A stretch of DNA of 64,000 nucleotides from the NCBI RefSeq assembly GCF_003058085.1, contig NZ_QBUD01000002.1:310001-374000 (forward strand), written 5' to 3'. Position 1 is the stretch's first letter; each line of letters starts with the position of its first letter. The notes below the pieces were generated by a model. It saw only the letters and a list, made by a program, of their open reading frames with translations. It did no database searches and was not told the origin of the DNA. Shown here piece by piece: positions 1-64,000 of this stretch. A program made the position numbers and the translations under genes. Origin of the DNA: Yoonia sediminilitoris. Its GTDB lineage: Bacteria; Pseudomonadota; Alphaproteobacteria; Rhodobacterales; Rhodobacteraceae.

Positions 1-1
1 A

Positions 2-169
2 GACGGCCTGCGCATTGCCGAAGAGCGGCTGGCAGACTACCGCGAACCTGGCGAGTTGTTCGTCGTTCGGATGTTGCAGCCGGGCGCCGAAGGGATGAGG
101 ATTGCGAGCCTCGATCTGGAAAAGGTGCGGCACTATTTGGCCGCAAAATCCGCGCTGCCCTCACCTTAG
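2..169 (+). CDS. C-terminal fragment of an unidentified protein
   Basis: An open frame runs from the left edge of the window to a TAG at 167-169 and gives the last 55 residues of a protein whose start lies outside the window. The fragment is mixed alpha/beta, with a charged helix near its end (SLDLEKVRHYLAAKS). I do not recognise the family. It converges on the minus-strand gene that starts the T6SS arm, with only 10 bases between the two stop codons, so it probably belongs to the neighbouring chromosomal region and not to the T6SS. Coding status rests on the open frame and GC-rich third positions. Confidence 0.5.
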   Translation, partial: DGLRIAEERLADYREPGELFVVRMLQPGAEGMRIASLDLEKVRHYLAAKSALPSP

Positions 170-179
170 GGTCAGGACC

Positions 180-1133
180 CTAAAGCGCGCTGAGTTCCGT
201 CAATGTCCACCCACCATCTTTCAATCGGAAAAAGCCGGCAGAATCGATTGCCCATAAAACGTCGCCTTCGCTGACAAGCTGGATAAGGTTCACAGGCTCG
301 CGCGCGCAACCGGTTTCCACCACTACCAATTCATCACCTTTCAATTCAAACAGCGCCGGGCCCTCGTATTTTTCGTCCTGGCCCGCCCCGATATATCGCT
401 TGCCTTTGTGCTGGGCGGTCAGATGCAGGGCGGTCTCGTCGTTTGCATAAAGCAGCTCAAAACCGTCTTCGAAGGTCCCTTTGTAGATCTCGGCTCTGGG
501 TCTGTCCGCACAGATGACCGCCTGATTGTTTTCTTCAAAACCGTGGATCAGACGGGCGCCACTATCAAGCCAGAGCTCATTAACCTCATCCCCTCGAAAG
601 CGAACGATACGGCCCAGTGCACCAATAACATAGTGTGCATCACCACAGGCGAAGGCGGCGTAGGCATCGGGATTTTCGCGCGCGTATCGGTCCATGATCG
701 GATAGGTACGTTCGACATAATCACCTGCGGTTTCGGTCGGGCCACGCTCTGGAATGACAGGCTCCGGACCGTGGGCGAGCCGTTCAATCCATTGATTGAC
801 GGTTCTGTCGAACACCCAGACGGTCGCTTTACCACAGCAAAGGTAGAAGTAGTCGCCGACCAATTGCAGATTGAACGGCACAACATTCTCTTGCGGAAAC
901 GGGACCCCAAAGCCCTGGCCCAGATCACGCGACACCGCTTGAATATAGTCGCCCAATATCCAGACCGCCTGACTTTGCACATTGACGGTTGCGCACAGCA
1001 CGTTGCCCAAATTCTCGACAGACAGCTTTTCGACCGAAAGAGGATCAAAGGTGATATAGCTAATCACCCAAGCATCTGGATCACTATCATCGACCGCAAC
1101 GGCAGAATTCTCACCTGTGGGAACAGCAAACAT
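180..1133 (-). CDS. Candidate T6SS immunity protein (hypothetical)
   Basis: A 317-residue protein without a signal peptide or membrane segment. It is rich in aromatic and acidic residues and has recurring short beta-type stretches (for example VWILGDYI, YFYLCCG, VLWAIDSAGFFRL), spaced as in beta-propeller or beta-sandwich proteins. It is the last gene of the minus-strand T6SS arm and starts 23 bases after the stop of the PAAR-like effector, where cognate immunity genes usually sit. The immunity role is inferred from that position and the cytoplasmic character only; I recognise no named family. It could also be a further accessory or cargo protein. Confidence 0.6.
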   Translation of the reverse strand: MFAVPTGENSAVAVDDSDPDAWVISYITFDPLSVEKLSVENLGNVLCATVNVQSQAVWILGDYIQAVSRDLGQGFGVPFPQENVVPFNLQLVGDYFYLCCGKATVWVFDRTVNQWIERLAHGPEPVIPERGPTETAGDYVERTYPIMDRYARENPDAYAAFACGDAHYVIGALGRIVRFRGDEVNELWLDSGARLIHGFEENNQAVICADRPRAEIYKGTFEDGFELLYANDETALHLTAQHKGKRYIGAGQDEKYEGPALFELKGDELVVVETGCAREPVNLIQLVSEGDVLWAIDSAGFFRLKDGGWTLTELSAL

Positions 1134-1156
1134 ATCAAGTATCTATCCTTTTGATC

Positions 1157-2197
1157 CTAGGTTGCAGAGGGTGGCAGGCCAAGGCGTACCTCCATATTTG
1201 CAAACCGTTCAGCCGATTTATTGGTTTTGGACTCAACCTTGATTTCCGGTTTATGTTCACAGGCGTCTTTGTATTGCGTCTCAACGCATTCCATTCCCTG
1301 TTTCGCACAATCGCTATCGACAAGAGATTGGTCGTAGGCCGCGGCGTCGGCAAGCGATTGTTTTGCGATCTCGACCGCATCGCTTATGGGGCGGGGCTTG
1401 TTGCCAAAAGTCCGGTCAAAAGACAGGTGCATACGGCCGTGACCTCTGGCCCATGTCATCCCGGTGGCGGTTCCTTTTGCGGCAATGGCTTTGCCTGTAT
1501 CGCTTTTCCTGTCGCCGCTGGCCTTGCCGTAGCCGTCGCCACCAACACAGATTGCGCAAGCATCGTCAATGGATGGCAGGTGATCGCGTTTGGCCTGTTC
1601 TTCGCCCCCGTCTGCAAGCCATTCCCCCGGGTTATCCCTTGTACCCTTTCGAATATATTCATCTGGAATGATGTGGTGCGCTTGCCCGCCCGCTTCATTA
1701 CATTTTGATTGAATGTCGCTAAAACTGCCGACCAGACACTCCCATTCAGCATAGACCGAAGGAACACCGGGCTGACCGATGAAAGGGACGGTGATAACAT
1801 CGCCAATGTTCGATGCATGGTTCGAGGTTGCGACATCGCCAAAACGCGCAACGCCCTTGCCCTCTGCCTTCACATCCGACGACCATGCCTGCGCATAGAT
1901 TTTGCCGGTGTTCTTTGAGGTGATGATCCCTTTTTTCTGCGCAGCACCCGCTTCGTCGCCTGTGCATTTGCTATATTTGCTGCTGTTTTCCTGACTGACC
2001 GCACCACCTTTGATCAGGACCGATCCGGTGCCGGACGTGAGGTCACTGTCTTGCCCGAAATTGGGATAGGGCACGGGGACGCCAGTGGGGGTCGGCGGGG
2101 CCTCTGGCGGGGTGAAGCAGGTGTCGGGGAAGGCCGCAATCAACTTGTTGCCCTGCTTTTCGGCGGAAACCTCGCGATTGTTGGCAAAGACTGTCAT
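1157..2197 (-). CDS. PAAR-like (DUF4150) T6SS effector with AHH/HNH-type nuclease end
   Basis: A 346-residue protein. Residues about 1-140 resemble the DUF4150 PAAR-like family (start MTVFANNREV, many Gly/Ser turns, KGGAVSQENSSKYS). Such proteins cap the VgrG spike and carry toxins. The C-terminal part has AHHIIP at about 173-178, LPSIDDA, and later RGHGRMHLSFD near 251-261. This is the order seen in AHH/HNH-endonuclease VII toxins, with the histidines as likely metal and catalytic residues. The chosen ATG at 2197 overlaps the upstream stop (ATGA); a longer frame would add nine unrelated residues. The gene lies between the thiolase-fold/DUF2169 pair and a candidate immunity gene. The nuclease assignment is from motifs only. 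Confidence 0.75.
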   Translation of the reverse strand: MTVFANNREVSAEKQGNKLIAAFPDTCFTPPEAPPTPTGVPVPYPNFGQDSDLTSGTGSVLIKGGAVSQENSSKYSKCTGDEAGAAQKKGIITSKNTGKIYAQAWSSDVKAEGKGVARFGDVATSNHASNIGDVITVPFIGQPGVPSVYAEWECLVGSFSDIQSKCNEAGGQAHHIIPDEYIRKGTRDNPGEWLADGGEEQAKRDHLPSIDDACAICVGGDGYGKASGDRKSDTGKAIAAKGTATGMTWARGHGRMHLSFDRTFGNKPRPISDAVEIAKQSLADAAAYDQSLVDSDCAKQGMECVETQYKDACEHKPEIKVESKTNKSAERFANMEVRLGLPPSAT

Positions 2198-3219
2198 GCG
2201 GCCTCCAACACGACGGCTGCGCAATGGCCGTCATCGCGCGATGTTTCGATAATGATGGGTTTTGGTGGCGCGTAGCCGCGCTGCTTGGCCGCCAGCGCCC
2301 AGCCCAGCAATGCGGGCATTGCACTTGCCCCGACATTGCCCAAAAGGCTGCCCAAGCCCCAGATCGGCTGCACCGGGCTGCGGATGCGTTGCACACGCTG
2401 CATCGCAAGGGCCGACTGGTTGAACCAATAGCTTTCACCGATGTGATCGCTCATCTTCAGTCCGGTCTGGTCCAGTGAACTGCCAGCCGCACCAAGCGCT
2501 GAGCGATAGGCGCTGGCCATGCCATCACACCGGAACGGCGCGTTCGGATAGCCCTCTGCATCCACATTCAAAAGCGCCGCGGGTTCCTGCCCCAGTCCGA
2601 CCCCCGATAGGCGGACCCCGTGACCGTCAGCGGACAGCAGCACGGCGGCGGCCCCTTCGCCGGGGATGAAACCGTCTGACACCTTGTCACACAAGAGCCG
2701 GTTTTCGGCAGTGTAGTGCGTGATGGTCCGGGCGTTCAGATAGCTATCGACCCCCAGTATGATCACAGGTCGGCCAGTCGATTGGACGATGTTTTGCGCA
2801 TGGCCAAGGGCTATGCCGCCTGCTGTGCGCCCTTCGCGCAGGACAATCGCGTCTGAAACTGGGCGGAAGCCCGTGTGTTCTTGTAGCAGGCGCAGCAACC
2901 TGTTGACGTCCACATGGATCGCGCCGGGTCGGTCTTGTTCGGCCAGACATATGACAAGTTCTGCATCGGCGCTTTGTGCCCCGGCCTGCGACAGCAAATC
3001 ATGGATGGCCCCCGCCGCAAGATGGATCAACCGCTTTTCGCCCTGCCATGGCCGGGGCAGATGCACCGGCGCCCCGACAAGCGGCACCTGCTTGGGGCCC
3101 AGAAAAACGGTTTCCTCAAATCCGTCCAAACGGCCCCGCAAGGCCGCACAGGTGGAAAGCCAATCAAGACCCACAGCCGTGACCATCCCTGCGGCAACAA
3201 GGTTCAGATCATTGGTCAT
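2194..3219 (-). CDS. Thiolase-fold (beta-ketoacyl synthase-like) T6SS accessory protein
   Basis: A 341-residue protein with ketosynthase-type features: an early VAAGMVTAVGLD segment, a GVDSYL strand, FIPGEGAAAVLLS, and a late GLGSLLGNVGASAMPALLGWAL segment. The usual active-site context (a Cys followed later by two His in conserved loops) is not evident, and GVDSYLN sits where a catalytic-Cys loop might be expected, so it may be non-catalytic. Its stop overlaps the effector start, and its start overlaps the DUF2169 stop by four bases, so the three are translationally coupled. Thiolase-like proteins of this kind recur beside DUF2169 and DUF4150 genes in T6SS clusters; a role in effector loading or modification is inferred. 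Confidence 0.75.
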   Translation of the reverse strand: MTNDLNLVAAGMVTAVGLDWLSTCAALRGRLDGFEETVFLGPKQVPLVGAPVHLPRPWQGEKRLIHLAAGAIHDLLSQAGAQSADAELVICLAEQDRPGAIHVDVNRLLRLLQEHTGFRPVSDAIVLREGRTAGGIALGHAQNIVQSTGRPVIILGVDSYLNARTITHYTAENRLLCDKVSDGFIPGEGAAAVLLSADGHGVRLSGVGLGQEPAALLNVDAEGYPNAPFRCDGMASAYRSALGAAGSSLDQTGLKMSDHIGESYWFNQSALAMQRVQRIRSPVQPIWGLGSLLGNVGASAMPALLGWALAAKQRGYAPPKPIIIETSRDDGHCAAVVLEAA

Positions 3220-4316
3220 GGCTCTTCACCACCCGGCACAGCCGTCGCAACGGCACGGATATACTCCCGCTTTTCATCATAGGCCCGCTGCATGGCGTTT
3301 GTGGGTGCACCAACCCATGCTGCGCTGAACTCGGTGATATGCTTTTTGATGCGGACGTCGACACGCCAGACCAGTGACAGGGTCCGCGCCTCGGTGTCAA
3401 AAATCAGCGTGTCGGCCTTGGCCACCTGTTGTAGGCATTTGTCCCGCCCCCGAAAAATCGTGATTGGCAGGTCAACATCCGGCAGACCAAAGACCTCGCG
3501 TCCGGCGGGGGTCATGCCAACGATGATTACCTGCGCGCCGGAACGCAGTGGTTTGATCCACTGGTCCTGCGGGGCGGATTGGTAATACCTCTCATCAAAG
3601 TCGGGCGGCAAAAAGGGAAAGATATTATCGACCCAGTTGTCGTCATAGGTCCCGCCAAACGGCAAACGGTCGGGGTGGCCGCGCGCAACAGGGCCCAGCG
3701 CCATAGGTTTGTAGTCATCATAGGGCGACCGAATTTCTGCGCCCACTTCTTCGGTATTGGGCAGGGCCAGCCCGTTGATGCGGTCCTGATTACGCACAGT
3801 GGCAAAGCCACGCCCGACAGGATTGGGCATATAGACATATGGTTTCGGCTCGTCGGGGTCGAGCCTGTCGGGCCCGCCAAAGGCCGTGTCATAACTGAAC
3901 GTCTGTTTCGTAAAGGGCACCGGTCTGGTCGCCAGAATGGCAGGGCCCGCGTTGCGCCACTCACGGTAGCCCACAACGTCAAACTGTTTAACCCAATCAT
4001 CCACCTTGATGCCCACGCGCACCCGCTCTGCCGGTTTGCCACCGGGCGCATAGGCGGCCCCTTGCGCGATGACTTCGGTATGGGGCTTGCGAAAGGCGAA
4101 ATCGGTTTCCCACATCGTTGCAGAAAAGCCGGGTTCGCCTGTCGCCTCATCCGCCATGACCAGTGGCAACTGTTCAGCGCTGGGCTGCGGAACAGACCGG
4201 CTGTCATCAGGAAAATCAAAGGTCCCACGCACCACCAGCGACAGGTATTCATGGCCTTTGATGTCCATGCCGGTGGTGTGCTGATGCACAAAGCGGGTTT
4301 GATTGAAAACCTGCAC
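3216..4316 (-). CDS. DUF2169 T6SS effector adaptor
   Basis: A 366-residue protein recognisable as DUF2169: an N-terminal GHEYLSLVVRGTFDF, a TDFAFRKPHTEVIAQGAAYAP stretch and a YDTAFGGPD motif, then PNPVGRGF and LPNTEE. Members of the family act as adaptors or chaperones that couple PAAR-like effectors to VgrG. The operon order (ClpV, DUF2169, thiolase-fold protein, DUF4150 effector, candidate immunity) fits that role. Translation is coupled to the next gene by a four-base overlap. No signal peptide or membrane segment is seen, so it should act in the cytoplasm. The family call is firm; the adaptor role comes from the literature on related proteins. Confidence 0.85.
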   Translation of the reverse strand: MQVFNQTRFVHQHTTGMDIKGHEYLSLVVRGTFDFPDDSRSVPQPSAEQLPLVMADEATGEPGFSATMWETDFAFRKPHTEVIAQGAAYAPGGKPAERVRVGIKVDDWVKQFDVVGYREWRNAGPAILATRPVPFTKQTFSYDTAFGGPDRLDPDEPKPYVYMPNPVGRGFATVRNQDRINGLALPNTEEVGAEIRSPYDDYKPMALGPVARGHPDRLPFGGTYDDNWVDNIFPFLPPDFDERYYQSAPQDQWIKPLRSGAQVIIVGMTPAGREVFGLPDVDLPITIFRGRDKCLQQVAKADTLIFDTEARTLSLVWRVDVRIKKHITEFSAAWVGAPTNAMQRAYDEKREYIRAVATAVPGGEEP

Positions 4317-4324
4317 AGTGCCCC

Positions 4325-6988
4325 CTAGCTGAAGTGGTAATGAAAGCCATCATTGTCGCCGGTGACTTCGACCTTGGTCAAAACCGTGCCATCCAGCGTG
4401 CGATCCAGTAATTGCCTGCTGAGTTCGGGCAAAAGTGTGTTGGTCAGGATCGCGTCGATCATGCGGCCCCCGCTTTCGATCTCGGTGCAGCGCGCCTTGA
4501 TCAAGTCAAGCGTGCCATCACCGATCACCAGCGCGGCGTCATGCTGTTTTTCCAGCCGCTTGGCGATGGATTTCAGCTTGTGGCCCGCGATCACCTCGAT
4601 CATTTCGTCCGATAGCGGATAATAGGGGATCGTGACCAGACGCCCCAACAGCGCGGGCGGAAAGACGTTCAGCAAGGGCGGGCGCAGCGCCTCGTTCAAC
4701 GCATCAAGGTCTGCCTTGTGCTTGCCCCCGTCGGTCATCTGCATGATTTCGTCCGAGCCCACGTTCGACGTCAGCAAGATCAGCGTGTTCTTGAAGTCGA
4801 TCCGCCGCCCTTCGCTGTCGTCCATCATGCCTTTATCAAAGACCTGAAAGAATATCTCGTGCACGTCGGGGTGCGCTTTTTCGACTTCGTCGAGCAGGAC
4901 CACAGAATAGGGTCTGCGGCGGACGGCCTCGGTCAGGACACCCCCCTTGCCATAACCGACATAGCCCGGTGGCGCACCTTTGAGGGTCGAGACGGTGTGC
5001 GCTTCCTGATATTCGCTCATATTGATCGAAATAAGGTTCTGTTCGCCACCATAAAGCATATCAGCCAATGCCAGCGCCGTTTCGGTTTTGCCCACACCGG
5101 ACGGACCGCACAGCATGAAAACACCCATGGGTTTTTCGGGTGCCGATAGGCCCGCATAAGACGTCTGGATGCGTGCGGCGATCATTTCGGCGGCGTGGTC
5201 CTGACCTGTCACGCGGCTGCGGATGGTGTCGACCAGTTGCAGGGCACGTTCTGCTTGGCTGGCCATCATCCGACCCGCTGGAATACCTGTCCAATCCTGA
5301 ATGACGGATGTCACAGCCGCCATATCAACCGACGGCAGGATCAAAGGGTTTTCGCCTTGCGCCGCAGTCAGTTCGGCCATCTTGGCGCGCAGGGCATCCA
5401 TGGTTTCGGCCTTGCTGACCGGATCGGCGGGTTCCTCGGCGTCGTCCTCACCTTCCAATGGCGCGCCCGTTTCGCGCAATTGCGCGCGCAGGTCGATGAT
5501 TTCCGCGACAAGCGCCTTTTCTGCATCCCAGCGGGCGTTTTCCCTGTCCAGTTCGGCCCGTGTTTCCGCCAAAGCAGCCGTCACACCTTCCATCCGCTCT
5601 GTCGTGTCAATGCCGATACCGGCCTCGCGGTCCGCGATCACCTGCTCAAGCTCAAGTGCGGTGATGCGGCGCTGCAAATCCTCGACAGCGCCGGGGGTTG
5701 CATGTTGGGAAATGGCAACGCGCGCGCAAGCCGTATCCAGCAGGCTGATCGCCTTGTCGGGCAGTTGCCGCGACGGGATATAGCGATGCGACAACTCAAC
5801 GGATGCGGCAATTGCCTCGTCCAGAATTTCGACCTGATGGTGCTTTTCCAGCACGCCAGCGATGCCGCGGCACATGCGGGTGGCACTTTCGACGCTGGGC
5901 TCCTCGACCTTGACCACCTGAAAGCGGCGGGTGAGGGCCGGGTCTTTTTCGATATGTTGTTTATATTCATCCCATGTCGTCGCCGCGACGACACGCAATT
6001 CGCCACGCGCAAGGGCGGGTTTGAGGATATTGGCCGCATCGCCGGTGCCCGCACTGCCGCCCGCCCCAATCAGGGTGTGCGCCTCGTCCACGAACAGGAT
6101 TATCGGGGTGGGCGAGCTTTGGACCTCGTCAATGACCGACTTCAGGCGCTTTTCAAACTCGCCTTTCATCGACGCGCCCGCCTGCATCAGGGTCACGTCC
6201 AGCATCCACAGGGCAACGCCCGCAAGTTGCGGGGGCACATCGCCGCGTTCCAGACGCAGGGCGAACCCTTCGACAACGGCGGTTTTACCAACCCCTGCTT
6301 CACCGGTCAGGATGGGATTGTTCTGGCGGCGGCGCATCAGGATATCGACGATCTGGCGAATTTCTGGGTCCCGCCCGATCACCGGGTCTATTTTGCCTGC
6401 TTTGGCCTCTGCCGTCAGATCGGTGGCGTAAAGTTCAAGCGCGGACTGGCCGCCGGGGGCAGCTTTCTTTTCGGATGGGGCGGTCGTCTGGCCTTCGACA
6501 GAGTCTGCCAGAAGATCGTCCAACTGTTCGGCCATGGCGGGGCCGTCAAGCTTGTCGAACTCCAGCGAAATCCGATACAAAAGTGACTCCAAAACACCCG
6601 TTTTGAGCATCGCCAACAGCAGATAGGCAGAGCGGACAGTTTCGTCGCCATAATCCAGCTGACCCATGTTCCAAGCGTCGCGGATAGCATGAAACAGATG
6701 ATCGGAAAACTCCTCTACCGAACTTGCGCCGCGCGGGAGCGCGTCCAATGCGCGGGTGATGTCGGCGTCCAGTTTGCCGCGGTCAACGTCGGCGGCCTGC
6801 AATAGAATATCAAAATCAGATCGTTCGGTCCCGGCCAGAGCCTGCACGAAATGGACCAGCTCGACATAGGGGTTTCCGCGTGATTTCGCGGCACTTGCAC
6901 TTGCTGAAAATGCTTTTAAGCACAATGGGTTAAGTTTTCCGACAAGTTCTTTGCGCTTGACGGTTTCGCTTGTTCCGCTTTGGGCCAA
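4325..6988 (-). CDS. tssH: T6SS disassembly ATPase TssH/ClpV
   Basis: An 887-residue Hsp100/ClpB-type ATPase that recycles the contracted TssB/TssC sheath. It has an N-terminal Clp domain (KELVGKLNPLCLKAF), a first Walker A at about 229-236 (GEAGVGKT), a first Walker B (LFVDEAHTL), a middle coiled-coil part with shortened ClpB features, and a second Walker A near 630 (GPSGVGKTETAL) with Walker B (VVLLDEVEKAHP). There is no in-frame ATG near the start. The TTG at 6988 lies nine bases after a GGAGG and gives MAQSGTSETVKRKEL; TTG codons further upstream are too close to that site or lack one. It heads the minus-strand T6SS arm, divergent from the kinase gene. Confidence 0.93.
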   Translation of the reverse strand: MAQSGTSETVKRKELVGKLNPLCLKAFSASASAAKSRGNPYVELVHFVQALAGTERSDFDILLQAADVDRGKLDADITRALDALPRGASSVEEFSDHLFHAIRDAWNMGQLDYGDETVRSAYLLLAMLKTGVLESLLYRISLEFDKLDGPAMAEQLDDLLADSVEGQTTAPSEKKAAPGGQSALELYATDLTAEAKAGKIDPVIGRDPEIRQIVDILMRRRQNNPILTGEAGVGKTAVVEGFALRLERGDVPPQLAGVALWMLDVTLMQAGASMKGEFEKRLKSVIDEVQSSPTPIILFVDEAHTLIGAGGSAGTGDAANILKPALARGELRVVAATTWDEYKQHIEKDPALTRRFQVVKVEEPSVESATRMCRGIAGVLEKHHQVEILDEAIAASVELSHRYIPSRQLPDKAISLLDTACARVAISQHATPGAVEDLQRRITALELEQVIADREAGIGIDTTERMEGVTAALAETRAELDRENARWDAEKALVAEIIDLRAQLRETGAPLEGEDDAEEPADPVSKAETMDALRAKMAELTAAQGENPLILPSVDMAAVTSVIQDWTGIPAGRMMASQAERALQLVDTIRSRVTGQDHAAEMIAARIQTSYAGLSAPEKPMGVFMLCGPSGVGKTETALALADMLYGGEQNLISINMSEYQEAHTVSTLKGAPPGYVGYGKGGVLTEAVRRRPYSVVLLDEVEKAHPDVHEIFFQVFDKGMMDDSEGRRIDFKNTLILLTSNVGSDEIMQMTDGGKHKADLDALNEALRPPLLNVFPPALLGRLVTIPYYPLSDEMIEVIAGHKLKSIAKRLEKQHDAALVIGDGTLDLIKARCTEIESGGRMIDAILTNTLLPELSRQLLDRTLDGTVLTKVEVTGDNDGFHYHFS

Positions 6989-6997
6989 TTTCAACGC

Positions 6998-7002
6998 CCT
7001 CC
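6998..7002 (-). promoter_or_regulatory. Shine-Dalgarno that decides the TTG start of tssH
   Basis: On the minus strand a GGAGG lies nine bases before the TTG at 6988 and only three bases before another TTG at 6994. The spacing favours the 6988 start. The 141 bases between here and the kinase start at 7130 should carry divergent promoters, but I see no convincing hexamer pair or sigma-54 site in them. Confidence 0.5.
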
Positions 7003-7129
7003 ATAACAAATAAAATATCAAAAGCTGGGCGCAGGCAAAAAATACTCGTGCCCTTGAGGAAGTTAGCCTATCCTCGTTTCAAACGAAAAGCTATTTTTTT
7101 GATCTGCGCTGATTGATGGAACGCACACG

Positions 7130-9208
7130 ATGACTAGCCCGTTACCCGGCGATATTTTCGAAGTCGGTCAGGTGTTGAACAATACCTACGAGATTGACAA
7201 GATTCTGGGGCGTGGCGGCACGGGCGAAGTTTATCGCGCCCGCAACAAGATTACCGGCAGGTTGGTTGCGGTCAAGGCGCTGAACCGCCAGTTTTCTGGC
7301 AACGCCGACTACATCGAACTGATGAAGCGCGAAGAGGAGATGCGCGCGATCCAGCATCCCGCCGTGGTCCGCTACACTGAATGCTCCATGTCAGACGGCG
7401 ACCATGTGTTTCTGGTCATGGACTACGTTGAAGGGCCGCCCCTGTCAGACGTGATGGCCCGCCGCCGCATGGATCCGCGCGAACTGCTGATCATCGCGCA
7501 TCGCGTGGCCGAAGGGTTGGTCGCCACACACGCCCAAGGCATCATTCACCGCGACCTGTCCCCTGACAACATCATCCTGCGCGATGGCGACCCTGCCGAG
7601 GCGACAATCATCGACTTTGGCATCGCCAAGGATACTGCAACCGGCGCCCGCACAATTGTCGGGTCGGATTTTGCGGGCAAGTATGAATATTCCGCCCCCG
7701 AACAGTTGGATGGGCAAGTCGACGAAAAGTCCGACCTCTACGCCCTTGGTGCCACGCTTTTGGCGGCGTGGCGCGGCGAAACGCCGTTTCTGGGGGCCAC
7801 ACCGGGAGAGATTATTCGGCGCAAACAGTCCCCGCTGGACACAGACGGCGTGCCCGCACCGCTGAAAGACATCATCGACAGGCTTACTGCGCCGGACGCT
7901 GCGGTGCGCCCCGCGAACGCAAAGGCACTTGCGGGCGAGTTGGACAGAATCCTGCGACCTTCGGAAAAGCAGGAAAAAGCATCCAAGCCCAAGAGACGGC
8001 TGGTTCCTGCACTTTTTGGGTTGGTCGTTCTGGCCGGAGCCGCAGGATGGTTTGGCGGATTTTTTGACCGTTTCATGACGCCGCCATTGCCCGTCGCTGC
8101 GCCCTATCAGCTTGACCTGAGCTTTGCACAGGATGGGCCGCCCACCCTGACCGCACACGCCCCCAATGAAGTTATCGCCAGCCAGTTTCGAGACGCGGTT
8201 TCCGCGTCATTGGGCGCGCCGCCAACCGGCGACATCACCCTTGCCACCGGCCAACCGTCCGACGCATGGCCAACAAACGTCGCCACACTCATTGGCCTTG
8301 CCGCCCGCTTGAAAACCGGCAGTGTTGCGATCGCCGATCAGTCAGCACAAGTGGGCGGCCTCGCCGTTGATGTGCCGACCAAAACCGCCGTAATTGCCGA
8401 CCTGACTGCCTTTGCCACGCAAGCCGGATGGCGGGTTACAAGTGATATTGCTGCGGGGCCGCTCCGATTGTCAGAGAAAACGCTACTTGCGGCGCTGGAC
8501 ACAACAACGGGGTGCGGCCCTCTGTCTGTCAGTGGCGCAACTGACGGAAATTTTGCCGTGTCGGACCCTATTACCATTGCGGGCAACCTTGCAGATGCCG
8601 CCAGCAACGACGTGATCCGCACCGCCTTGCAGCCTTTCGTAGGCGAACGGCCAATCACGCTGAACACGCAACTGCTTAACCCCGAACTTTGCATGATCAG
8701 ACAGGCGCTTGTGCAGGCGCCGACGAATATCGTCAGCCTGTCTGTCGCTGATGGCGAAACGGGCGAACGGCGCCTGTCAGGTGTTTTTACGACGGATGAA
8801 AACCCCGTTGTCGATGTCATGATCCCCGCACAGTTCGGGCAAGCCGCCCTGTGGGTCATGGCCGTCAGCGCCGACGGGTCGGTCTTTCATGTAATCCCCA
8901 ACGCCAAGAACGGGCAAACGCGGATTGACCAGCTTGCCCCGGCTGAAAACGGGCTGCACCGCATTCGGGTCTTGCACGATATTGACGACTTTATCGCCAA
9001 CCCCGATCTGCTGGCGGTACGGATCAAGAATGGCGATTACGGGAAAAGCGAAGTGATCGCGATCCTGTCCACCGAACCACTGTGGGATGGGCGGAGGCCA
9101 ACACAGGAAAGCGTCGCATCAACCGCGCAGGCACTTGAACAAACACTTGCGAACCATCCAGAGCGGCTACTGGGTGTTGCCTCATTCATCATTGACGCCC
9201 GCCCATAA
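7130..9208 (+). CDS. T6SS-associated Ser/Thr protein kinase (PpkA/Stk type)
   Basis: A 692-residue membrane kinase. The N-terminal kinase domain has the glycine loop GRGGTGEVY (28-35), the ATP-binding Lys49 in VAVK, the catalytic loop HRDLSPDN with Asp142, DFG at 162-164 and APE at 189-191. The residue after HRDL is Ser where most bacterial Hanks kinases have Lys. A single membrane helix lies at about 291-310, followed by a roughly 380-residue periplasmic part of unknown fold. The family controls T6SS assembly by phosphorylating the FHA protein or other partners; the matching FHA gene (16600) and PP2C phosphatase (30725) are in this locus. It is the first gene of the plus-strand arm. Confidence 0.9.
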   Translation: MTSPLPGDIFEVGQVLNNTYEIDKILGRGGTGEVYRARNKITGRLVAVKALNRQFSGNADYIELMKREEEMRAIQHPAVVRYTECSMSDGDHVFLVMDYVEGPPLSDVMARRRMDPRELLIIAHRVAEGLVATHAQGIIHRDLSPDNIILRDGDPAEATIIDFGIAKDTATGARTIVGSDFAGKYEYSAPEQLDGQVDEKSDLYALGATLLAAWRGETPFLGATPGEIIRRKQSPLDTDGVPAPLKDIIDRLTAPDAAVRPANAKALAGELDRILRPSEKQEKASKPKRRLVPALFGLVVLAGAAGWFGGFFDRFMTPPLPVAAPYQLDLSFAQDGPPTLTAHAPNEVIASQFRDAVSASLGAPPTGDITLATGQPSDAWPTNVATLIGLAARLKTGSVAIADQSAQVGGLAVDVPTKTAVIADLTAFATQAGWRVTSDIAAGPLRLSEKTLLAALDTTTGCGPLSVSGATDGNFAVSDPITIAGNLADAASNDVIRTALQPFVGERPITLNTQLLNPELCMIRQALVQAPTNIVSLSVADGETGERRLSGVFTTDENPVVDVMIPAQFGQAALWVMAVSADGSVFHVIPNAKNGQTRIDQLAPAENGLHRIRVLHDIDDFIANPDLLAVRIKNGDYGKSEVIAILSTEPLWDGRRPTQESVASTAQALEQTLANHPERLLGVASFIIDARP

Positions 9209-9283
9209 TGAGAAAAATTTGTCCGAATCACCTTCATCTGTAACAGTCGCTTAACCATCAATTTTTTGGGGAAATTATTACGC

Positions 9284-10396
9284 ATGGATCTCTCACCTTT
9301 TCTGCAAGAGATCGAGCCGGCCGCACCTTCAGGCAGCGACCTGCGCAATGAGCCCGCATTTCACGCCATCGAGCGCATGCAACAACCTGCGGCGCGCAAT
9401 GTCCGGATCGACCGTGATGGCGGCCCGCCGTCTGACGCCGATGTGGATTGGGCCGAGCTTTTTGAAGCTGCCACCGAACTTGCCGGTAAGGGACGTGACC
9501 TGCGCCTTTTGGTGATCGTTGTGCGCGCGATGACAAATCAGGACGGCTTGGCCGGGTTGGCTACGGGGCTGGATTTTCTGACCCAAAGCCTGACGGATTT
9601 CTGGGATAGCCTGCATCCGGAATTGCGCGAACGTGACGATCCCAAAGATGCGGCCTTGCGCCGGATCAATGCGCTCAAGCAGTTGGAAAATGATGATAAC
9701 GGCTTGCTGGGCGATCTGGAGATGAACGCAATTATGCGTTTACCCGGTCTTGGTATCATCACAGGGCAAAACCTGTGCGATGCGTCCCGCTCGGATTTTG
9801 AGGCCGCGAATGAGGCGCCCTCTGGCCTGAGTGACGCCGAAATGGCCAATATGCGTGCCGCGCACGAGGCCAATCAAAACAGGGTGACGGCCGCGTGTCG
9901 CGCAATGGCGACAGAAGACCCCGACACTGCGGCCGCGCTTCAAGCCGATGTTGCTGCCGCAAGTGCCGCGCTGAACAAGCTGCAATCCTCTTTTTCCACG
10001 CTGGCCGGGTTGGGCAATGGCACCGGCATCACCTTTCCCGAACTTACCCAGTTTCTGGATCGGGCGACGGCGATGATGGAACAAGGAATGGTGAAAATGG
10101 ATGAAAACCTGACTTCACAAGCACCACCTGACCAACCTAACGTTACGACAACTTCTGCGCCAGCGCCCTCCAGCGCCCCCGGAACGGTGCAGTCCCGACA
10201 TGACGTTGAACATTATCTGGCGGAGATCATCTCATTTTACGAACGCACTGAACCATCAAGTCCACTGCCGCATCTGGCCCGCCGTATGCAGCGCATGGTG
10301 CATATGGATTTCATGGAATTGATGAACGAGATCGCCCCCAGTGGCATCAAGGAATTTCGCAACGTCGCTGGCGTTGCCGAAGAGAAGCGAAAGTAA
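9284..10396 (+). CDS. tssA: T6SS protein TssA (ImpA family)
   Basis: A 370-residue protein with the ImpA N-terminal domain (PSGSDLRNEPAFHAIE, then VDWAELFEAATELAGKGRDL, then LTDFWDSLHPE). This is typical of TssA, which primes baseplate and sheath assembly. The short C-terminal part (VEHYLAEIISFY ... LARRMQRMVHMDFMELMNEI) matches the compact form of the family. The ATG at 9284 begins the usual MDLSPFLQEI; an upstream TTG at 9266 would add six residues with no family support. It lies 75 bases after the kinase gene and 24 bases before tssB. Confidence 0.9.
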   Translation: MDLSPFLQEIEPAAPSGSDLRNEPAFHAIERMQQPAARNVRIDRDGGPPSDADVDWAELFEAATELAGKGRDLRLLVIVVRAMTNQDGLAGLATGLDFLTQSLTDFWDSLHPELRERDDPKDAALRRINALKQLENDDNGLLGDLEMNAIMRLPGLGIITGQNLCDASRSDFEAANEAPSGLSDAEMANMRAAHEANQNRVTAACRAMATEDPDTAAALQADVAAASAALNKLQSSFSTLAGLGNGTGITFPELTQFLDRATAMMEQGMVKMDENLTSQAPPDQPNVTTTSAPAPSSAPGTVQSRHDVEHYLAEIISFYERTEPSSPLPHLARRMQRMVHMDFMELMNEIAPSGIKEFRNVAGVAEEKRK

Positions 10397-10420
10397 TTTT
10401 TAAGCAAGAAAGGTCTGACA

Positions 10421-10963
10421 ATGGCAGACAGCAAACAAAAGGTTATTGAACGTAATCGCGCCCCGCGGGTGCAAATCGCCTACGACGTGGAACATTACGG
10501 CAGTCCGACCACGATCGAATTGCCCTTTGTGATGGGTGTCATGGCGGACCTTGCGGGCGCATCTGAAACGGCCGAGGCACAAAAGCCACTGGGCGAGCGC
10601 AAGTTTGTCGAAACCGATGCAGGCCGCTTTCCCAAATTCATGGAAGCCATCTCTCCCCGCGTCAAAGCCCGCGTGCCCAACACCCTGCCGTCTGCGGAAG
10701 GCGAAGAGAAGGACGAAGAACTGTTCGTCGATCTCAGCTTCAAATCCATGTCGGATTTCACCCCTGACAAGGTCGCCGCACAGGTGCCCGCGCTGAATGA
10801 ATTGCTGGGGATGCGCCAGCAACTGGAAGAATTGCTGAGCTACATGGATGGTAAGGTCGATGCTGAAAAGCGCATCGCGCAGCTTTTGTCGAACGAACCA
10901 CTGCTGGCACAGGCCGCCGAGGCCGCAATGGCCGCCAACAAAGAAGAAGGGGAGGGCGCATAA
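10421..10963 (+). CDS. tssB: T6SS contractile sheath small subunit TssB (VipA)
   Basis: A 180-residue protein with the TssB signature: RNRAPRVQIAYDVEHYG near the start, ELPFVMGVMADL, and a C-terminal LRQQLEELLSY-like helix (MRQQLEELLSYMDGK) followed by an acidic tail. TssB pairs with TssC to form the sheath whose contraction drives the Hcp tube. The start at 10421 is followed by a lysine-rich N-terminus normal for the family. The stop overlaps the tssC start (TAATG), so translation of the two subunits is coupled. Confidence 0.95.
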   Translation: MADSKQKVIERNRAPRVQIAYDVEHYGSPTTIELPFVMGVMADLAGASETAEAQKPLGERKFVETDAGRFPKFMEAISPRVKARVPNTLPSAEGEEKDEELFVDLSFKSMSDFTPDKVAAQVPALNELLGMRQQLEELLSYMDGKVDAEKRIAQLLSNEPLLAQAAEAAMAANKEEGEGA

Positions 10964-12468
10964 TGGCCGATACTGAAGCCCAGGAAGCCGGTAAAGAAAC
11001 CGAAACGCTTGATCTTGGCGAATTCTCGTCGCTTCTTGAAAAGGACTTCCGCGTCAAGGAAGCCGAAACCGACAAGTTACAGGCATTGGTGCAGAACCTT
11101 GCTGTGGCCGCCAAGGAAAAATCCGGCTCTGCCACGATTTCCGGCAACGCGGTCAAGTCGATCAAATCCCTGATTGCGGGCATCGATTCCATCCTGACCG
11201 AACAGGTCAATGAAATCATTCATGCCCCCGAGGTCCGCGAAATGGAAGGCACATGGCGCGGCCTGCATTATCTGATCAACAACACAGAGACCGACCAGAA
11301 ACTGAAAATCCGTGTCATCAACGTGTCCAAGGACGAGTTGGCCGACCACCTGGAGGATTTTGAAGGTCAGATGTGGGATCAGGCCGACATGTTCAAAAAG
11401 GTCTACAGCGACGAATATTCCATGTTTGGCGGTGAACCTTTTGGCTGCATCGTTGGTGCCTACGAGTTTTCGCACAAACCCAAGGACGTGGCGATGCTGC
11501 GCAACCTGTCGGGCATTTGTGCGTCTGCTCATGCACCATTCATTGCGGCCGCAGCCCCGCAACTCTTCCGTATGGATAGCTGGCAGGAATTGCCCAACCC
11601 GCAAGACCTTGAACAGATCGTATCGTCACCCGACTACGCAAGCTGGCAATCGCTGCGCGAAAGCGAAGATGCCCGTTATATCGGTCTGACCATGCCCCGC
11701 GTTCTGGGCCGCTTGCCTTACGGTGCTGAAACAGTGCCGGTAAAGGGATTTGATTTCGAGGAAAAGATCGACGCAAAGCATGACAATTACGTCTGGATGA
11801 ACGCCGCCTTTGCGATGGGCGTGAATATCAACCGCAGCCACAAACTTTATGGTTGGGGCACACAAATTCGTGGCGTAGAATCCGGCGGCACAGTCATGAA
11901 CCTGCCGGTGCATACATTCCCCACCGACGATGGATCGGTGGCCATGAAATGCCCGACAGAGATTGCCATTGATGACCGTCGCGAGGCCGAATTGGCCAAG
12001 TTGGGCATGATGCCGATCCTGCACCGCAAGAACACAGATACCGCCGCATTCATCGGCGCGCACAGCCTGCAAGACGACGAAACCCGCGCCGGTCGTCTGG
12101 TGGACCCCGACGCGCAGGCGAATGAACGACTGTCGGCCAACCTGCCCTATCTGTTCCCCGTCAGCCGCTTTGCGCATTACCTCAAGGCGATCGCACGCGA
12201 CAAGGTGGGCACGTTCAAGGAAAAGGCCGACATGCAGGTCTGGCTGTCGGAATGGATCAACCGCTATGTACTGGCAAACACGGCCATGGCGGATGACAAA
12301 GCCAAAGCCAAACGTCCCTTGGCAGCGGCAGAAGTACAGGTCGATAGTGTCGAAGGTCGCCCCGGCTATTACAACGCGCGCTTTTTCCTGCGCCCGCACT
12401 ACCAGCTTGAAGGGATCAACGCATCATTGCGTCTGGTTTCGGAATTACCATCGGTCAAGGGCTCCTGA
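10963..12468 (+). CDS. tssC: T6SS contractile sheath large subunit TssC (VipB)
   Basis: A 501-residue protein of normal length for TssC. Recognisable segments are REMEGTWRGLHYLINNTETD, GEPFGCIVGAYEFSH, GLTMPRVLGRLPYGAETVPV, WMNAAFAMGVNINRS and the C-terminal RPHYQLEGINASLRLVSELP. Together with TssB it polymerises into the cytoplasmic sheath around the Hcp tube. It starts at the ATG overlapping the tssB stop. A GC-rich hairpin overlaps its end, before hcp. Confidence 0.96.
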   Translation: MADTEAQEAGKETETLDLGEFSSLLEKDFRVKEAETDKLQALVQNLAVAAKEKSGSATISGNAVKSIKSLIAGIDSILTEQVNEIIHAPEVREMEGTWRGLHYLINNTETDQKLKIRVINVSKDELADHLEDFEGQMWDQADMFKKVYSDEYSMFGGEPFGCIVGAYEFSHKPKDVAMLRNLSGICASAHAPFIAAAAPQLFRMDSWQELPNPQDLEQIVSSPDYASWQSLRESEDARYIGLTMPRVLGRLPYGAETVPVKGFDFEEKIDAKHDNYVWMNAAFAMGVNINRSHKLYGWGTQIRGVESGGTVMNLPVHTFPTDDGSVAMKCPTEIAIDDRREAELAKLGMMPILHRKNTDTAAFIGAHSLQDDETRAGRLVDPDAQANERLSANLPYLFPVSRFAHYLKAIARDKVGTFKEKADMQVWLSEWINRYVLANTAMADDKAKAKRPLAAAEVQVDSVEGRPGYYNARFFLRPHYQLEGINASLRLVSELPSVKGS

Positions 12469-12478
12469 ACAGGGGCCC
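12459..12478 (+). other. GC-rich hairpin at the tssC-hcp junction
   Basis: A nine-base arm (12459-12467) pairs with 12470-12478, with one G-U pair and two unpaired bases between, and spans the tssC stop codon. No T-run follows directly, so it looks more like an RNA-stability or partial-attenuation element than a full terminator. It precedes hcp, the subunit needed in largest amount. The structure is visible; the role is inferred. Confidence 0.35.
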
Positions 12479-12513
12479 TCGCCAACACATTTTGACAATA
12501 AAGGATAAGAGAC

Positions 12514-12999
12514 ATGCTGACCGGATATTTGAAAATCGGAGATATCGCTGGTGAATCCCAACGTGCCGAGCACGAAGATGAAATCGACATCCACGATATC
12601 AAGTGGAACATTGAACAAGGGTCCGCAGCCCAGGTCGGCAGGGGCCGGTCACGCTCTCGGGCGCAAGTCGATGCGATTTTTCTGCGCAAGTTTACCGATG
12701 CGGCGTCTGCCTATCTTGCGCTGGCCTGTATGCAGGGGAAATCCTTCCCCGACATGGTGCTGTCAGTCCGCAAGGACAGTGGCGATGCGCATCTGGATTA
12801 CCTCATCATCACAATGGAAAATGTCACGATTTCCAAATTCGAGGTTCTGGGAACAGGCGACGGTGAAGGCGGCCAGATGATCGAAGAGGTTCTGGGGCTG
12901 GTGTTCGAGAACGTCACCTACAAATACACTGTTCAGGCGGACGACCACTCTGCCGGTGACGAGCACGAGATCACCTACGATATCGCTGCCGGGGTCTAA
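12514..12999 (+). CDS. hcp: T6SS tube protein Hcp (TssD)
   Basis: A 161-residue Hcp family protein: GYLKIGDIAGESQRAEHEDEIDI at the start, then GRGRSRSRAQVDAIFLRKFTDAASAYLALACMQG, and a C-terminal strand region (VLGLVFENVTYKYTVQ). It forms the hexameric inner tube and can carry small effectors. A purine-rich ribosome site (AAGGATAAGAG) precedes the ATG at 12514. It is a normal-length Hcp without a C-terminal effector extension. Confidence 0.95.
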   Translation: MLTGYLKIGDIAGESQRAEHEDEIDIHDIKWNIEQGSAAQVGRGRSRSRAQVDAIFLRKFTDAASAYLALACMQGKSFPDMVLSVRKDSGDAHLDYLIITMENVTISKFEVLGTGDGEGGQMIEEVLGLVFENVTYKYTVQADDHSAGDEHEITYDIAAGV

Positions 13000-13011
13000 G
13001 AGGCCAGTGCG

Positions 13012-13740
13012 ATGAGTCAATTCTCGGGACCGGGCACCGTAAGACAGGCCCGGAGTGAGGCGATCCAGCCCTCGCTCTGGGACCGGTTGATAAATGACAT
13101 GCCCGGTCTCGAGGCCGAAATCGACAGCCTGCGCCGTGAGCTGATCAAGGTGCTGGGGTCGCACGAAAAGCTGGACAGCCTTGTCGCTGACGGCACCCGC
13201 GCGGTCGAAGCTGACCCGTCACTGACCGACGACACCAAGCGGCAGATTTATCTGCTGACAACGAATTTGCGCCGCCACCATGCCTTGCAGGAAAGCGGCA
13301 TCATGGTCACGCGCGATGTCCTGCGCGAGGCCGTCCGCCGCGACATCGAAACCCTTTTCAATATTGAACGAATGGCCGCCGATACCATGATGACAGATCA
13401 CGAGGCCGCGACCACGGAAACGCCCGAGGAACTGCTCGCTGATTTTCCGCACGTCCGCCGCAGTGTCATCAACTATGGTGTTCCGTCCTTTTCCGGTCGC
13501 AGCGGCTCTGATTTTGACAAGAACGAACTGGCCCGCGACCTGAAACAGGTTTTGACAGTGTTCGAGCCGCGCCTGAAGCCCAACACGATCAAGGTGGGGA
13601 TCGACCTGAGCGACAAGACCGGCATGAAAATCACGGTTGATGCGGTTCTGATGCTGTCACCGACCCCAGAACGTCTGAAACTGTCCACGACCATTGATCT
13701 GGACAATGGGGTCGCTGCCACCATGTTCGAGGATGATTGA
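13012..13740 (+). CDS. tssE: T6SS baseplate protein TssE with an internal extension
   Basis: A 242-residue gp25-like protein. The conserved parts are SLWDRLINDMP near the start, LREAVRRDIETLFN at about 108-121, RRSVINYGVPSFSG, and a C-terminal VFEPRLKPNTIKV followed by strands. Typical TssE proteins have about 130-180 residues. The excess here is a predicted helical stretch of about 70 residues between SLWDRL and LREAVRRDIE. TssE is part of the baseplate wedge from which the sheath grows. The gene starts 12 bases after hcp, and its stop overlaps the tssF start. Confidence 0.88.
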   Translation: MSQFSGPGTVRQARSEAIQPSLWDRLINDMPGLEAEIDSLRRELIKVLGSHEKLDSLVADGTRAVEADPSLTDDTKRQIYLLTTNLRRHHALQESGIMVTRDVLREAVRRDIETLFNIERMAADTMMTDHEAATTETPEELLADFPHVRRSVINYGVPSFSGRSGSDFDKNELARDLKQVLTVFEPRLKPNTIKVGIDLSDKTGMKITVDAVLMLSPTPERLKLSTTIDLDNGVAATMFEDD

Positions 13741-15608
13741 TGGACCGGACTTTCCTCAATTATTTCGAAGATGAACTGGAACATGTCCGCGACATGGCCA
13801 CCGAGTTTGCCGCGCTGCATCCCAATGTGGCGCGTAACCTGTCGCTGGACTCTGTCCCCTGTCCTGACCCTTATGTTGAGCGCTTGCTCGAAGGCGTCGC
13901 CTATCTGGCCGCCCGCACCCGCCTGAAAGTTGATGCCGAAAGCAGCCGCCATGTGCATAACCTGCTGGACGGGCTGTACCCTGATCTGGTGGCACCCGCC
14001 CCTGCCATGTCACTGGTGCAGCTTACCCCCGGCGATCAGGTCGAAGGGATGGTCACAGGCTACAACGTGGGACGCGGCACCCGCATGATTTCGGGCCTGC
14101 GCGATGGTATGACCACCCGCTGCACCTATACCACGGCCCAGGACGTGCACTTATGGCCCATTCAGGTTTCCGACGCTGAATATTTGCAGGATATTGGCGC
14201 ATTGCGTTCGGCTGGCGTCGATACCTCCCAATTTCAGCGCCCCGCTGCGGGTATTCGCCTGACGCTGAAAAGTGCCAGTACGACCCCGCTGAACACCCTG
14301 ACGATTGACAGGCTTGATCTTTTCCTCGGCCCCAAGACGCGCGGTGGCCTGCTGTTTGATGCCATCCACGGGCATGGCAAGCATGTTGTGGCGCGCAGTG
14401 GCGACGCCCCCTTTGTCCCCATTGATGATGTGTCGATGGTGGGGATTGGCCGCAATGAAACGCTGCTGCCGCAGGTCCGCCCCGCCTTTCAGGGTTATGG
14501 ATTGCTGCGCGAATATTTCCTGATGCCGGAACGGTTTCACTATGTCCGCCTGCAAGGGCTAAGCAAGGTCGTGCCCACTGCTGGTGACACGGTCGAGGTG
14601 GTGATCCTGCTGGACAGGGCACAGCCCGATATCGCAGATGTGACCGGTAATGATATCAGCCTGTTTGTGACTCCGATCGTCAATCTGTTCGAGCGTGAAT
14701 GCAATATCGTTGAGCTTCACAGTAACCGCGCATCGCATGTGGTGCATCCTGACCGGACCCGACCTCTGGATTACGAGGTCTTTCGCCTGATCCGCGTTGA
14801 AGATGTTGAAACCGATGGCCCACAGGCCCGCATCCCCGCCATTTTTGCCGCAGACGGCAGCCATTCGAACCCGCTGTCCTACAGCACCGAACGCCGCAGT
14901 CGCCGCCCCGGCGAGGATGAAATCAGGCGCAGCCAGATGCGGACCAGCTATTCCGGCGATGACCTTTATATCTCGCTCAGCTATGACGCGGCCAAAGGCA
15001 AACGTACCCCCGTGCGCCGCTTGGATATCCGCGCGCTTTGTACCAACCGCGACCTGCCCATTCTGGATGATACGCCAACGCTGACACTGGATTCAGGGGC
15101 ACCGGTGAGTGCCATCAGTCTGTTGCAGGCGATCAAACGACCGCGCGGCAGCCTTCAAGCGGTCCTGCCGATGACCGGCAAAAGTGAAGCCCGCCGCGAC
15201 GAACTGGCATGGCGCTGGATCAGCCAATTGGCACTGAACCATGTGTCCCTTGCCGAAGAGGCCGCCGACGCCACACCACTGCGCGCGATGCTGACGCTTT
15301 ATGCAGACAGGGGCGACCCGGCGTTGGCCCGCCATGCGCAATCCCTGCAAACCGTCACAGCCGCCCCTGTTACAGAACGCCTGCCGATCACTGGCCCGAT
15401 ATGTTTTGGGCATGGCACACAAATCACGCTGGATATCGACGAATCTGTGCTGGCAGGGCACAGTCGTCTGCTTTTGTCAGGCCTGCTTGCGCAACTGTTC
15501 CGCCGTCACGCCACGATCAACGCTGTGGTGCGCACGAAAACCCGTCTCGTTGGATCACAGGAGGAAGTGTTATGGCCGCTCACGCTCGGCAATCGCGCGA
15601 TGATCTGA
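13740..15608 (+). CDS. tssF: T6SS baseplate protein TssF (ImpG/VasA)
   Basis: A 622-residue protein beginning MDRTFLNYFEDELEHVRDMATEFAALHP, the standard TssF opening, with DPYVERLLEGVAYLAARTRLK next and FFLTPIVNLFERE-like (LFVTPIVNLFERECNIVEL) in the middle. TssF forms the baseplate wedge with TssE, TssG and TssK. The ATG at 13740 overlaps the tssE stop (TGATG). The 3' end overlaps tssG by 37 bases, so the baseplate genes are tightly coupled. Confidence 0.94.
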   Translation: MDRTFLNYFEDELEHVRDMATEFAALHPNVARNLSLDSVPCPDPYVERLLEGVAYLAARTRLKVDAESSRHVHNLLDGLYPDLVAPAPAMSLVQLTPGDQVEGMVTGYNVGRGTRMISGLRDGMTTRCTYTTAQDVHLWPIQVSDAEYLQDIGALRSAGVDTSQFQRPAAGIRLTLKSASTTPLNTLTIDRLDLFLGPKTRGGLLFDAIHGHGKHVVARSGDAPFVPIDDVSMVGIGRNETLLPQVRPAFQGYGLLREYFLMPERFHYVRLQGLSKVVPTAGDTVEVVILLDRAQPDIADVTGNDISLFVTPIVNLFERECNIVELHSNRASHVVHPDRTRPLDYEVFRLIRVEDVETDGPQARIPAIFAADGSHSNPLSYSTERRSRRPGEDEIRRSQMRTSYSGDDLYISLSYDAAKGKRTPVRRLDIRALCTNRDLPILDDTPTLTLDSGAPVSAISLLQAIKRPRGSLQAVLPMTGKSEARRDELAWRWISQLALNHVSLAEEAADATPLRAMLTLYADRGDPALARHAQSLQTVTAAPVTERLPITGPICFGHGTQITLDIDESVLAGHSRLLLSGLLAQLFRRHATINAVVRTKTRLVGSQEEVLWPLTLGNRAMI

Positions 15609-16603
15609 CCAAACTGGCGACCGAGGCCGGACGCAGTGACTTCTTCCAACTTCTCCGGCGGATCGAGGAAGTGGACGGGCGGCGCTTTGGCCGCGCCGGT
15701 GGCCCTGACAAAGAGCCTGCGCGACTTGGGCAGCACATCCGCTTGTCCTTTGCCACATCCGATGTGGCATCCATGGCGGTTGACGATGACAAAACCCGCG
15801 TTGATGTGAATGTGCTTGGCTTGCTTGGCCCCGAAGGTCCGATGCCGCTGTATCTGACCCGCTGGGTCATGACCCGCCTGTCAAACCGCTGGTTTGCCGG
15901 AAACGCAGGGGGCGTCACTTCTGACACAGCTTTTGTTGATCTGGCCAATACGCTGCAGCACCGGATGATCGCGCTTTACTGGCGGGCATGGGCCGACGCG
16001 CGGGCCGAAGTCCACGTTAGCCAGTCCGGTGGCGGGCCGACCATGGCGATCCTGCGCTCGCTGGCTGGTTTGGGGCTGCCCGGCACCGATAACCCCGCCC
16101 ATGACCCTGCCAAGCTGCGCCATGCGTCTACCCTTGCCCAGCGCGTCAACAGCCCCGAGCGTTTGACCAGCTATCTGTCCGACGTGATCGACGCCCCTGT
16201 CCATCTTGAGGAATTCATCGGCCACTGGATCGATATTCCTGCCGCAGCGCAGACCGGCCTTGGCGGTGCCTATGCCACACTGGGCGGCAGCGCGGTTATT
16301 GGGCCACGCACCTTCAGCCGCCAGAACAAGGCCGAACTGCGGTTGGGGCCGCTTAGCCTCAGGCAATTCCTTGCCTTTCTGGACGATCCCGAAAAGCGCG
16401 CCGCCCTGCGCCATGCCATCCTGTTTGCGGCAGGCCATGACATCGCCTTTGATGTGCGGCTGGTCCTGGCTGCGGCAGACATTACGCCTGCCCGGCTGGG
16501 CGATTGCCGCCTTGGCACAACCGCGTGGATGCAGCCCAAACGCGGACGCGACGCAGATGACGTCGTTCTGACCCAATTCACAGGACAAGAGGTGCACGCA
16601 TGA
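15572..16603 (+). CDS. tssG: T6SS baseplate protein TssG (ImpH/VasB)
   Basis: A 343-residue protein with TssG features: DFFQLLRRIEEVDGRRFGRAGGPDKEPARLGQ, LLGPEGPMPLYLT, a central helical region and the C-terminal RLGPLSLRQFLAFLDD. The ATG at 15572 follows an AGGAGG by seven bases and gives the family start; the open frame extends further upstream inside tssF without family similarity. It is a baseplate wedge component with TssF. Its stop overlaps the FHA gene start (ATGA). Confidence 0.93.
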   Translation: MAAHARQSRDDLTKLATEAGRSDFFQLLRRIEEVDGRRFGRAGGPDKEPARLGQHIRLSFATSDVASMAVDDDKTRVDVNVLGLLGPEGPMPLYLTRWVMTRLSNRWFAGNAGGVTSDTAFVDLANTLQHRMIALYWRAWADARAEVHVSQSGGGPTMAILRSLAGLGLPGTDNPAHDPAKLRHASTLAQRVNSPERLTSYLSDVIDAPVHLEEFIGHWIDIPAAAQTGLGGAYATLGGSAVIGPRTFSRQNKAELRLGPLSLRQFLAFLDDPEKRAALRHAILFAAGHDIAFDVRLVLAAADITPARLGDCRLGTTAWMQPKRGRDADDVVLTQFTGQEVHA

Positions 16604-17946
16604 CCCTTGCCACGATTGTTCTGGAACACTCTCCCTATCCGCAACGGCGGATGACACACGCCTTTGCAGGCGGCACATTGGTTATCGGGCGCGGTGATAC
16701 CGCCGACTGGGAGCTTGATGACCCCGACCAGTTCCTGAGCCGCAAACATTGCATCATTGCCGAACAGGGCGGACAGGTCATCCTGACCGACGCCAGCAGG
16801 GCAGGTACATTCGTTGACGGGTCAGAAACCGCCCTTGGCACTGGCGAAAGCGTGACGTTGGAAGATGGAATGCGCCTGAAGATGGGCGATTTCGTCTTTC
16901 GGGTCGATATGGTCCAAGCGGCCGCTGCGCCATCGACCAAGCCCGCCACCGAAGGCGCTATCGGCGACAGCGGCTTTGTCTGGGCCCCTGCCGACGCCCC
17001 GCGCGAGCCGACCAAGCGCCCCGATACGTTGCCCAAGCCATTTGACCCGTTTGACACCGATGCTCCCGCCCATCAGCCTAAGCAAGAGGAGCGCAAATCG
17101 CCTAAGCCCTTTGGCATGGATGATCCGTTCGAGGCGTTCAATGCAAAGCCAGACGTTGACATCACGCCAGAGCCACCATCCGGTGGCGGTGGCTATTTCG
17201 GCACCCCGATCAACGCACCCATCAGTGAACCAAAAGAAGAGCGCAAGGAACCGCCAAAGCCTGCCTTTGAAACGGCCGCACCGATCTTTGAAAAGCCTCA
17301 GGCAGACCCAGTTGCCGAACCTGTTACCGAGACGCCCCCAACACCACTGCCTGCGGCCAGTGATGCGGCTTTGCGGGCGGCGTTCCTGAACGGTTTGGGG
17401 GTTGATCCCGACCGCCATCCGACAACAGACCCTTTGGCCGACATGGAAGCCATGGGCAGACAGTACCGGTTGCTGGTCGAAGGGGTAATGCACCTGCTGC
17501 GTGCCCGCGCGTCGGCCAAGCAACAGGTCAGGGTGGCGCAAACGCTGGTCTCCAGCGCCAACATGAACCCGCTCAAATTCATGGCGACAACTGATGACGC
17601 CGTTGAAACGCTGATTGGAGAGGACCGGCCCGGTTATCTGTCATCAGACGAAGCCATCACCGGGGCTTACCGCGATCTGATGGACCATCAGATGCGCACA
17701 TGGTCGGCCCTGCAATCGGCGCTGCGCCGGATGATCGACCAGTTCGACCCCAAGACGATCGAGGCCGAAATCGCCGACAGCGGGATGCTGCAATCGCTGC
17801 TGGCAGGCGGCAAAAGCGCCCAACTGTGGCAAGCTTATGAAGAACGATATCGCGATATCGCCAGCGCGGCCGAAGCCCGTTTTCTGGGCGAAGTCGGCGA
17901 AAATTTCCGCGATGCATATGAAGGTAGTGAGGAGAACAAGAGATGA
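16600..17946 (+). CDS. tagH: FHA-domain T6SS regulator (TagH/Fha1 type)
   Basis: A 448-residue protein. An N-terminal FHA domain occupies about residues 25-100 (IGRGDTADWELDD, LSRKHCII, then a GTFVDGS strand), the phosphothreonine-binding fold. A proline- and acid-rich linker of about 160 residues follows. The C-terminal domain (YRLLVEGVMHLLRARASAKQQVRV ... NPLKFM ... AYRDLMDHQMRTWSALQSALRRMIDQF) matches the type VI-specific FHA tail. In characterised systems the kinase phosphorylates this protein to license assembly and the PP2C phosphatase reverses it; both partners are in this locus. Four-base overlaps join it to tssG and tssJ. Confidence 0.92.
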   Translation: MTLATIVLEHSPYPQRRMTHAFAGGTLVIGRGDTADWELDDPDQFLSRKHCIIAEQGGQVILTDASRAGTFVDGSETALGTGESVTLEDGMRLKMGDFVFRVDMVQAAAAPSTKPATEGAIGDSGFVWAPADAPREPTKRPDTLPKPFDPFDTDAPAHQPKQEERKSPKPFGMDDPFEAFNAKPDVDITPEPPSGGGGYFGTPINAPISEPKEERKEPPKPAFETAAPIFEKPQADPVAEPVTETPPTPLPAASDAALRAAFLNGLGVDPDRHPTTDPLADMEAMGRQYRLLVEGVMHLLRARASAKQQVRVAQTLVSSANMNPLKFMATTDDAVETLIGEDRPGYLSSDEAITGAYRDLMDHQMRTWSALQSALRRMIDQFDPKTIEAEIADSGMLQSLLAGGKSAQLWQAYEERYRDIASAAEARFLGEVGENFRDAYEGSEENKR

Positions 17947-18395
17947 GCCTGACACGACGCACAATGATAATCACAGGCGGGAGCGCGCTGACGCTGGCCG
18001 CCTGTGGCGGAGAACCGGGACCCGGACGGGTGAACGTGCAAGCGTCGATGGTGGCGGGGGCCAATCCGGCGCCTGACGGGTCTGACAGGCCACTGATCGT
18101 CAGCATGTTTCAGCTGCGCGGCACCGATGCATTCAGTGCCGCTGATGTGCTGTCATTGCAGGACCCACAGACTGCCCTTGGCGGCGACCTGATCCGTACA
18201 GAACAGATCGTTTTGCCGCCTGCCGGTGCTGCTGCCACGGATTTCCCCATTGAAATGGGGGCTGCGGCGCTTGGTATCGTGGCCGGTTTCCGTGACCCAA
18301 GCGGCAAGACCTTTCGCACCACAATTCCTTTGCCAGCCACGGGCGATGTGCCCCTGACAATCACCGTGTCCTCTTCTGGCATCGCCGTTTCCTAA
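17943..18395 (+). CDS. tssJ: T6SS outer-membrane lipoprotein TssJ
   Basis: A 150-residue lipoprotein with a short lipoprotein signal (lipobox LTLAAC, Cys at about 21). The mature part is a small beta-sandwich (PLIVSMFQLRGTDAFSAADV, then DLIRTEQIVLPPAG), as in TssJ/SciN. TssJ anchors the TssL-TssM envelope complex to the outer membrane. The start ATG overlaps the tagH stop; tssK follows after 15 bases. Confidence 0.9.
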   Translation: MSLTRRTMIITGGSALTLAACGGEPGPGRVNVQASMVAGANPAPDGSDRPLIVSMFQLRGTDAFSAADVLSLQDPQTALGGDLIRTEQIVLPPAGAAATDFPIEMGAAALGIVAGFRDPSGKTFRTTIPLPATGDVPLTITVSSSGIAVS

Positions 18396-18410
18396 GAAAG
18401 TCCGCAATTC

Positions 18411-19745
18411 ATGAGTGATGCAAACAAAGTTGTCTGGTCCGAAGGGCTGTTCCTGCGTCCGCAGCATATGCAGCAGCAGGATCGCCACACCGAAAGCCTC
18501 GTGCGAGGGGCGATGCAGGCAGCCCCGCATCAGAATTTCGGGTTCCGTGACCTGACACTTGATGATGCCGCCATTCAGGCGGGGCAGGTCGGGATGACCT
18601 ATGCCCGTGGCATTTTCCCTGACGGCACCCCTTTTGCGATGCCCGATATGACGACAGGCTTGCAGGCGGTCACAGTGACCGCTGGCACCAAATCGGGACT
18701 TGTCAGCTTTGGAGTGCCTGCGCTCAAGCCCGGTACAGCAACGATTGATCCGCAAAGCGGCGGACTAGCGGGGGGGCGTTACCACGGGCAGATCGACACG
18801 ATCCGCGACACCATCAAGGGCGGCGCGGACGCCGCAGAAATCGAAGTCGCCCGCCTTGCCCCGCGCCTGTTCCTGCCCGGCGAGGCCACAGACGGCTACA
18901 CCGTTCTGCCTGTCGCCCGTATCAATGGCCTGCTGGCTGACGGCTCTGTTGCGATTGACGCTGACTTCCTTGCCCCTTCGTTGGTCACATCCGCTTGCCC
19001 TTGGTACGCAGGTTTCCTGCAAGAGGTGCTGACTGGGCTGGACCGTATCGCGCAGGCCCATGGCGGGATTGTCATGGGGGGCGCAGGGGCATCGGTTGAA
19101 AATCTGCTGATCCTTGAGTTGGCCAACACCGCCCGCCCGCGCATCGCGCATATGATGGCGCAAGACCTGTTTCACCCGTCCGAGCTATTCATGGAGCTTG
19201 CCGGTCTTGCTGGTCGCATGGCCACCTTTGGCAGTTCATCGCGCAGCATGTCAGAATTGCCGGTTTACGAACATAATGACCCGCAGGCAGGTTTTGCCGC
19301 TCTGACTGACACACTGCGGTCGCTCATCCTGTCGCTGCGCCATGTCGAAGTGAAGAACCACCCGCTGAAAGTGGCCCGGCATGACGAAAATGTCTGGACC
19401 GTCCGCATCGACAACACCGATATTATCAACAACAGCCGGATTGTGCTGCGTATCGGTGGCGAGATGTCAGAGGCGATGCTGCGCAAGATCTTTGTCGAAC
19501 AGGCCACTGTGGGGGCCGCGGATGAATTCGATGCGCTCTGGAAATCCAAGCTGACAGGGATTCCGCTCAAGCCGCTCCATTCGCAGCCCCGCGAAATCCC
19601 CTATGATGGCGAAAGGCTGTGCCTTGAACTGGACCGTAATTCCGAACATTGGGCCAAGCTGGCCGATGCGCCCGGCTTTGTGATCGGCGTTGCCGGCAAG
19701 CTGGACAAGGCCCCGCTGATTGACTGCTACGCGGTGAAACGATGA
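18411..19745 (+). CDS. tssK: T6SS baseplate-membrane connector TssK
   Basis: A 444-residue protein with the TssK opening (VVWSEGLFLRPQHMQQQDRHTES), a central PLYEHND-like motif (LPVYEHNDPQAGFAALTDTLRSLI) and the C-terminal LCLELDRNSEHWAKL. TssK trimers bridge the baseplate wedges to the membrane complex. It has normal length and no signal peptide. The stop overlaps the tssL start by four bases. Confidence 0.95.
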   Translation: MSDANKVVWSEGLFLRPQHMQQQDRHTESLVRGAMQAAPHQNFGFRDLTLDDAAIQAGQVGMTYARGIFPDGTPFAMPDMTTGLQAVTVTAGTKSGLVSFGVPALKPGTATIDPQSGGLAGGRYHGQIDTIRDTIKGGADAAEIEVARLAPRLFLPGEATDGYTVLPVARINGLLADGSVAIDADFLAPSLVTSACPWYAGFLQEVLTGLDRIAQAHGGIVMGGAGASVENLLILELANTARPRIAHMMAQDLFHPSELFMELAGLAGRMATFGSSSRSMSELPVYEHNDPQAGFAALTDTLRSLILSLRHVEVKNHPLKVARHDENVWTVRIDNTDIINNSRIVLRIGGEMSEAMLRKIFVEQATVGAADEFDALWKSKLTGIPLKPLHSQPREIPYDGERLCLELDRNSEHWAKLADAPGFVIGVAGKLDKAPLIDCYAVKR

Positions 19746-21085
19746 CAAAGGACGACCCCTTCGGTCTGGAAACAGACCCCGAACGGACCCGCATCCGCCC
19801 GGCCAAAGCGCGGCCCAAGCCGCCGCCTGAAGTGGCCCATGTGGCGGTGGACGCAAGCGCGCGAATGCGCGCCGGGCAAACCAGCGACAACCCGTTGGTC
19901 TCTGCGTTTTCGATCCTGCTGGGGCTGGCCCCGCAGTTGCAATCCGCCCAAGCGGTCGAAAATCCCGAAACCCTGCGCGCACGTTTGCTTGATAACCTCA
20001 ATTACGCGCGTGACAGCGCAGTGTCGTCGGGTATTCCCTTGTCGCGGGCGGATCAGGCGGCGTGGTTTGTGGCGGCGCTGCTGGATGATATCGTGTTGAA
20101 TACACCGTGGGGTGGCCATTCATCATGGCCACGCCAGCCACTTGTCGCCACGCTTTATGGTGATGTTGACGCGGGAGAGAGGTTCTTTGCCCGCACCGAT
20201 GAATTGCTGCGTTACCCTGACCGCGACAAGGATATGCTGGAACTGGTGTTCATCTGCCTGTCGTTCGGCTTTCGGGGTATGCACCGTGTCACTGGCAGCG
20301 CTGGCGATGGGGCACTAGCCCAGTTGCGTGGCCAATTGGCCCGCCAATTGCGCGATCCGCAAGCCGACGCCGCGCCCCTGTCACCGAATTGGCAAGGTGT
20401 TGCCGCGCCGCAGGAAAAGCAGGCTTTTGCCGTGCCATACTGGGCCATGGGCCTGATCGCCGTGGCCGTCATGTTGATGGTCTATGTGGGCCTGTCGATG
20501 CGTTTGTCGGGCAAGTCCGAACAGCTTTATGCACTTGCCGATGTGCTGCCGCCCCCCACAAGGGCCGAGATTTTCCGCCCAGTACGCGATACCGCCCCAG
20601 TGGAAGAAATCGAATTACCAACCGTGTCGCTTGACCTGCTGCCGCTCTTTGCAGAGGCCGCCCCGCCCGATGCGCTGGATGCGCTGACCGGACGCGAGGA
20701 TGTATCGCTGGTGGTCATCGCCATTCAGGCAACCGACCCCGAAGTTTTCAGGTCGGCCAAGGCCGACATCAATGATGAATATCGGGACCTGATCAATGCA
20801 TTGGCACGGGTCATTTTGGAAAATGGCGACGTCATCGGTGGCGTCAGCGTGGTCGGCCATACAGACAGCATCCCGGTGCAACGCTCCAACCCATTTGCGT
20901 CCAACCAGGGGCTGAGCGAGGCACGCGCGAAAGCCGTTGCTGATTTGCTGGTCGCTGCTGGTGTGCCGACGGGTATCGTCACATCATCGGGCAAGGCCGC
21001 CGCTGAGCCAATCGCCGACAATGGCACCCGCGAAGGGCGCGCGCGCAATCGCCGGGTTGAATTGATCATTGCCAAGAGAGTCTGA
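19742..21085 (+). CDS. tssL: T6SS inner-membrane protein TssL with OmpA-like tail
   Basis: A 447-residue protein. The cytoplasmic DotU domain (about 40-190) has SRADQAAWFVAALLDDIVLNTPWG and MLELVFICLSFGFRGMHRV. One membrane helix lies at about 233-254. The periplasmic C-terminal OmpA-type peptidoglycan-binding domain has VSVVGHTDSIPV, LSEARAKAVADLL and RARNRRVEL. It is therefore an extended TssL able to anchor the membrane complex to the cell wall. It partners TssM, encoded four bases downstream. Confidence 0.93.
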   Translation: MTKDDPFGLETDPERTRIRPAKARPKPPPEVAHVAVDASARMRAGQTSDNPLVSAFSILLGLAPQLQSAQAVENPETLRARLLDNLNYARDSAVSSGIPLSRADQAAWFVAALLDDIVLNTPWGGHSSWPRQPLVATLYGDVDAGERFFARTDELLRYPDRDKDMLELVFICLSFGFRGMHRVTGSAGDGALAQLRGQLARQLRDPQADAAPLSPNWQGVAAPQEKQAFAVPYWAMGLIAVAVMLMVYVGLSMRLSGKSEQLYALADVLPPPTRAEIFRPVRDTAPVEEIELPTVSLDLLPLFAEAAPPDALDALTGREDVSLVVIAIQATDPEVFRSAKADINDEYRDLINALARVILENGDVIGGVSVVGHTDSIPVQRSNPFASNQGLSEARAKAVADLLVAAGVPTGIVTSSGKAAAEPIADNGTREGRARNRRVELIIAKRV

Positions 21086-21088
21086 CCT

Positions 21089-24000
21089 ATGCGGATTTTG
21101 AAATCCATCTTCGGCTTTTTGTTTTCGCGGTTCCTTTGGACCCTGATAGGAATCACCCTGCTCTGCGTTCTGATCTGGTTTTACGGGCCGCTGTTCCAGT
21201 TCGGTACCGCGACCCCGCTGGGGTCTGAAATTGCGCGGGTTATCGGTATCGGCCTTATTCTGGTGTTCTGGCTTGTCATGATGCTGATGCGCCAGATCAG
21301 GGCCGCGCGCGCCAACCGGATGTTCGTCAGCGAACTGGCCACCCCTGCCGAGGCAAGCCTGACGCCGGGCGAGGAAAACGTGGCAGAGGTGCAGGATAAA
21401 TTCCTTGGCATCCTTGACCAGATGAAGAAATCCAAGCTGGGGGGGCGTAAATTCCTGCGCGATATGCCGTGGTACGTGATTGTGGGACCACCGGGAACAG
21501 GCAAGACAACCGCGCTCAAGCAGTCGGGTCTGAACTTCCCGATTGATCTGTCCGACGACATCAAAGGCGTTGGAGGGACCCGCAATTGCGACTGGTTCTT
21601 TACCGATGATGTGGTGTTGATCGACACGGCTGGCCGCTATGTCGAACAGCAAAGTGACCCTGATGTGGATTCCACCGAATGGTTCGGCTTTCTGCGTCTG
21701 CTCAAGAAACACCGCGGCAGACGTGCGCTGAACGGCGTTATCCTCACCCTGTCGGTGCAGGAGTTGACCGCGGGCGAAGCGACCCTGCGCGAGCACGGCC
21801 GCCAGATCCGCAAGCGCCTGCAAGAATTGCGCGATGAGTTGGGCATTGACCTGCCCGTCTATCTGCTGATCACCAAGGCCGACCTGATTGCCGGATTTGA
21901 GCCCTTCTTTCACGATATGTCCAACAGCGAACGTGAACAGGTCTGGGGGGCAACCCTGCCTGTGGGTGCGCGTGTTGATACCGATATGGTTGGCCGCGAG
22001 ATGAAAGCCTTGCTGCACGGATTGTCACGGCGCACAACCAACCGTGTCGCCGATGATATCCCTGTTGAGGACCGCGCAGCCGCCTTCCGCTTTCCGGCGC
22101 AACTGGATGCGCTGACCGGCCCGCTCAAGCAATTGATCGAAACGATCTTTGGCGAAAGCCGCTATGAAGATGCGCCGCGTATGCGCGGCTTCTACTTCAC
22201 ATCTGCCACGCAGGAAGGGTCCCCCGTCGATGCGCTGGTCAACAGCATGGCCGCGAACTTTGGCCTGCCGCGTGCGACCACAGCAACGCGCGGCTATGGC
22301 GAAAAGCGGTCATTCTTTTTGCGCAACCTGATGACCGACCTGATCTTTCCAGAGGCTGGACTGGGCACCTTTGACCCTAAAGCAGAGGACCGCCGCCGCT
22401 GGATCTGGCGCGGGTCGCTTGTGGCGGCAACTGTGATCGCGTTGGTCGCCAGCGGCCTGTTCATCGGGTCCTATGTGCAGCAGGCCCGCGCGCTTGCATC
22501 TTACGAGGACGACCTGAGCGGCCTCAATGCGCGCTTGTCCAACATCGCATCACGACAGGCACCAACCGACCCGCTTGATTTGCCCCTGGCGCTTGACGCC
22601 ATTGACGAAGTCGCCCGCGCGGGCGGCGCGGCGCCCGCTGGCTTTCTGGCCGCCATCGGCCCCACAGCCAGCGCCGAGCGGCTCCGCGCGCGTCAGATTG
22701 CCTATGATCGCAGCCTTGATCATATACTGAGCCCACGCATGGTCGCCCTGCTTGAGGCGACGATGTGGCGACGCATCCGCGACCCCGAATATCTGCTGGG
22801 CGCGTTGAAAACCTATCAGATGATGACCGGGCACGCGCCCTTTGATCAGCAGTTCGTTGAAAATTGGTGGGGCGAACAATTGCCGACCTATGCCCCGATT
22901 GACCCGTTCCCCGATCAGGCCGCGATTGACCATCAGGCCGCCGCCATCGCCCATATGGCCACATCGCAAGATCGGTTTGCCGCTGATCCGGCCTTGATCA
23001 CTGCCGCACTGGAAAGCGTCTGCACGATACCGATAAGCCTGCGCGCCTATCGTGCACTGATGAGCGACCCAGAGGTCGCCAACCTGCCCGAATGGGCGCC
23101 AGCAACCTACATGGGCCCCAACGGTGCGCAGACATTCACGCGCCTGTCGGAAAAATCCCTGCGCGTCGGCGTGCCCGGTGCCTTTACCTACAAAGGGTTC
23201 CACGAAGTCGTAGCCCCCCGCGTGCCCGCTGTTGCAGCCCAAGCTGCGGTAGATCGCACGGTGTTTGCCGGTGGCTGTGCGGAAAGTGCGGATGCCTCCG
23301 AAAGCAGTATCGAGGCGGACATCACCAAGCTCTACTATGACGACTTCATCGACAAATGGGACAGCCTGCTGCGTGATTTGCGGATCACCCCGATCAACGA
23401 TCTGCAACAGGCCAGCAACAACATCAAAGACCTGTCGTCGGCGGATTCATCGTTGCAACGCCTGTTAACGGCGGTTGTGCAGGAAACCGACCTGACAAGG
23501 CCCACCGATGCAGAGGTCGCACAGGATGCGGCTGCTTTGGGTTTTCTGGCGGTCGCCCGCAAAAAGGCCGCGACGCTGACCCGAATTGGCAAGAAATCCG
23601 GACTAAGCCAGCGCTTGGGCGGTGCCGCCGCCGAAGCGGCGCTGATCGGTGAACCTGTCGCGCTGCATTTCAAACCGCTCCGCGCGGCCGTGATGGAAGT
23701 GGACGGCGAACCGCCCTTGCTGACCGACACCAATGCAGCCCTTGTGGCCCTGTCCAACGAATTGCAGATCATTATCGCCAGTCCAAACCCGGCGGCGGCG
23801 CTGCTTGCCTCGGGCGGGTTGCCGATATTGACAGGGGCCGTCGCGAACGAGGCGCGCGTGCTGCCAGACCCGATTGATGACTGGGTCGCGGGCATCGCCG
23901 ACGATACTGACGTTGTGACCCGCGACGCGATTGTGGCGCAATTGAACGCGCGCTGGCGCGCCGATGTGCTGCCATTTTGCAATGCCGCCACCAAGGGCCG

Positions 24001-24625
24001 TTATCCGTTTGATAAATCCAGCCGCATTGATGTGAATACACTGGATTTTGACCGGCTGTTCGGCCCGGGCAAGCTGGTAGATACTTTCATCAACGACAGC
24101 CTTGCCGACTATGTGGACACCGACACGCGGCCTTGGCAGTGGCGTGCTGATTTCGGACTGCCACCCGACGCGCTGGCCCCCTTTGAAAATGCACGCGCCA
24201 TTCGGGATGCTTTGTTTGCAGGTGGCGTTGGCCCTGTGATCGGGTTCAACCTGACGCCCCAGGACCTGAGCCCCAATGCATCCCGCGTGACCCTGAACGT
24301 CGATGGCAACAGCCTGAGCTATTTTAATGCCAGCGCCGCTGCCACGCGCATGTCATGGCCGGGTCCGAACGGAACCAATATGATCAACCTGTCGTTTGTG
24401 CCGCTGGATGGCGGGGCAGAGGCGATCAGCACCCAAACCGGAAGTTGGGCGATTCTGCGCCTGATTGATGCGGGGCAACTATCGCCCACAGCACTACCGG
24501 AAGTGTTCAACCTGCGGCTGGCTGCCGGTGGCTATAGCGCCAGCTTCCTGTTGCAAGCCAGCAGCGTGATAAATCCTTTCGACCTGACGATCTTTTCGGG
24601 CTTCAGTTGTCCCGAAGGATTCTAG
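21089..24625 (+). CDS. tssM: T6SS inner-membrane protein TssM (IcmF)
   Basis: A 1178-residue protein of normal length. Two N-terminal membrane helices (about 15-35 and 50-70) precede the cytoplasmic NTPase domain, with Walker A GPPGTGKTT near 132-140 and DTAGRY near 180. A third membrane helix (about 447-467) leads to the large periplasmic part. The end carries GRYPFDKSSRIDVNTLDFDRLFGPGKLV and RPWQWRADF, conserved in the TssM C-terminal domain that contacts TssJ. The Walker motif is intact, so NTP binding is expected. A second, truncated TssM-like gene is present at 27465. Confidence 0.95.
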   Translation: MRILKSIFGFLFSRFLWTLIGITLLCVLIWFYGPLFQFGTATPLGSEIARVIGIGLILVFWLVMMLMRQIRAARANRMFVSELATPAEASLTPGEENVAEVQDKFLGILDQMKKSKLGGRKFLRDMPWYVIVGPPGTGKTTALKQSGLNFPIDLSDDIKGVGGTRNCDWFFTDDVVLIDTAGRYVEQQSDPDVDSTEWFGFLRLLKKHRGRRALNGVILTLSVQELTAGEATLREHGRQIRKRLQELRDELGIDLPVYLLITKADLIAGFEPFFHDMSNSEREQVWGATLPVGARVDTDMVGREMKALLHGLSRRTTNRVADDIPVEDRAAAFRFPAQLDALTGPLKQLIETIFGESRYEDAPRMRGFYFTSATQEGSPVDALVNSMAANFGLPRATTATRGYGEKRSFFLRNLMTDLIFPEAGLGTFDPKAEDRRRWIWRGSLVAATVIALVASGLFIGSYVQQARALASYEDDLSGLNARLSNIASRQAPTDPLDLPLALDAIDEVARAGGAAPAGFLAAIGPTASAERLRARQIAYDRSLDHILSPRMVALLEATMWRRIRDPEYLLGALKTYQMMTGHAPFDQQFVENWWGEQLPTYAPIDPFPDQAAIDHQAAAIAHMATSQDRFAADPALITAALESVCTIPISLRAYRALMSDPEVANLPEWAPATYMGPNGAQTFTRLSEKSLRVGVPGAFTYKGFHEVVAPRVPAVAAQAAVDRTVFAGGCAESADASESSIEADITKLYYDDFIDKWDSLLRDLRITPINDLQQASNNIKDLSSADSSLQRLLTAVVQETDLTRPTDAEVAQDAAALGFLAVARKKAATLTRIGKKSGLSQRLGGAAAEAALIGEPVALHFKPLRAAVMEVDGEPPLLTDTNAALVALSNELQIIIASPNPAAALLASGGLPILTGAVANEARVLPDPIDDWVAGIADDTDVVTRDAIVAQLNARWRADVLPFCNAATKGRYPFDKSSRIDVNTLDFDRLFGPGKLVDTFINDSLADYVDTDTRPWQWRADFGLPPDALAPFENARAIRDALFAGGVGPVIGFNLTPQDLSPNASRVTLNVDGNSLSYFNASAAATRMSWPGPNGTNMINLSFVPLDGGAEAISTQTGSWAILRLIDAGQLSPTALPEVFNLRLAAGGYSASFLLQASSVINPFDLTIFSGFSCPEGF

Positions 24626-24629
24626 AGCC

Positions 24630-25070
24630 ATGGAAAAGGGTCTGTTCGGCAAACTGCCGTCGCATGGTGATTTCATTGCGCGTGGGCTGACGTCACCGCA
24701 ACGGCAGGCGTTGGATCGCTGGCTCACGCAGAATATCGGTCAAATGACCTTGCCCACTGACGGTTTGCGCCTGCGCTGGGCACTTGGCGGTGCGCCGATG
24801 GTCGCCGCGATCATGCCCAGCAAGGACAAGGCCGGGCGTGTGTTCCCGATCATGGCGGTGACCGATGATACAAACGTCAATTGGGCGGACGCAGCTGCCC
24901 ATGTGCTGGCGCATGCCATCGCGGACGGATCGGATGCACAGGCAACCTTTGACGCACTGCCACTGCCAACCGAACCACCCGGCGCGCCGTTCACCGAAGC
25001 GCTGATCTGGCAAAAAGGCAAAACACCGATGCCACTTGCCGCCGCACTACGGACGCTTAGTTCTGGTTGA
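24630..25070 (+). CDS. tagF: T6SS-associated protein TagF (ImpM)
   Basis: A 146-residue protein with the TagF opening (GLFGKLPSHGDFIARGL) and WLTQNI ... RWALGG ... GRVFPIMAV segments. In Pseudomonas TagF is a repressor that holds the system off independently of phosphorylation. This is a single-domain form; some relatives are fused to PppA. It ends the plus-strand arm and its 3' end overlaps the convergent vgrG by 14 bases, so antisense interaction at the transcript ends is possible. Confidence 0.88.
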   Translation: MEKGLFGKLPSHGDFIARGLTSPQRQALDRWLTQNIGQMTLPTDGLRLRWALGGAPMVAAIMPSKDKAGRVFPIMAVTDDTNVNWADAAAHVLAHAIADGSDAQATFDALPLPTEPPGAPFTEALIWQKGKTPMPLAAALRTLSSG

Positions 25071-27369
25071 TCTTGCTGCCTTTCAGAGAGATCTCCCCAC
25101 CGGCCTTGATGTTGATCTTGCCTGATGCGTCAAGGCTGATGTCCTTGCCTTCGATCCCGATCGTCCCGTCTTTTTGCAGCACAATCATCGCGTTGCCGCA
25201 TTTGATCGTAATTTTACTGTCGGCGGCTTCAAGCAGCAGGTTCTTGTTTGACCGGAATGCGGCATCTTCTTCGGCACTGTGGAAACACTTGCCCGTGACC
25301 ATATAGGTGCCTTCGCCCTCGACCCAGAAACTTTGATCACCGCCGATCTTTTCTTCCTGATTTCCCTTAAGCTGCAAGGTCTGCGACCCATTGATCTGGG
25401 TGGTGTCATTGCCCGAAACCGCATGTTTTTGGTAGCCACCCACAGTGACTGCGCGGTAGCCGGCAACGGTCGTAGACTGCCAGCCGCCTACGGCGCGGCT
25501 TTCCACACCGCCGACCTTGTCGCTGCGCAGACCGCCTACTGTGACCTTTTGATCAATCAGCACATATTGGCTGTGTCCTTTCCAGATCTTTTCGTCAGAA
25601 TCCCCGTCGATCGTGATCTCTTCGTTGCCGCCCACATGCAGCGACCGGTTTGCGCCCACCTGCTCGGCATCGTTTTCCCCGATCTGGACCTGCCGGTTTG
25701 CGCCAATCGCTGTCGCCTTGTCATTGGCGACCGTCTCGGTGCGGTCATGGCCGATATGCTGTTCTGCATCATTGCCCACGGACTGGTATGAATCGTTGCC
25801 GATTTCCTCTTTGAAGTCGTGCCCGATAACCCGCCCTTCATCATTCTTGACCAACTCGTTGTGGTCCTTTTGGGCTTGAAAATAGACCTCTTCCGATCCT
25901 GCCTTATCTTCAAACCGCAGTTCGTTGAACCCGCCGCCACCAAGCGAGCTGTCAGATTTCCAGCCCGATTGCGTGGCATTGCCCGGCAGGCCGTAGGGGG
26001 GCATTTGGGCCGCGTTGTAGACCCGGCCGGTAATGATCGGCTGGTCGGGGTCGCCTTCGAGGAAATCGACAATCACCTCTTGTCCGATACGCGGGATCTG
26101 GATGAAGCCATAGCCCGAGCCTGCCCAAACCGAACTGACCCGCACAAAACAGGACGAATTCTCATCCGACGCACCCTGTCTGTCCCAATGAAACTGGACT
26201 TTCACACGGGCATATTCATCGGTGAAAATCTCTTCTCCGCTGGGGCCGACAACCACGGCAGTTTGCGGGCCGCGCATCACCGGTTTCGGGGTGACGCGGG
26301 GTGGGCGGTATTCTTCGGTCGTGGGCGAGAGGTACAAATCAACCTCGAACCCCTCCTCGATCTCTTGGGTCTGGGCAGTATACTGGCCATCCCACATCCG
26401 GTATTGCGTGCGCAATACGGCGTATTCGGCATTCTCTGCTTCGCGCGGGAATTCCGTCAGCGTGAAAAGCACACCACTGTGCAAGCCGCGCACAGTGGCG
26501 CGGGCAGTCGCGCGCCCCACCGGTGATTTGAGCTCTTCCATGCGCACAGCCGCAAGCGCATCGCCGCGGTCAAGCTCGGTATATTTTCCCGGATAATGAT
26601 ACCTTTCAAGATCGCCCAGATCATGTTCGCCGGAGTTTGCAGACTTGGCGACCAGATCGGCAGCGGGTTTGGTAAAGTCATAATCCGTATGCGTGAATTC
26701 GCCGGTGGTCACGGCCGCCTGCCATGCCCAGCGGGTGATGAAATCGCGGTTGTCAAAAGTTGGCGGCAAATCAGGGGCAAAGGGCACCTCTTCATTGCCG
26801 GGCACCGTCGCGAGCCCGCTCAGCGTATCCACAAGCACAAGTGTGTGCATGCCTTCGGCGAACTCGAAGAAGGTAAAGATGCCCTCATGCTCCATCCAGC
26901 GCATCAGAAAATCGAGATCGCTTTCCCCGTATTGCACGCAATAGGGAATGGGCTGATAGGAACCCTGCAACCGTATTTCATATTTCGCGGCAGGATACTC
27001 ACCAAAGATCTCTTCGATGATCTCGACCACGCTCATGTTCTGGAAAATGCGGTTATCCGTGGATTTTGACAAGAACCAGAGCCACGGACGCAGCCGCGCA
27101 TGATAGCGCACCCATTGCCCATTGATTTCCGACAGCCGCAATTCATCGACAAGTCCGTGCAGAAAGACCGGCTCTTCGTCTTCTGACCCGATCTTGATCT
27201 CGATCGCCTGCCCAAGAAGGTCGGGGGCTGCGATGTCGATATCCTCGCTGACCATTTCAAGATCAAAATCGAAACAGCTGCTGATCTGGTCGTGGCCCGT
27301 CATCTGGGAAAACAGCAAAACATCTTCGCCAAGCGGGGTCTTGATCGTTATTTCGCGTCCTGTGGTCAT
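25057..27369 (-). CDS. vgrG: T6SS spike protein VgrG (TssI)
   Basis: A 770-residue VgrG. The N-terminal phage-gp44/gp27-like part opens with ITIKTPLGEDVLLFSQMTGHD and has YCVQYGESDLDFLMRWMEHEGIFTFFEF. The OB-fold has QTAVVVGPSGEEIFTDEYARVKVQFHWDR and SSVWAGSGYGFIQIPRIGQEVIVDFLEGDPDQPIITGRVYN (family landmarks). A long beta-helix with repeating GN/GD turns leads to a strand-rich end (about 720-770) with no added effector domain. It should trimerise and take the DUF4150 tip protein. It is the last gene of the minus-strand operon of phosphatase, peptidase and TssLM-like protein. Confidence 0.95.
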   Translation of the reverse strand: MTTGREITIKTPLGEDVLLFSQMTGHDQISSCFDFDLEMVSEDIDIAAPDLLGQAIEIKIGSEDEEPVFLHGLVDELRLSEINGQWVRYHARLRPWLWFLSKSTDNRIFQNMSVVEIIEEIFGEYPAAKYEIRLQGSYQPIPYCVQYGESDLDFLMRWMEHEGIFTFFEFAEGMHTLVLVDTLSGLATVPGNEEVPFAPDLPPTFDNRDFITRWAWQAAVTTGEFTHTDYDFTKPAADLVAKSANSGEHDLGDLERYHYPGKYTELDRGDALAAVRMEELKSPVGRATARATVRGLHSGVLFTLTEFPREAENAEYAVLRTQYRMWDGQYTAQTQEIEEGFEVDLYLSPTTEEYRPPRVTPKPVMRGPQTAVVVGPSGEEIFTDEYARVKVQFHWDRQGASDENSSCFVRVSSVWAGSGYGFIQIPRIGQEVIVDFLEGDPDQPIITGRVYNAAQMPPYGLPGNATQSGWKSDSSLGGGGFNELRFEDKAGSEEVYFQAQKDHNELVKNDEGRVIGHDFKEEIGNDSYQSVGNDAEQHIGHDRTETVANDKATAIGANRQVQIGENDAEQVGANRSLHVGGNEEITIDGDSDEKIWKGHSQYVLIDQKVTVGGLRSDKVGGVESRAVGGWQSTTVAGYRAVTVGGYQKHAVSGNDTTQINGSQTLQLKGNQEEKIGGDQSFWVEGEGTYMVTGKCFHSAEEDAAFRSNKNLLLEAADSKITIKCGNAMIVLQKDGTIGIEGKDISLDASGKINIKAGGEISLKGSKINQN

Positions 27370-27464
27370 GGGTCAATTCGCCTTTTGAAAATATGCTCAG
27401 CGCGCTCGGGTCAAAAAATCATGACCCTTATAGCCCAGAAAAATCGCTGCGTCAGGTAAGGGTA

Positions 27465-29867
27465 TCACAACCGTTCGGGGCATTCGAAATCTCGCATCAG
27501 GTGGCGGACCGAAACGGGGTTTGCGGCGCGCTCGAAGTCCATTTCGACAAACAGCCGACCCGTGTCGTCGCGCATGTCGATCAAAAAGCGTTGTCCGTCG
27601 TCGCGGGGGCGCAGCCGCAGATCATCAAGCAGGCGCAGCATCCCCCAGAAGCCGGGGCGCGTCAGCATCTCGCTGGCCGCGCCGCCCTGAAATCGCAGAC
27701 CAATGCCATCGGCGGGGGCGGGTCCGGGCCACACAAGGCGCGCGGCGGCTGCATTGGCACGCACCGGCACCGACTGCCCCCCAAGCGACAGCGTGGCCTG
27801 CCCGCGTTCTGCCAACGCGCCCACGGTCATATCCGCCTGCAAGCTGTCGCCGGAAAACAACCCTGCATCAACCAGCATCGCAGTTTCAAAAAACGCCGCG
27901 GTTTCAGGGTCCAGCCCGGCAAAGCGTGCTTCGGTTTTCCAGCGCCACGGGCTGGTTTCCATATCAAGGTTGGGTGCGGCGAACTGTTTGAAATAAAGCG
28001 GGATCGCGCCGGTTGGCCCGAACAACTGGCGCAGGTTCGCCGCAGGCAGGTCGCCACCATCGCCAAAAGGGTAGCGCCCGGTCAGGCCACGCACGCATTG
28101 TCCAAACACTTTGGTCCAGCCACGGGTCAGCGGGTTGTCTTGCGCGCCACTGCCTGCACTGATCTGGGCCAGCGTATCCTCGACCAGCCGCGCCACAACT
28201 GCGGGGGCCGCGCGCAATGACTGGATCGACCGCGCCCTGTTTGCAACGCTCGCCATCGCGGTTTCGCCCCGTGCGGCGTCAATATCGCGGGTGGTCAGCG
28301 CCACATTTGCGGTAGCAAAAAGCGCCGCAATCTCGGTCATGCGCCCTTGTTCGACATATTGGATGGCGGGGCCGAAAACCCGCCCGATTTCTGTCTGCAA
28401 GGGCCGTGGCCGCGACCTGTCATTGCCGCCCACCTGTTCCCATGTCTGTTCCAGCAGTTGCGGCAACGGCGACCATTCCTGCGCCAATGTCCCGGACACG
28501 ATGATGGCGGTTTGTGGATTGTCGAAGGGGCGCACGCGCAGATCGGCCAGCCAGTCCTGCCAGAAGACAATGGTTTCTTTCTGCATCCGCGCCATGACCA
28601 GATCAGGGGTGTCATTCTGTTGCGGCAACGGCTGGCCAAACAGCGGCTGCGCCAGTGCCCGTGTTTTCTGCACCGCCACGCCTGCGGCGATGTCGCTGGC
28701 CTGCTGCCATCCTTGCAGCGTGTATAGCCCCGGCACCATCAGCGGATCGCCCGATTTGCGCAGGGCAACCTGATCCAGCAGGGGCACGGCTTCGCCGGCG
28801 TCCCACGAGGGCAGCGCAACCATGTCGGGCGCGCGCAACATTTCGAGCCACGCACGCTCTGCTTCGTTGGTTTGGGCGGCAAAGCCCCGCGCCTGATCCA
28901 GGATCAGCGGATCAAGCGGCGCCAGATCCGTGACCGGACCCGGCAGCAGAACAACATGATCCGCAAAGCCATCCAGATCAAATGTGCCCTCGCGGGCGGC
29001 AACCCAACCGGCCAGAAATTCAGGTTCCCACGCCGTCTGGCCGCTGATGATCCCGTAGGCGCGCAGGCTGTCATACAACGCCAAACCCTGCCCTTCGGTG
29101 GCCAGCGACAGGCTGATGGCCTCTGCAAGAAGCGGGGCTGCGGTTTGCGCCACGGCCTCATGATAGTGATCGGTTGATGCAGCAACAGCATCGGCAAAGG
29201 GCAAGGTGATCATGCCTCGCATAGGCGCCTGCGCTGCCGCGTCTTTCACATGCGTCAAATCCCCGGCCAGCGCATTCAGCGCGGTCACAATATCCGACGA
29301 TTGTGTCAGTCCTGACAGCCTGAGCTTGCTTTCAAATTCGGTGTAAGCGCCCAGCACCTGTTGATGGAACCTGCTTTCAAGATAACTGGCGTAGGCGGCC
29401 AGCCCAAAAACCGCAATCACGAGTGCGCCGATCAGGGCAAGCCCGCTTTTGCTGCGCACAGCCTTCACGGGCTTGGCACCCGACAATTGCGCAAGACAAT
29501 AATCAAGAAACGCTGCCAGATCGGCAAAGTCCGGTCCCTGTTCATGCGCAATTTGCCGGAAGTCGCGGATATCCTGCGCGGTCACATTGCGCCCGTCGAA
29601 CAGGGCCTGGCGTGCAAGCGCCGACCAGACCCCCAGATCAACGCTGCGCTGTGTGCGCACCGCATGATCGGCCAGCGTGCCCAGCGCCAGACGCGCGGGG
29701 CGCGATTGAACAGAGGATACCCCCTGCATTTCGCAGGCTTGGGCAAAGCGCCGCAACCGCACCCCCAATTCATCCGCAAGGCGCGGCAGATCTCGGGTCT
29801 CGGCCTGCGTGATGCCGGCGATGAACCGTTCAAAATCCTTTGCATGATGTGCAAACCGACCAGCCAT
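27465..29867 (-). CDS. TssL-like/TssM-like fusion protein lacking the TssM GTPase
   Basis: An 800-residue inner-membrane protein. Residues about 10-130 are helical and can be aligned with the DotU domain of TssL (RPARLALGTLADHAVRTQ ... VWSALARQALFDG compared with the TssL AWFVAALLDD region). One membrane helix follows at about 141-160. The remainder resembles the periplasmic half of TssM, including GRYPFGDGGDLPAANLRQLFGPTG and SPWRWK near the end. There is no Walker A anywhere. The ATG at 29867 overlaps the peptidase stop (TAATG); an upstream ATG at 29891 is less likely. It sits with PP2C, M15 peptidase and VgrG, so an accessory or alternative membrane-complex subunit is inferred. Confidence 0.75.
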   Translation of the reverse strand: MAGRFAHHAKDFERFIAGITQAETRDLPRLADELGVRLRRFAQACEMQGVSSVQSRPARLALGTLADHAVRTQRSVDLGVWSALARQALFDGRNVTAQDIRDFRQIAHEQGPDFADLAAFLDYCLAQLSGAKPVKAVRSKSGLALIGALVIAVFGLAAYASYLESRFHQQVLGAYTEFESKLRLSGLTQSSDIVTALNALAGDLTHVKDAAAQAPMRGMITLPFADAVAASTDHYHEAVAQTAAPLLAEAISLSLATEGQGLALYDSLRAYGIISGQTAWEPEFLAGWVAAREGTFDLDGFADHVVLLPGPVTDLAPLDPLILDQARGFAAQTNEAERAWLEMLRAPDMVALPSWDAGEAVPLLDQVALRKSGDPLMVPGLYTLQGWQQASDIAAGVAVQKTRALAQPLFGQPLPQQNDTPDLVMARMQKETIVFWQDWLADLRVRPFDNPQTAIIVSGTLAQEWSPLPQLLEQTWEQVGGNDRSRPRPLQTEIGRVFGPAIQYVEQGRMTEIAALFATANVALTTRDIDAARGETAMASVANRARSIQSLRAAPAVVARLVEDTLAQISAGSGAQDNPLTRGWTKVFGQCVRGLTGRYPFGDGGDLPAANLRQLFGPTGAIPLYFKQFAAPNLDMETSPWRWKTEARFAGLDPETAAFFETAMLVDAGLFSGDSLQADMTVGALAERGQATLSLGGQSVPVRANAAAARLVWPGPAPADGIGLRFQGGAASEMLTRPGFWGMLRLLDDLRLRPRDDGQRFLIDMRDDTGRLFVEMDFERAANPVSVRHLMRDFECPERL

Positions 29868-30721
29868 TACAGCAGCCCTTCGCTGGCCCATTTTTGCAGT
29901 GTTTCCACGCCAACTTCAAAATGCATCGAGTCTTCGCGCGAATAGGTCGCCCCCCAGAACCAGCCTTCTTCGTTGAACAATTCGGCAATCAGAAGCAGGC
30001 CAAACTGGGTGCTGCCGTCACCAAACCCGTCAAGCCGCCCTTGCAGTTTCAGGTCAATCGCCGTGCCCCAACTGTGGTTCGAAATCGACGACCGCGACCC
30101 GCGGATCAGACGCACGCAGAGCGCGCCAGCGGTCCCGATAGAGGCATAGATATCCGGCTCTTGGTCTTGCAGCTTGCGCATGATCCGTTCAAGCGAGTCC
30201 AGGGCGGGCTTGATCATCGTGACCCGTATCGGGCCGATCTGGCGCGTTTCCATCAACGCCTTGAGGCTGGGGTTTGTCACGCTTTGGCAATCGGTCCCGT
30301 ACTGCGCGCGCGGCTGGCCCAGAACCTCGCGCATCACGCGGTTGCGCGGCTGCGTGATCCCGCCGTTGAAGCGGCTCGTTGTCAGGATCATTTCTTCGGT
30401 CATGGCGACCGTATCATCATGTTCGAAAATCTCGTCCACATCTGACGGGCCGCTGCGAATGACCGTGCTGGCAGGCTCTGTCGGGGCGGCGGCAAGGGCC
30501 GCACGCAACGCCGTGACCTCTGCTTTGGCTTGGGCAAGGGCGGCTTCGGCTTCGGCCTGGTCTGCGCGGGCGGCGCGCAGTTCCACTTCGGCGCGGTTCA
30601 GCCGGACCAGTGCGCCTCCATCCTCGACCTGCAAAAGCGCGCCAACAACTGCAAACCCCAGCCCCGAGATCACCAATCCAATTGCGATAATGATCGGCCC
30701 GACAAGATTTGGCCCACGCAT
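29867..30721 (-). CDS. Membrane-anchored M15-type peptidoglycan peptidase
   Basis: A 284-residue protein. An N-terminal membrane helix (about 7-30) and an alanine/glutamate-rich coiled coil (38-78) precede a periplasmic M15 (VanY/D-Ala-D-Ala carboxypeptidase-like) domain. The zinc site is visible: SNHSWGTAID gives His216 and Asp223, and the later SREDSMHFE gives Asp264 and His267. Such enzymes cut peptide cross-links. Acinetobacter TagX is a functional parallel: a T6SS peptidoglycan hydrolase that opens the wall for the apparatus. The gene lies four bases after the phosphatase gene and overlaps the TssLM-like gene, which supports a T6SS wall-remodelling role (inferred). Confidence 0.82.
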   Translation of the reverse strand: MRGPNLVGPIIIAIGLVISGLGFAVVGALLQVEDGGALVRLNRAEVELRAARADQAEAEAALAQAKAEVTALRAALAAAPTEPASTVIRSGPSDVDEIFEHDDTVAMTEEMILTTSRFNGGITQPRNRVMREVLGQPRAQYGTDCQSVTNPSLKALMETRQIGPIRVTMIKPALDSLERIMRKLQDQEPDIYASIGTAGALCVRLIRGSRSSISNHSWGTAIDLKLQGRLDGFGDGSTQFGLLLIAELFNEEGWFWGATYSREDSMHFEVGVETLQKWASEGLL

Positions 30722-30724
30722 GGC

Positions 30725-31459
30725 TTATCCCTTTGCCGCCGATACGATAATCAAAGACACATTATCTGGCGCACCGAGATCCAACGTGCGTTGCACCAGT
30801 TCAGACGCGATCTCGTCCAGATCGGCCTGCTTTTCCATAATCTGCGCAATGTCGGCGTCGGTCAGACAGGCGGTAAGCCCGTCACTGCACAGCAAAATGC
30901 GGTCGCCGTCGCGCATCGGCAAAGTGGCAAATGATACATCAACCGTTGGCCCTACCCCCAAGGCCCGCGTAACGATATTGCGGTCTGGGTGGTGGCGCGC
31001 GTCTTCCTTGGAAATAAGGCCGCCGTCGATCATTTCCTGCACAACGGAATGATCCTTGGAAAGCTGGCTCAGCCTGCCATCGCGCAGCAGATAAATCCGA
31101 CTGTCGCCGACCCAAGCCAGATGAGCGACATCGCCCAAGATCATCGACGCAACGATGGTCGTTCCCATGGTCTGACCAGCACGTCGGGCGCGGTCATAGA
31201 TTTCGGCGTTTGCGGCTGTGATTTGTTGCTCCAGTCGCGCCTCTGGCTGATCCGCGTCCTCAATCAGGGTCAGGTTGTCGATGACGATAGACGCCGCCAC
31301 ATCGCCGTGACCATAACCGCCCATTCCGTCCGCAACGGCCCACAACTCTCCGGTCGGGTCCAGCAAAATCGCGTCTTCGTTGCGTTCGCGGACATGGCCG
31401 ACATGCGTCATGCCGGAGCCCTGAATATGAAGTGAATTTTCAAGATTGGGCGTGGTCAT
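30725..31459 (-). CDS. pppA: T6SS PP2C-type Ser/Thr phosphatase (PppA/Stp)
   Basis: A 244-residue PP2C phosphatase with the metal-binding motifs in order: VRERNEDAILLD, VADGMGGYGHGDVAAS, AWVGDSRIYLLRDG, ILLCSDGLTACL and DNVSLIIV near the end. It is soluble and should dephosphorylate the targets of the locus kinase, most likely the FHA protein. The ATG at 31459 is chosen; an in-frame TTG at 31489 would add ten residues. It heads the minus-strand operon ending in vgrG and diverges from the OmpA-like gene at 31610. Confidence 0.9.
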   Translation of the reverse strand: MTTPNLENSLHIQGSGMTHVGHVRERNEDAILLDPTGELWAVADGMGGYGHGDVAASIVIDNLTLIEDADQPEARLEQQITAANAEIYDRARRAGQTMGTTIVASMILGDVAHLAWVGDSRIYLLRDGRLSQLSKDHSVVQEMIDGGLISKEDARHHPDRNIVTRALGVGPTVDVSFATLPMRDGDRILLCSDGLTACLTDADIAQIMEKQADLDEIASELVQRTLDLGAPDNVSLIIVSAAKG

Positions 31460-31543
31460 TCCGGGCTGCCCATATGGTCCGGGCAGCAATGATGCGGGTA
31501 CAAATCAAACCTTTGCATATCAATCCAACGTGTGTGCTATGCG

Positions 31544-31572
31544 TTGCAATAATGCCCAAGTTAGCTTACAAT
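31544..31572 (+). promoter_or_regulatory. Candidate sigma-70 promoter for the OmpA-like gene
   Basis: TTGCAA (31544-31549) and TACAAT (31567-31572) are separated by 17 bases in the AT-richer 150-base region between the divergent phosphatase and OmpA-like genes. The -10 ends 37 bases before the ATG at 31610. The match is good but not confirmed. Confidence 0.45.
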
Positions 31573-31609
31573 CTTACTTTATACTAACCTTTTTCAATTG
31601 GTGATTTAC

Positions 31610-32296
31610 ATGCGGATTTTTGCTCTTGCGGCCATAGCCTTTGCATCCTTCGCGGGACTGTCCCACGCTCAGGAATTGAACGATGACGAATTGCTTTCAT
31701 TGTTCGAAGCGCAGCGCGACGCGTTCCGGGAAGCCGAAAGTGAGGGCACATTGAAGACCCGCAGTCTGACGCTTGTCACCGTTGATAATGTGCAGGCACC
31801 GGATCAGGCTGACCTGCCGACCCCTGAAACACCTGTTGCCAATGATGACCTCGCCCCGCTGACCCCCTTGGCCAGCGGCAGCACCGTCACAGCACAGTCT
31901 GCCCCGGAACTCGCCACCCCGGCGGGCGAAGAAACGGTGGTTTTCGCACGGCTTGACCCCGCGCTACAGGTCAATCTGGATATCAAGTTTGCCTATGATT
32001 CCGCCGCCATTGACGCCAGCCAGCGCCCTACGTTGGACCGCATGTGCAATGTGATGAAGAACAGCGACATCGCCGTTTTCCAGATCGTCGGACATACCGA
32101 TGCGGCGGGCTCTGACGCTTATAACGAACGGCTGTCACGTCTGCGCGCTGAAGAAGTCAGCCGCTATCTGGTGAGCAGTTGCGCGATCTCTCCCTCCCGG
32201 TTGAGCACGCTGGGCATGGGCGAACGGTTTCCTGCCAATGCGGACAATCCGCGCGCGGATGAAAACCGTCGGGTCGAGTTTCAGGCGCTGAGTTGA
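31610..32296 (+). CDS. OmpA-family periplasmic/outer-membrane protein
   Basis: A 228-residue exported protein. The signal peptide MRIFALAAIAFASFAGLSHA has an Ala-X-Ala-like cut and no lipobox. A low-complexity Pro/Thr/Ala linker is followed by an OmpA C-terminal peptidoglycan-binding domain (FAYDSAAID, FQIVGHTDAAGSDAYNERLSRLRAEEV, ADENRRVEF). The ATG at 31610 begins the signal peptide; an in-frame GTG at 31601 would only lengthen it. It sits between the T6SS phosphatase operon and the TPS operon and could serve either or neither. A candidate promoter lies just upstream. Confidence 0.85.
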   Translation: MRIFALAAIAFASFAGLSHAQELNDDELLSLFEAQRDAFREAESEGTLKTRSLTLVTVDNVQAPDQADLPTPETPVANDDLAPLTPLASGSTVTAQSAPELATPAGEETVVFARLDPALQVNLDIKFAYDSAAIDASQRPTLDRMCNVMKNSDIAVFQIVGHTDAAGSDAYNERLSRLRAEEVSRYLVSSCAISPSRLSTLGMGERFPANADNPRADENRRVEFQALS

Positions 32297-32391
32297 GGTC
32301 AGGTCAACCATACTTGCCCTGCGATTGTTTGCCGCTAGACTTGGAGCCGTATCAGCGACTTTTTTCCTTTAACGATTTGTAGGTTTTAAAG

Positions 32392-34095
32392 ATGAATACA
32401 TTTGCCAGCCGTTCCCTGCCCCGCACTGCTGCAATTGCTTTCATCCTTTTGGGCGCGGGCCACGCCACAGCCCAGACCGCAAGCGAAGTCACCCCCGAAA
32501 GCTTTCAACCTGCGTTGCAGACGCTATCCGGGGCGATTGTCTTTGACGGCACACCGGGCACACAGGCACCCGAGGGCGCAGAAACCATCGGGATCACCTT
32601 GTCGGGTGTGATGATCGTTGGTGCGATTTCCTCCCTTGCGGAGGCAAATACCGCGTTTGAAACCCGGCTGACCCGTGGCCGCGTGCCGGTCTCTGAATTG
32701 TTCGAGGCTACGGCAGCGCTTGAAGAGGCCTATGCCAATGCAGGCTTTGTTCTGACCCGTGTTGTGCTGCCCCAGCAAACACTGCGCGATGGCGGTGTCC
32801 TGCGGGTCGAGGTTGTGAATGGCTTCGTTGAAACGGTTGATGCAGCCGCTGTGCCGCCAGCGGTGCGCGCCCGTCTTGATACGCTCGTTACCCCGTTGGT
32901 GGACCGTCCCGGCATCACCTTGCCCGAACTGGAACGTCAGCTGCTGTTGGCGGGCGATGTATCAGGTGTCGCGCTTAGCTCTGCGCTGGCGGCCGGTCAG
33001 CGTCAGGGCGGCACCATCCTCGCGCTGGATGCCCAGTTCCGCCCCGTGACAAGCTTTGTGGGTATCGACAATTTTGCCAGCGCTGCGCTGGGCAAACCTA
33101 CCTATAATTTCGGGGTTGAGCTCAATTCACTGCTCAATCAGGGCGAGACATTCTATGGTCGTTTCTCAACATCGGCCGAGAACGCTTTTACCGACGAACC
33201 ACGCTACCGCGTGGGCGCGCTGGGCACCCTGTTTCCGGTGGGGACATCAGGGTTGACCGTCAATCTTGAAGTCACCCGCAGCGTGACGAACCCCGAAAGC
33301 GATATCGCAGATACGGATTCATCCTTTGACCGGGAATCGCTGCGCGTCGCCTATCCGTTCATCCGGTCGCGGCAAAAGAACCTGTCGGGACAGATTGCCT
33401 TTGATCACCAGATCGACCGCCAGAATATCCGGGCCGGCGGCGACACATCGCCAATCTACAGAGACGAAATCAATGTGGTGCGGATCGCGGCCAACGGCAG
33501 CTATCGCAACAGTGATGCGGCTGTCTCCGAGGGCGGCATCATGTTCTCGCGCGGGCTTGATGCCTTTGGCGCGAGCGACGGCGAAGGCACGCCCTTGTCG
33601 CGCGAAGGGGCCAGCCCCGCCTTTAGCAAACTCACTGCGTCGTTCCGGCATGAACGCTCGCTTGGCGACAGCTTTTCGCTGTCAGTCGCCGGGCGCGGCC
33701 AGGCATCATTTGGCGATACGCTTGTCGCCGCCGAACAGTTCGGACCAGTAGGTGCCGGTGATTTGTCAACATTCGACGCGGGTGCTTTGCGCGGTGACAG
33801 CGGCGCAGTCCTGCGGACTGAACTGGCCTATGTGACCCGGACTGACGTCGCAGGGCGCGGGCTGGCGATTGCCCCCTATGCCTTTGCGGGTGCGGGGTAT
33901 GTCAGTCTGGCAAACCCTACGGCTGTTGAGGAGGAGACAACCAATGCCTCGTCTTTCGGGGTTGGAGTAGATTTTTTGCTGCAAGGAGAGTCACCATTCC
34001 GGGCAGATAGTGTGCGTATCGAATTTGGTAGGGGGAGCCGTGACAATGGCGACGACGAAGACAGGATCAGTATCTCGGGCAACCTCCGTTTCTGA
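32392..34095 (+). CDS. Two-partner secretion transporter TpsB (ShlB/FhaC family)
   Basis: A 567-residue outer-membrane beta-barrel protein. A signal peptide (about 1-28) is followed by a POTRA-type region (ISSLAEANTAFETRL, LEEAYANAGFVLTRVVLPQQTLRDGGVLRVEVVNGFV) and a C-terminal barrel ending in the strand RISISGNLRF, with terminal Phe as required for outer-membrane insertion. It exports the TpsA protein encoded next; the tpsA start lies 50 bases inside this gene. The length fits the family. No regulator is adjacent. Confidence 0.9.
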   Translation: MNTFASRSLPRTAAIAFILLGAGHATAQTASEVTPESFQPALQTLSGAIVFDGTPGTQAPEGAETIGITLSGVMIVGAISSLAEANTAFETRLTRGRVPVSELFEATAALEEAYANAGFVLTRVVLPQQTLRDGGVLRVEVVNGFVETVDAAAVPPAVRARLDTLVTPLVDRPGITLPELERQLLLAGDVSGVALSSALAAGQRQGGTILALDAQFRPVTSFVGIDNFASAALGKPTYNFGVELNSLLNQGETFYGRFSTSAENAFTDEPRYRVGALGTLFPVGTSGLTVNLEVTRSVTNPESDIADTDSSFDRESLRVAYPFIRSRQKNLSGQIAFDHQIDRQNIRAGGDTSPIYRDEINVVRIAANGSYRNSDAAVSEGGIMFSRGLDAFGASDGEGTPLSREGASPAFSKLTASFRHERSLGDSFSLSVAGRGQASFGDTLVAAEQFGPVGAGDLSTFDAGALRGDSGAVLRTELAYVTRTDVAGRGLAIAPYAFAGAGYVSLANPTAVEEETTNASSFGVGVDFLLQGESPFRADSVRIEFGRGSRDNGDDEDRISISGNLRF

Positions 34096-37000
34096 ACGCA
34101 AAACGCGGCTTTTGACGGCGCTGGTCTGCTGTGTCTCACCGCTGGCACTTTTTGCGCAGGACTTGCCTGTTGGCGGCAATGTCGTGTCGGGCAACGCCCA
34201 GATTTCCACGCCCAGCGCCAACCAGATGACCGTAGATCAAGGCAGCGACAGGGCGGTGATCGACTGGAACAGCTTTGATGTGGGCGCAGGCGCTGAATTG
34301 CGCTTTAACCAGCCATCAACATCCAGCGCGGTCCTGAACCGGGTCACGGGCAACACAACGACCGATATTCATGGGCGTCTGACCGCGAATGGCAGCGTGC
34401 ATATCGTCAACCCCAACGGCATCCTGATTGGCCCGGGTGGCACTGTGCAGGCGGGCGGCGGCTTTGTCGCCTCGACCCTTGATATCACCAACGATGATTT
34501 CATGAATGGCAACCTGCGCTACAGCGGCAATGGCCAGTCAGCGACGGTAGAGAACGCTGGCACAATTACAGTGGGGCGCGGCGGCTATGCGACCCTGCTG
34601 GGCGGGCACGTCAAGAATTCCGGCGTGATCGCAGTGCCCATGGGCCGTGTCGGCTTTGGCTCTGGTGAGCGCGCGACGCTTGACTTGTCCGGGGATGGCT
34701 TCTTGCAGGTTGCTGTCCCGACCGACGCGGACAGCGCCGAGGGCGAAGCACTGATTGAAAACGCGGGCACAGTCTCGGCCGAGGGCGGGATTATTGAGAT
34801 GCGCGCAGCCACTGCCCGCGATGCAGCGCGAAACGCCATCAACCTGTCCGGCGTTGCAGAGGCAACGTCAGTCCGTCAGGTTGGCGGCGCAATCGTGCTG
34901 GGTGGCGGGTCCGGTGGGCAGGTCAATGTCTCTGGCCGAGTGTCCACCCGCACCAAAATCGTGACCGCCGTCGATACCTCCCCTCGCCCCACGGCGCGCC
35001 CCCGCAATACCGGCGGCGAAATCCTGATTACCGGGGCCGATATCAGCCTTGAGGGGGCGACGCTTGACGCCAGCGGCACTGAAGGCGGCGGGCTGATCCG
35101 CGTTGGCGGTGATTTTGCCGGGGCGGGTGACGTACCCCGCGCGCAGACGCTGCAAGCTGATAGCGGCACCTTGATCAGCGCCGATGCGCTGATGAACGGC
35201 GATGGCGGGCGGATTGTCCTGTGGTCCGATATCCTGACCGAGACCGAAAGCACCCTGTCAGCGCGCGGTGGCGCAAACAGTGGCGATGGCGGCTTTGTCG
35301 AAGTGTCCAGCGCACGCACCTTGCAGTTTGCCGGATTGTCCGACACGCGCGCGCCCAACGGGGCCACGGGCACCCTTCTTCTGGACCCGACAAATATCAC
35401 GATCAACCCCGGCGCAGATGAACTCAGCATCGAAGCTGCGCTGACGACAAACAACGTCGTGCTGGATACATCGCCTGTGATTGGCGGCACACCTCCGCCC
35501 GACCCCATCGTGAACCCGCAAGGTGAGGTGCCGCCGGGCGAAGACCCGGGCAATATCACCATCAATGCAGAAATCGACTGGACAAGTACCAACCGCCTGA
35601 CCCTGCTGGCTGACAACAACATTGACCTGAATGGCGCCATCAACGGGCGAAACGGGACACTGGTGCTCAGCGCGGGGGTGGTCATCAACTTAGGCTCGGG
35701 CACTGTCGTCATCCCGGGTGACATCACCGCAACCGGCACAGTCGATGTGGGCACATTCATTCTTTCCCGTGGCGACTGGAACCAACTCGACACGTTATCT
35801 GCCTTTTCAGCAGGGGATTTTCAGCTTCGGGATGGCACCAGCTTCCTGCGCGGCGAAAATATAGATGGCGAAGGGACGGTGGGCCTGCGTGACGTTTACG
35901 GCTTGCAAGGCATGACAACGTTGCCGGATCAGTTCTATGTCCAGCTGGAGGATATCCGCGCGGAGGGCACCAGCGACTGGAACACCAGCACTGAAGAGCT
36001 CACTGGGTTCGACCCGATTGGCAGCCGCGGTGAATTTACCGGGTCATTTGACGGGCAAAACTTCATCATTTCGGGCCTGACCATTTTTGGTGTCGGAGAC
36101 GCGGGCCGCGACACAGCACTGTTTGATACAGTCGGTGCGAACGGCAACATCAGCAATGTCGTTCTGGAGGGCGCAAATATCGCGGGCAACAGCGCCGCAG
36201 GTATCGCCGTCACCAATAATGGCAACATCAGCGCCGTCAGCGTCGCTGGCAGCATTGTTGGCAGCGGGCCAAGCGTTGGCGGCATCGTGGCCGAAAACAA
36301 CGGGTCACTCGTTGACAGCCGCAGCAGCGCCAGCGTGCGCCGGGCGGAAACGACCGACAACCCCCTGACCAGCATTGGTGGCGCGGTTGGCAGCAACGAC
36401 GGCACAATCGCACGGGTTCACGCGACCGGCGATGTAGAGGTTCTGGACCGGGCCATTTGTTGCCTGAGCATCGCAGCAGGCGGCTTTGTCGGCGACACAT
36501 CGGGCGGGTCGATCATCGATTCCTATGCGCAGGGTGACGTGACCGTGACGACACTGGCGGATGGCAATGGTGAGATCAACCCGCGCAGTTATGTTGGTGG
36601 CTTTGTCGGGCAGGCTGATTCTGCAGACCTGATCAGCCGCTCTTATGCGTCGGGTGCTGTCACCCGCACCGCATCTGGTGCGACCAGAGGTCAGGCAGGC
36701 GGTTTCGCGGGGATCGTGTTTGAACCCGGCGGCGGCGGCTCGAACTTCTGGGATGTTGTATCGTCCGGGCTAACCACAAGTGACATGGGCACCGGCCTGA
36801 CCACAGACCAGTTTCAGGATACCGAAACCTTCCTCGGACTTGGTGCGGCCCAAGGCTGGACCTTCACCGGGCCAACGGCACCTTGGGCGCCGGGTGATGA
36901 CCTCCGCTATCCAACGCTGTACTCTACATCGCAGGTCGTTTTTATCGAGCCAGCCCCCGTCCTTCTTAGCATTATCTATGGTGAAACGGACAATGCGACC

Positions 37001-38410
37001 ACGCTTGCCACGGCCACAGGCGGGCCGGGGCGCTATGCGTTTGATCGCACGGGTGACCCTGACTTCGACTTTGGCCTGCCCATCGGCGGCTTGAACTTTG
37101 CAGATGAAAACGTGGGATCGACCACCTTTGATGTTGGTCTGACGACTTTGGACACAGAGTCAGGCGATACCTATGATGTGGTGGATCGGCTTGGATCAGC
37201 CAGGATCACGGCGCGCGGCTTGCTGATTACCGCAGACGATGTGGTAAAAACCTATGGCACCGATCTTGTTTTGGGTGTCGATGATATCACCGTTTCCGGC
37301 ACAGCGTCCGAGGTGCCCAGCGGGCTCGTCGCGGGGGATAGCGTCACCGCGATTACGCTGACCAGCGAGGGCGCACCAGGCGACGTGCTTGTGTCTGAAA
37401 CCCTTTACGACATCATTGCAACAGATGCCGGGGGAACCGGACTTGCGAACTACGATATCAGCTATGTCGACGGTTCACTTGTTGTAGCACCCGCGCCGCT
37501 CTTGCTGAGCTCTTTGGGCAACGCCGTGGCCGATGACCAGCCAGCGTTGGTTACGGATGAGGATTACGTCGTCTCAAGTCCGCTATTCAACGGCGACCGC
37601 ATCGATTCCGTGCTGTTGGACGGAGAAGGCGCGCTGCGCAACCAATTGGACAGCGCAGGCCCGCTTCCGGTCTTGTTCGAGGACACAACAGGCGTTGGCA
37701 TGGCCAACTATGCGATTGTGCTTGATGGGCTTACATCTGAACCCGCCGTTGTCGAACCAACGCCTGGACCGGGTCCAACCGGCTCTGGCGAAAGCGGGGT
37801 AATCGCGCTGCCGCCCGTTCCCTTCTTTGATCTGCCGAACCCGGTTGACGTCCTGCCTGCTGAATTCAGTCTGGCGCTGAGTCCGATCACTGTTGCTGCC
37901 AGCGTGGGCAGCGCAGGTGCATCGGACCCGGTTGGTGACGCGACCGAAGGCCTCGCCAAGGCCCGTGTGGCCGCCGACGGCTTGACCGACAAAGTGCGCG
38001 CCTGTTCCGGAAACTCCGAAGACGTAGAAGCTGTCTTGGCCTGTCTGTCGGATGCCCTGAACGATTTCGCCGTCGAATTGGACCGCATTGTTCTTGATCT
38101 GCCGCCAGAGTTGGGCAACGTCGCGCAAATCATTCAGGATGCCCGTCAGGGAGTGGACGCAGCCCGCGCCCGCGCAACCGCCCGTCTGTCCACAGCCACG
38201 ACCGAGGCCGAGCGGCGGGCGATCAGCACTGATGCCCTCAACGAGGCCCGCGCCGCCGTTGATGCAGCTGGTGTCGAAGTCCGCAAGGCCCTGTCGCTGG
38301 TTCGTGTCGCCGACCCGGAACTTGCGGGCATTCAGCGTGCGACGATCACAACGGTTGCAGCCGCCGTCGATGGCGTTAGCATCGAACTGGCCCGCGTGAC
38401 GGGTCTGTAA
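34046..38410 (+). CDS. Two-partner secretion exoprotein TpsA (filamentous haemagglutinin-like)
   Basis: A 1454-residue secreted protein. A long signal region (hydrophobic core near 28-40, cut near LFAQ) precedes the TPS domain (NVVSGNAQISTPSANQMTV, VDQGSDRAVIDWNSFDVG, IVNPNGILIGPGGTV). A beta-helix follows, then GLUG-like repeats near 700-900 (GGFVGDTSGG, YVGGFVGQADSA) and at least one MBG/YDG-type domain near 1070-1160 (ADDVVKTYGTDLVLGVDDI). The C-terminal 150 residues are helical with a Cys pair (ACSGNSEDVEAVLAC). The ATG at 34046 follows GGGGGAG; a GTG at 34010 is an alternative. It should be exported by the upstream TpsB and act at the cell surface. Confidence 0.88.
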   Translation: MATTKTGSVSRATSVSERKTRLLTALVCCVSPLALFAQDLPVGGNVVSGNAQISTPSANQMTVDQGSDRAVIDWNSFDVGAGAELRFNQPSTSSAVLNRVTGNTTTDIHGRLTANGSVHIVNPNGILIGPGGTVQAGGGFVASTLDITNDDFMNGNLRYSGNGQSATVENAGTITVGRGGYATLLGGHVKNSGVIAVPMGRVGFGSGERATLDLSGDGFLQVAVPTDADSAEGEALIENAGTVSAEGGIIEMRAATARDAARNAINLSGVAEATSVRQVGGAIVLGGGSGGQVNVSGRVSTRTKIVTAVDTSPRPTARPRNTGGEILITGADISLEGATLDASGTEGGGLIRVGGDFAGAGDVPRAQTLQADSGTLISADALMNGDGGRIVLWSDILTETESTLSARGGANSGDGGFVEVSSARTLQFAGLSDTRAPNGATGTLLLDPTNITINPGADELSIEAALTTNNVVLDTSPVIGGTPPPDPIVNPQGEVPPGEDPGNITINAEIDWTSTNRLTLLADNNIDLNGAINGRNGTLVLSAGVVINLGSGTVVIPGDITATGTVDVGTFILSRGDWNQLDTLSAFSAGDFQLRDGTSFLRGENIDGEGTVGLRDVYGLQGMTTLPDQFYVQLEDIRAEGTSDWNTSTEELTGFDPIGSRGEFTGSFDGQNFIISGLTIFGVGDAGRDTALFDTVGANGNISNVVLEGANIAGNSAAGIAVTNNGNISAVSVAGSIVGSGPSVGGIVAENNGSLVDSRSSASVRRAETTDNPLTSIGGAVGSNDGTIARVHATGDVEVLDRAICCLSIAAGGFVGDTSGGSIIDSYAQGDVTVTTLADGNGEINPRSYVGGFVGQADSADLISRSYASGAVTRTASGATRGQAGGFAGIVFEPGGGGSNFWDVVSSGLTTSDMGTGLTTDQFQDTETFLGLGAAQGWTFTGPTAPWAPGDDLRYPTLYSTSQVVFIEPAPVLLSIIYGETDNATTLATATGGPGRYAFDRTGDPDFDFGLPIGGLNFADENVGSTTFDVGLTTLDTESGDTYDVVDRLGSARITARGLLITADDVVKTYGTDLVLGVDDITVSGTASEVPSGLVAGDSVTAITLTSEGAPGDVLVSETLYDIIATDAGGTGLANYDISYVDGSLVVAPAPLLLSSLGNAVADDQPALVTDEDYVVSSPLFNGDRIDSVLLDGEGALRNQLDSAGPLPVLFEDTTGVGMANYAIVLDGLTSEPAVVEPTPGPGPTGSGESGVIALPPVPFFDLPNPVDVLPAEFSLALSPITVAASVGSAGASDPVGDATEGLAKARVAADGLTDKVRACSGNSEDVEAVLACLSDALNDFAVELDRIVLDLPPELGNVAQIIQDARQGVDAARARATARLSTATTEAERRAISTDALNEARAAVDAAGVEVRKALSLVRVADPELAGIQRATITTVAAAVDGVSIELARVTGL

Positions 38411-38431
38411 ACACGGGGCAAAGAGGCCGAT

Positions 38432-40357
38432 ATGCGATTGATCAGGTGGGGGCTGATATATGTCTTGGCCCTCTTTGCGGCGACAGTTGCCAATGCAGAA
38501 AACCGGGTTGCGCTTGTCGTTGGCAATGGCGCTTACACACGTGTCGGTGCCCTGCCCAACCCCGTCAATGATGCCTCCGACATTGCGATTGCCTTGCGCG
38601 GGCTGGGGTTCACCGTTTTGCTGGGGACCGATCTGGGGCACGACGGGATGTTGGCCAAGACACGAGAATTCAGCACACTGGCTGCGACATCCGACGTGGC
38701 CCTGTTCTATTATGCGGGGCATGGGTTTCAGATTTCGGGCACAAACTATCTGGTGCCGACAGATGCGGCCATCGCCAGCCCGGCGGACGTGCCGCAGCAG
38801 ACGATCGCAATGCAGACGGTGCTGAACGCGATGGACAGTGCGCCCGGGCTGAAACTGGTGGTGCTGGACGCCTGCCGTGACAATCCGTTTGGGGCGGCCA
38901 TCGCAGATGACCCGACGACGACAGACGGGCTGGCGCGGGTCGGCACCGAGGCCGACTTTATGTTCGTCTACGCCACCCAGCCCGACAATGTGGCCTATGA
39001 CGGCACCGGGCGGAACAGTTTCTTTACCGAAGCGATGCTGAGCCATATCTACACACCTGGTCAGGATATCTCTGAGTTGCTGATCAATGTGCGCCGCGAT
39101 GTGCTGGCGGCGACAGGCGGCAAGCAAATCCCTTGGAACAATTCGTCACTGACCCGGCAATTCCGGTTTGATCGGTCCCCGCCCACCGCGTCAGAAGAAA
39201 CCCTGCTCTGGCAAGTGGCGTCCAATGCCCGGAATGACCAGCTGATGACACTTTATCTGGAACGCTATCCGGACGGGGCCCATCGGGGCGATGTGTTGGC
39301 CTTTCTCGACAGTCCCGCCACCCGGCGGGCTGACATCATGACCGATAGTGCGGCACAGGCCAAACAGCTTTGGTCGCTGGCCCGCCGGACACGCATGCGC
39401 CCCCTGTTGGAATTCTACCTTGAACAATACCCCGACGGGGCTGACGCGGCAGAAGCAAGGCTGTTGCTAAGCGCAATCCCGCGGCCAGAGGAGGCCAGCG
39501 CGGGCGTCCTGTGCGAGCGGCTAGCCACGCATCCCCACGATGCTACCGCCGCCACCGCAGGCGTCGAATTCGAGATGCTTGCCCGCAATGCGCTTGCCGC
39601 CATTCAGGCTTGTAGTGCCGCTGCCATTCAGGCCCCCGAGTTGCCGCATTATGTGGCCCTTCTGGCCCGCGCAACCGCTGCAACAAACGACCTTGAACGC
39701 GCCGTCGCCCTTTACCGCGATGCGGCGGCCCGCAGCGATTTGCGTGCCATGGTCAGCCTTGCGCAACTTTATGAACGCGGGATTGCGGTTGAACAGAACT
39801 TTGATCAGGCGCTTTCCCTGTACGAGGTGGCGGCAGCGGGTGGCAACCATGACGCGCAGATCAACCTTGCAGTTTCCCTGTTTGAAGGGGCCGGCGTTCC
39901 ACGAGATACGGACCGCGCTATCAGCCTGCTACGGCAGGCGGCCGCTGGCGGGTCGGCGCAGGGGCTTTTCAATCTGGGGGTCTTGGCGCAGGACAAGATC
40001 ATCGACACGCCCGCCGACGCGCTGGATTATTTCGCCCAAGCGGTGCGCTTTGGCTATACCGACGGCTATCGGGCGGGGGCGATCCTGCTGGATGAAGGGC
40101 GCGGCGTGCCCAAAGACCCGCAGCGCGCGGCAGAGCTTTTGCTGCGCGGCGCCGCCGAGGACGACGGCACCATCATCGCCGCACTCCGGCAGGACGCCAG
40201 CCAATGGACGCCAGCCACATTGACCGAAATGCAGCGATTTCTGAACGAGGCGGGGCTCTACGCCTATGCCATTGACGGGATTTCGGGTCCAAACCTGATC
40301 AGTGCCCTTGAATCATGGCGCAACGGCGGGTTTGATCCCGCGATCCTTGACGGCTAA
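38432..40357 (+). CDS. Exported caspase-like (C14) protein with Sel1-type repeats
   Basis: A 641-residue protein. Signal peptide (1-22) is followed by a caspase-like domain (about 24-245) with the catalytic pair visible: His97 in YYAGHGF and Cys148 in LDACRDNPF. The middle has tetratricopeptide/Sel1-type repeats (AMVSLAQLYERGIAVEQNFDQALSLYEVAA, then DAQINLAVSLFEGAGV). The end (EMQRFLNEAGLYAYAIDGISGPNLISALESW) resembles a peptidoglycan-binding type 1 domain. AGAGG lies five bases before the ATG, and the gene starts 21 bases after tpsA. Location should be periplasmic. Its link to TPS is inferred from gene order; substrate unknown. Confidence 0.85.
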   Translation: MRLIRWGLIYVLALFAATVANAENRVALVVGNGAYTRVGALPNPVNDASDIAIALRGLGFTVLLGTDLGHDGMLAKTREFSTLAATSDVALFYYAGHGFQISGTNYLVPTDAAIASPADVPQQTIAMQTVLNAMDSAPGLKLVVLDACRDNPFGAAIADDPTTTDGLARVGTEADFMFVYATQPDNVAYDGTGRNSFFTEAMLSHIYTPGQDISELLINVRRDVLAATGGKQIPWNNSSLTRQFRFDRSPPTASEETLLWQVASNARNDQLMTLYLERYPDGAHRGDVLAFLDSPATRRADIMTDSAAQAKQLWSLARRTRMRPLLEFYLEQYPDGADAAEARLLLSAIPRPEEASAGVLCERLATHPHDATAATAGVEFEMLARNALAAIQACSAAAIQAPELPHYVALLARATAATNDLERAVALYRDAAARSDLRAMVSLAQLYERGIAVEQNFDQALSLYEVAAAGGNHDAQINLAVSLFEGAGVPRDTDRAISLLRQAAAGGSAQGLFNLGVLAQDKIIDTPADALDYFAQAVRFGYTDGYRAGAILLDEGRGVPKDPQRAAELLLRGAAEDDGTIIAALRQDASQWTPATLTEMQRFLNEAGLYAYAIDGISGPNLISALESWRNGGFDPAILDG

Positions 40358-40394
40358 ACTGTCAGACCTGCTGAAACCTTGGATAGCGCCCCCA

Positions 40395-41063
40395 GTGACC
40401 AAGCCCCGCGAAACTGACCTCTACCTGCCTATCAAAGCCTTTTTGCAGCGGCAGGGTTACGACGTGAAAGGCGAGGTCGGGGCCGCCGATGTGGTCGCGC
40501 GCAAGGGAGACTCGCCCCCGGTCATTGTTGAACTGAAGCTGGCATTTTCGCTTACGCTTTTTCACCAAGGGGTCGCGCGGCTTGCGGTCACTGACCATGT
40601 TTATCTGGCTGTGGCGCACAAACCGGGCAAGCTGTTTCAACGGACCTTGAAAGATAACGTGAAACTGGGCCGCAGGCTGGGGCTGGGACTGATGACGGTG
40701 CGGCTGCGCGATGGTCATATCGAAGTCCATGCCGACCCGGGCCCATACGCGCCCCGCAAATCCAAGAAGAAGCAGGCGCAGTTGTTGCGCGCGTTCGACA
40801 GGCTACAAGGTGATCCCAACGATGGCGGCGCGACACGGCACGGGATCGTAACCGGCTACCGGCAGGATGCGCTGCGTTGCGCGCGGTTTCTGGCGGTGCA
40901 TGGGCCATCTGCGGGTGCGAAAATCAAGGCATGGGCTGAAGTGCCCGACGCCACCCGGATCATGGCTGACGATCATTATGGATGGTTCCAACGAGTCCAG
41001 CGCGGGATTTATGATCTGACAGATGCGGGCCGCAAGGGGCTCGCCGATTATGGTGATACCTGA
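40395..41063 (+). CDS. DUF2161 protein (PD-(D/E)XK-type nuclease fold)
   Basis: A 222-residue protein with the DUF2161 opening (RETDLYLPIKAFLQRQGYDVKGEVGAADVVA). The nuclease-fold core is visible: Glu in GEVG, Asp in AADVV, then VIVELKLAF giving the E-x-K pair. A C-terminal winged-helix-like segment ends in YDLTDAGRKGL. No ATG is available; the GTG at 40395 gives the expected family start, while a GTG at 40302 would overlap the caspase gene. The family is predicted as a phosphodiesterase; substrate and role are unknown. It converges on the TraB/GumN gene, three bases away. Confidence 0.75.
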   Translation: MTKPRETDLYLPIKAFLQRQGYDVKGEVGAADVVARKGDSPPVIVELKLAFSLTLFHQGVARLAVTDHVYLAVAHKPGKLFQRTLKDNVKLGRRLGLGLMTVRLRDGHIEVHADPGPYAPRKSKKKQAQLLRAFDRLQGDPNDGGATRHGIVTGYRQDALRCARFLAVHGPSAGAKIKAWAEVPDATRIMADDHYGWFQRVQRGIYDLTDAGRKGLADYGDT

Positions 41064-41066
41064 CGT

Positions 41067-42059
41067 CTACAAACCTTGCGACAGGTCCCAACCGCGATCT
41101 TGCAGGAATTTCAGCACCCCGCTATCGCCCATCAGATGCGCGGCCCCCACAGCGATGACAACATCATCATGCCGCGCCAAAGCATCCGCCATCACAGGCA
41201 TCCACGCGCGATTGCGTCCGACAAGCAGTGATGCCTCTGTCTCTTCAAAATACAGGTCGGCCTGTTCTTTGCTGATCCCCGGCGTCTGGCGCACCGCAAT
41301 CCGCGACATTTCCCACAGGGTCGCAATATCTCCGGCAAAATAGCTGTCCAACATGGACACGAACATTTGCCGCTGGGTGTCAGGGGCAAGCAGGCTGATC
41401 CGCAAAAGGTCGATCTGTTCCTCAAGCGGGTCTTGCTGAAAGATGGTAAACAGGGTCATGATATCCTCAACCGCCTGGGTCGGCACGCCCGCTGCGGCCG
41501 CGTCCTGCATAATCATATGATCCAACCCCAAATTACCGCTGACCATGTCCTGCATCGCGCAGGGCGGGATAGATAGCATCATTGACAGATACCATGGCTG
41601 CATCTTGGCAGCCATGAATGGCGGTAAAGACCGACTGCTGGCAGCTTCTGCAATCGTCGCCCACGTGTCGTCATCGACAAGATCGCGCAGGGTCGGCCCC
41701 TCGGTCAGGAAAAGGATGCCGGGCTCGGTCACGACAAGCTGTTCAAGCGTCTTCTGATCCTCTTGCGTGGCCTCAACCAAGACCAGATCAGCGCGCTGCA
41801 CGGTTTCTTTGAGCCGTTCACGGATACCTTCCAACCGGGGGTCATAGACATGCATCGTGCCCACGACAGTAACCTGCTGATCACCTTTTTTGGCAGTCCA
41901 GACAGTGCCATTACCGAACGGAATATCAGATGCCGCCTGCGCAAGCGCGTTCCTGTCCGCCGGGCTGAGTTGATCGAGAAATCCGTCGCCAACGCATTGG
42001 GCAACGGCGGGTACACTCAGAACACAGAACAAGATTGCAAGAAGTGTACGCTTGAGCAT
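41067..42059 (-). CDS. TraB/GumN family protein, exported
   Basis: A 330-residue protein with a signal peptide (1-21, cut after VAQ or AVA) followed by the TraB/GumN fold: VTVVGTMHVYDPRLEGIRERL with the GTMH motif, ADLVLVEAT, and near the end VVIAVGAAHLMGDSGVLKFLQDRGW with the paired GAAHL motif. The family is related to the metal-dependent Tiki proteases, so periplasmic hydrolase activity is possible but unproven. The ATG at 42059 follows AAGGA by seven bases. Length is normal. Confidence 0.85.
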   Translation of the reverse strand: MLKRTLLAILFCVLSVPAVAQCVGDGFLDQLSPADRNALAQAASDIPFGNGTVWTAKKGDQQVTVVGTMHVYDPRLEGIRERLKETVQRADLVLVEATQEDQKTLEQLVVTEPGILFLTEGPTLRDLVDDDTWATIAEAASSRSLPPFMAAKMQPWYLSMMLSIPPCAMQDMVSGNLGLDHMIMQDAAAAGVPTQAVEDIMTLFTIFQQDPLEEQIDLLRISLLAPDTQRQMFVSMLDSYFAGDIATLWEMSRIAVRQTPGISKEQADLYFEETEASLLVGRNRAWMPVMADALARHDDVVIAVGAAHLMGDSGVLKFLQDRGWDLSQGL

Positions 42060-42158
42060 GTGACATCCTTTTGGCTGCTGTCCCGTCAGACTATGCATCA
42101 TTGGTTAATGGTAAATGATGCGCAAGCGGATGCTTCTGTCTAAAGCCAAGTTGGAATG

Positions 42159-42190
42159 AAAAGACCCCCGCCCTTTTCAGGACGGGGGCC
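42159..42190 (-). terminator. Rho-independent terminator of the small membrane-protein gene
   Basis: On the minus strand the stem CCCCCG (42188-42183 side) pairs with CGGGGG (42170-42165 side), extended by two more pairs, and is followed at once by TC and then TTTT at 42162-42159. It lies 15 bases after the stop at 42205. It also separates this gene from the downstream TraB/GumN gene. Confidence 0.6.
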
Positions 42191-42204
42191 AGCTAAAATA
42201 ACTT

Positions 42205-42360
42205 TCATCTGGTTGCTGAAAGGATCGGCACATCCTGAAGGCCACCACGCTCATCCCTTTGCACATCACTTCCGGCCATATAGGCCGCACCCAGAACACC
42301 AAATAGACCAATCACGTAAAATGACGTGATCTCAGGTCCAGGCATACTCGTAAATTTCAT
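42205..42360 (-). CDS. Small single-pass membrane protein (hypothetical, 51 residues)
   Basis: An ATG at 42360 preceded by AAAGG at about six bases opens a 51-residue frame that begins MKFTSMPGPEITSFYVIG and ends in a TGA at 42205. Residues 13-28 form one membrane helix (FYVIGLFGVLGAAYMAG), followed by a charged tail rich in Asp and Arg. A strong terminator follows directly. It lies between the Crp/Fnr gene (same strand, 92 bases upstream) and the TraB/GumN gene. I do not recognise a family. Start, ribosome site, helix and terminator together make it likely to be real. Confidence 0.6.
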   Translation of the reverse strand: MKFTSMPGPEITSFYVIGLFGVLGAAYMAGSDVQRDERGGLQDVPILSATR

Positions 42361-42452
42361 CAAACCTTTACCGTCGCACTCGCTACAATGACGTGCCTAC
42401 GGCAGGCGTGGGCCCTTTTCTGTGCGATTTGACACAAAGGTTAATGATTTTC

Positions 42453-43127
42453 CTAATTTTCTGACAGAATTTCCGGGTCAAGAATTTCGATCCGTTGCCG
42501 CGATGACTTGATCGCGCCGCGCTTGACGAACTTGCTGATAGACCGGCTGACCATCTCGCGGTTTGCACCGATGCTGCCCGCGATTTCCGAATGTGTTGGC
42601 GCGCCTTCGATAATCGCGCCGTTTTCCAGTTTGCCCTGTTCGGCAGCCAGACGCAGCAGGTATGACCCCACGCGCTGTTCCACCGACATCGTCGTCATTT
42701 CCATGCTGCGCAGGGTCAGCGTTCTGATTTGGCCCACCAGATGCTGCACCATCCGGTTACGGACCAGCGGAACCTTGTCAAAGATGTCCAATAGGCTTTG
42801 GCGTTTGAGCGAGAGAATGCGCGCGTCTGTCTTGGCAAAAACGGCCAATGACCGTGGGGTTCCATCCAGTGCGGCCAATTCGCCAAAATAGGTGCCGATT
42901 GGAAACCGCGAAAACACTATCTCGCGGCCTTCGGGTGTCCAAAATACCGCCAAGAGTGCACCCTCAAGCAGGAAATAAAGATCAAATGACTCGTCTTGCT
43001 GGTCAAACACGGTTTGCCATGCGCCAAGCTTTTGCTCGTGAGCCAAAATGTCAATGTCTTCCAGATCAGCAGTTGTGACCCCTTCAAACAACGGGAGCCC
43101 GTAATCAAGTAACCCTTCTGCGTTCAT
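42453..43127 (-). CDS. Crp/Fnr family transcription regulator
   Basis: A 224-residue protein. The N-terminal cyclic-nucleotide-binding type barrel includes a phosphate-binding cassette (FGELAALDGTPRSLAV, about 81-96), close to that of cAMP receptors. There are no N-terminal cysteines, so an Fnr-type iron-sulphur cluster is excluded. A dimerisation helix leads to a winged helix with the recognition stretch NREMVSRSISKF: Arg190-Glu191 as in Crp and Ser194-Arg195 as in Fnr. The target half-site cannot be called from this mix. Effector unknown; a cyclic nucleotide is plausible. Confidence 0.88.
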   Translation of the reverse strand: MNAEGLLDYGLPLFEGVTTADLEDIDILAHEQKLGAWQTVFDQQDESFDLYFLLEGALLAVFWTPEGREIVFSRFPIGTYFGELAALDGTPRSLAVFAKTDARILSLKRQSLLDIFDKVPLVRNRMVQHLVGQIRTLTLRSMEMTTMSVEQRVGSYLLRLAAEQGKLENGAIIEGAPTHSEIAGSIGANREMVSRSISKFVKRGAIKSSRQRIEILDPEILSEN

Positions 43128-43457
43128 TGTCGTCCAAACATGTCCCTATTTGCGCTATGCCTTCCTGACGGCAAGAGCGCGGCAAACCAAAAGCTGTGTG
43201 GTTTTTATCTTCTTTGTTCGTGTCACCGTTAAGTGCAAACGCTGGCGTAAAGAAGGCCTCGCGTGCGAAAAAATCCGGAAGGATCAACTTTCGCACGCCT
43301 TACAACGCTTTGAAAAAACGGAAAATCAGCAAATAGGGATTGCCAAGGACGGCAGATTCGCCACCCAAAAGTCACAAAACGGCACGACCCTAGCGTCAGC
43401 CGGGTCGGTCAAGACCTGTCAAATAAAGCAGGTCAGCAGCCAAAATGATGCTTGAGT
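43128..43457. other. Intergenic region between the Crp/Fnr gene and an orphan gene
   Basis: 330 bases without a convincing gene. Short open frames on both strands lack ribosome sites and give unrelated basic sequences. It must hold the promoter of the Crp/Fnr gene (minus strand, near 43127-43200), where I see only weak hexamers, and a weak terminator at its right end. Confidence 0.5.
43385..43407 (-). terminator. Weak terminator downstream of the orphan gene
   Basis: CGACCC (43385-43390) pairs with GGGTCG (43402-43407) around an 11-base loop. On the minus strand TTTT follows five bases after the stem. It lies about 50 bases past the stop of the gene at 43458-44438. Confidence 0.35.
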
Positions 43458-44438
43458 TTAGTAGGGTTCGAACAGGCTCGTCCATGGTGCGGCAACGCCT
43501 GCGCACAACACCGGGGCTGCGTTCTGCCTTGCGATCAGCCCGACACATCCGTGGTGTTTGAAACGCGCAGGCACGTGGGGGAGACTTTCGATCAGCGCGC
43601 CATAGCCGTTGAATGCATTCCCGCCACAGGCTGTGATCCGCCGCACGATTTCATCGTCAGACCCAAGCGCATCTGTTGCGGAAAAGTGCAACTTGAGCAC
43701 TTTCAACTGGCCGTTGCCGTGGTCGGTAAATCTGAAGCCAAGGCGGTTGAACGGAAGTGGACCGCCCGGGTTGGCGCCGGTCAGCCCGTCAATAGCGTTC
43801 GACAAGATTAATGGTGACACCTGCGCCGCATCGGCCAGAACAGGCAGGCAGTGTCGGGTCGCATCGGCTAGTTCGAACAGGATACTGGTCGCGCCCGTCG
43901 TCCCGTCAAACACAATTGTTTTGGGCCGGACTTTCGGACCAAAGGCTTCAAGCACTGAGCTCAGGTCATGGGCACTGAACAAAGTAGACAGGTCATCGGC
44001 CTCTGCAGGCACTTCTGCGATGATGTCGCAATGTGTTTTGCCTTTGCCATGACGCAGGCCAAGCCACGCACCAAATTTCAGCGGCCCCGCGCCTTGTGCT
44101 GCGCTGATCACATCGCGCAATGAAGCAGGGGGCAATTTTGCGCCGTAGCCATCCATGATTCTGCATACCTCGTCGACTCTTCCGTTCGGGTCCGATGCCG
44201 GGTCTGCGACCTCGGTCATCAATTGCAGATCGGGTTGTGCCGTTGAAAAAAGCATCTCGACCGGGGAACCCGTTGACGTCAAAACGCTGGGGCGCCAATC
44301 CGCCCAACCGTCCGGATGCATCACCCCGATGTCATGCAGGATTCTTTCAATCGCCTCGCCGGACTTGCCTTGCCGACGCAGAAACCAACACCAATCAAAA
44401 TCACTACGGGCTGGGTAAGACAGGGCAAAACTATGCAT
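43458..44438 (-). CDS. Orphan protein of unknown family (326 residues)
   Basis: A soluble 326-residue protein beginning MHSFALSYPARSDFDWCWFLRRQGK, with no signal peptide or membrane helix. It alternates helices and strands; notable stretches are GSPVEMLFSTAQPDLQLMTEV, LKFGAWLGLRHG, KTIVFDGTTGATSILFELA and LGFRFTDHGNGQLKVLKLHFS. The paired beta segments recall alpha/beta barrel folds such as ABBA prenyltransferases, but no diagnostic motif is seen and I do not assign one. The ATG at 44438 is preceded by GAAAGA; the frame stays open upstream to 44585 but crosses two hairpins and loses coding character. It is transcribed alone, with a structured upstream region. Confidence 0.65.
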   Translation of the reverse strand: MHSFALSYPARSDFDWCWFLRRQGKSGEAIERILHDIGVMHPDGWADWRPSVLTSTGSPVEMLFSTAQPDLQLMTEVADPASDPNGRVDEVCRIMDGYGAKLPPASLRDVISAAQGAGPLKFGAWLGLRHGKGKTHCDIIAEVPAEADDLSTLFSAHDLSSVLEAFGPKVRPKTIVFDGTTGATSILFELADATRHCLPVLADAAQVSPLILSNAIDGLTGANPGGPLPFNRLGFRFTDHGNGQLKVLKLHFSATDALGSDDEIVRRITACGGNAFNGYGALIESLPHVPARFKHHGCVGLIARQNAAPVLCAGVAAPWTSLFEPY

Positions 44439-44478
44439 GTTGGGTCTTTCTTTGGCTTGGATTTTTTGATTGTAAACT

Positions 44479-44503
44479 GGCGCGCCAGATCGAAAGGCGC
44501 GCC
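44479..44503 (-). other. GGCGCGCC inverted repeat in the leader of the orphan gene
   Basis: Two copies of the self-complementary octamer GGCGCGCC (44479-44486 and 44496-44503) are nine bases apart and can form an eight-pair GC stem. The first copy sits in the 12-base palindrome CTGGCGCGCCAG. It lies 40 bases upstream of the start at 44438, so it can act as a leader hairpin or as a protein site. No T-run follows. Confidence 0.5.
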
Positions 44504-44540
44504 TAAACTCATTATGAAACGCAAGGTTCTGTTTCGGGAC

Positions 44541-44570
44541 AAAACAGCCCCTCGCAGAAGATCGGGGCTG
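44541..44570 (-). terminator. Terminator-like hairpin upstream of the orphan gene
   Basis: On the minus strand CAGCCCC (44570-44564) pairs with GGGGCTG (44551-44545) around a 12-base loop, followed at once by TTTT (44544-44541). No coding gene on this strand ends here; the next start is at 44438. It may be a leader attenuator or the end of a short RNA starting near 44620. Confidence 0.45.
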
Positions 44571-44644
44571 ACTTGGCAGTCGCATCTCCCGGTCTCATGA
44601 GGTTACTACTCTGGGGTTTAGCTTTAGCGTGGTTGGCGCCTTTG

Positions 44645-44664
44645 TGATTGATCTTGCTCAATCA
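44645..44664. promoter_or_regulatory. Fnr-type dyad (TTGA-N6-TCAA)
   Basis: A perfect seven-base inverted repeat, TGATTGA and TCAATCA, with six bases between contains TTGATCTTGCTCAA at 44648-44661. This matches the TTGA-N6-TCAA core of Fnr/FnrL/FixK boxes. It lies 207 bases upstream of the orphan gene start and 75 bases upstream of the terminator-like hairpin (minus strand). The -10 candidates downstream (TAAAGC, TAAACC) are weak. Confidence 0.45.
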
Positions 44665-45062
44665 GGTCTGTGACAAAACGCACAATGCGATTTTTTATAG
44701 ACCAATTTTGCTGCGCACCGAGAGCGTCAGCCGGACATCTTGACCGTCTTCCAACGAAAAATGGTGCCACGCATACCCAGAATCGGCAGAATCGGTCTAA
44801 GCAACTGCCGGGAAGCCGCCAACTATGAATGAATTTGCTTCATAAACCGTCCAATCTTTTGGCAAAGCAGCGCCAACCGAACAAAGTGAGCAAAGGTCAT
44901 GCAGCCTTTTTCCAGAACGCGCGCCGAATGAAAGATGCATATATTTTATATATATTACAAATACTTAGGTATATATTTCAACCTCCATCCCCACTAATTG
45001 TAAACCACTTTGGCAATCTACCGCTTAGATTAACCGAAAGTGAACGCCCTGTTTTGTGCCCG

Positions 45063-45093
45063 TTAACAAAGGGTCGGTCATATAATTTGTTAA
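45063..45093 (+). promoter_or_regulatory. Operator-like dyad around a TATAAT for the small-gene/two-component cluster
   Basis: TTAACAAA (45063-45070) and its exact complement TTTGTTAA (45086-45093) flank a 15-base spacer, with TATAAT at 45081-45086 inside the structure. No good -35 lies 16-18 bases upstream, as expected for a controlled promoter. A TTAA-N7-TGAAC element at 45030-45045 is one base from the CtrA consensus. An AT-rich tract (about 44935-44980) lies further upstream. The start codon at 45157 is 70 bases downstream of the -10. In the 718 bases from 44439 to 45156, this, the dyad at 44645 and the hairpins are all I can support. Confidence 0.45.
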
Positions 45094-45156
45094 TAAGTTC
45101 TCAACGCCTTTGGGGAGTGCAGAGAGAGCATATTCGGGACGCAAGGAGTGATGAAT

Positions 45157-45387
45157 ATGTATTTTGGGCAGTTTTACACCAAGTCATCCGAAGTGATGGC
45201 AAGCCCACGCGGCATGTCGGATCCGGCAATCAGTCGCCCAAAGGCGGACGGTTCTCTTGACGATGTCCATCATTCCAGAGATGATTTGGCAGACAGAGAA
45301 AACGGCCGCTTTCCCGAAGTGGACGACATTGTTGATCGGCTATCTCACGACGCGAAAATCGTCACCCTTCGTGCGCAGACGCGCTAG
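45157..45387 (+). CDS. Small hydrophilic protein (hypothetical, 76 residues)
   Basis: A 76-residue frame beginning MYFGQFYTKSSEVMASPRG, rich in Asp, Arg and Ser, without a membrane helix. AAGGAG lies eight bases before the ATG at 45157; another ATG at 45151 is too close to it. It is followed 30 bases later by the PepSY-like gene and then by the two-component genes, so it is probably the first gene of that cluster. I recognise no family. Codon use is near that of the neighbours. Confidence 0.5.
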   Translation: MYFGQFYTKSSEVMASPRGMSDPAISRPKADGSLDDVHHSRDDLADRENGRFPEVDDIVDRLSHDAKIVTLRAQTR

Positions 45388-45417
45388 TTTCTTACGGCCC
45401 CAAACGGGAGTGAAATC

Positions 45418-46002
45418 ATGATGCGCTCTCCTCGGGCATTGATGGTCATCCGCCTGATCTGCCTTTCGTCGTTCTGGACACTTCCGGCCGCAGCCGATGC
45501 TGATGACCGCGAGTTGTCGCAACGCGAATTGCGTACGGCGGTCGCCAGCAATTCTGCTATTGAAACCAGACGTCTTATCTCCGGTGTCGAAGATTACACT
45601 GGCGGTGATGTCGTGGAAATCCGCGCCTTTCTGATCGACAGCGTTGTAACATACAGTGTTTTGGTACGGCACAAAGACGGGCACATCGGGTCGGTGATGA
45701 TTGACGGGCAGACAGGCCGCGCCGTCACCCCGGACTCGCAGGCCGGACAGCAAGTCAGATCACTTGTAGCAAGCGCGCCTGCCGCATCTGGGTCTGAACG
45801 TGGGCGCGCGAACCTAAACGTCAGTGGCACGCGCCGGGCACCTGGAAGAGACGCTAGCAACAACAGTCGAAGCAATCGCAATGACGCTGGCCGCAACGGA
45901 AATAGTGGCCGCGAAAACGGAAATAATGGCGGCGGGAACAGTGGCGGCGGCAATAATGGCGGCGGCAAAGGGAACAGCGGCGGCAACGGGAAGAAGAAGT
46001 AA
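45418..46002 (+). CDS. Secreted PepSY-like protein with Gly/Asn-rich tail
   Basis: A 194-residue exported protein. The signal peptide ends near PAAADA (about 1-28). A PepSY-like segment follows at about 35-105: a helix, then VVEIRAFLIDSVVTYSVLVRHKDGHIGSVMIDGQTGRAV. The last 60 residues are basic and then a low-complexity Gly/Asn/Ser tract of GGN repeats ending GKKK, encoded by GGC/AAT-rich triplet repeats (45900-46000). GGGAG precedes the ATG. PepSY proteins often lie beside sensor kinases; here the response regulator starts 123 bases downstream, suggesting an envelope signal or its target. Confidence 0.75.
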   Translation: MMRSPRALMVIRLICLSSFWTLPAAADADDRELSQRELRTAVASNSAIETRRLISGVEDYTGGDVVEIRAFLIDSVVTYSVLVRHKDGHIGSVMIDGQTGRAVTPDSQAGQQVRSLVASAPAASGSERGRANLNVSGTRRAPGRDASNNSRSNRNDAGRNGNSGRENGNNGGGNSGGGNNGGGKGNSGGNGKKK

Positions 46003-46125
46003 GCAGCAAAGGGTCCAAATCTTACGAAACCGCTTACCGGGGCATCTCGTGAACGCTTCTTTAATTTCTGGATTTTAGCATGTCCTTGCCTCATATTTGC
46101 CACGCTGCACAAATAGTGACTCCCC

Positions 46126-46788
46126 ATGCGTATATTACTTGCCGAAGACGAAACCGCACTTGCACAGCAAATCAAGAGCGTCCTGACTTCCGAAGGTCGC
46201 GTTGTAGATGTCGCTCGTGACGGAGTAGAAGCTCAGTTCTTGGGCGAAACCGAACCATATGATGTGATCATATTGGACATCGGGCTACCGCAGCGCGACG
46301 GACTGACAGTCCTCAAGAGTTGGCGTTCAAAGCAGATATCCACCCCTGTGCTTATTCTGACTGCGCGCGATGGCTGGTCAGAACGTGTGGACGGTCTAGA
46401 TGCTGGCGCCGATGATTACCTGACCAAACCGTTCCACATGCCTGAACTGTCAGCCCGCATCCGAGCGATTATCCGGCGGAAATCGGAGCAGCGCAATCCA
46501 GTCTTTGAAAAGGATGGCATCGTCTTTGACACGCGCAATAATCAGGTCACAGTCAGAGGCCTGCCAGCCAGTCTTACCGCGCAGGAAGTTGCTGTGCTGT
46601 CATATTTATTCAACAATTCCAATAAACTCGTGTCGCGCACTGAGCTTTCGGAACATATCTATGAATATGACGGCGACAGGGACTCCAACACGATTGCAGT
46701 CTTTATCAATCGGCTGCGCAAGAAGTTGGGCGATGGTTTGATCGAAACCGTGAGAGGCCGCGGGTACGTCATTAAATTGGCCCAATGA
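46126..46788 (+). CDS. OmpR/PhoP-family response regulator
   Basis: A 220-residue regulator. The receiver domain has the acidic pocket (LLAEDE), phospho-acceptor Asp51 in IILDIGLP, the ILTARD switch Thr and Lys in YLTKPF. The C-terminal OmpR-type winged helix has SLTAQEVAVLSYLFNN, DSNTIAVFINRLRKKLG and VRGRGYVI. Layout and kinase partner resemble PhoP. Its stop overlaps the kinase start (ATGA). The likely targets nearby are its own cluster and the PepSY-like gene. Confidence 0.92.
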   Translation: MRILLAEDETALAQQIKSVLTSEGRVVDVARDGVEAQFLGETEPYDVIILDIGLPQRDGLTVLKSWRSKQISTPVLILTARDGWSERVDGLDAGADDYLTKPFHMPELSARIRAIIRRKSEQRNPVFEKDGIVFDTRNNQVTVRGLPASLTAQEVAVLSYLFNNSNKLVSRTELSEHIYEYDGDRDSNTIAVFINRLRKKLGDGLIETVRGRGYVIKLAQ

Positions 46789-48122
46789 TCTCGCTCCGGG
46801 CGCGCGCGATCACCGGCGGCGTGATCTGGGCGATTTTTACCATTATTATCGGTGTCTTTGGCCTCGCCTCCTATGTGGACCGACTGGCCCAAGAACGGTT
46901 TGATGAACTGCTTGTCACACGGCACACCCAAGCGGTCATTTCAGTGGCAAAAAGCGCGATGACGCAAAACAGCATTGCGAGCGGTATTGGTGAAGCTTCT
47001 TACAGGCGGCCTTTTTCGGGGCAATATTGGCAGGTCATTGCGCCAGATGGCGAGGTTTTTGTTTCTGAATCGCTTGTCGATGCGCGCCTTCCGCGCCCCG
47101 GCCCCAACACAGGCAAGATATCAATAGCCAACTTTGTCGGCGAGACAGATGAACAATTGCGCCGGATTGAAGAGTGGCTGACCCTTGAGGATGGGTCCAT
47201 CTGGCACGTTCAGGTGGCGTCGTCGCTGAGCAGCCTGCTTCAGGATCGTAATCAACTTCGCGGCAATCTTCTGCTTGCCTTTGGTTTAATCGCGATTCTC
47301 GGGATAATTGGCGCGTTCCTGCAAGCATCTACGACGCTCCGGCCGCTAAATGACTTGCGACGGGAAGTCTTGTCCAGATGGGACAAAGAAGGCGGGCTCG
47401 ATGTCGCGGGATATCCGGTCGAGGTCGCCCCTTTGGTCAATGATATCAATACCCTGCTCGACAGGAACCGCGAAATTATCACAAGATCGCGGCGGCAGGC
47501 AGCGGACCTTGCCCATGCGGTCAAGACACCATCGGCAATCGTGCGGAATGAGCTTGAAGCGTTGCAAAGGAACGGACAACCTGTTGACCAATCAATCGCG
47601 GCGCTCAATCGTCTGGATGCCCAGTTGAACCGATCCTTCGCAAGGATCAGGGCAGATGGCGGAAGCTCTTCAATCAATACCTACACCGATCTTGACATAT
47701 CGCTGGGCCGCATGAGCAAAGCTTTTACCAGCTTGGCAGGCAATCTTGGCAAGGTTCTGATATCAGACATAAGTTCCAATCTGAGGGTCCGGATGGACCG
47801 TACGGACTTTGAAGAAGTCATTGGCAACCTACTGGATAATGCTCTGAAATGGTCCGCCACAGAAATTCGCATTACGGCCCGCGACGAACAGGATCACGTC
47901 GCAATTATCATCGAAGATGATGGCCCCGGTATTCCCGAAGCAGATCGCAAAACAGCGATGATGAGCGGCCAGCGCCTTGATACATCTCAGCCCGGCACGG
48001 GACTGGGGCTGGCGATTGCGACGGACGTGGCCTATGCCTACGGTGGTGAGGTGACACTTGGCACATCAGATCGGCTGGGCGGGCTTAAGGTGACTATCCG
48101 GCTAAAGACGTCCGGTTTTTGA
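46785..48122 (+). CDS. PhoQ-like sensor histidine kinase
   Basis: A 445-residue kinase with two membrane helices (about 7-30 and 163-185) around a periplasmic sensor of about 130 residues. The dimerisation box is DLAHAVKTPSAIVRNEL, with the phospho-accepting His near 242; AVKTP resembles the PhoQ-type SLKTP box. The ATPase domain has the N box (EVIGNLLDNALKWS), G1 (EDDGPGIPEAD) and G2 (GTGLGLAIATDVAYAYGG). It is co-translated with the response regulator. The sensed ligand cannot be told from sequence. Confidence 0.92.
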   Translation: MISLRARAITGGVIWAIFTIIIGVFGLASYVDRLAQERFDELLVTRHTQAVISVAKSAMTQNSIASGIGEASYRRPFSGQYWQVIAPDGEVFVSESLVDARLPRPGPNTGKISIANFVGETDEQLRRIEEWLTLEDGSIWHVQVASSLSSLLQDRNQLRGNLLLAFGLIAILGIIGAFLQASTTLRPLNDLRREVLSRWDKEGGLDVAGYPVEVAPLVNDINTLLDRNREIITRSRRQAADLAHAVKTPSAIVRNELEALQRNGQPVDQSIAALNRLDAQLNRSFARIRADGGSSSINTYTDLDISLGRMSKAFTSLAGNLGKVLISDISSNLRVRMDRTDFEEVIGNLLDNALKWSATEIRITARDEQDHVAIIIEDDGPGIPEADRKTAMMSGQRLDTSQPGTGLGLAIATDVAYAYGGEVTLGTSDRLGGLKVTIRLKTSGF

Positions 48123-48139
48123 CGTCTTCGATTATCGCA

Positions 48140-48405
48140 TTGCACGCCCTCCTGAATGGTAAGGGGTGCCCAAAGAAAAAGCCCCTTTTCTTCGCTACAC
48201 TTCAAAACCGCCAATGTTTGCGCCTGTTGTTTGGTTTCAATGCCTTCTGCGATGACTGACGGAGTATCTGTTGGCCCAATTCGACGATCAAGCCGGTTTG
48301 CTCTGCAATGGGGACAAAGATGTCCGGCCCAATGCTTCCAAGCTCGTCGTAAAACCACCACGCCAAAACCGTTTCGCCGTATCGCACGAAAATTGCCCGG
48401 ACCGC
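48140..48405 (-). pseudogene. Remnant of an EAL-domain (c-di-GMP phosphodiesterase) gene
   Basis: Two adjoining frames on the minus strand hold separate parts of an EAL domain. Near 48405-48260 the translation runs WWFYDELGSIGPDIFVPIAE and on through QTGLIVELGQQI, the region following the EAL motif. At about 48268-48140, in another frame, comes TPSVIAEGIETKQQAQTLAVLKC then KGLFLWAPLT, the end of an EAL domain. The roughly 130 residues between, with most metal ligands, are missing, so an internal deletion with frameshift is clear. No start or upstream partner domain is seen. In the 541 bases from 48123 to 48663 nothing else is supported. Confidence 0.8.
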
Positions 48406-48663
48406 AGGTCGGCAACCCCAAACCGTGCCAGAACATCCAGAAAGGGCGTTGAATTCCGGGCCCGAACTCAACCCTACTCTATATTCCGCGTAGTCATTTC
48501 GGCATAGCGACGCATCGTTTAGAAACCATTGCAGGCACCACTCGAATTGTGACAAAAACCATGCGTGGCGCGCCATCGACCTCCCGATCTTTGGCGTTGG
48601 CAGCGCCGCTGGCACTTGATGCCTGCACGCGCTAGATTGGCGCCAGACAATCAGGGCGAGGCT

Positions 48664-49641
48664 ATGAAAAGACTGACATTACTGGTGCTTATCGTCAGTG
48701 CGATCTATAGTACCTATTGGTTTGTTGGCGCAAATACGGTCGAAAGCCGCGCGGTTGAATCCATTGCACTTGCCCGTTCCGAAGGCTGGGATATTGCCTA
48801 TGACACGATCAAGACAATCGGGTTCCCCTCCAGGTTCGACACCACGATCGACGCCCCCAACGTCACGCCGCCTGATGCGCGCTGGACATGGCAGGCGCCG
48901 TTCTTGCAGGTGTTTGCACTCAGTTATCAGCCCAACAAGATCATCGCGGCATTTCCCAATAGCCAGAGGTTGCAACTGCCGACCCAGAAACTCAGCCTGA
49001 CATCGGATGAATTGCGTGTCAGCGCCGGGGTGCGGCCAAATGCGGACCTGAGTTTTGATGCACTCACCACCGAGGGTGCGGGCGTCAGCGTCTCCTCTGA
49101 TATCGGCTGGTCCATTGCATTGCAGAACGCACTAATTGCGCTACGAAATACGCCTGACATGGACAAATCCTATGATGCCTATGCGCAGATCAACAACCTC
49201 TCATTGCCCAGCGAATTCCTGAAACAACTGAACCAAGGCAATAACCTACCCGCCAAAATCGACAGCATCACCATCAATAGCCAGCTTGGCTTGAATCAAA
49301 CGCTGGACCGACACACGAAGAACCCGCAACTGCAATCCATCACCCTTGAAAACGCGCAGATCGTTTGGGGCACGCTTTCGGTGCGGGCAGAGGGTCGTGT
49401 CGACATTGACTCGACAGGCGTTCCGACCGGACGGATCACGCTGATCACCCAAGACTGGCGCACGATGATCGACATTCTGGTCAGCATGGGTCAGGTGCAG
49501 CCGGGCATCGCGGAAACGCTTAGAAACATGGCCGGAGGTCTGGCCAATGATGCAGGCGTTCTGGAGTTGCCCGTCAGTTTCGGGAATGGCTTTATGTCGT
49601 TGGGGCCCATACCGCTTGGGCCCGCGCCACGCCTGCGCTAG
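48664..49641 (+). CDS. DUF2125 family exported/membrane-anchored protein
   Basis: A 325-residue protein with an N-terminal signal/anchor (MKRLTLLVLIVSAIYSTYWFVGA) and a beta-rich body typical of DUF2125: GWDIAYDTIKTIGFPSRFDTTIDAP, then ALSYQPNKIIAAFPNSQ and a C-terminal GFMSLGPIPLGPAPRLR. The family is common in Alphaproteobacteria and has no known function; the fold suggests a periplasmic lipid-or membrane-related role (speculative). The ATG at 48664 is chosen because it opens the signal peptide. Its stop overlaps that of the convergent YcjF gene by four bases. Confidence 0.82.
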   Translation: MKRLTLLVLIVSAIYSTYWFVGANTVESRAVESIALARSEGWDIAYDTIKTIGFPSRFDTTIDAPNVTPPDARWTWQAPFLQVFALSYQPNKIIAAFPNSQRLQLPTQKLSLTSDELRVSAGVRPNADLSFDALTTEGAGVSVSSDIGWSIALQNALIALRNTPDMDKSYDAYAQINNLSLPSEFLKQLNQGNNLPAKIDSITINSQLGLNQTLDRHTKNPQLQSITLENAQIVWGTLSVRAEGRVDIDSTGVPTGRITLITQDWRTMIDILVSMGQVQPGIAETLRNMAGGLANDAGVLELPVSFGNGFMSLGPIPLGPAPRLR

Positions 49642-50627
49642 TCCCGCCCGAACAGCCCGGTGAGCGCGCGGCGGACCAGACCTGTGACCGATGGCTTTTG
49701 CGTCGCATGAAACGGCAGCGGGCGGCAGACTTCGATGGCGGCCACCCCCACGCGGGCGGTCAATGCGCCATTCACGACACCCTCACCAAATTTGCGCGAT
49801 ATCTTGGACAGCACCCCGCCACCCGCGACGGAACTGATCAGATCATCGCCAACGGCGACCGCACCAGTCGCCACAAGATGGGTGAGCACAGAGCGGGTCA
49901 ACCGCCAACTGCCCAACGTGCCCGCACGCCCGCCGTAAACCTCTGCGATACGCCTGATCATCCGCAAGTTCGACGTGAGCGCGGTAAAGACGTCGGCCAA
50001 AGCCAAGGGCACCACCGCAGTGACAGTCGCAACCTGTCTGGCGGCGGCTTCGACCTCGCGGGCGGCGCGCGCGTCAAGCGGGGCCATCAATATGTTTTCC
50101 GCCAGCCCCAGCAGTCCATCAGCGTCAAGTATATCTGCCTGCCGCTCCGCAAGGGATGTACGCGCCCATGCGGTATCCTCGCGGTTGGCATACAGGCTGT
50201 TCAGCGACCCGATCACGGTGCGCGCCGCCTTCAGATCCTTAGCATCCAGCGCCTCTGCCGCTTGCCGTTGGATCGTGTCCAGTTTGCGCAAACGTCCAAA
50301 GGCCGCCAGTTCGCGTACCGCCAGCACCAGCAGAACAAAAACCAGTAATCCGATCAGAAGGCTGGCGATTCCACCCAGGATAGGGCTACGCGCCAGCAGC
50401 GCATTCACGTAATCCCATGCCGCCAATGACACGATAAAAACCAGCAATGATAGGGTGATAGACCAGAACCAGCGGGCAATTTTCGATGGGCGTCGGGCCG
50501 CAAGCGCGGCCACTTGCTGCATTGCAGCCCCCTGTTCCATCGGCACCAGATCAGGGACAGCGGGGGCCGCTTCGGGCTTGGCCGGTTCCTCGTGTTCAAG
50601 GTCGATAAAGATGGGGCCGTTGGTCAT
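49638..50627 (-). CDS. YcjF-type membrane protein (TIGR01620/DUF697)
   Basis: A 329-residue inner-membrane protein. A proline/acidic N-terminus precedes two adjacent membrane helices (about 59-82 and 88-110), then a soluble DUF697-type region with LRKLDTIQRQAAEALDAKDLKAARTVIGSL and a hydrophobic ALADVFTALTSNLRMIRRIAEVYGG segment. YcjF genes normally pair with ycjX, as here (52 bases downstream of ycjX). The ATG at 50627 has a GAGAG site; a GTG at 50651 is an alternative. Function in the pair is unknown; stress induction is known in enterics. Confidence 0.85.
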   Translation of the reverse strand: MTNGPIFIDLEHEEPAKPEAAPAVPDLVPMEQGAAMQQVAALAARRPSKIARWFWSITLSLLVFIVSLAAWDYVNALLARSPILGGIASLLIGLLVFVLLVLAVRELAAFGRLRKLDTIQRQAAEALDAKDLKAARTVIGSLNSLYANREDTAWARTSLAERQADILDADGLLGLAENILMAPLDARAAREVEAAARQVATVTAVVPLALADVFTALTSNLRMIRRIAEVYGGRAGTLGSWRLTRSVLTHLVATGAVAVGDDLISSVAGGGVLSKISRKFGEGVVNGALTARVGVAAIEVCRPLPFHATQKPSVTGLVRRALTGLFGRD

Positions 50628-50679
50628 TTGACAACTCTCAAAAGGGGACACCGATCAGAAAAACGCGCCTTGCATCTGT

Positions 50680-52092
50680 TCACAACCGGTCCCCCAACAG
50701 GAATTGCGCGGCCTTATCCAGCCGGATATGGGGCGGGCCGTCACCGGGGCGCAGGGTCAGCGGGGCAGGTGCGAAATTCATTATGCTATAATCCGCATCA
50801 AGCCAGTTTTCCGACCCTTCCCGTGCCGGCGCCAGTAAATGCGACGGATCGCTTGGCAGCTTTCCGGGATAAAACGCGGCCTGTTTGCCATTTTCCAGCA
50901 AACGCCCGCGAACCACGTCCAAGGGCCCTTCCTTATGTTCGACGGTCTGTTCCACAGTGGTGCGCAAAGCAGCAATCGACATCGCAGCGGTCTTGGCCCC
51001 TGCGAAATCGGCACGGTCCTTTGCATCCCGCAAAAGCGCCTCTGTGATAGCGGTCAATTGCGGATGCTGGCTGTGATGCAGGTGGTCGGCCTTGGTGGCG
51101 GCAAAGAGTATCTTTTCAACCTGTCGGCCCTGAAAAATGCGGGCCAGAAATGCGTTACGTCCGGGGCGAAAGGCCCCCAATATCCGCGCCATCGCCTCCC
51201 GCAGATCATCAAGTGCAGCAGGCCCCGCATGAATGGCCCCCAGCACATCGACCAAGACGATCTGCCGGTCGATCTTGGCAAAATGGTCCTTGAAGAACGG
51301 CCGCACGATATTGCGTTTGTAGCTTTCGAAGCGCCGCTCAAGCTCGCGCCCCAGCGACCCGCGTGGAAAGCTGTTACCGGGCAAGGGGGCGAAGGTCAGC
51401 ACGGGTGAACCTGCCAGATCGCCGGGCAACAGGAAGCGACCGGGCGAACAGTCGGAAAAGCCCGCTTCACGTGATGCGCGCAGATGCGCGGTATAGCTGT
51501 GAGCCAACGCCTGCGCATCCGGTTCATCCAGTTTTGCAATCGGGTCAACGCCTGCCACCAATGCCAGATATTCATCACCGCTCGGTCGCCCGGCGGCACG
51601 TTTAAGCGCTGCGGCGGACCAGTCGGCATAGGACTGATCCAAAAGCCCCAGATCAAGCAGCCATTCACCGGGATAATCCACGATATCAATATGCACTGTG
51701 CGCGGGCCGGAAAGGCCAGACAGCAATCCACTTGACTGCACCCGCAGGGACAGGCGCAATTCGCTGATTGTATTGGTCCCCTCCGGCCAGCGTGGGTCCG
51801 TCGCCGTCAGGCGCGCCAGATGATCCTCGTAGGCAAAGCGCGGGACCGTATCATCCGGCTGCGGCTGCAAATAGGCTGTGCGGATGGCCCCGTTGGCGGC
51901 AGCGGCCAGTTGCGGCATCCGCCCCCGATCCATCAGGTTGGCGACAAGCGACGTGATAAAGACGGTCTTACCCGCCCGCGACAGCCCCGTTACGCCCAAC
52001 CTGATCACAGGCTCGCTAAACGGGGCCGCAAGCGTGTCGGCCACACCTTCAACGCTGCGTGCGATTTGGTCCGCAATTGTTGATAGCACCAC
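50680..52092 (-). CDS. ycjX: YcjX family P-loop protein (DUF463)
   Basis: A 470-residue GTP/ATP-binding protein. Walker A is GLSRAGKTVFITSL at about 35-48. A G3-like VHIDIVDYPGEWLLDLGLL follows near 135-150, and later QIVLVDVLGAIHAG and FAATKADHLHHSQHP (TKAD as base-recognition motif). Length fits YcjX. No ATG is present; GTG codons at 52092 and 52089 lie just after a GAGGGG site. It is the first gene of the ycjX-ycjF pair and is divergent from truA. Confidence 0.9.
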   Translation of the reverse strand: MVLSTIADQIARSVEGVADTLAAPFSEPVIRLGVTGLSRAGKTVFITSLVANLMDRGRMPQLAAAANGAIRTAYLQPQPDDTVPRFAYEDHLARLTATDPRWPEGTNTISELRLSLRVQSSGLLSGLSGPRTVHIDIVDYPGEWLLDLGLLDQSYADWSAAALKRAAGRPSGDEYLALVAGVDPIAKLDEPDAQALAHSYTAHLRASREAGFSDCSPGRFLLPGDLAGSPVLTFAPLPGNSFPRGSLGRELERRFESYKRNIVRPFFKDHFAKIDRQIVLVDVLGAIHAGPAALDDLREAMARILGAFRPGRNAFLARIFQGRQVEKILFAATKADHLHHSQHPQLTAITEALLRDAKDRADFAGAKTAAMSIAALRTTVEQTVEHKEGPLDVVRGRLLENGKQAAFYPGKLPSDPSHLLAPAREGSENWLDADYSIMNFAPAPLTLRPGDGPPHIRLDKAAQFLLGDRL

Positions 52093-52186
52093 TGGCTGCC
52101 CCTCTTTGCCTTGGGCACAAGATAGGGGTGTGCGGGGACATTGTGTAGGGATTGATTTCAGATGGGTCCGCGCCTAAGCCACTGTC

Positions 52187-52975
52187 ATGCCACGTTATGC
52201 CCTTCTTGTTGAATATCACGGTACCCCCTTTGCAGGCTGGCAGCGCCAAAGCGACCAGCCGTCAGTGCAAGGCGCGATCGAGGCTGCATTGGCCAAGCTG
52301 GAACCGCGCGCACATACCATCGCCGCAGCAGGGCGCACTGATGCAGGCGTACATGCATTGGGGCAGGTGGCCCATTGCGACATGGACAAGGACTGGGATC
52401 CGTTCCGGCTGTCCGAGGCGCTGAATTATCATCTCAAACCCGCACCTGTGGCGATTTTGGCCTGTGCGCAGGTGTCCGACGACTGGCACGCCCGGTTTTC
52501 CGCCGTCGAGCGGCGCTATCTCTTTCGAGTGATTTCACGCCGTGCCCCTTTGACATCCGAAGCAGGGCAGTTGTGGCGGGTCAATCATCCGCTGGATGCG
52601 GCTGCAATGCAGGCGAGCGCTGACAGCCTATTGGGTACGCATGACTTTACGACTTTCCGGTCCTCGATCTGTCAGGCCAAAAGCCCGGTAAAGACACTGG
52701 ATGAATTGCGGATCGAGGTTGTGCCCCGACCTCACGGCACCGAATACCGGTTTCACGTGCGCGCACGGTCGTTCCTGCATAATCAGGTGCGCAGCTTTGT
52801 AGGCACGTTGGAAAGGGTCGGCGCAGGTGCTTGGACGCCGGACAAGGTTGCAGACGCGCTGGCCGCAAAAGATCGTGCCGCATGTGGCCCGGTCAGCCCG
52901 CCACATGGGCTTTATCTGGCCGAAGTCGGCTACCCGCAAAATCCCTTTGATGAGGCAGCTCGCGGCTTAGGGTGA
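52187..52975 (+). CDS. truA: tRNA pseudouridine(38-40) synthase TruA
   Basis: A 262-residue protein that converts uridines 38-40 of the tRNA anticodon arm to pseudouridine. It opens with [19 protein letters not shown], has the catalytic [12 protein letters not shown] with Asp52, [13 protein letters not shown] in the middle, and [21 protein letters not shown] near the end. All these are TruA hallmarks and the length is normal. It is a housekeeping gene, divergent from ycjX. Confidence 0.96.
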
Positions 52976-52985
52976 ATGCGTCCTG

Positions 52986-53013
52986 ACCCTTCTGTATCAG
53001 GGTATTGTTATTA
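52986..53013 (+). terminator. Weak terminator after truA
   Basis: ACCCT (52986-52990) pairs with AGGGT (52999-53003) and is followed by the T-rich ATTGTTATTA. It starts ten bases after the truA stop. The stem is short. The remaining bases up to 53183 show no feature I can support. Confidence 0.3.
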
Positions 53014-53183
53014 ATGTCCCGTCGGCGGCCTTCAACTCACATGTGATGTCGTCCCCAATGCTGTGAGCATCCGACCGAGATTGTCGATAGACGGGGCGGG
53101 CGGTTTGAAGCGGGCACGCATGCTTGAAATTATTGCTCGCTGCGAAGCGGAACGGGGCAGGAAGGGGCTCTGGGCCGCCGGTG

Positions 53184-53516
53184 TTATTCGAGTATTTCCA
53201 CCGGCCGTTCCCATTGGATCAAGACAATGCATCCGGTCTCTGATCTGACGGAATGGATTGATCCTTCGGGATTGATCGCCAGATCACCCTTATAGATCGT
53301 GCCCCGTTCGTCGGTCTGCTGGCCTTCCAGCACCAGAATGGTTTCCAACCCTGTGTGTCGATGGCGCGGCACTTTTGCACCGGGCGCATAGCGCAACAAA
53401 GCCGTCGCAGGTTCGCCCGTTTTGATGTGGTGAATATCCACCCCTTCGCGGAAAAACTCAAAAGGAAGCTTATCCAACTGGCCTGGTAGATCCGTGATCA
53501 CGAAGGGGTCAGTCAT
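53184..53516 (-). CDS. Cupin-domain protein
   Basis: A 110-residue single cupin barrel. The metal-site motifs are visible: [21 protein letters not shown] (two His and the Glu of motif 1) and [14 protein letters not shown] (motif 2 with His). Such proteins are small metal-dependent enzymes or ligand sensors. It is the last gene of the amide-uptake operon. The ATG at 53516 overlaps the end of the upstream hydrolase gene by eight bases. Substrate is unknown; related cupins in nitrogen-catabolic operons are often accessory or isomerising proteins. Confidence 0.8.
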
Positions 53517-54180
53517 GCCATGCATCCCGTAACTGTGTGTAGCGCGCAGTCCAACCGACGATGGCCCCTTGTGCGCGAACCATATCCAGTGTGGCGGCTT
53601 TGAACTGCGGGAAATAGCTTTCGGTGGCGTCTTCAATCAGCAGACAGTCAAAGCCGCGATCGTTTGCTTCGCGCATGGTGGTTTGTACGCAAACCTCTGT
53701 TGTCACACCTGCGAGGATCAGGCTCTTGATGCCATGTGACGTCAGGTGCGCCATCAGCGGGGTTGCGTAGAATGCGCCTTTGCCGGGCTTGTCAATCACC
53801 AGTTCGGTCCCCGTTGGCATAAGTTCCGGGACAATCGCGGCCCCGTCAGCGTCTGCTACAAGAATACGACCCATTGGCCCCGGATCACCGATCCGCAGTC
53901 TGGGTGCCCCTCGGTCCCGCTTTGCGGCGGGCAGATCGCTCAGATCAGGCTTATGACACTCGCGCGTATGGATGACCGCAACCCCCTTGTTCCGGCACAA
54001 CGCCATCAGATCTGACGTGGTTGGTATGATCGCCCGCAAGAGCGATACATCATTTCCCAGCGCTTCACCAAAACCGCCCGGTTCCAGAAAATCACGCTGC
54101 ATGTCGATCACGATCAATGCCGTTGTTGCGGGATCGAACCGAAAACCAAAGGGCTGTGCGTTGCCGACTTCGACCATCAT
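53509..54180 (-). CDS. Isochorismatase-fold cysteine amidohydrolase (second of two)
   Basis: A 223-residue cysteine hydrolase with the family triad visible: Asp26 in [10 protein letters not shown], Lys131 in [13 protein letters not shown] and Cys164 in [12 protein letters not shown]. Members include biuret hydrolase, ureidoacrylate hydrolase (RutB) and N-carbamoyl amidases, so it should hydrolyse a carbamoyl or amide bond, releasing ammonia. It differs from the sister gene at 55679 around the specificity loop (ESYFPQF in place of [10 protein letters not shown]), so the two probably act on different substrates. Four-base overlap with the ATPase gene. Confidence 0.85.
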
Positions 54181-55682
54181 GCATGGCCTGCCATATGGTG
54201 ACCGATCATGGCGATGTCGGCTTCGGCAGTTGGTACGTCATAGGTTATCCGGCCTTCTGACATGACCAGCACCCGGTCGGTCAATTCCATGATTTCATCT
54301 AGGTCCTCGGACATAATCAGTACTGCTGCCCCCGCATTACGCGCCTGCATGATCCGCGTCCTGATTTCGCCCACGGCCGAGAAATCCAACCCAAAGCAAG
54401 GGTTCGAGATAATCAACAGATCAACATCGCCAGACAGTTCCCGTGCAAGGACCGCCCGTTGGACATTGCCCCCGGACAACGCGTTGATCGGGCTGTCGAT
54501 AGAGGTCGTCTGGACCTTGAATTTGCCGACCAGATCAGACGCACGATTGCGCATGTTCCGACCAGACAGCCAGAAACGGGACTGCCTGTCATTGGTGTCA
54601 AAACTGCGGAAATCCATGTTTTCCGCAACCGTCATGCGCGGTGCGCAGGCGTTGAAGAGCGGCTCTTCGGGGAGGTAACGCACGTTGTGCGCGCGGGCCT
54701 CGTTGCGGGTTGCATCATAGGGGGTGCCCTTGACTTTGATCTCGCCGGATCTGCGCGGGCGTTGACCGGTAAGGATTTCCATCAGTTCCATCTGGCCATT
54801 GCCGGAAATGCCTGCAATGCCCACGATTTCCCCGGCCCGCACTGCGAGCCTGTCGATCTGGATATCCCTCAGACCGGACCGATCCCGAGCGGTTACACCA
54901 CTCAGTTCAAGAACCTTGGCACCGGCAGCCCCTGAACGCGGTGCGGGCTTCGAAATTTCGGCGTCACCCATCATCATGCCTGCCATATCCGCGTGGCTAA
55001 GATCGCTGACTCTGCCGCCTCCGACCAGCTTGCCACGCCGCAGAACGGATACCGCATCTGCAAAGGCTGTCACTTCGCGGAATTTATGGGTGATCATCAG
55101 GACTGAAATTTCGCCGTCCTCACACAGTTGGCGCACGTGGCCCAGGACCTCATCTGCTTCAGCAGGGGTCAGCACTGACGTCGGTTCATCCAGGATCAGG
55201 AATCGCCGCCCAAGATAGAGTTGCTTGAGAATTTCCAGCTTTTGTTTTTCACCGGCTGCCAAGGCCTGTACCGGTTGATCAAGCGGAACCTGAAACGGCA
55301 TCCGGGCCATGAAAGCCTGTAATTTCTTATGCTCGTTACACCAATCGATGATCCGCGGCGCGTCTTCGCGGCTGATCACCAGATTTTCGGCAGCGGTCAG
55401 TGACGGGACCAACGTGAAGTGTTGGTAAACCATGCCCAGCCCCAAGGTATGCGCTACTTTGGGATCGGTAATCCGCGCTTCGCGCCGGTCCACAAGCATT
55501 TCACCAGACGTCGCGTGATAGAACCCCATCATACATTTCACCAGCGTCGACTTGCCCGCACCATTCTCACCCAGCAGCGCATGGAAACTGCCCGGGCTTA
55601 CCTTGATCGAGCAGTCTTCCAATGCAGTGAATGCGCCGAATTGCATCGTCATATGAACCGTCTCGACGCCAATGGCCTTCAT
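54177..55682 (-). CDS. BMP-type ABC transporter ATPase (two nucleotide-binding domains)
   Basis: A 501-residue double ATPase of the sugar/nucleoside-type (YufO/RbsA-like) class. The first domain has Walker [10 protein letters not shown] (about 38-46), a [14 protein letters not shown] signature in place of LSGGQ and Walker [12 protein letters not shown]. The second has a degenerate Walker A (GISGNGQME), [15 protein letters not shown] and the corresponding Walker [14 protein letters not shown] catalytically weak second site is usual in this class. It powers import by the permeases at 57374 and 58287. It is flanked by the two hydrolase genes with overlapping stops and starts. Confidence 0.93.
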
Positions 55683-56353
55683 GGCAGCTGCTCCAAAACG
55701 GTTTTGCTGTCGCTAACCGCCCCAAAGACGCCCCCCTGCATCGTGACCATCTTCAAGGCGGCGTCATGGTTTCCCTGATCCGTTGCACCGCAACAGTCCG
55801 AAAGGACAAGACACTCAAAGCCCCGGTCATTGCCTTCACGCATCGTGGTCGAGACGCAGACATCAGTCGTGATGCCGGTCAGGATGATATTATCGATCCC
55901 ACGTGTGCGCAGGATCATTTCCAGATCTGTTGCATAGAAGCTGCCTTTGCCGGGTTTGTCGATGATTGGCTCACCCGCGATAGGATAAAGCTCGGGGATA
56001 ATATCCCAGCCGGGTTCCCCCCTGATCAGGATCTTGCCACAGGGGCCCGGATCACCAATGCCTGCGCCAATCTGTTGACTGCGCCAACGCTTGTTGGCAG
56101 GCAGATCGGCCAGATCGGCCCGGTGGCCTTCGCGGGTATGGATAATATGATACCCTTTGGCACGCATGGCGCCCAGCACCGCTTTGATCGGCTCAATGGG
56201 CGCTTGGGTCATGGATAGATCATAACCCATTTTATCCACATAGCCGCCTTCACCACAGAAATCCGTTTGCATATCGATGATCATCAATGCCGTATTTTCG
56301 GGGCGTAGATCCCCGTTATAGGGCCAGACGTAAGGATCGGCTTGAATGGTCAT
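55679..56353 (-). CDS. biuH: Biuret hydrolase-like isochorismatase-family amidohydrolase
   Basis: A 224-residue cysteine hydrolase. Asp27 (MIIDMQTDF), Lys132 (IIDKPGKGS) and Cys165 ([12 protein letters not shown]) match the Asp36/Lys142/Cys175 triad of rhizobial biuret hydrolase, and Gln205 ([10 protein letters not shown]) corresponds to its substrate-contacting Gln215. As I recall that sequence, similarity extends through [31 protein letters not shown] and [10 protein letters not shown]. Biuret would give allophanate plus ammonia; no allophanate hydrolase is in the window. A related carbamoyl compound is the alternative. It overlaps the genes on both sides by four bases. Confidence 0.75.
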
Positions 56354-57363
56354 TCTGCGGCCTCTTTTGTGGGGTTGAATGTCCGTGTTGGCGCTGGAAA
56401 GCCAAAATCAGTGCCGTCTGTGACTTTCACCTCATCCTCCCATGGCAGGCTGTATTGCCCGGCGGCCAAATCGGTCATGTAAGTATACGGGCAATCCTGC
56501 GCCCCCCCTTTGACCGCGACATAGCCGCGATGGCCGAACTGATAGATGTTGTTTTCCACGCCCCAGTTCGCCCGCGCTTCGCGGACCAGATCAGGACGGA
56601 CTTCGGCGGTGATTATCTCGTCTGCGCGCCCTGATGTGCCATGGGCGATGATCGCGCCATCAAAGTTGCAGATCATGCCTTCCCCCATGCTGTCGAAGGT
56701 CCCGTCACTGCCGCACATGCATACATTGGCGGTGACCATCAGGTTGCAGAAGGCATTGGATTGGTTGGTGAATTTCCAACTGTCGCGGATCGGTGCGGTG
56801 TAACCGGCGGTCCGCAGCATGATCTCGGCGCCCTTGTAGGCCGCTTCGCGCGCCATTTCGGGGAACATGCCATCATGGCAGATGATCAGAGAAAGCTTGC
56901 AGCCCTTTGGCCCCTCGACAACCGGAATACCGCTGTCGCCCGGCTCCCATGGCTCCACAGGCACCCAAGGGTGCATTTTGCGATAGTAAAGCTGCACCTC
57001 GCCTGCGTTGTCGATGATCAGCCCGGTATTGTAGGGCATGCCGCCGGGGTTCGCCTCCATAATGGAAAAGCAGCCCCAGATATCGTTGTCGGTGCAGGCT
57101 TGCTTGAAAGCCGCAACCTCGGGGCCGTCCATTGAACACATGATGTCGGGATTGATGTCCATCGACAGCCCATGCAGAGCATATTCAGGGAACACCACAA
57201 GATCCATCGTACCCATGTTGCGGCGGGCCTTTGCAGTCATCTCAACGATCCGGTCGGTTTGAGCGGCCAGATCGGCGGGCGTTTCGACAACGGGCAGTTT
57301 CAGCTGCACCAGACCGATAACCACCCCATTGGGCGATTTGTTCAGACCTCCAAGACCGTTCAT
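56350..57363 (-). CDS. amiF: Formamidase/aliphatic amidase (AmiF-like, nitrilase superfamily)
   Basis: A 337-residue nitrilase-superfamily amidase. The triad is visible: Glu60 in [12 protein letters not shown], Lys129 in YYRKMHPW and Cys162 in [10 protein letters not shown]. Long stretches parallel Helicobacter formamidase AmiF ([49 protein letters not shown]), including the length and the end. It would release ammonia from formamide or another short amide. The ATG at 57363 has GGAGAG six bases upstream. It follows the permease genes and overlaps the biuret hydrolase-like gene, so it is part of the same uptake operon. Substrate could differ from formamide. Confidence 0.82.
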
Positions 57364-57373
57364 GATGTCTCTC

Positions 57374-58297
57374 CTATTTGGTAATACTGAGTTCGCCCGG
57401 CGCACCGGTCATGGCGCGGGTCGGCGATGATGTTACGATCAGGACACCTAGTGTCAGGACGTAGGGTGCCGCAAAAAACAGATAGTAGCCTTCGGACACG
57501 CCGACCGATTGCAGGGTCGGTCCCAAGGCCCCGGCCCCGCCGAACAACAGTGCAGCCCCAAAGCAGGCAAGTGGGTTCCAGCGCGCAAAGATCACGAGGG
57601 CGACAGCCATCAGCCCTTGACCGGATGAGATGCCTTCGTTCCAGCTACCGGGGTAATAAAGCGACAGATACGCCCCTCCGACCCCTGCAAAAGCACCTCC
57701 CACTGCGGTAGCGCAGATGCGTACAAGCGCAGGGCGCAGTCCCATGGCGCGGGCAGCATCTGTACTGTCCCCAACGACCCGGACAATCAGCCCGACCCGG
57801 GTACTGCGAAACATCCACCACATGGCGACGGCAAGGACTGCTCCGATCAGAAACAAGACGTTGACCTGCAAGGCGGCCCGCACCTGCGGTACATCCGACC
57901 ACCATCCAAAACCGATTGATGGCAAATTCGGCGCAACAGGCTGCACAAAGGGCTTGCCGAAGTAAAACGCCAGCCCCATGCCAAGGATCATCATAGCAAT
58001 GCCAACGGCGATATCGTTCACCTTGGGCAGCGAACATATAAGGCCATGCAACAGGCCAAACATCGCGCCGCTGATTGCGGCAGCAAAGACGCCAAGCCAG
58101 GGTGATCCCGTCAGATAGGCCGCCGCATAGCCAGACATGGCCCCAAAGACGAGCGTTCCTTCAAGGCCAAGATTGATCCGGCCTGATCTTTCTGTCAGCG
58201 CCTCGCCCAAGCTCACAAACAAAAACGGGGTTGAGACCCGAATTGCCCCGCCGATGATGGCAAGCGGGATCACCCAAAGGCCCAAATCAGTTTCCAT
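57374..58297 (-). CDS. BMP-type ABC transporter permease (second)
   Basis: A 307-residue membrane protein with about eight helices, of the YufQ/BmpA-system permease family: FLFVSLGEALTERSGRINLGLEGTLVFGAMSGY near the start and VVGDSTDAARAMGLRP in the cytoplasmic loop that contacts the ATPase. The ATG at 58297 is chosen because it begins a normal permease N-terminus and overlaps the previous stop by eleven bases. It pairs with the permease at 58287-59405. Confidence 0.92.
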   Translation of the reverse strand: METDLGLWVIPLAIIGGAIRVSTPFLFVSLGEALTERSGRINLGLEGTLVFGAMSGYAAAYLTGSPWLGVFAAAISGAMFGLLHGLICSLPKVNDIAVGIAMMILGMGLAFYFGKPFVQPVAPNLPSIGFGWWSDVPQVRAALQVNVLFLIGAVLAVAMWWMFRSTRVGLIVRVVGDSTDAARAMGLRPALVRICATAVGGAFAGVGGAYLSLYYPGSWNEGISSGQGLMAVALVIFARWNPLACFGAALLFGGAGALGPTLQSVGVSEGYYLFFAAPYVLTLGVLIVTSSPTRAMTGAPGELSITK

Positions 58298-59405
58298 CGC
58301 GTGTGCTCCACCGTTCCGGGGCGAAGAATTTGAACCGCCCAAAGAGTGTGTCTGAAATCAGGATCGCCAGAAAAACAAACCCTTGCAGAACCAGGACCGT
58401 TGCATCTGGAAGATCCATGCGGCGTTGGACCAAACCGGACGATGCTTCAAAGCCTGCAAGCAGGACTGCCACAGGAATGATCGCCAGCGGGTTATGCCGG
58501 GCGAGAAATGCAATCAGGATGCCTGTATAGCCATAGCCACCCGCAAGGCTGGCGTTCGCCGATCCATGCACGGCGGCGACCTCAAAGAACCCGGCCATAC
58601 CGGCAAAAGCACCGCCCAGTGCCGTAAACCCGACAATCAACCACCCGACAGGCAGCCCCTGCACCTGTGCCGCGCGCACATTTCCGCCCGCGATCCGGGC
58701 CGCAAAGCCCCATGTGGTCTTTTCGATCAATACCCAGGCCAGCACGCAGCAGACCACCCCGAAAGCCAGTCCCCAATGCACGTCCCAGCCGGGCAGGTTT
58801 CCGATGCGTAAAGCATCGTCCAAGGGGGCAGTGGACGGTTTATTCAGGCTGGCCGGGTCCCGCAATGGCCCTTCGACAAGGTGGTTCATCAAGGCGATAG
58901 CGATATAGGCCATCAGCAGGCTGGCGATGGTTTCGTTCACCCCTCGAAAGTGACGCAATGCACCAACCGCGCCGATCCAGACCGCGCCGATCACCATGGC
59001 GCACACCAGCATCAGTGGCAGGGCCAACGCAGCAGGGGTTCCGGCAAGCATAACAGCCGCAGCCCCCGCCCCGACGCCACCCAGAACAATTGCGCCTTCA
59101 CCCCCGATGACAACGAGGCCCAATCGCGCGGGTAGCGCGACGCAAAGCGCCGCAAGCAACAAAGGTGCCGCCCGCGACAACGTGTTTTGCCATGAAAAGG
59201 CCGTGCCGAAACCGGCGCGATAAACCAGTGATAAGAACTCAGTCGGTGATTTGCCCTGCAACAGCAGAAAAACGCTGAAAATTGCAAAGCCCACGAGCAG
59301 CGCGCCAACGGGGATAACCACCGCTTCTGCGCGCCGGGCCACAGCCGCACGCCCCAACAAAGGACGCGCGACTGTGGCAGGTAAGGAGGGTGATGAAACG
59401 CGCAT
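58287..59405 (-). CDS. BMP-type ABC transporter permease (first)
   Basis: A 372-residue membrane protein, YufP-like, with a cytoplasmic N-terminus of about 28 residues and roughly nine helices. Family motifs: TLSRAAPLLLAALCVALPARLGLVVIGGEGAIVLGG (landmark), FRGVNETIASLLMAYIAIALMN, and IAGGNVRAAQVQGLPVGW in the coupling loop. Starts GTG (59408) and ATG (59405) are adjacent; ATG is preferred. It starts eight bases after the binding-protein stop. Confidence 0.92.
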   Translation of the reverse strand: MRVSSPSLPATVARPLLGRAAVARRAEAVVIPVGALLVGFAIFSVFLLLQGKSPTEFLSLVYRAGFGTAFSWQNTLSRAAPLLLAALCVALPARLGLVVIGGEGAIVLGGVGAGAAAVMLAGTPAALALPLMLVCAMVIGAVWIGAVGALRHFRGVNETIASLLMAYIAIALMNHLVEGPLRDPASLNKPSTAPLDDALRIGNLPGWDVHWGLAFGVVCCVLAWVLIEKTTWGFAARIAGGNVRAAQVQGLPVGWLIVGFTALGGAFAGMAGFFEVAAVHGSANASLAGGYGYTGILIAFLARHNPLAIIPVAVLLAGFEASSGLVQRRMDLPDATVLVLQGFVFLAILISDTLFGRFKFFAPERWSTRDGN

Positions 59406-59413
59406 CACACCGA

Positions 59414-60529
59414 TCAGGAGGTCGAACCGATCACGCCTTCTACCAGATAATCCATGCTTTCCAGCGCGATATCATCTTCGGCAAAGCCTTCCCCCGCAGC
59501 CGCAATGACGTTGCCACTGTTATCATTCAGCGGGCCTTTGATGGCTGCAAATCCACCGGCCATGATTTGCGCTTTCGTTGCCTCAAACTGGGCGCGGGAT
59601 GCGTCAGACACGGCGGGGCCAAGAGGGGACATCTTGATAAAGCCGTCGGCCAGCCCGCCGCGCACAAAGTTATCAATCGTGCCGCCATCCAGCACAGTCT
59701 GAACCATGCCTGTATAGACACCGGCCCAGTTCCATTCGGCACCTGTCAGGTATTTTTCGGGGGCGAGCGGGGACTGGTTGGCGTGGTAGCCACAGACATA
59801 GGCATCGCGGCCCGCAGCGGTCTCCATCACGACTTTGGGTCCATCCACATGGCAGGTGATCACGTCACAGCCCGCATCTGCCAGAGCGTTGGTCGCCTCG
59901 GCCTCTTTCACAGCCAATGACCATTCCCCGGTAAAGATCACCTGGCAGGTGATTTCCGGATCGACCTGACGCGCACCCAACAGGAAAGAGTTGATATTCA
60001 GCAGAACCTGCGGGATGGGCTTGGCCGCGACAAAGCCAATTTTCTTGGTTGTCGTCGCGTGGCCTGCCGTGATGCCGTTCAGGTATTGCCCCATGCCGAT
60101 ATAGCCGAAATAGGACCCGACATTTGTCGGCATGCCTTCGGACCACAGGCCGGCGGCGTGTTGAAAGCGTACGTCAGGGTGTTTTGGCGCGGTTTCGAGA
60201 ACATGCGGGTCGAAATAGCCAAAGGATGTCGGGAAGAGCAGTTTTGTTTCATCGAAGTTAATCATCGATTCCATCGATTTCTGCACATCGATGGTTTCGG
60301 CGACGTTTTCTTCCTCAACCACTGTGACGCCTTCCATGGCTTTCACAGCTGCAGCGCCTTCGGCGTGGGCCTGATTGTAGCCGAAATCATCCTTTGGGCC
60401 GACATAGATAAAACCAACGCTTAGCGGGGCGTGTCCATCCGCAAAGGCAAGCTGCGGCATTGCTGTGGCACCAGCAAGAGCAGCCGTACCGCTTAGAAAA
60501 CGACGACGGGAAAAGGGGGGGATCGACAT
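59414..60529 (-). CDS. BMP-family ABC transporter substrate-binding protein
   Basis: A 371-residue periplasmic binding protein with a twin-arginine signal (SRRRFLSG, cut near AFA at about 30). The BMP/Med-type fold has VGFIYVGPKDDFGYNQAHAEGA, then KLLFPTSFGYFDPHVLETA and GMGQYLNGITAGHATTTKKIGFV. Family members bind nucleosides, purines or other nitrogen compounds; the amidases in the operon point to an amide or ureide. AAGGAGT precedes the ATG by six bases. It is the first structural gene; a small hairpin lies in its leader and a LysR gene upstream. Confidence 0.92.
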   Translation of the reverse strand: MSIPPFSRRRFLSGTAALAGATAMPQLAFADGHAPLSVGFIYVGPKDDFGYNQAHAEGAAAVKAMEGVTVVEEENVAETIDVQKSMESMINFDETKLLFPTSFGYFDPHVLETAPKHPDVRFQHAAGLWSEGMPTNVGSYFGYIGMGQYLNGITAGHATTTKKIGFVAAKPIPQVLLNINSFLLGARQVDPEITCQVIFTGEWSLAVKEAEATNALADAGCDVITCHVDGPKVVMETAAGRDAYVCGYHANQSPLAPEKYLTGAEWNWAGVYTGMVQTVLDGGTIDNFVRGGLADGFIKMSPLGPAVSDASRAQFEATKAQIMAGGFAAIKGPLNDNSGNVIAAAGEGFAEDDIALESMDYLVEGVIGSTS

Positions 60530-60565
60530 GCAAATACTCCTTATATTCTGAACGCGCTATAACCG

Positions 60566-60584
60566 CGGCTGATGTGGTCAGCCG
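60566..60584 (-). other. Hairpin in the leader of the uptake operon
   Basis: CGGCTGA (60566-60572) and TCAGCCG (60578-60584) form a perfect seven-pair stem with a five-base loop, 37 bases upstream of the binding-protein start. No T-run follows. It may be an RNA element or an operator for the adjacent LysR protein. I could not match it to a known riboswitch. Confidence 0.35.
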
Positions 60585-60687
60585 GCGGATCAGTCGCGAT
60601 CATCATGAGGTGTGCTTTGCGTTGCTGTCTTCTGCTATTATCGCACCGTTATGCTGCAAAAAACGCAACACGGACGCGCATGCAAAA

Positions 60688-61602
60688 TCAGGATGTGTGC
60701 CACGTCCCGTTGAGCCCCTCCAGCGCTGCAACAAGTTGTTGCCCGAACTTTGATGACGCAACCGGAAGAACGCGCCCCTTCATCTGACCAAGCAGAAGCT
60801 GGCCGGGCCGCACATCCCGTTCGGCCAGCGGCCGATGCCCGAAGCCCGCGTCTTGTTGCGGTTTCAGGCCAATCGGGATTTGAAAGCCAACCGCGTTTTC
60901 CTGGGTCACATAGTGCCGGATCAAATCAAAGGATTCCGTCTCGACCGTCGGGGTCAGCGTCCGGCCGATTGACGTGGCCCCAAGTTCGAGCAAATGACGC
61001 ACACCATATGCGGGCGCAGGCAGAACAAGTGGATGGTTCAGGCAATCCCGCAGCCTGAGATCAGGCTTTTCCGCCAATGGGCTGCCGTTTTGAAACAGCG
61101 CATGCACCTTTTGCGGCAAGGCATAAATGACATCGAATTCCACCAAATGCACCGGCTCAAACACCAGTGCCAGATCGCTGCTGTAGGATGCCAGGTCACG
61201 CTCTGCCTGCGCCCTGTCGCGCACGTTGATCGAAAAGGTCACGCCCGGATGTTCTGCCCGGTAGATCGCAATTTGCTTTGGCAGAAAATATGGCAGCAAG
61301 GCTTGCGAACAGGCGATCGAGATATGGCCGCGCCGTTCCCCCGAGAGGTCGGCGACCTGCGACTGCACGCGCGCCAGATCAGTCCGCTGCAAGCGAATAT
61401 GCTGCATCAGCAATTCGCCCGCAGGGTTCAGCCGCATCCCGCGCGGAAGCCGTTCAAAGATCGGCCAGCCGAATTCCTGCTCGAATCCCTGAATACGTCT
61501 GTTCAACGCGGACGCCGTTAAATTTGTGTCCTCCGCGGCCTTACGGATCGAGCCCGCGCGCACCACGGCTTCGATCAGTTCAAAGGTTCTTAGGTAGCGC
61601 AT
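60688..61602 (-). CDS. LysR-family transcription regulator
   Basis: A 304-residue LysR-type regulator. The N-terminal winged helix (RYLRTFELIEAVVRAGSIRKAAEDTNLTASALNRRI, about 2-38) has normal spacing, followed by the linker helix and a two-lobed effector domain (GHISIACSQALLPYFLP, FSINVRDRAQAERDLASYSSDLALVF). It lies 158 bases upstream of the BMP operon on the same strand and diverges from the family-5 transporter, so it may control either. The 133-base divergent region should hold its operators; I could not fix a T-N11-A box. Confidence 0.92.
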   Translation of the reverse strand: MRYLRTFELIEAVVRAGSIRKAAEDTNLTASALNRRIQGFEQEFGWPIFERLPRGMRLNPAGELLMQHIRLQRTDLARVQSQVADLSGERRGHISIACSQALLPYFLPKQIAIYRAEHPGVTFSINVRDRAQAERDLASYSSDLALVFEPVHLVEFDVIYALPQKVHALFQNGSPLAEKPDLRLRDCLNHPLVLPAPAYGVRHLLELGATSIGRTLTPTVETESFDLIRHYVTQENAVGFQIPIGLKPQQDAGFGHRPLAERDVRPGQLLLGQMKGRVLPVASSKFGQQLVAALEGLNGTWHTS

Positions 61603-61735
61603 GTCATGGCATTCCTTATCCGATGCATTTTTTGCACCGATTGTGTTCTTTTATAGCATTAGAAGTGCACGCTGTTCCATTGCAAGCTCTTACACAACAA
61701 AATCAAGAGCCCCCACACCAACAGCGAGAGATCTG

Positions 61736-63343
61736 ATGACCGATACAACTTCAAGACGCAATTTCCTGAAAATGGGGGTCGCTGGCGCGTCTGTCCTGCC
61801 TTTCTTGCGCGCTATGCCTGCCGCCGCCCAAGGGAACGACACATTGGTTGTCGTGACGGGTGCAACGATCAACAGCCTTGATTTGCATCGCACCGGCACC
61901 AGCCGCGCGTCGTATCAAGTGGGCATCAACTGCTATGATCGCCTGCTGACCTTCGGCACAAAGGAAGTGCCCGGCAACGGACTGTCCTATGACTACACAG
62001 TCGTAGAACCCGAACTGGCTGAAAGCTGGACAGAATCCGATGACGGGCTGACCCTGACCTTCAAGCTGAAACCGGATGCGACCTTCTGGGACGGCCGCAA
62101 AGTGACGGCAGCCGATGTGAAATGGTCCTTCGACCGCGCTGTTTCCGTGGGTGGTTTCCCGACGGTGCAGATGAAAGCCGGTGGGCTGGAGCGTCCGGAG
62201 CAATTCATTGCCGAAGATGAAGATACATTCATCATCAAGCTGGATCGTCCATCGAAACTGACGATCCCTGATCTGGCTGTGCCTGTTCCCTATATCATCA
62301 ACGCTGAGGAAGCGAAGGCCAACGCCACCGAGGACGACCCATGGGCGATGGAATACCTGCATACGACGCCCGCCGGATCAGGTGCCTTCAAAGTCGCCCG
62401 CTGGACCCCGGGTGAACAGCTTGTCTACGAACGCAACGATGCATGGGTGGGCGGCCCACTGCCCGAAGTGCAGCGCGTTGTGATCCGCGAAGTTCCCAGC
62501 CCTGCCACCCGCCGTGCCTTGCTGGAACGTGGCGATGTGCAGGTGGCCTTTGACATCCCCGATAAGGACGCCGCAGAACTGGCGGATACATTGGATGTCT
62601 TTTCGACCCCGGTCGAAAACTGCATCCACTGCCTGTGCCCGAACTTCGCGTTTGAGCCGTTTCAGGATGCCAATGTGCGCAAAGCCATCGCCTATGCCGT
62701 CCCTTACGAGGACATTTTCCAGGCGGCTGCCTTTGGCCGCGGCCTGCCTATGTGGGGCGGCGAGGAGGAGATCACCGACATCGCTTGGCCACGCAAGACC
62801 CAGTACTATACGGATCTGGATAAGGCCCGTGAACTGATGGCACAATCCGCCTATCCGGATGGGTTCGAGGTACCCTTGTCGATCAGCCTCGACCTTGCCT
62901 CATGGATGGAACCAACTGCGTTGCTGGTGCAGGAAGCCTTGGGCGAAATCGGGATCACGGTCGAGATTGAAAAGATCCCCGGTGCCAACTGGAGGACCGC
63001 TGTACTGGTGGAAAAGCGCCTGCCGTTGCATCTGGAAAACTTCGGTGGCTGGCTGAACACACCGGATTATTATTTCTTCTGGGCCTATCAGGAAGGGCAT
63101 CTGTTCAACTCCTCCAACTACCGCAATGACGAAGTTGAAGAGCTGACAAATGCGACTTTGCATATGCCGATGGACGATCCTGAATATGCACCCAAGATCA
63201 TGCGCATGTTCGAGATTGTGCTGGATGAATTGCCCCGTATTCCGCTGTATCAGCCTGCCCTAAATGTGGCGACCAATGGAGCTGAAGGGTATGAATTCTG
63301 GTTCCATCGCCAGCTTGACTCTCGGGTCCTGAAGGCCGTCTGA
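61736..63343 (+). CDS. Family-5 (peptide/nickel-type) ABC substrate-binding protein
   Basis: A 535-residue periplasmic protein with a twin-arginine signal (TSRRNFLKMGVAG, cut near PAAAQG). The family-5 binding fold is seen in INCYDRLLTFG, VVEPELAESWTESDDGLTLTFKLKPDATFWDGRKVTAADVKWSFDR (landmark) and a C-terminal LPRIPLYQP. Ligands of the class include di- and oligopeptides and other compounds; the ligand is not deducible. GAGAG lies six bases before the ATG at 61736. The frame is open further upstream into the lysR promoter region without signal-peptide features. The permease starts two bases after its stop. Confidence 0.92.
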   Translation: MTDTTSRRNFLKMGVAGASVLPFLRAMPAAAQGNDTLVVVTGATINSLDLHRTGTSRASYQVGINCYDRLLTFGTKEVPGNGLSYDYTVVEPELAESWTESDDGLTLTFKLKPDATFWDGRKVTAADVKWSFDRAVSVGGFPTVQMKAGGLERPEQFIAEDEDTFIIKLDRPSKLTIPDLAVPVPYIINAEEAKANATEDDPWAMEYLHTTPAGSGAFKVARWTPGEQLVYERNDAWVGGPLPEVQRVVIREVPSPATRRALLERGDVQVAFDIPDKDAAELADTLDVFSTPVENCIHCLCPNFAFEPFQDANVRKAIAYAVPYEDIFQAAAFGRGLPMWGGEEEITDIAWPRKTQYYTDLDKARELMAQSAYPDGFEVPLSISLDLASWMEPTALLVQEALGEIGITVEIEKIPGANWRTAVLVEKRLPLHLENFGGWLNTPDYYFFWAYQEGHLFNSSNYRNDEVEELTNATLHMPMDDPEYAPKIMRMFEIVLDELPRIPLYQPALNVATNGAEGYEFWFHRQLDSRVLKAV

Positions 63344-63345
63344 AC

Positions 63346-64000
63346 ATGGCCAAAACCTTCCCCCGGCTGCGCGCAATTGGCTGGCGTGTGGCACAGGCCG
63401 TACCTGTAGTGGTCGGTGTCGTGGTGATCAGCTTTCTGTTGACACGCGCGCTGCCGGGGGATCCTGCCGTCTATTTTGCGGGGGTCGCAGCGGATGAAGC
63501 CTCAATCGCGGAAACCCGTATGGCGATGGGGCTGGATAAGCCGTTGCCGATGCAGTTCTTCCACTATGTAGGCGACCTGCTGCAAGGTGATCTGGGCCAG
63601 TCCCTCACGAGCGGACGGCCCGTCTCCACTGATTTGGCCAATCGGTTGCCGGCGTCACTGGAACTGACGCTCACTGCATTGATCCTGGCCATTGTGATCG
63701 CGGTCCCCCTTGGCGTGCTGGCAGCAACGCGTCCGGGCACCTGGGTCGATCACCTATGCCGTATCGTTGTGACAGCGGGTGTATCCTTGCCAACGTTCTT
63801 TACCGGCATCTTGTTAATTTACATCTTCTATTACCTTCTGGGCTGGGCGCCATCGCCCTTGGGGCGGCTGGACTTCATCTATCTTTCCCCTGATCACGTC
63901 ACAGGTTTTTACCTGATCGACGCAGCCTTGATGGGCGATTGGGAAACCTGGTGGGGGGCGGCGAAACAGTTGATTCTCCCCGCGACGACCTTGGCCCTGT
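63346..64000 (+). CDS. Family-5 ABC transporter permease (DppB-type), truncated by window end
   Basis: An ATG at 63346 opens a frame that runs off the window, giving the first 218 residues. The first helix (AQAVPVVVGVVVISFLLTRALPGDPA) ends with the LPGDP motif typical of DppB-type permeases, followed by LDKPLPMQFFHYVGDLLQGDLGQSLTSGRPV and helices LILAIVIAVPLGVLAA and VTAGVSLPTFFTGILLIYIF. It partners the binding protein just upstream. A second permease and ATPase genes would be expected beyond the window. Confidence 0.93.
   Translation, partial: MAKTFPRLRAIGWRVAQAVPVVVGVVVISFLLTRALPGDPAVYFAGVAADEASIAETRMAMGLDKPLPMQFFHYVGDLLQGDLGQSLTSGRPVSTDLANRLPASLELTLTALILAIVIAVPLGVLAATRPGTWVDHLCRIVVTAGVSLPTFFTGILLIYIFYYLLGWAPSPLGRLDFIYLSPDHVTGFYLIDAALMGDWETWWGAAKQLILPATTLAL

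What the first reader, a model, noticed from the sequence alone, without database searches (positions are those of the whole stretch)
27465..29867. A TssL-like/TssM-like fusion without the GTPase domain, beside a complete tssL-tssM
Seen: an 800-residue protein with a helical N-terminal part, one membrane helix (about 141-160) and a TssM-type periplasmic end (GRYPF...LFGPTG, SPWRWK), but no Walker A. The N-terminal ARLALGTLADHAV...VWSALARQALF stretch aligns by eye with the DotU domain of TssL. Known: TssM normally has a cytoplasmic NTPase and TssL a separate DotU domain. Inference: one polypeptide joins both cytoplasmic and periplasmic connector functions, perhaps as a mixed or alternative membrane-complex subunit.
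Basis: partly seen in the sequence, partly recalled or inferred. Interest (0 to 1): 0.75.

Follow-up and report, generated by a model that had tools for sequence, protein, structure and literature searches.

The report
DotU–TssM hybrid in a T6SS
A gene in this bacterium's cell-to-cell injection machine (type VI secretion system) encodes a natural hybrid of two of the machine's membrane-anchor proteins; related bacteria keep it next to a likely cell-wall-cutting enzyme, so it is probably an extra part of the anchor, though its function is untested.

Summary
The minus-strand gene 27465-29867 encodes one 800-aa protein: an N-terminal DotU (TssL cytoplasmic) domain, one membrane helix and a TssM periplasmic arm, with no Walker A, beside a complete tssJKLM. 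Pfam DotU matches 56 of 57 family members scanned; the nine best Foldseek rows for a model of that part are three TssL-type entries; the rest matches TssM. The DotU part is incomplete, lacking the GFxGxYR stretch and next helix. The membrane helix aligns with TssM's third, so a duplicated tssL-tssM pair joined by one deletion is the simplest origin. The gene is not decaying: dN/dS is 0.10-0.18, and it forms one clade whose tree mirrors its cognate TssM's. In 70 of 70 informative loci (Rhodobacterales, Rhizobiaceae) it follows PP2C and TagX-like M15 peptidase genes. TssJ is detected in all 10 hybrid-bearing genomes tested, against 4 of 70 hybrid-lacking T6SS genomes. Best reading: an accessory membrane-complex subunit adding TssM-like arms without the NTPase and probably positioning the M15 hydrolase; function untested. 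Plasmid homologs are annotated ImcF-related; ten literature searches (listings partly capped) showed no paper describing this architecture.

The parts
27465..29867 (-). hybrid DotU-TssM gene (800 aa; alternative start at 29891 gives 808 aa)
29490..29825 (-). DotU (TssL cytoplasmic) domain, residues 23-134 (808 numbering); matches DotU profile 12-124 of 205
29388..29447 (-). single membrane helix, residues about 149-168, aligned to the third TssM helix
28431..29282 (-). IcmF-related (TssM periplasmic) domain, residues 204-487
27531..27803 (-). IcmF_C beta domain, residues 697-787
29867..30721 (-). M15 (PF13539) metallopeptidase with N-terminal hydrophobic segment, TagX-like, directly upstream; its stop overlaps the hybrid's start
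30725..31489 (-). PP2C phosphatase, first gene of the unit
31598..32296 (+). OmpA-family protein, divergent
25057..27369 (-). VgrG, downstream of the hybrid (52 of 70 informative loci)
21089..24625 (+). canonical tssM with Walker A
19742..21085 (+). canonical tssL (DotU plus OmpA-type domain)
17943..18395 (+). tssJ

Best explanation
The gene encodes an accessory subunit of one alphaproteobacterial lineage of T6SS. It most likely arose once, from a duplicated tssL-tssM pair joined by an internal deletion that removed the end of tssL and the NTPase-bearing front of tssM (inferred). The protein sits in the inner membrane by one helix, with a DotU domain in the cytoplasm facing TssL and the TssK baseplate side and a TssM-type arm in the periplasm that ends in the domain which in TssM meets TssJ (topology and partners inferred from the families). 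It probably joins the TssJLM complex next to TssM, and couples the co-encoded M15 peptidoglycan hydrolase to the assembling complex, as TssM's C-terminal domain does for MltE in EAEC. Shown here: architecture, conservation, purifying selection, close gene linkage, co-occurrence with TssJ. Not shown: binding to any partner, enzyme activity of the M15 protein, or any effect on secretion.
For: Domain content. Membrane helix collinear with TssM's. Gene integrity: nine ortholog pairs with dN/dS 0.095-0.182; DotU part alone 0.05-0.45 in seven pairs. One origin and retention: hybrid one clade and TssM from hybrid-bearing clusters one clade, both SH-aLRT 100; none of 32 TssM rows (some identical) from genomes without a detected hybrid lies within the latter. 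Mirror tree r 0.83, 0 of 2000 permutations as high, 28 pairs. Linkage: 70 of 70 informative loci of 73 have PP2C and M15 upstream and OmpA divergent; in 68 of 70 an in-frame hybrid start lies within 60 nt of the M15 stop, the other two being L088 (84 nt) and L104 (broken frame). M15 homologs of 54% identity or more occur in exactly the 10 hybrid-bearing genomes among 394, with His216, Asp223, His267 in 75 of 75 rows. TssJ in 10 of 10 hybrid-bearing against 4 of 70 hybrid-lacking T6SS genomes. Precedents: TagX needed for T6SS and binding TssM and TsmK (PMC5061870, PMC10564176: passages); MltE stimulated by the TssM C-terminal domain (review PMC10433429: passages).
Against: No interaction or phenotype data. 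Weaker M15 homologs (33-49% identity) occur in 65 of the 384 genomes without the hybrid, and in the seven such loci I read (chosen because both genes lay close together) M15 sits in the T6SS cluster without it, so the hydrolase does not generally need the hybrid. Linkage and mirror trees also follow from plain vertical descent of one cluster. The second acidic residue of the TssL Asp-Asp/Glu pair and the GFxGxYR stretch are lost, so TssL-type contacts may be altered.
Confidence: 0.55

Rival explanations
1. Hetero-pillar: the hybrid replaces some TssM copies in the periplasmic ring, so the complex is a TssM-hybrid heteromer, the hybrid bringing its own DotU in place of a separate TssL and lacking the NTPase.
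For: It keeps the membrane helix and periplasmic arm of TssM. TssJ is present in all 10 hybrid-bearing genomes tested. EAEC has ten TssM per complex with TssJ:TssM:TssL 3:2:2 (review PMC10433429, passages). The TssM clade of hybrid-bearing clusters sits on a long stem branch, as if its partners had changed.
Against: No structural or biochemical data; the hybrid lacks the TssM cytoplasmic domain, and TssL meets TssM in the membrane and the cytoplasm in known complexes.
Confidence: 0.2
2. Regulatory subunit: the hybrid competes with TssL or TssM for partners and limits assembly, under control of the PP2C phosphatase and kinase of the cluster.
For: Next to PP2C on the same strand. 6 of 51 members keep a TssL-like Arg-Thr-Val/Ala-x tail, and in A. 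tumefaciens TssL Thr14 is phosphorylated and bound by Fha (PMC3953482, passages).
Against: The tail motif as searched is absent from 45 of 51, including the window protein; the seven hybrid-lacking clusters read also carry kinase, PP2C and OmpA genes.
Confidence: 0.15
3. Decaying by-product of a tssL-tssM duplication without function.
For: Incomplete DotU domain, missing NTPase; in a few loci the frame is broken in the assembly (L018, L021, L104, L112).
Against: Purifying selection in both parts, retention through a Rhodobacterales-Rhizobiaceae clade, well-folded model with pLDDT 90.
Confidence: 0.04
4. Loader or adaptor for the neighbouring VgrG and its cargo.
For: VgrG follows in 52 of 70 informative loci.
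Against: 18 of 70 loci, rhizobial and Amaricoccus, keep the PP2C-M15-hybrid unit without VgrG next to it.
Confidence: 0.06

Closest known systems
TssM (IcmF), T6SS membrane subunit
   Same: Periplasmic arm and C-terminal beta domain (E 4.3e-37 profile match; 6ixh, 4y7m, 6hs7 fold matches); membrane helix aligned to its third one.
   Different: No NTPase domain or Walker A, one membrane helix instead of three, 166 bits against the 388 cut-off of the TssM equivalog.
TssL (DotU), T6SS membrane subunit
   Same: N-terminal helical domain, profile and fold.
   Different: Lacks the GFxGxYR stretch, the next helix, the TssL membrane helix and the OmpA-type end; second acidic residue of the Asp-Asp/Glu pair replaced.
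TagP of Pseudomonas putida (review PMC10433429, passages)
   Same: Also a TssM derivative encoded within a T6SS cluster.
   Different: TagP carries a peptidoglycan-binding domain instead of the TssM periplasmic end; the hybrid does the reverse, keeping that end and changing the front. Not compared here by sequence.
TagX and TsmK of Acinetobacter (PMC5061870, PMC10564176, passages)
   Same: Extra membrane-complex components; the neighbouring M15 gene has TagX's PF13539 domain.
   Different: TsmK resembles a ketoacyl synthase and goes with absence of TssJ; the hybrid goes with presence of TssJ.
PdpB of Francisella (Boyer et al., PMC2660368, passages)
   Same: Similarity to IcmF reported in its C-terminal region.
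   Different: No DotU domain reported in the passages read; not compared here by sequence.

Membership tests
TssM/IcmF | IcmF-related and IcmF_C periplasmic domains | tested here: met
   103.9 and 45.3 bits, both over Pfam cut-offs
TssM/IcmF | cytoplasmic NTPase-type domain (IcmF-related_N) with Walker A | tested here: not met
   No PF14331 match; no Walker A in the window protein
TssM/IcmF | score over the NCBIfam TssM equivalog cut-off | tested here: not met
   165.8 against 388.15 bits
TssM/IcmF | three membrane helices | tested here: not met
   The strongest hydropathy peaks all lie at 149-169 and the model shows one such helix; the window TssM has three hydrophobic regions
TssL/DotU | DotU helical domain | tested here: met
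   56 of 57 family members match Pfam DotU at E up to 1, best 2.7e-9; the window member alone is below the cut-off, 20.5 against 27 bits; fold TM 0.71 to 6y4r
TssL/DotU | complete DotU domain with GFxGxYR stretch and C-terminal membrane anchor | tested here: not met
   Match ends at profile position 124 of 205; aligned part ends just before the stretch
TagP (TssM derivative) | peptidoglycan-binding OmpA-type domain | tested here: not met
   No OmpA match in the hybrid
TagX (for the M15 neighbour) | PF13539 peptidase domain with metal ligands | tested here: met
   E 1.9e-12; His216, Asp223, His267 in 75 of 75 rows; that these are the ligands is recalled LAS-family knowledge
TagX (for the M15 neighbour) | two predicted membrane segments and L,D-endopeptidase activity | tested here: inconclusive
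   Only the three strongest hydropathy windows were read, starting at residues 10-12; activity not testable here

The most novel reading that the evidence does not exclude
One T6SS lineage builds its envelope-spanning ring from two different pillar proteins: TssM with its NTPase, and a DotU-TssM hybrid without it that serves as TssL and TssM in one chain and brings the cell-wall hydrolase to the site.
Probability: 0.2. Interest if true: 0.8.

Novelty: new variant of a known kind. Interest (0 to 1): 0.6.

Why it matters
How T6SS membrane complexes cross peptidoglycan, and whether their rings are always built from TssM alone, are open points. A natural protein that carries the TssL head and the TssM arm without the NTPase, tied to a likely hydrolase gene and to TssJ-bearing systems, separates these functions in one chain and makes them testable in tractable harmless bacteria, for example Paracoccus denitrificans, whose genome carries it with a weak but present DotU match (L117).

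Tried and rejected
Rejected readings: pseudogene; VgrG adaptor as the main role. DotU similarity to a Rhodobacterales-only TssL alignment was not significant (0.65% probability, score 18.7), although the same comparison with diverse TssL rows was (96.3%, score 65.3). I report both and rest the claim on the latter. Foldseek E-values for the N-terminal model are weak (best 0.095) though with probability up to 1.00.

Rows dropped. From A1 (14 rows): L018 and L021, broken frames. Of the 74 loci, five gave no usable frame (L103, L106, L114 cut by a contig end; L104, L112 broken); of the other 69 frames, A2 holds 50 plus the window protein; left out were L121 (probable chimera), L088 (suspected frame problem), L083 (start unsure) and 16 others judged to be near relatives of kept rows without a measured cut-off. 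A3 (47 rows) left out L089, L095, L097 and L120 of A2; these and six more were scanned afterwards, and all ten match DotU. L007, L037, L088 were dropped from the second tree; L007 was mislabelled as hybrid by a score rule but is a 1242-aa frame, hence a TssM.

Literature: ten searches; no listed title or start of abstract describes a DotU-TssM hybrid, but searches listed only 20 of 29, 43, 44 and 22 papers. Papers read only as found passages: PMC10215855, PMC10564176, PMC5061870, PMC3953482, PMC2660368, PMC10433429, PMC5813230. Most subscription papers are not in the library.

Full report
What is there. The minus-strand gene at 27465-29867 has a single open frame of 800 codons (808 from the upstream ATG at 29891). 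The 29867 start is favoured because its ATG overlaps the stop of the upstream M15 gene (TAATG) with GAAGGG ending 8 nt before it. Residue numbers here are for the 808-aa form. Pfam finds IcmF-related at 204-487 (E 1.5e-29), IcmF_C at 697-787 (E 1.1e-11) and a sub-threshold DotU at 24-134 (E 0.0062); NCBIfam gives the TssM model 165.8 bits, below its 388.15 cut-off, and DotU/TssL E 0.0022. There is no Walker A. A complete tssJ, tssK, tssL and tssM, with tagH and tagF, lies at 16600-25070.

The DotU part is real. Scanned one by one at E up to 1, 46 of 47 family members match Pfam DotU (window member 4e-4 when only its first 138 residues are used, aligned to profile 12-124 of 205), and so do 10 of 10 further members (E 2.7e-9 to 0.0055, several only over the first 60 or so profile positions). 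43 of 47 match the NCBIfam DotU/TssL model (best 4.2e-8). Profile-profile comparison with 36 mostly diverse TssL rows gives probability 96.3%, score 65.3 over 128 columns, against a best of 18.7 among 200 column shuffles and 15.2 for the reversed profile. Against a Rhodobacterales-only TssL alignment the result was not significant (score 18.7), a result against the reading that I attribute to the narrow alignment. An AlphaFold2 model of the N-terminal 138 residues (pLDDT 93.4, pTM 0.87) has as its nine best Foldseek rows chains of three entries: 6y4r and 3u66, titled TssL, and 7thw, titled a putative OmpA-family protein, which the window TssL also matches weakly by sequence (E 0.027) and which I take for a long TssL. 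TM to 6y4r is 0.71 at rmsd 2.9 A, probability up to 1.00, best E only 0.095; V. cholerae TssL 4v3i follows at TM 0.72. The full-length model (pLDDT 90.0, pTM 0.72) matches TssM structures (6ixh E 6.4e-13, 4y7m, 6hs7, 4y7o) and, more weakly by E (0.13 and up), TssL structures in the same chain. A profile search of the PDB agrees: TssM 1.3e-11, then weak DotU/TssL entries 6y4r (0.086) and 4v3i (0.97), with one designed protein (0.65) between them.

How it differs from both parents. The match to TssL stops just before the GFxGxYR stretch (Gly176, Phe177, Gly179, Arg182 of the window TssL, kept in 33, 32, 35 and 29 of 36 TssL rows) and the following helix. Of the TssL pair Asp115-Asp/Glu116, the hybrid keeps the first (Asp75, 49 of 51) but its next residue is mostly Gln, Ala or His; Trp89 (51 of 51) answers to TssL Trp129 (34 of 36). 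The membrane helix is collinear with the third TssM helix (residues 441-463 of the window TssM); the stretch 136-260 alone is not significant, 140-300 gives E 4.4e-4 and 130-500 E 2.4e-15. Since tssL and tssM are neighbours in that order, one deletion inside a duplicated pair would create exactly this protein (inference). Six of 51 members keep a TssL-like Arg-Thr tail before the DotU domain, a plausible relic of the phosphorylated TssL tail known from Agrobacterium (PMC3953482, passages); 41 of 49 TssL rows from these loci have such a motif.

Spread and upkeep. In the window's genus 3 of 56 genomes including its own carry it, in its family 10 of 394 (two of these in broken frames), in a class sample only the window's own of 385, in a phylum sample 2 of 398. 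In PLSDB 38 plasmid records hold a place covering at least 80% of it, 45.6% identical or less; where the listed rows are annotated they mostly read ImcF-related family protein. A scan of 84,980 species genomes kept the best 80 of 83 relatives as 74 loci: 73 in Rhodobacterales, Rhizobiaceae or less exactly named alphaproteobacterial records, and one in a gammaproteobacterial MAG that looks chimeric. dN/dS is 0.095-0.182 in nine ortholog pairs and 0.05-0.45 for the DotU part in seven. In trees of the periplasmic part the hybrid is one clade and the TssM of hybrid-bearing clusters another, each with SH-aLRT 100 (36 and 29 rows); none of 32 TssM rows (a few identical) from genomes without a detected hybrid falls within the latter (first version). 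Hybrid and TssM distances correlate at r 0.83 over 28 pairs, 0 of 2000 permutations as high, with a slope of about 1.5 in favour of the hybrid.

Neighbours. In 70 of 70 informative loci (three more are cut by the contig end) the hybrid is preceded by PP2C and M15 genes on its strand with an OmpA gene divergent; VgrG follows in 52 of 70, the other 18 being rhizobial or Amaricoccus loci. In 68 of the 70 an in-frame hybrid start lies within 60 nt of the M15 stop (L088: 84 nt; L104: broken frame), and M15 begins within 92 nt of the PP2C stop in all 70. Two rhizobial plasmids were read further and carry tssJ, tssK, tssL, tssM, tagF and tagH. The M15 protein has PF13539, the domain of Acinetobacter TagX (PMC5061870, passages), and invariant His216, Asp223 and His267 in 75 of 75 rows. 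M15 homologs at 54% identity or more occur in exactly the ten hybrid-bearing genomes of 394; 65 of the other 384 have weaker M15 homologs. In the seven such clusters that I read, M15, OmpA, PP2C and a kinase all lie near TssM without a hybrid. TssJ was found in all 10 hybrid-bearing genomes and in 4 of 70 hybrid-lacking T6SS genomes tested; failure to find it may also mean divergence.

How it most likely works. Shown: architecture, selection, one origin, linkage, co-occurrence. Inferred: it enters the TssJLM complex through the TssM-type arm, meets TssJ through the C-terminal domain, presents a DotU head on the cytoplasmic side, and couples the M15 enzyme to the site, since in EAEC MltE is recruited to the complex and stimulated by the TssM C-terminal domain (review PMC10433429, passages) and in Acinetobacter TagX binds TssM and TsmK (PMC10564176, passages). 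Against a strict need: many related clusters carry an M15 gene without the hybrid. The boldest open reading is a mixed TssM-hybrid ring.

Known or new. TssM derivatives exist, such as TagP, with a peptidoglycan-binding domain instead of the periplasmic end (PMC10433429 and PMC5813230, passages). The reverse swap, a DotU head on the TssM arm, was in none of the titles and abstract starts listed by my ten literature searches, four of which listed only part of their finds. I rate it a new variant of a known kind.

Noticed in passing
window 32392-38410: A two-partner secretion pair (ShlB/FhaC-type and a 1466-aa TPS-domain protein, the frames overlapping) lies beside the T6SS genes; TpsB-like genes sit in the same place in several Paracoccus loci (e.g. 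L042, L051, L117).
   Followed up: partly
window 38432-40357: A caspase-domain (Peptidase_C14) protein with Sel1 repeats next to the T6SS cluster; homologs lie near hybrid-lacking T6SS clusters too (L156-L158, L160, L161).
   Followed up: partly
window 1157-4316: A PAAR-like protein, a 341-aa protein without a Pfam match and DUF2169, in the order seen in rhizobial clusters, where the middle gene is called 3-oxoacyl-ACP synthase; Acinetobacter TsmK is a pseudo-ketoacyl synthase.
   Followed up: no
family genomes: Most Rhodobacteraceae T6SS genomes tested (66 of 80) have no TssJ detectable by TIGR03352; in L156 tagH runs straight into tssK. How these complexes reach the outer membrane is unclear.
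   Followed up: partly
L121:1-3405: A Paraglaciecola MAG contig end carries a hybrid fragment (residues about 566-677) running in frame into an unrelated protein that looks phage-like by eye; probably a chimeric assembly.
   Followed up: partly
N-termini of L075, L078, L107, L110, L113, L115; also L105: Six hybrids keep a TssL-like Arg-Thr tail before the DotU domain and L105 has a related Thr-Val-Val-Arg-Pro; the window protein has neither.
   Followed up: partly
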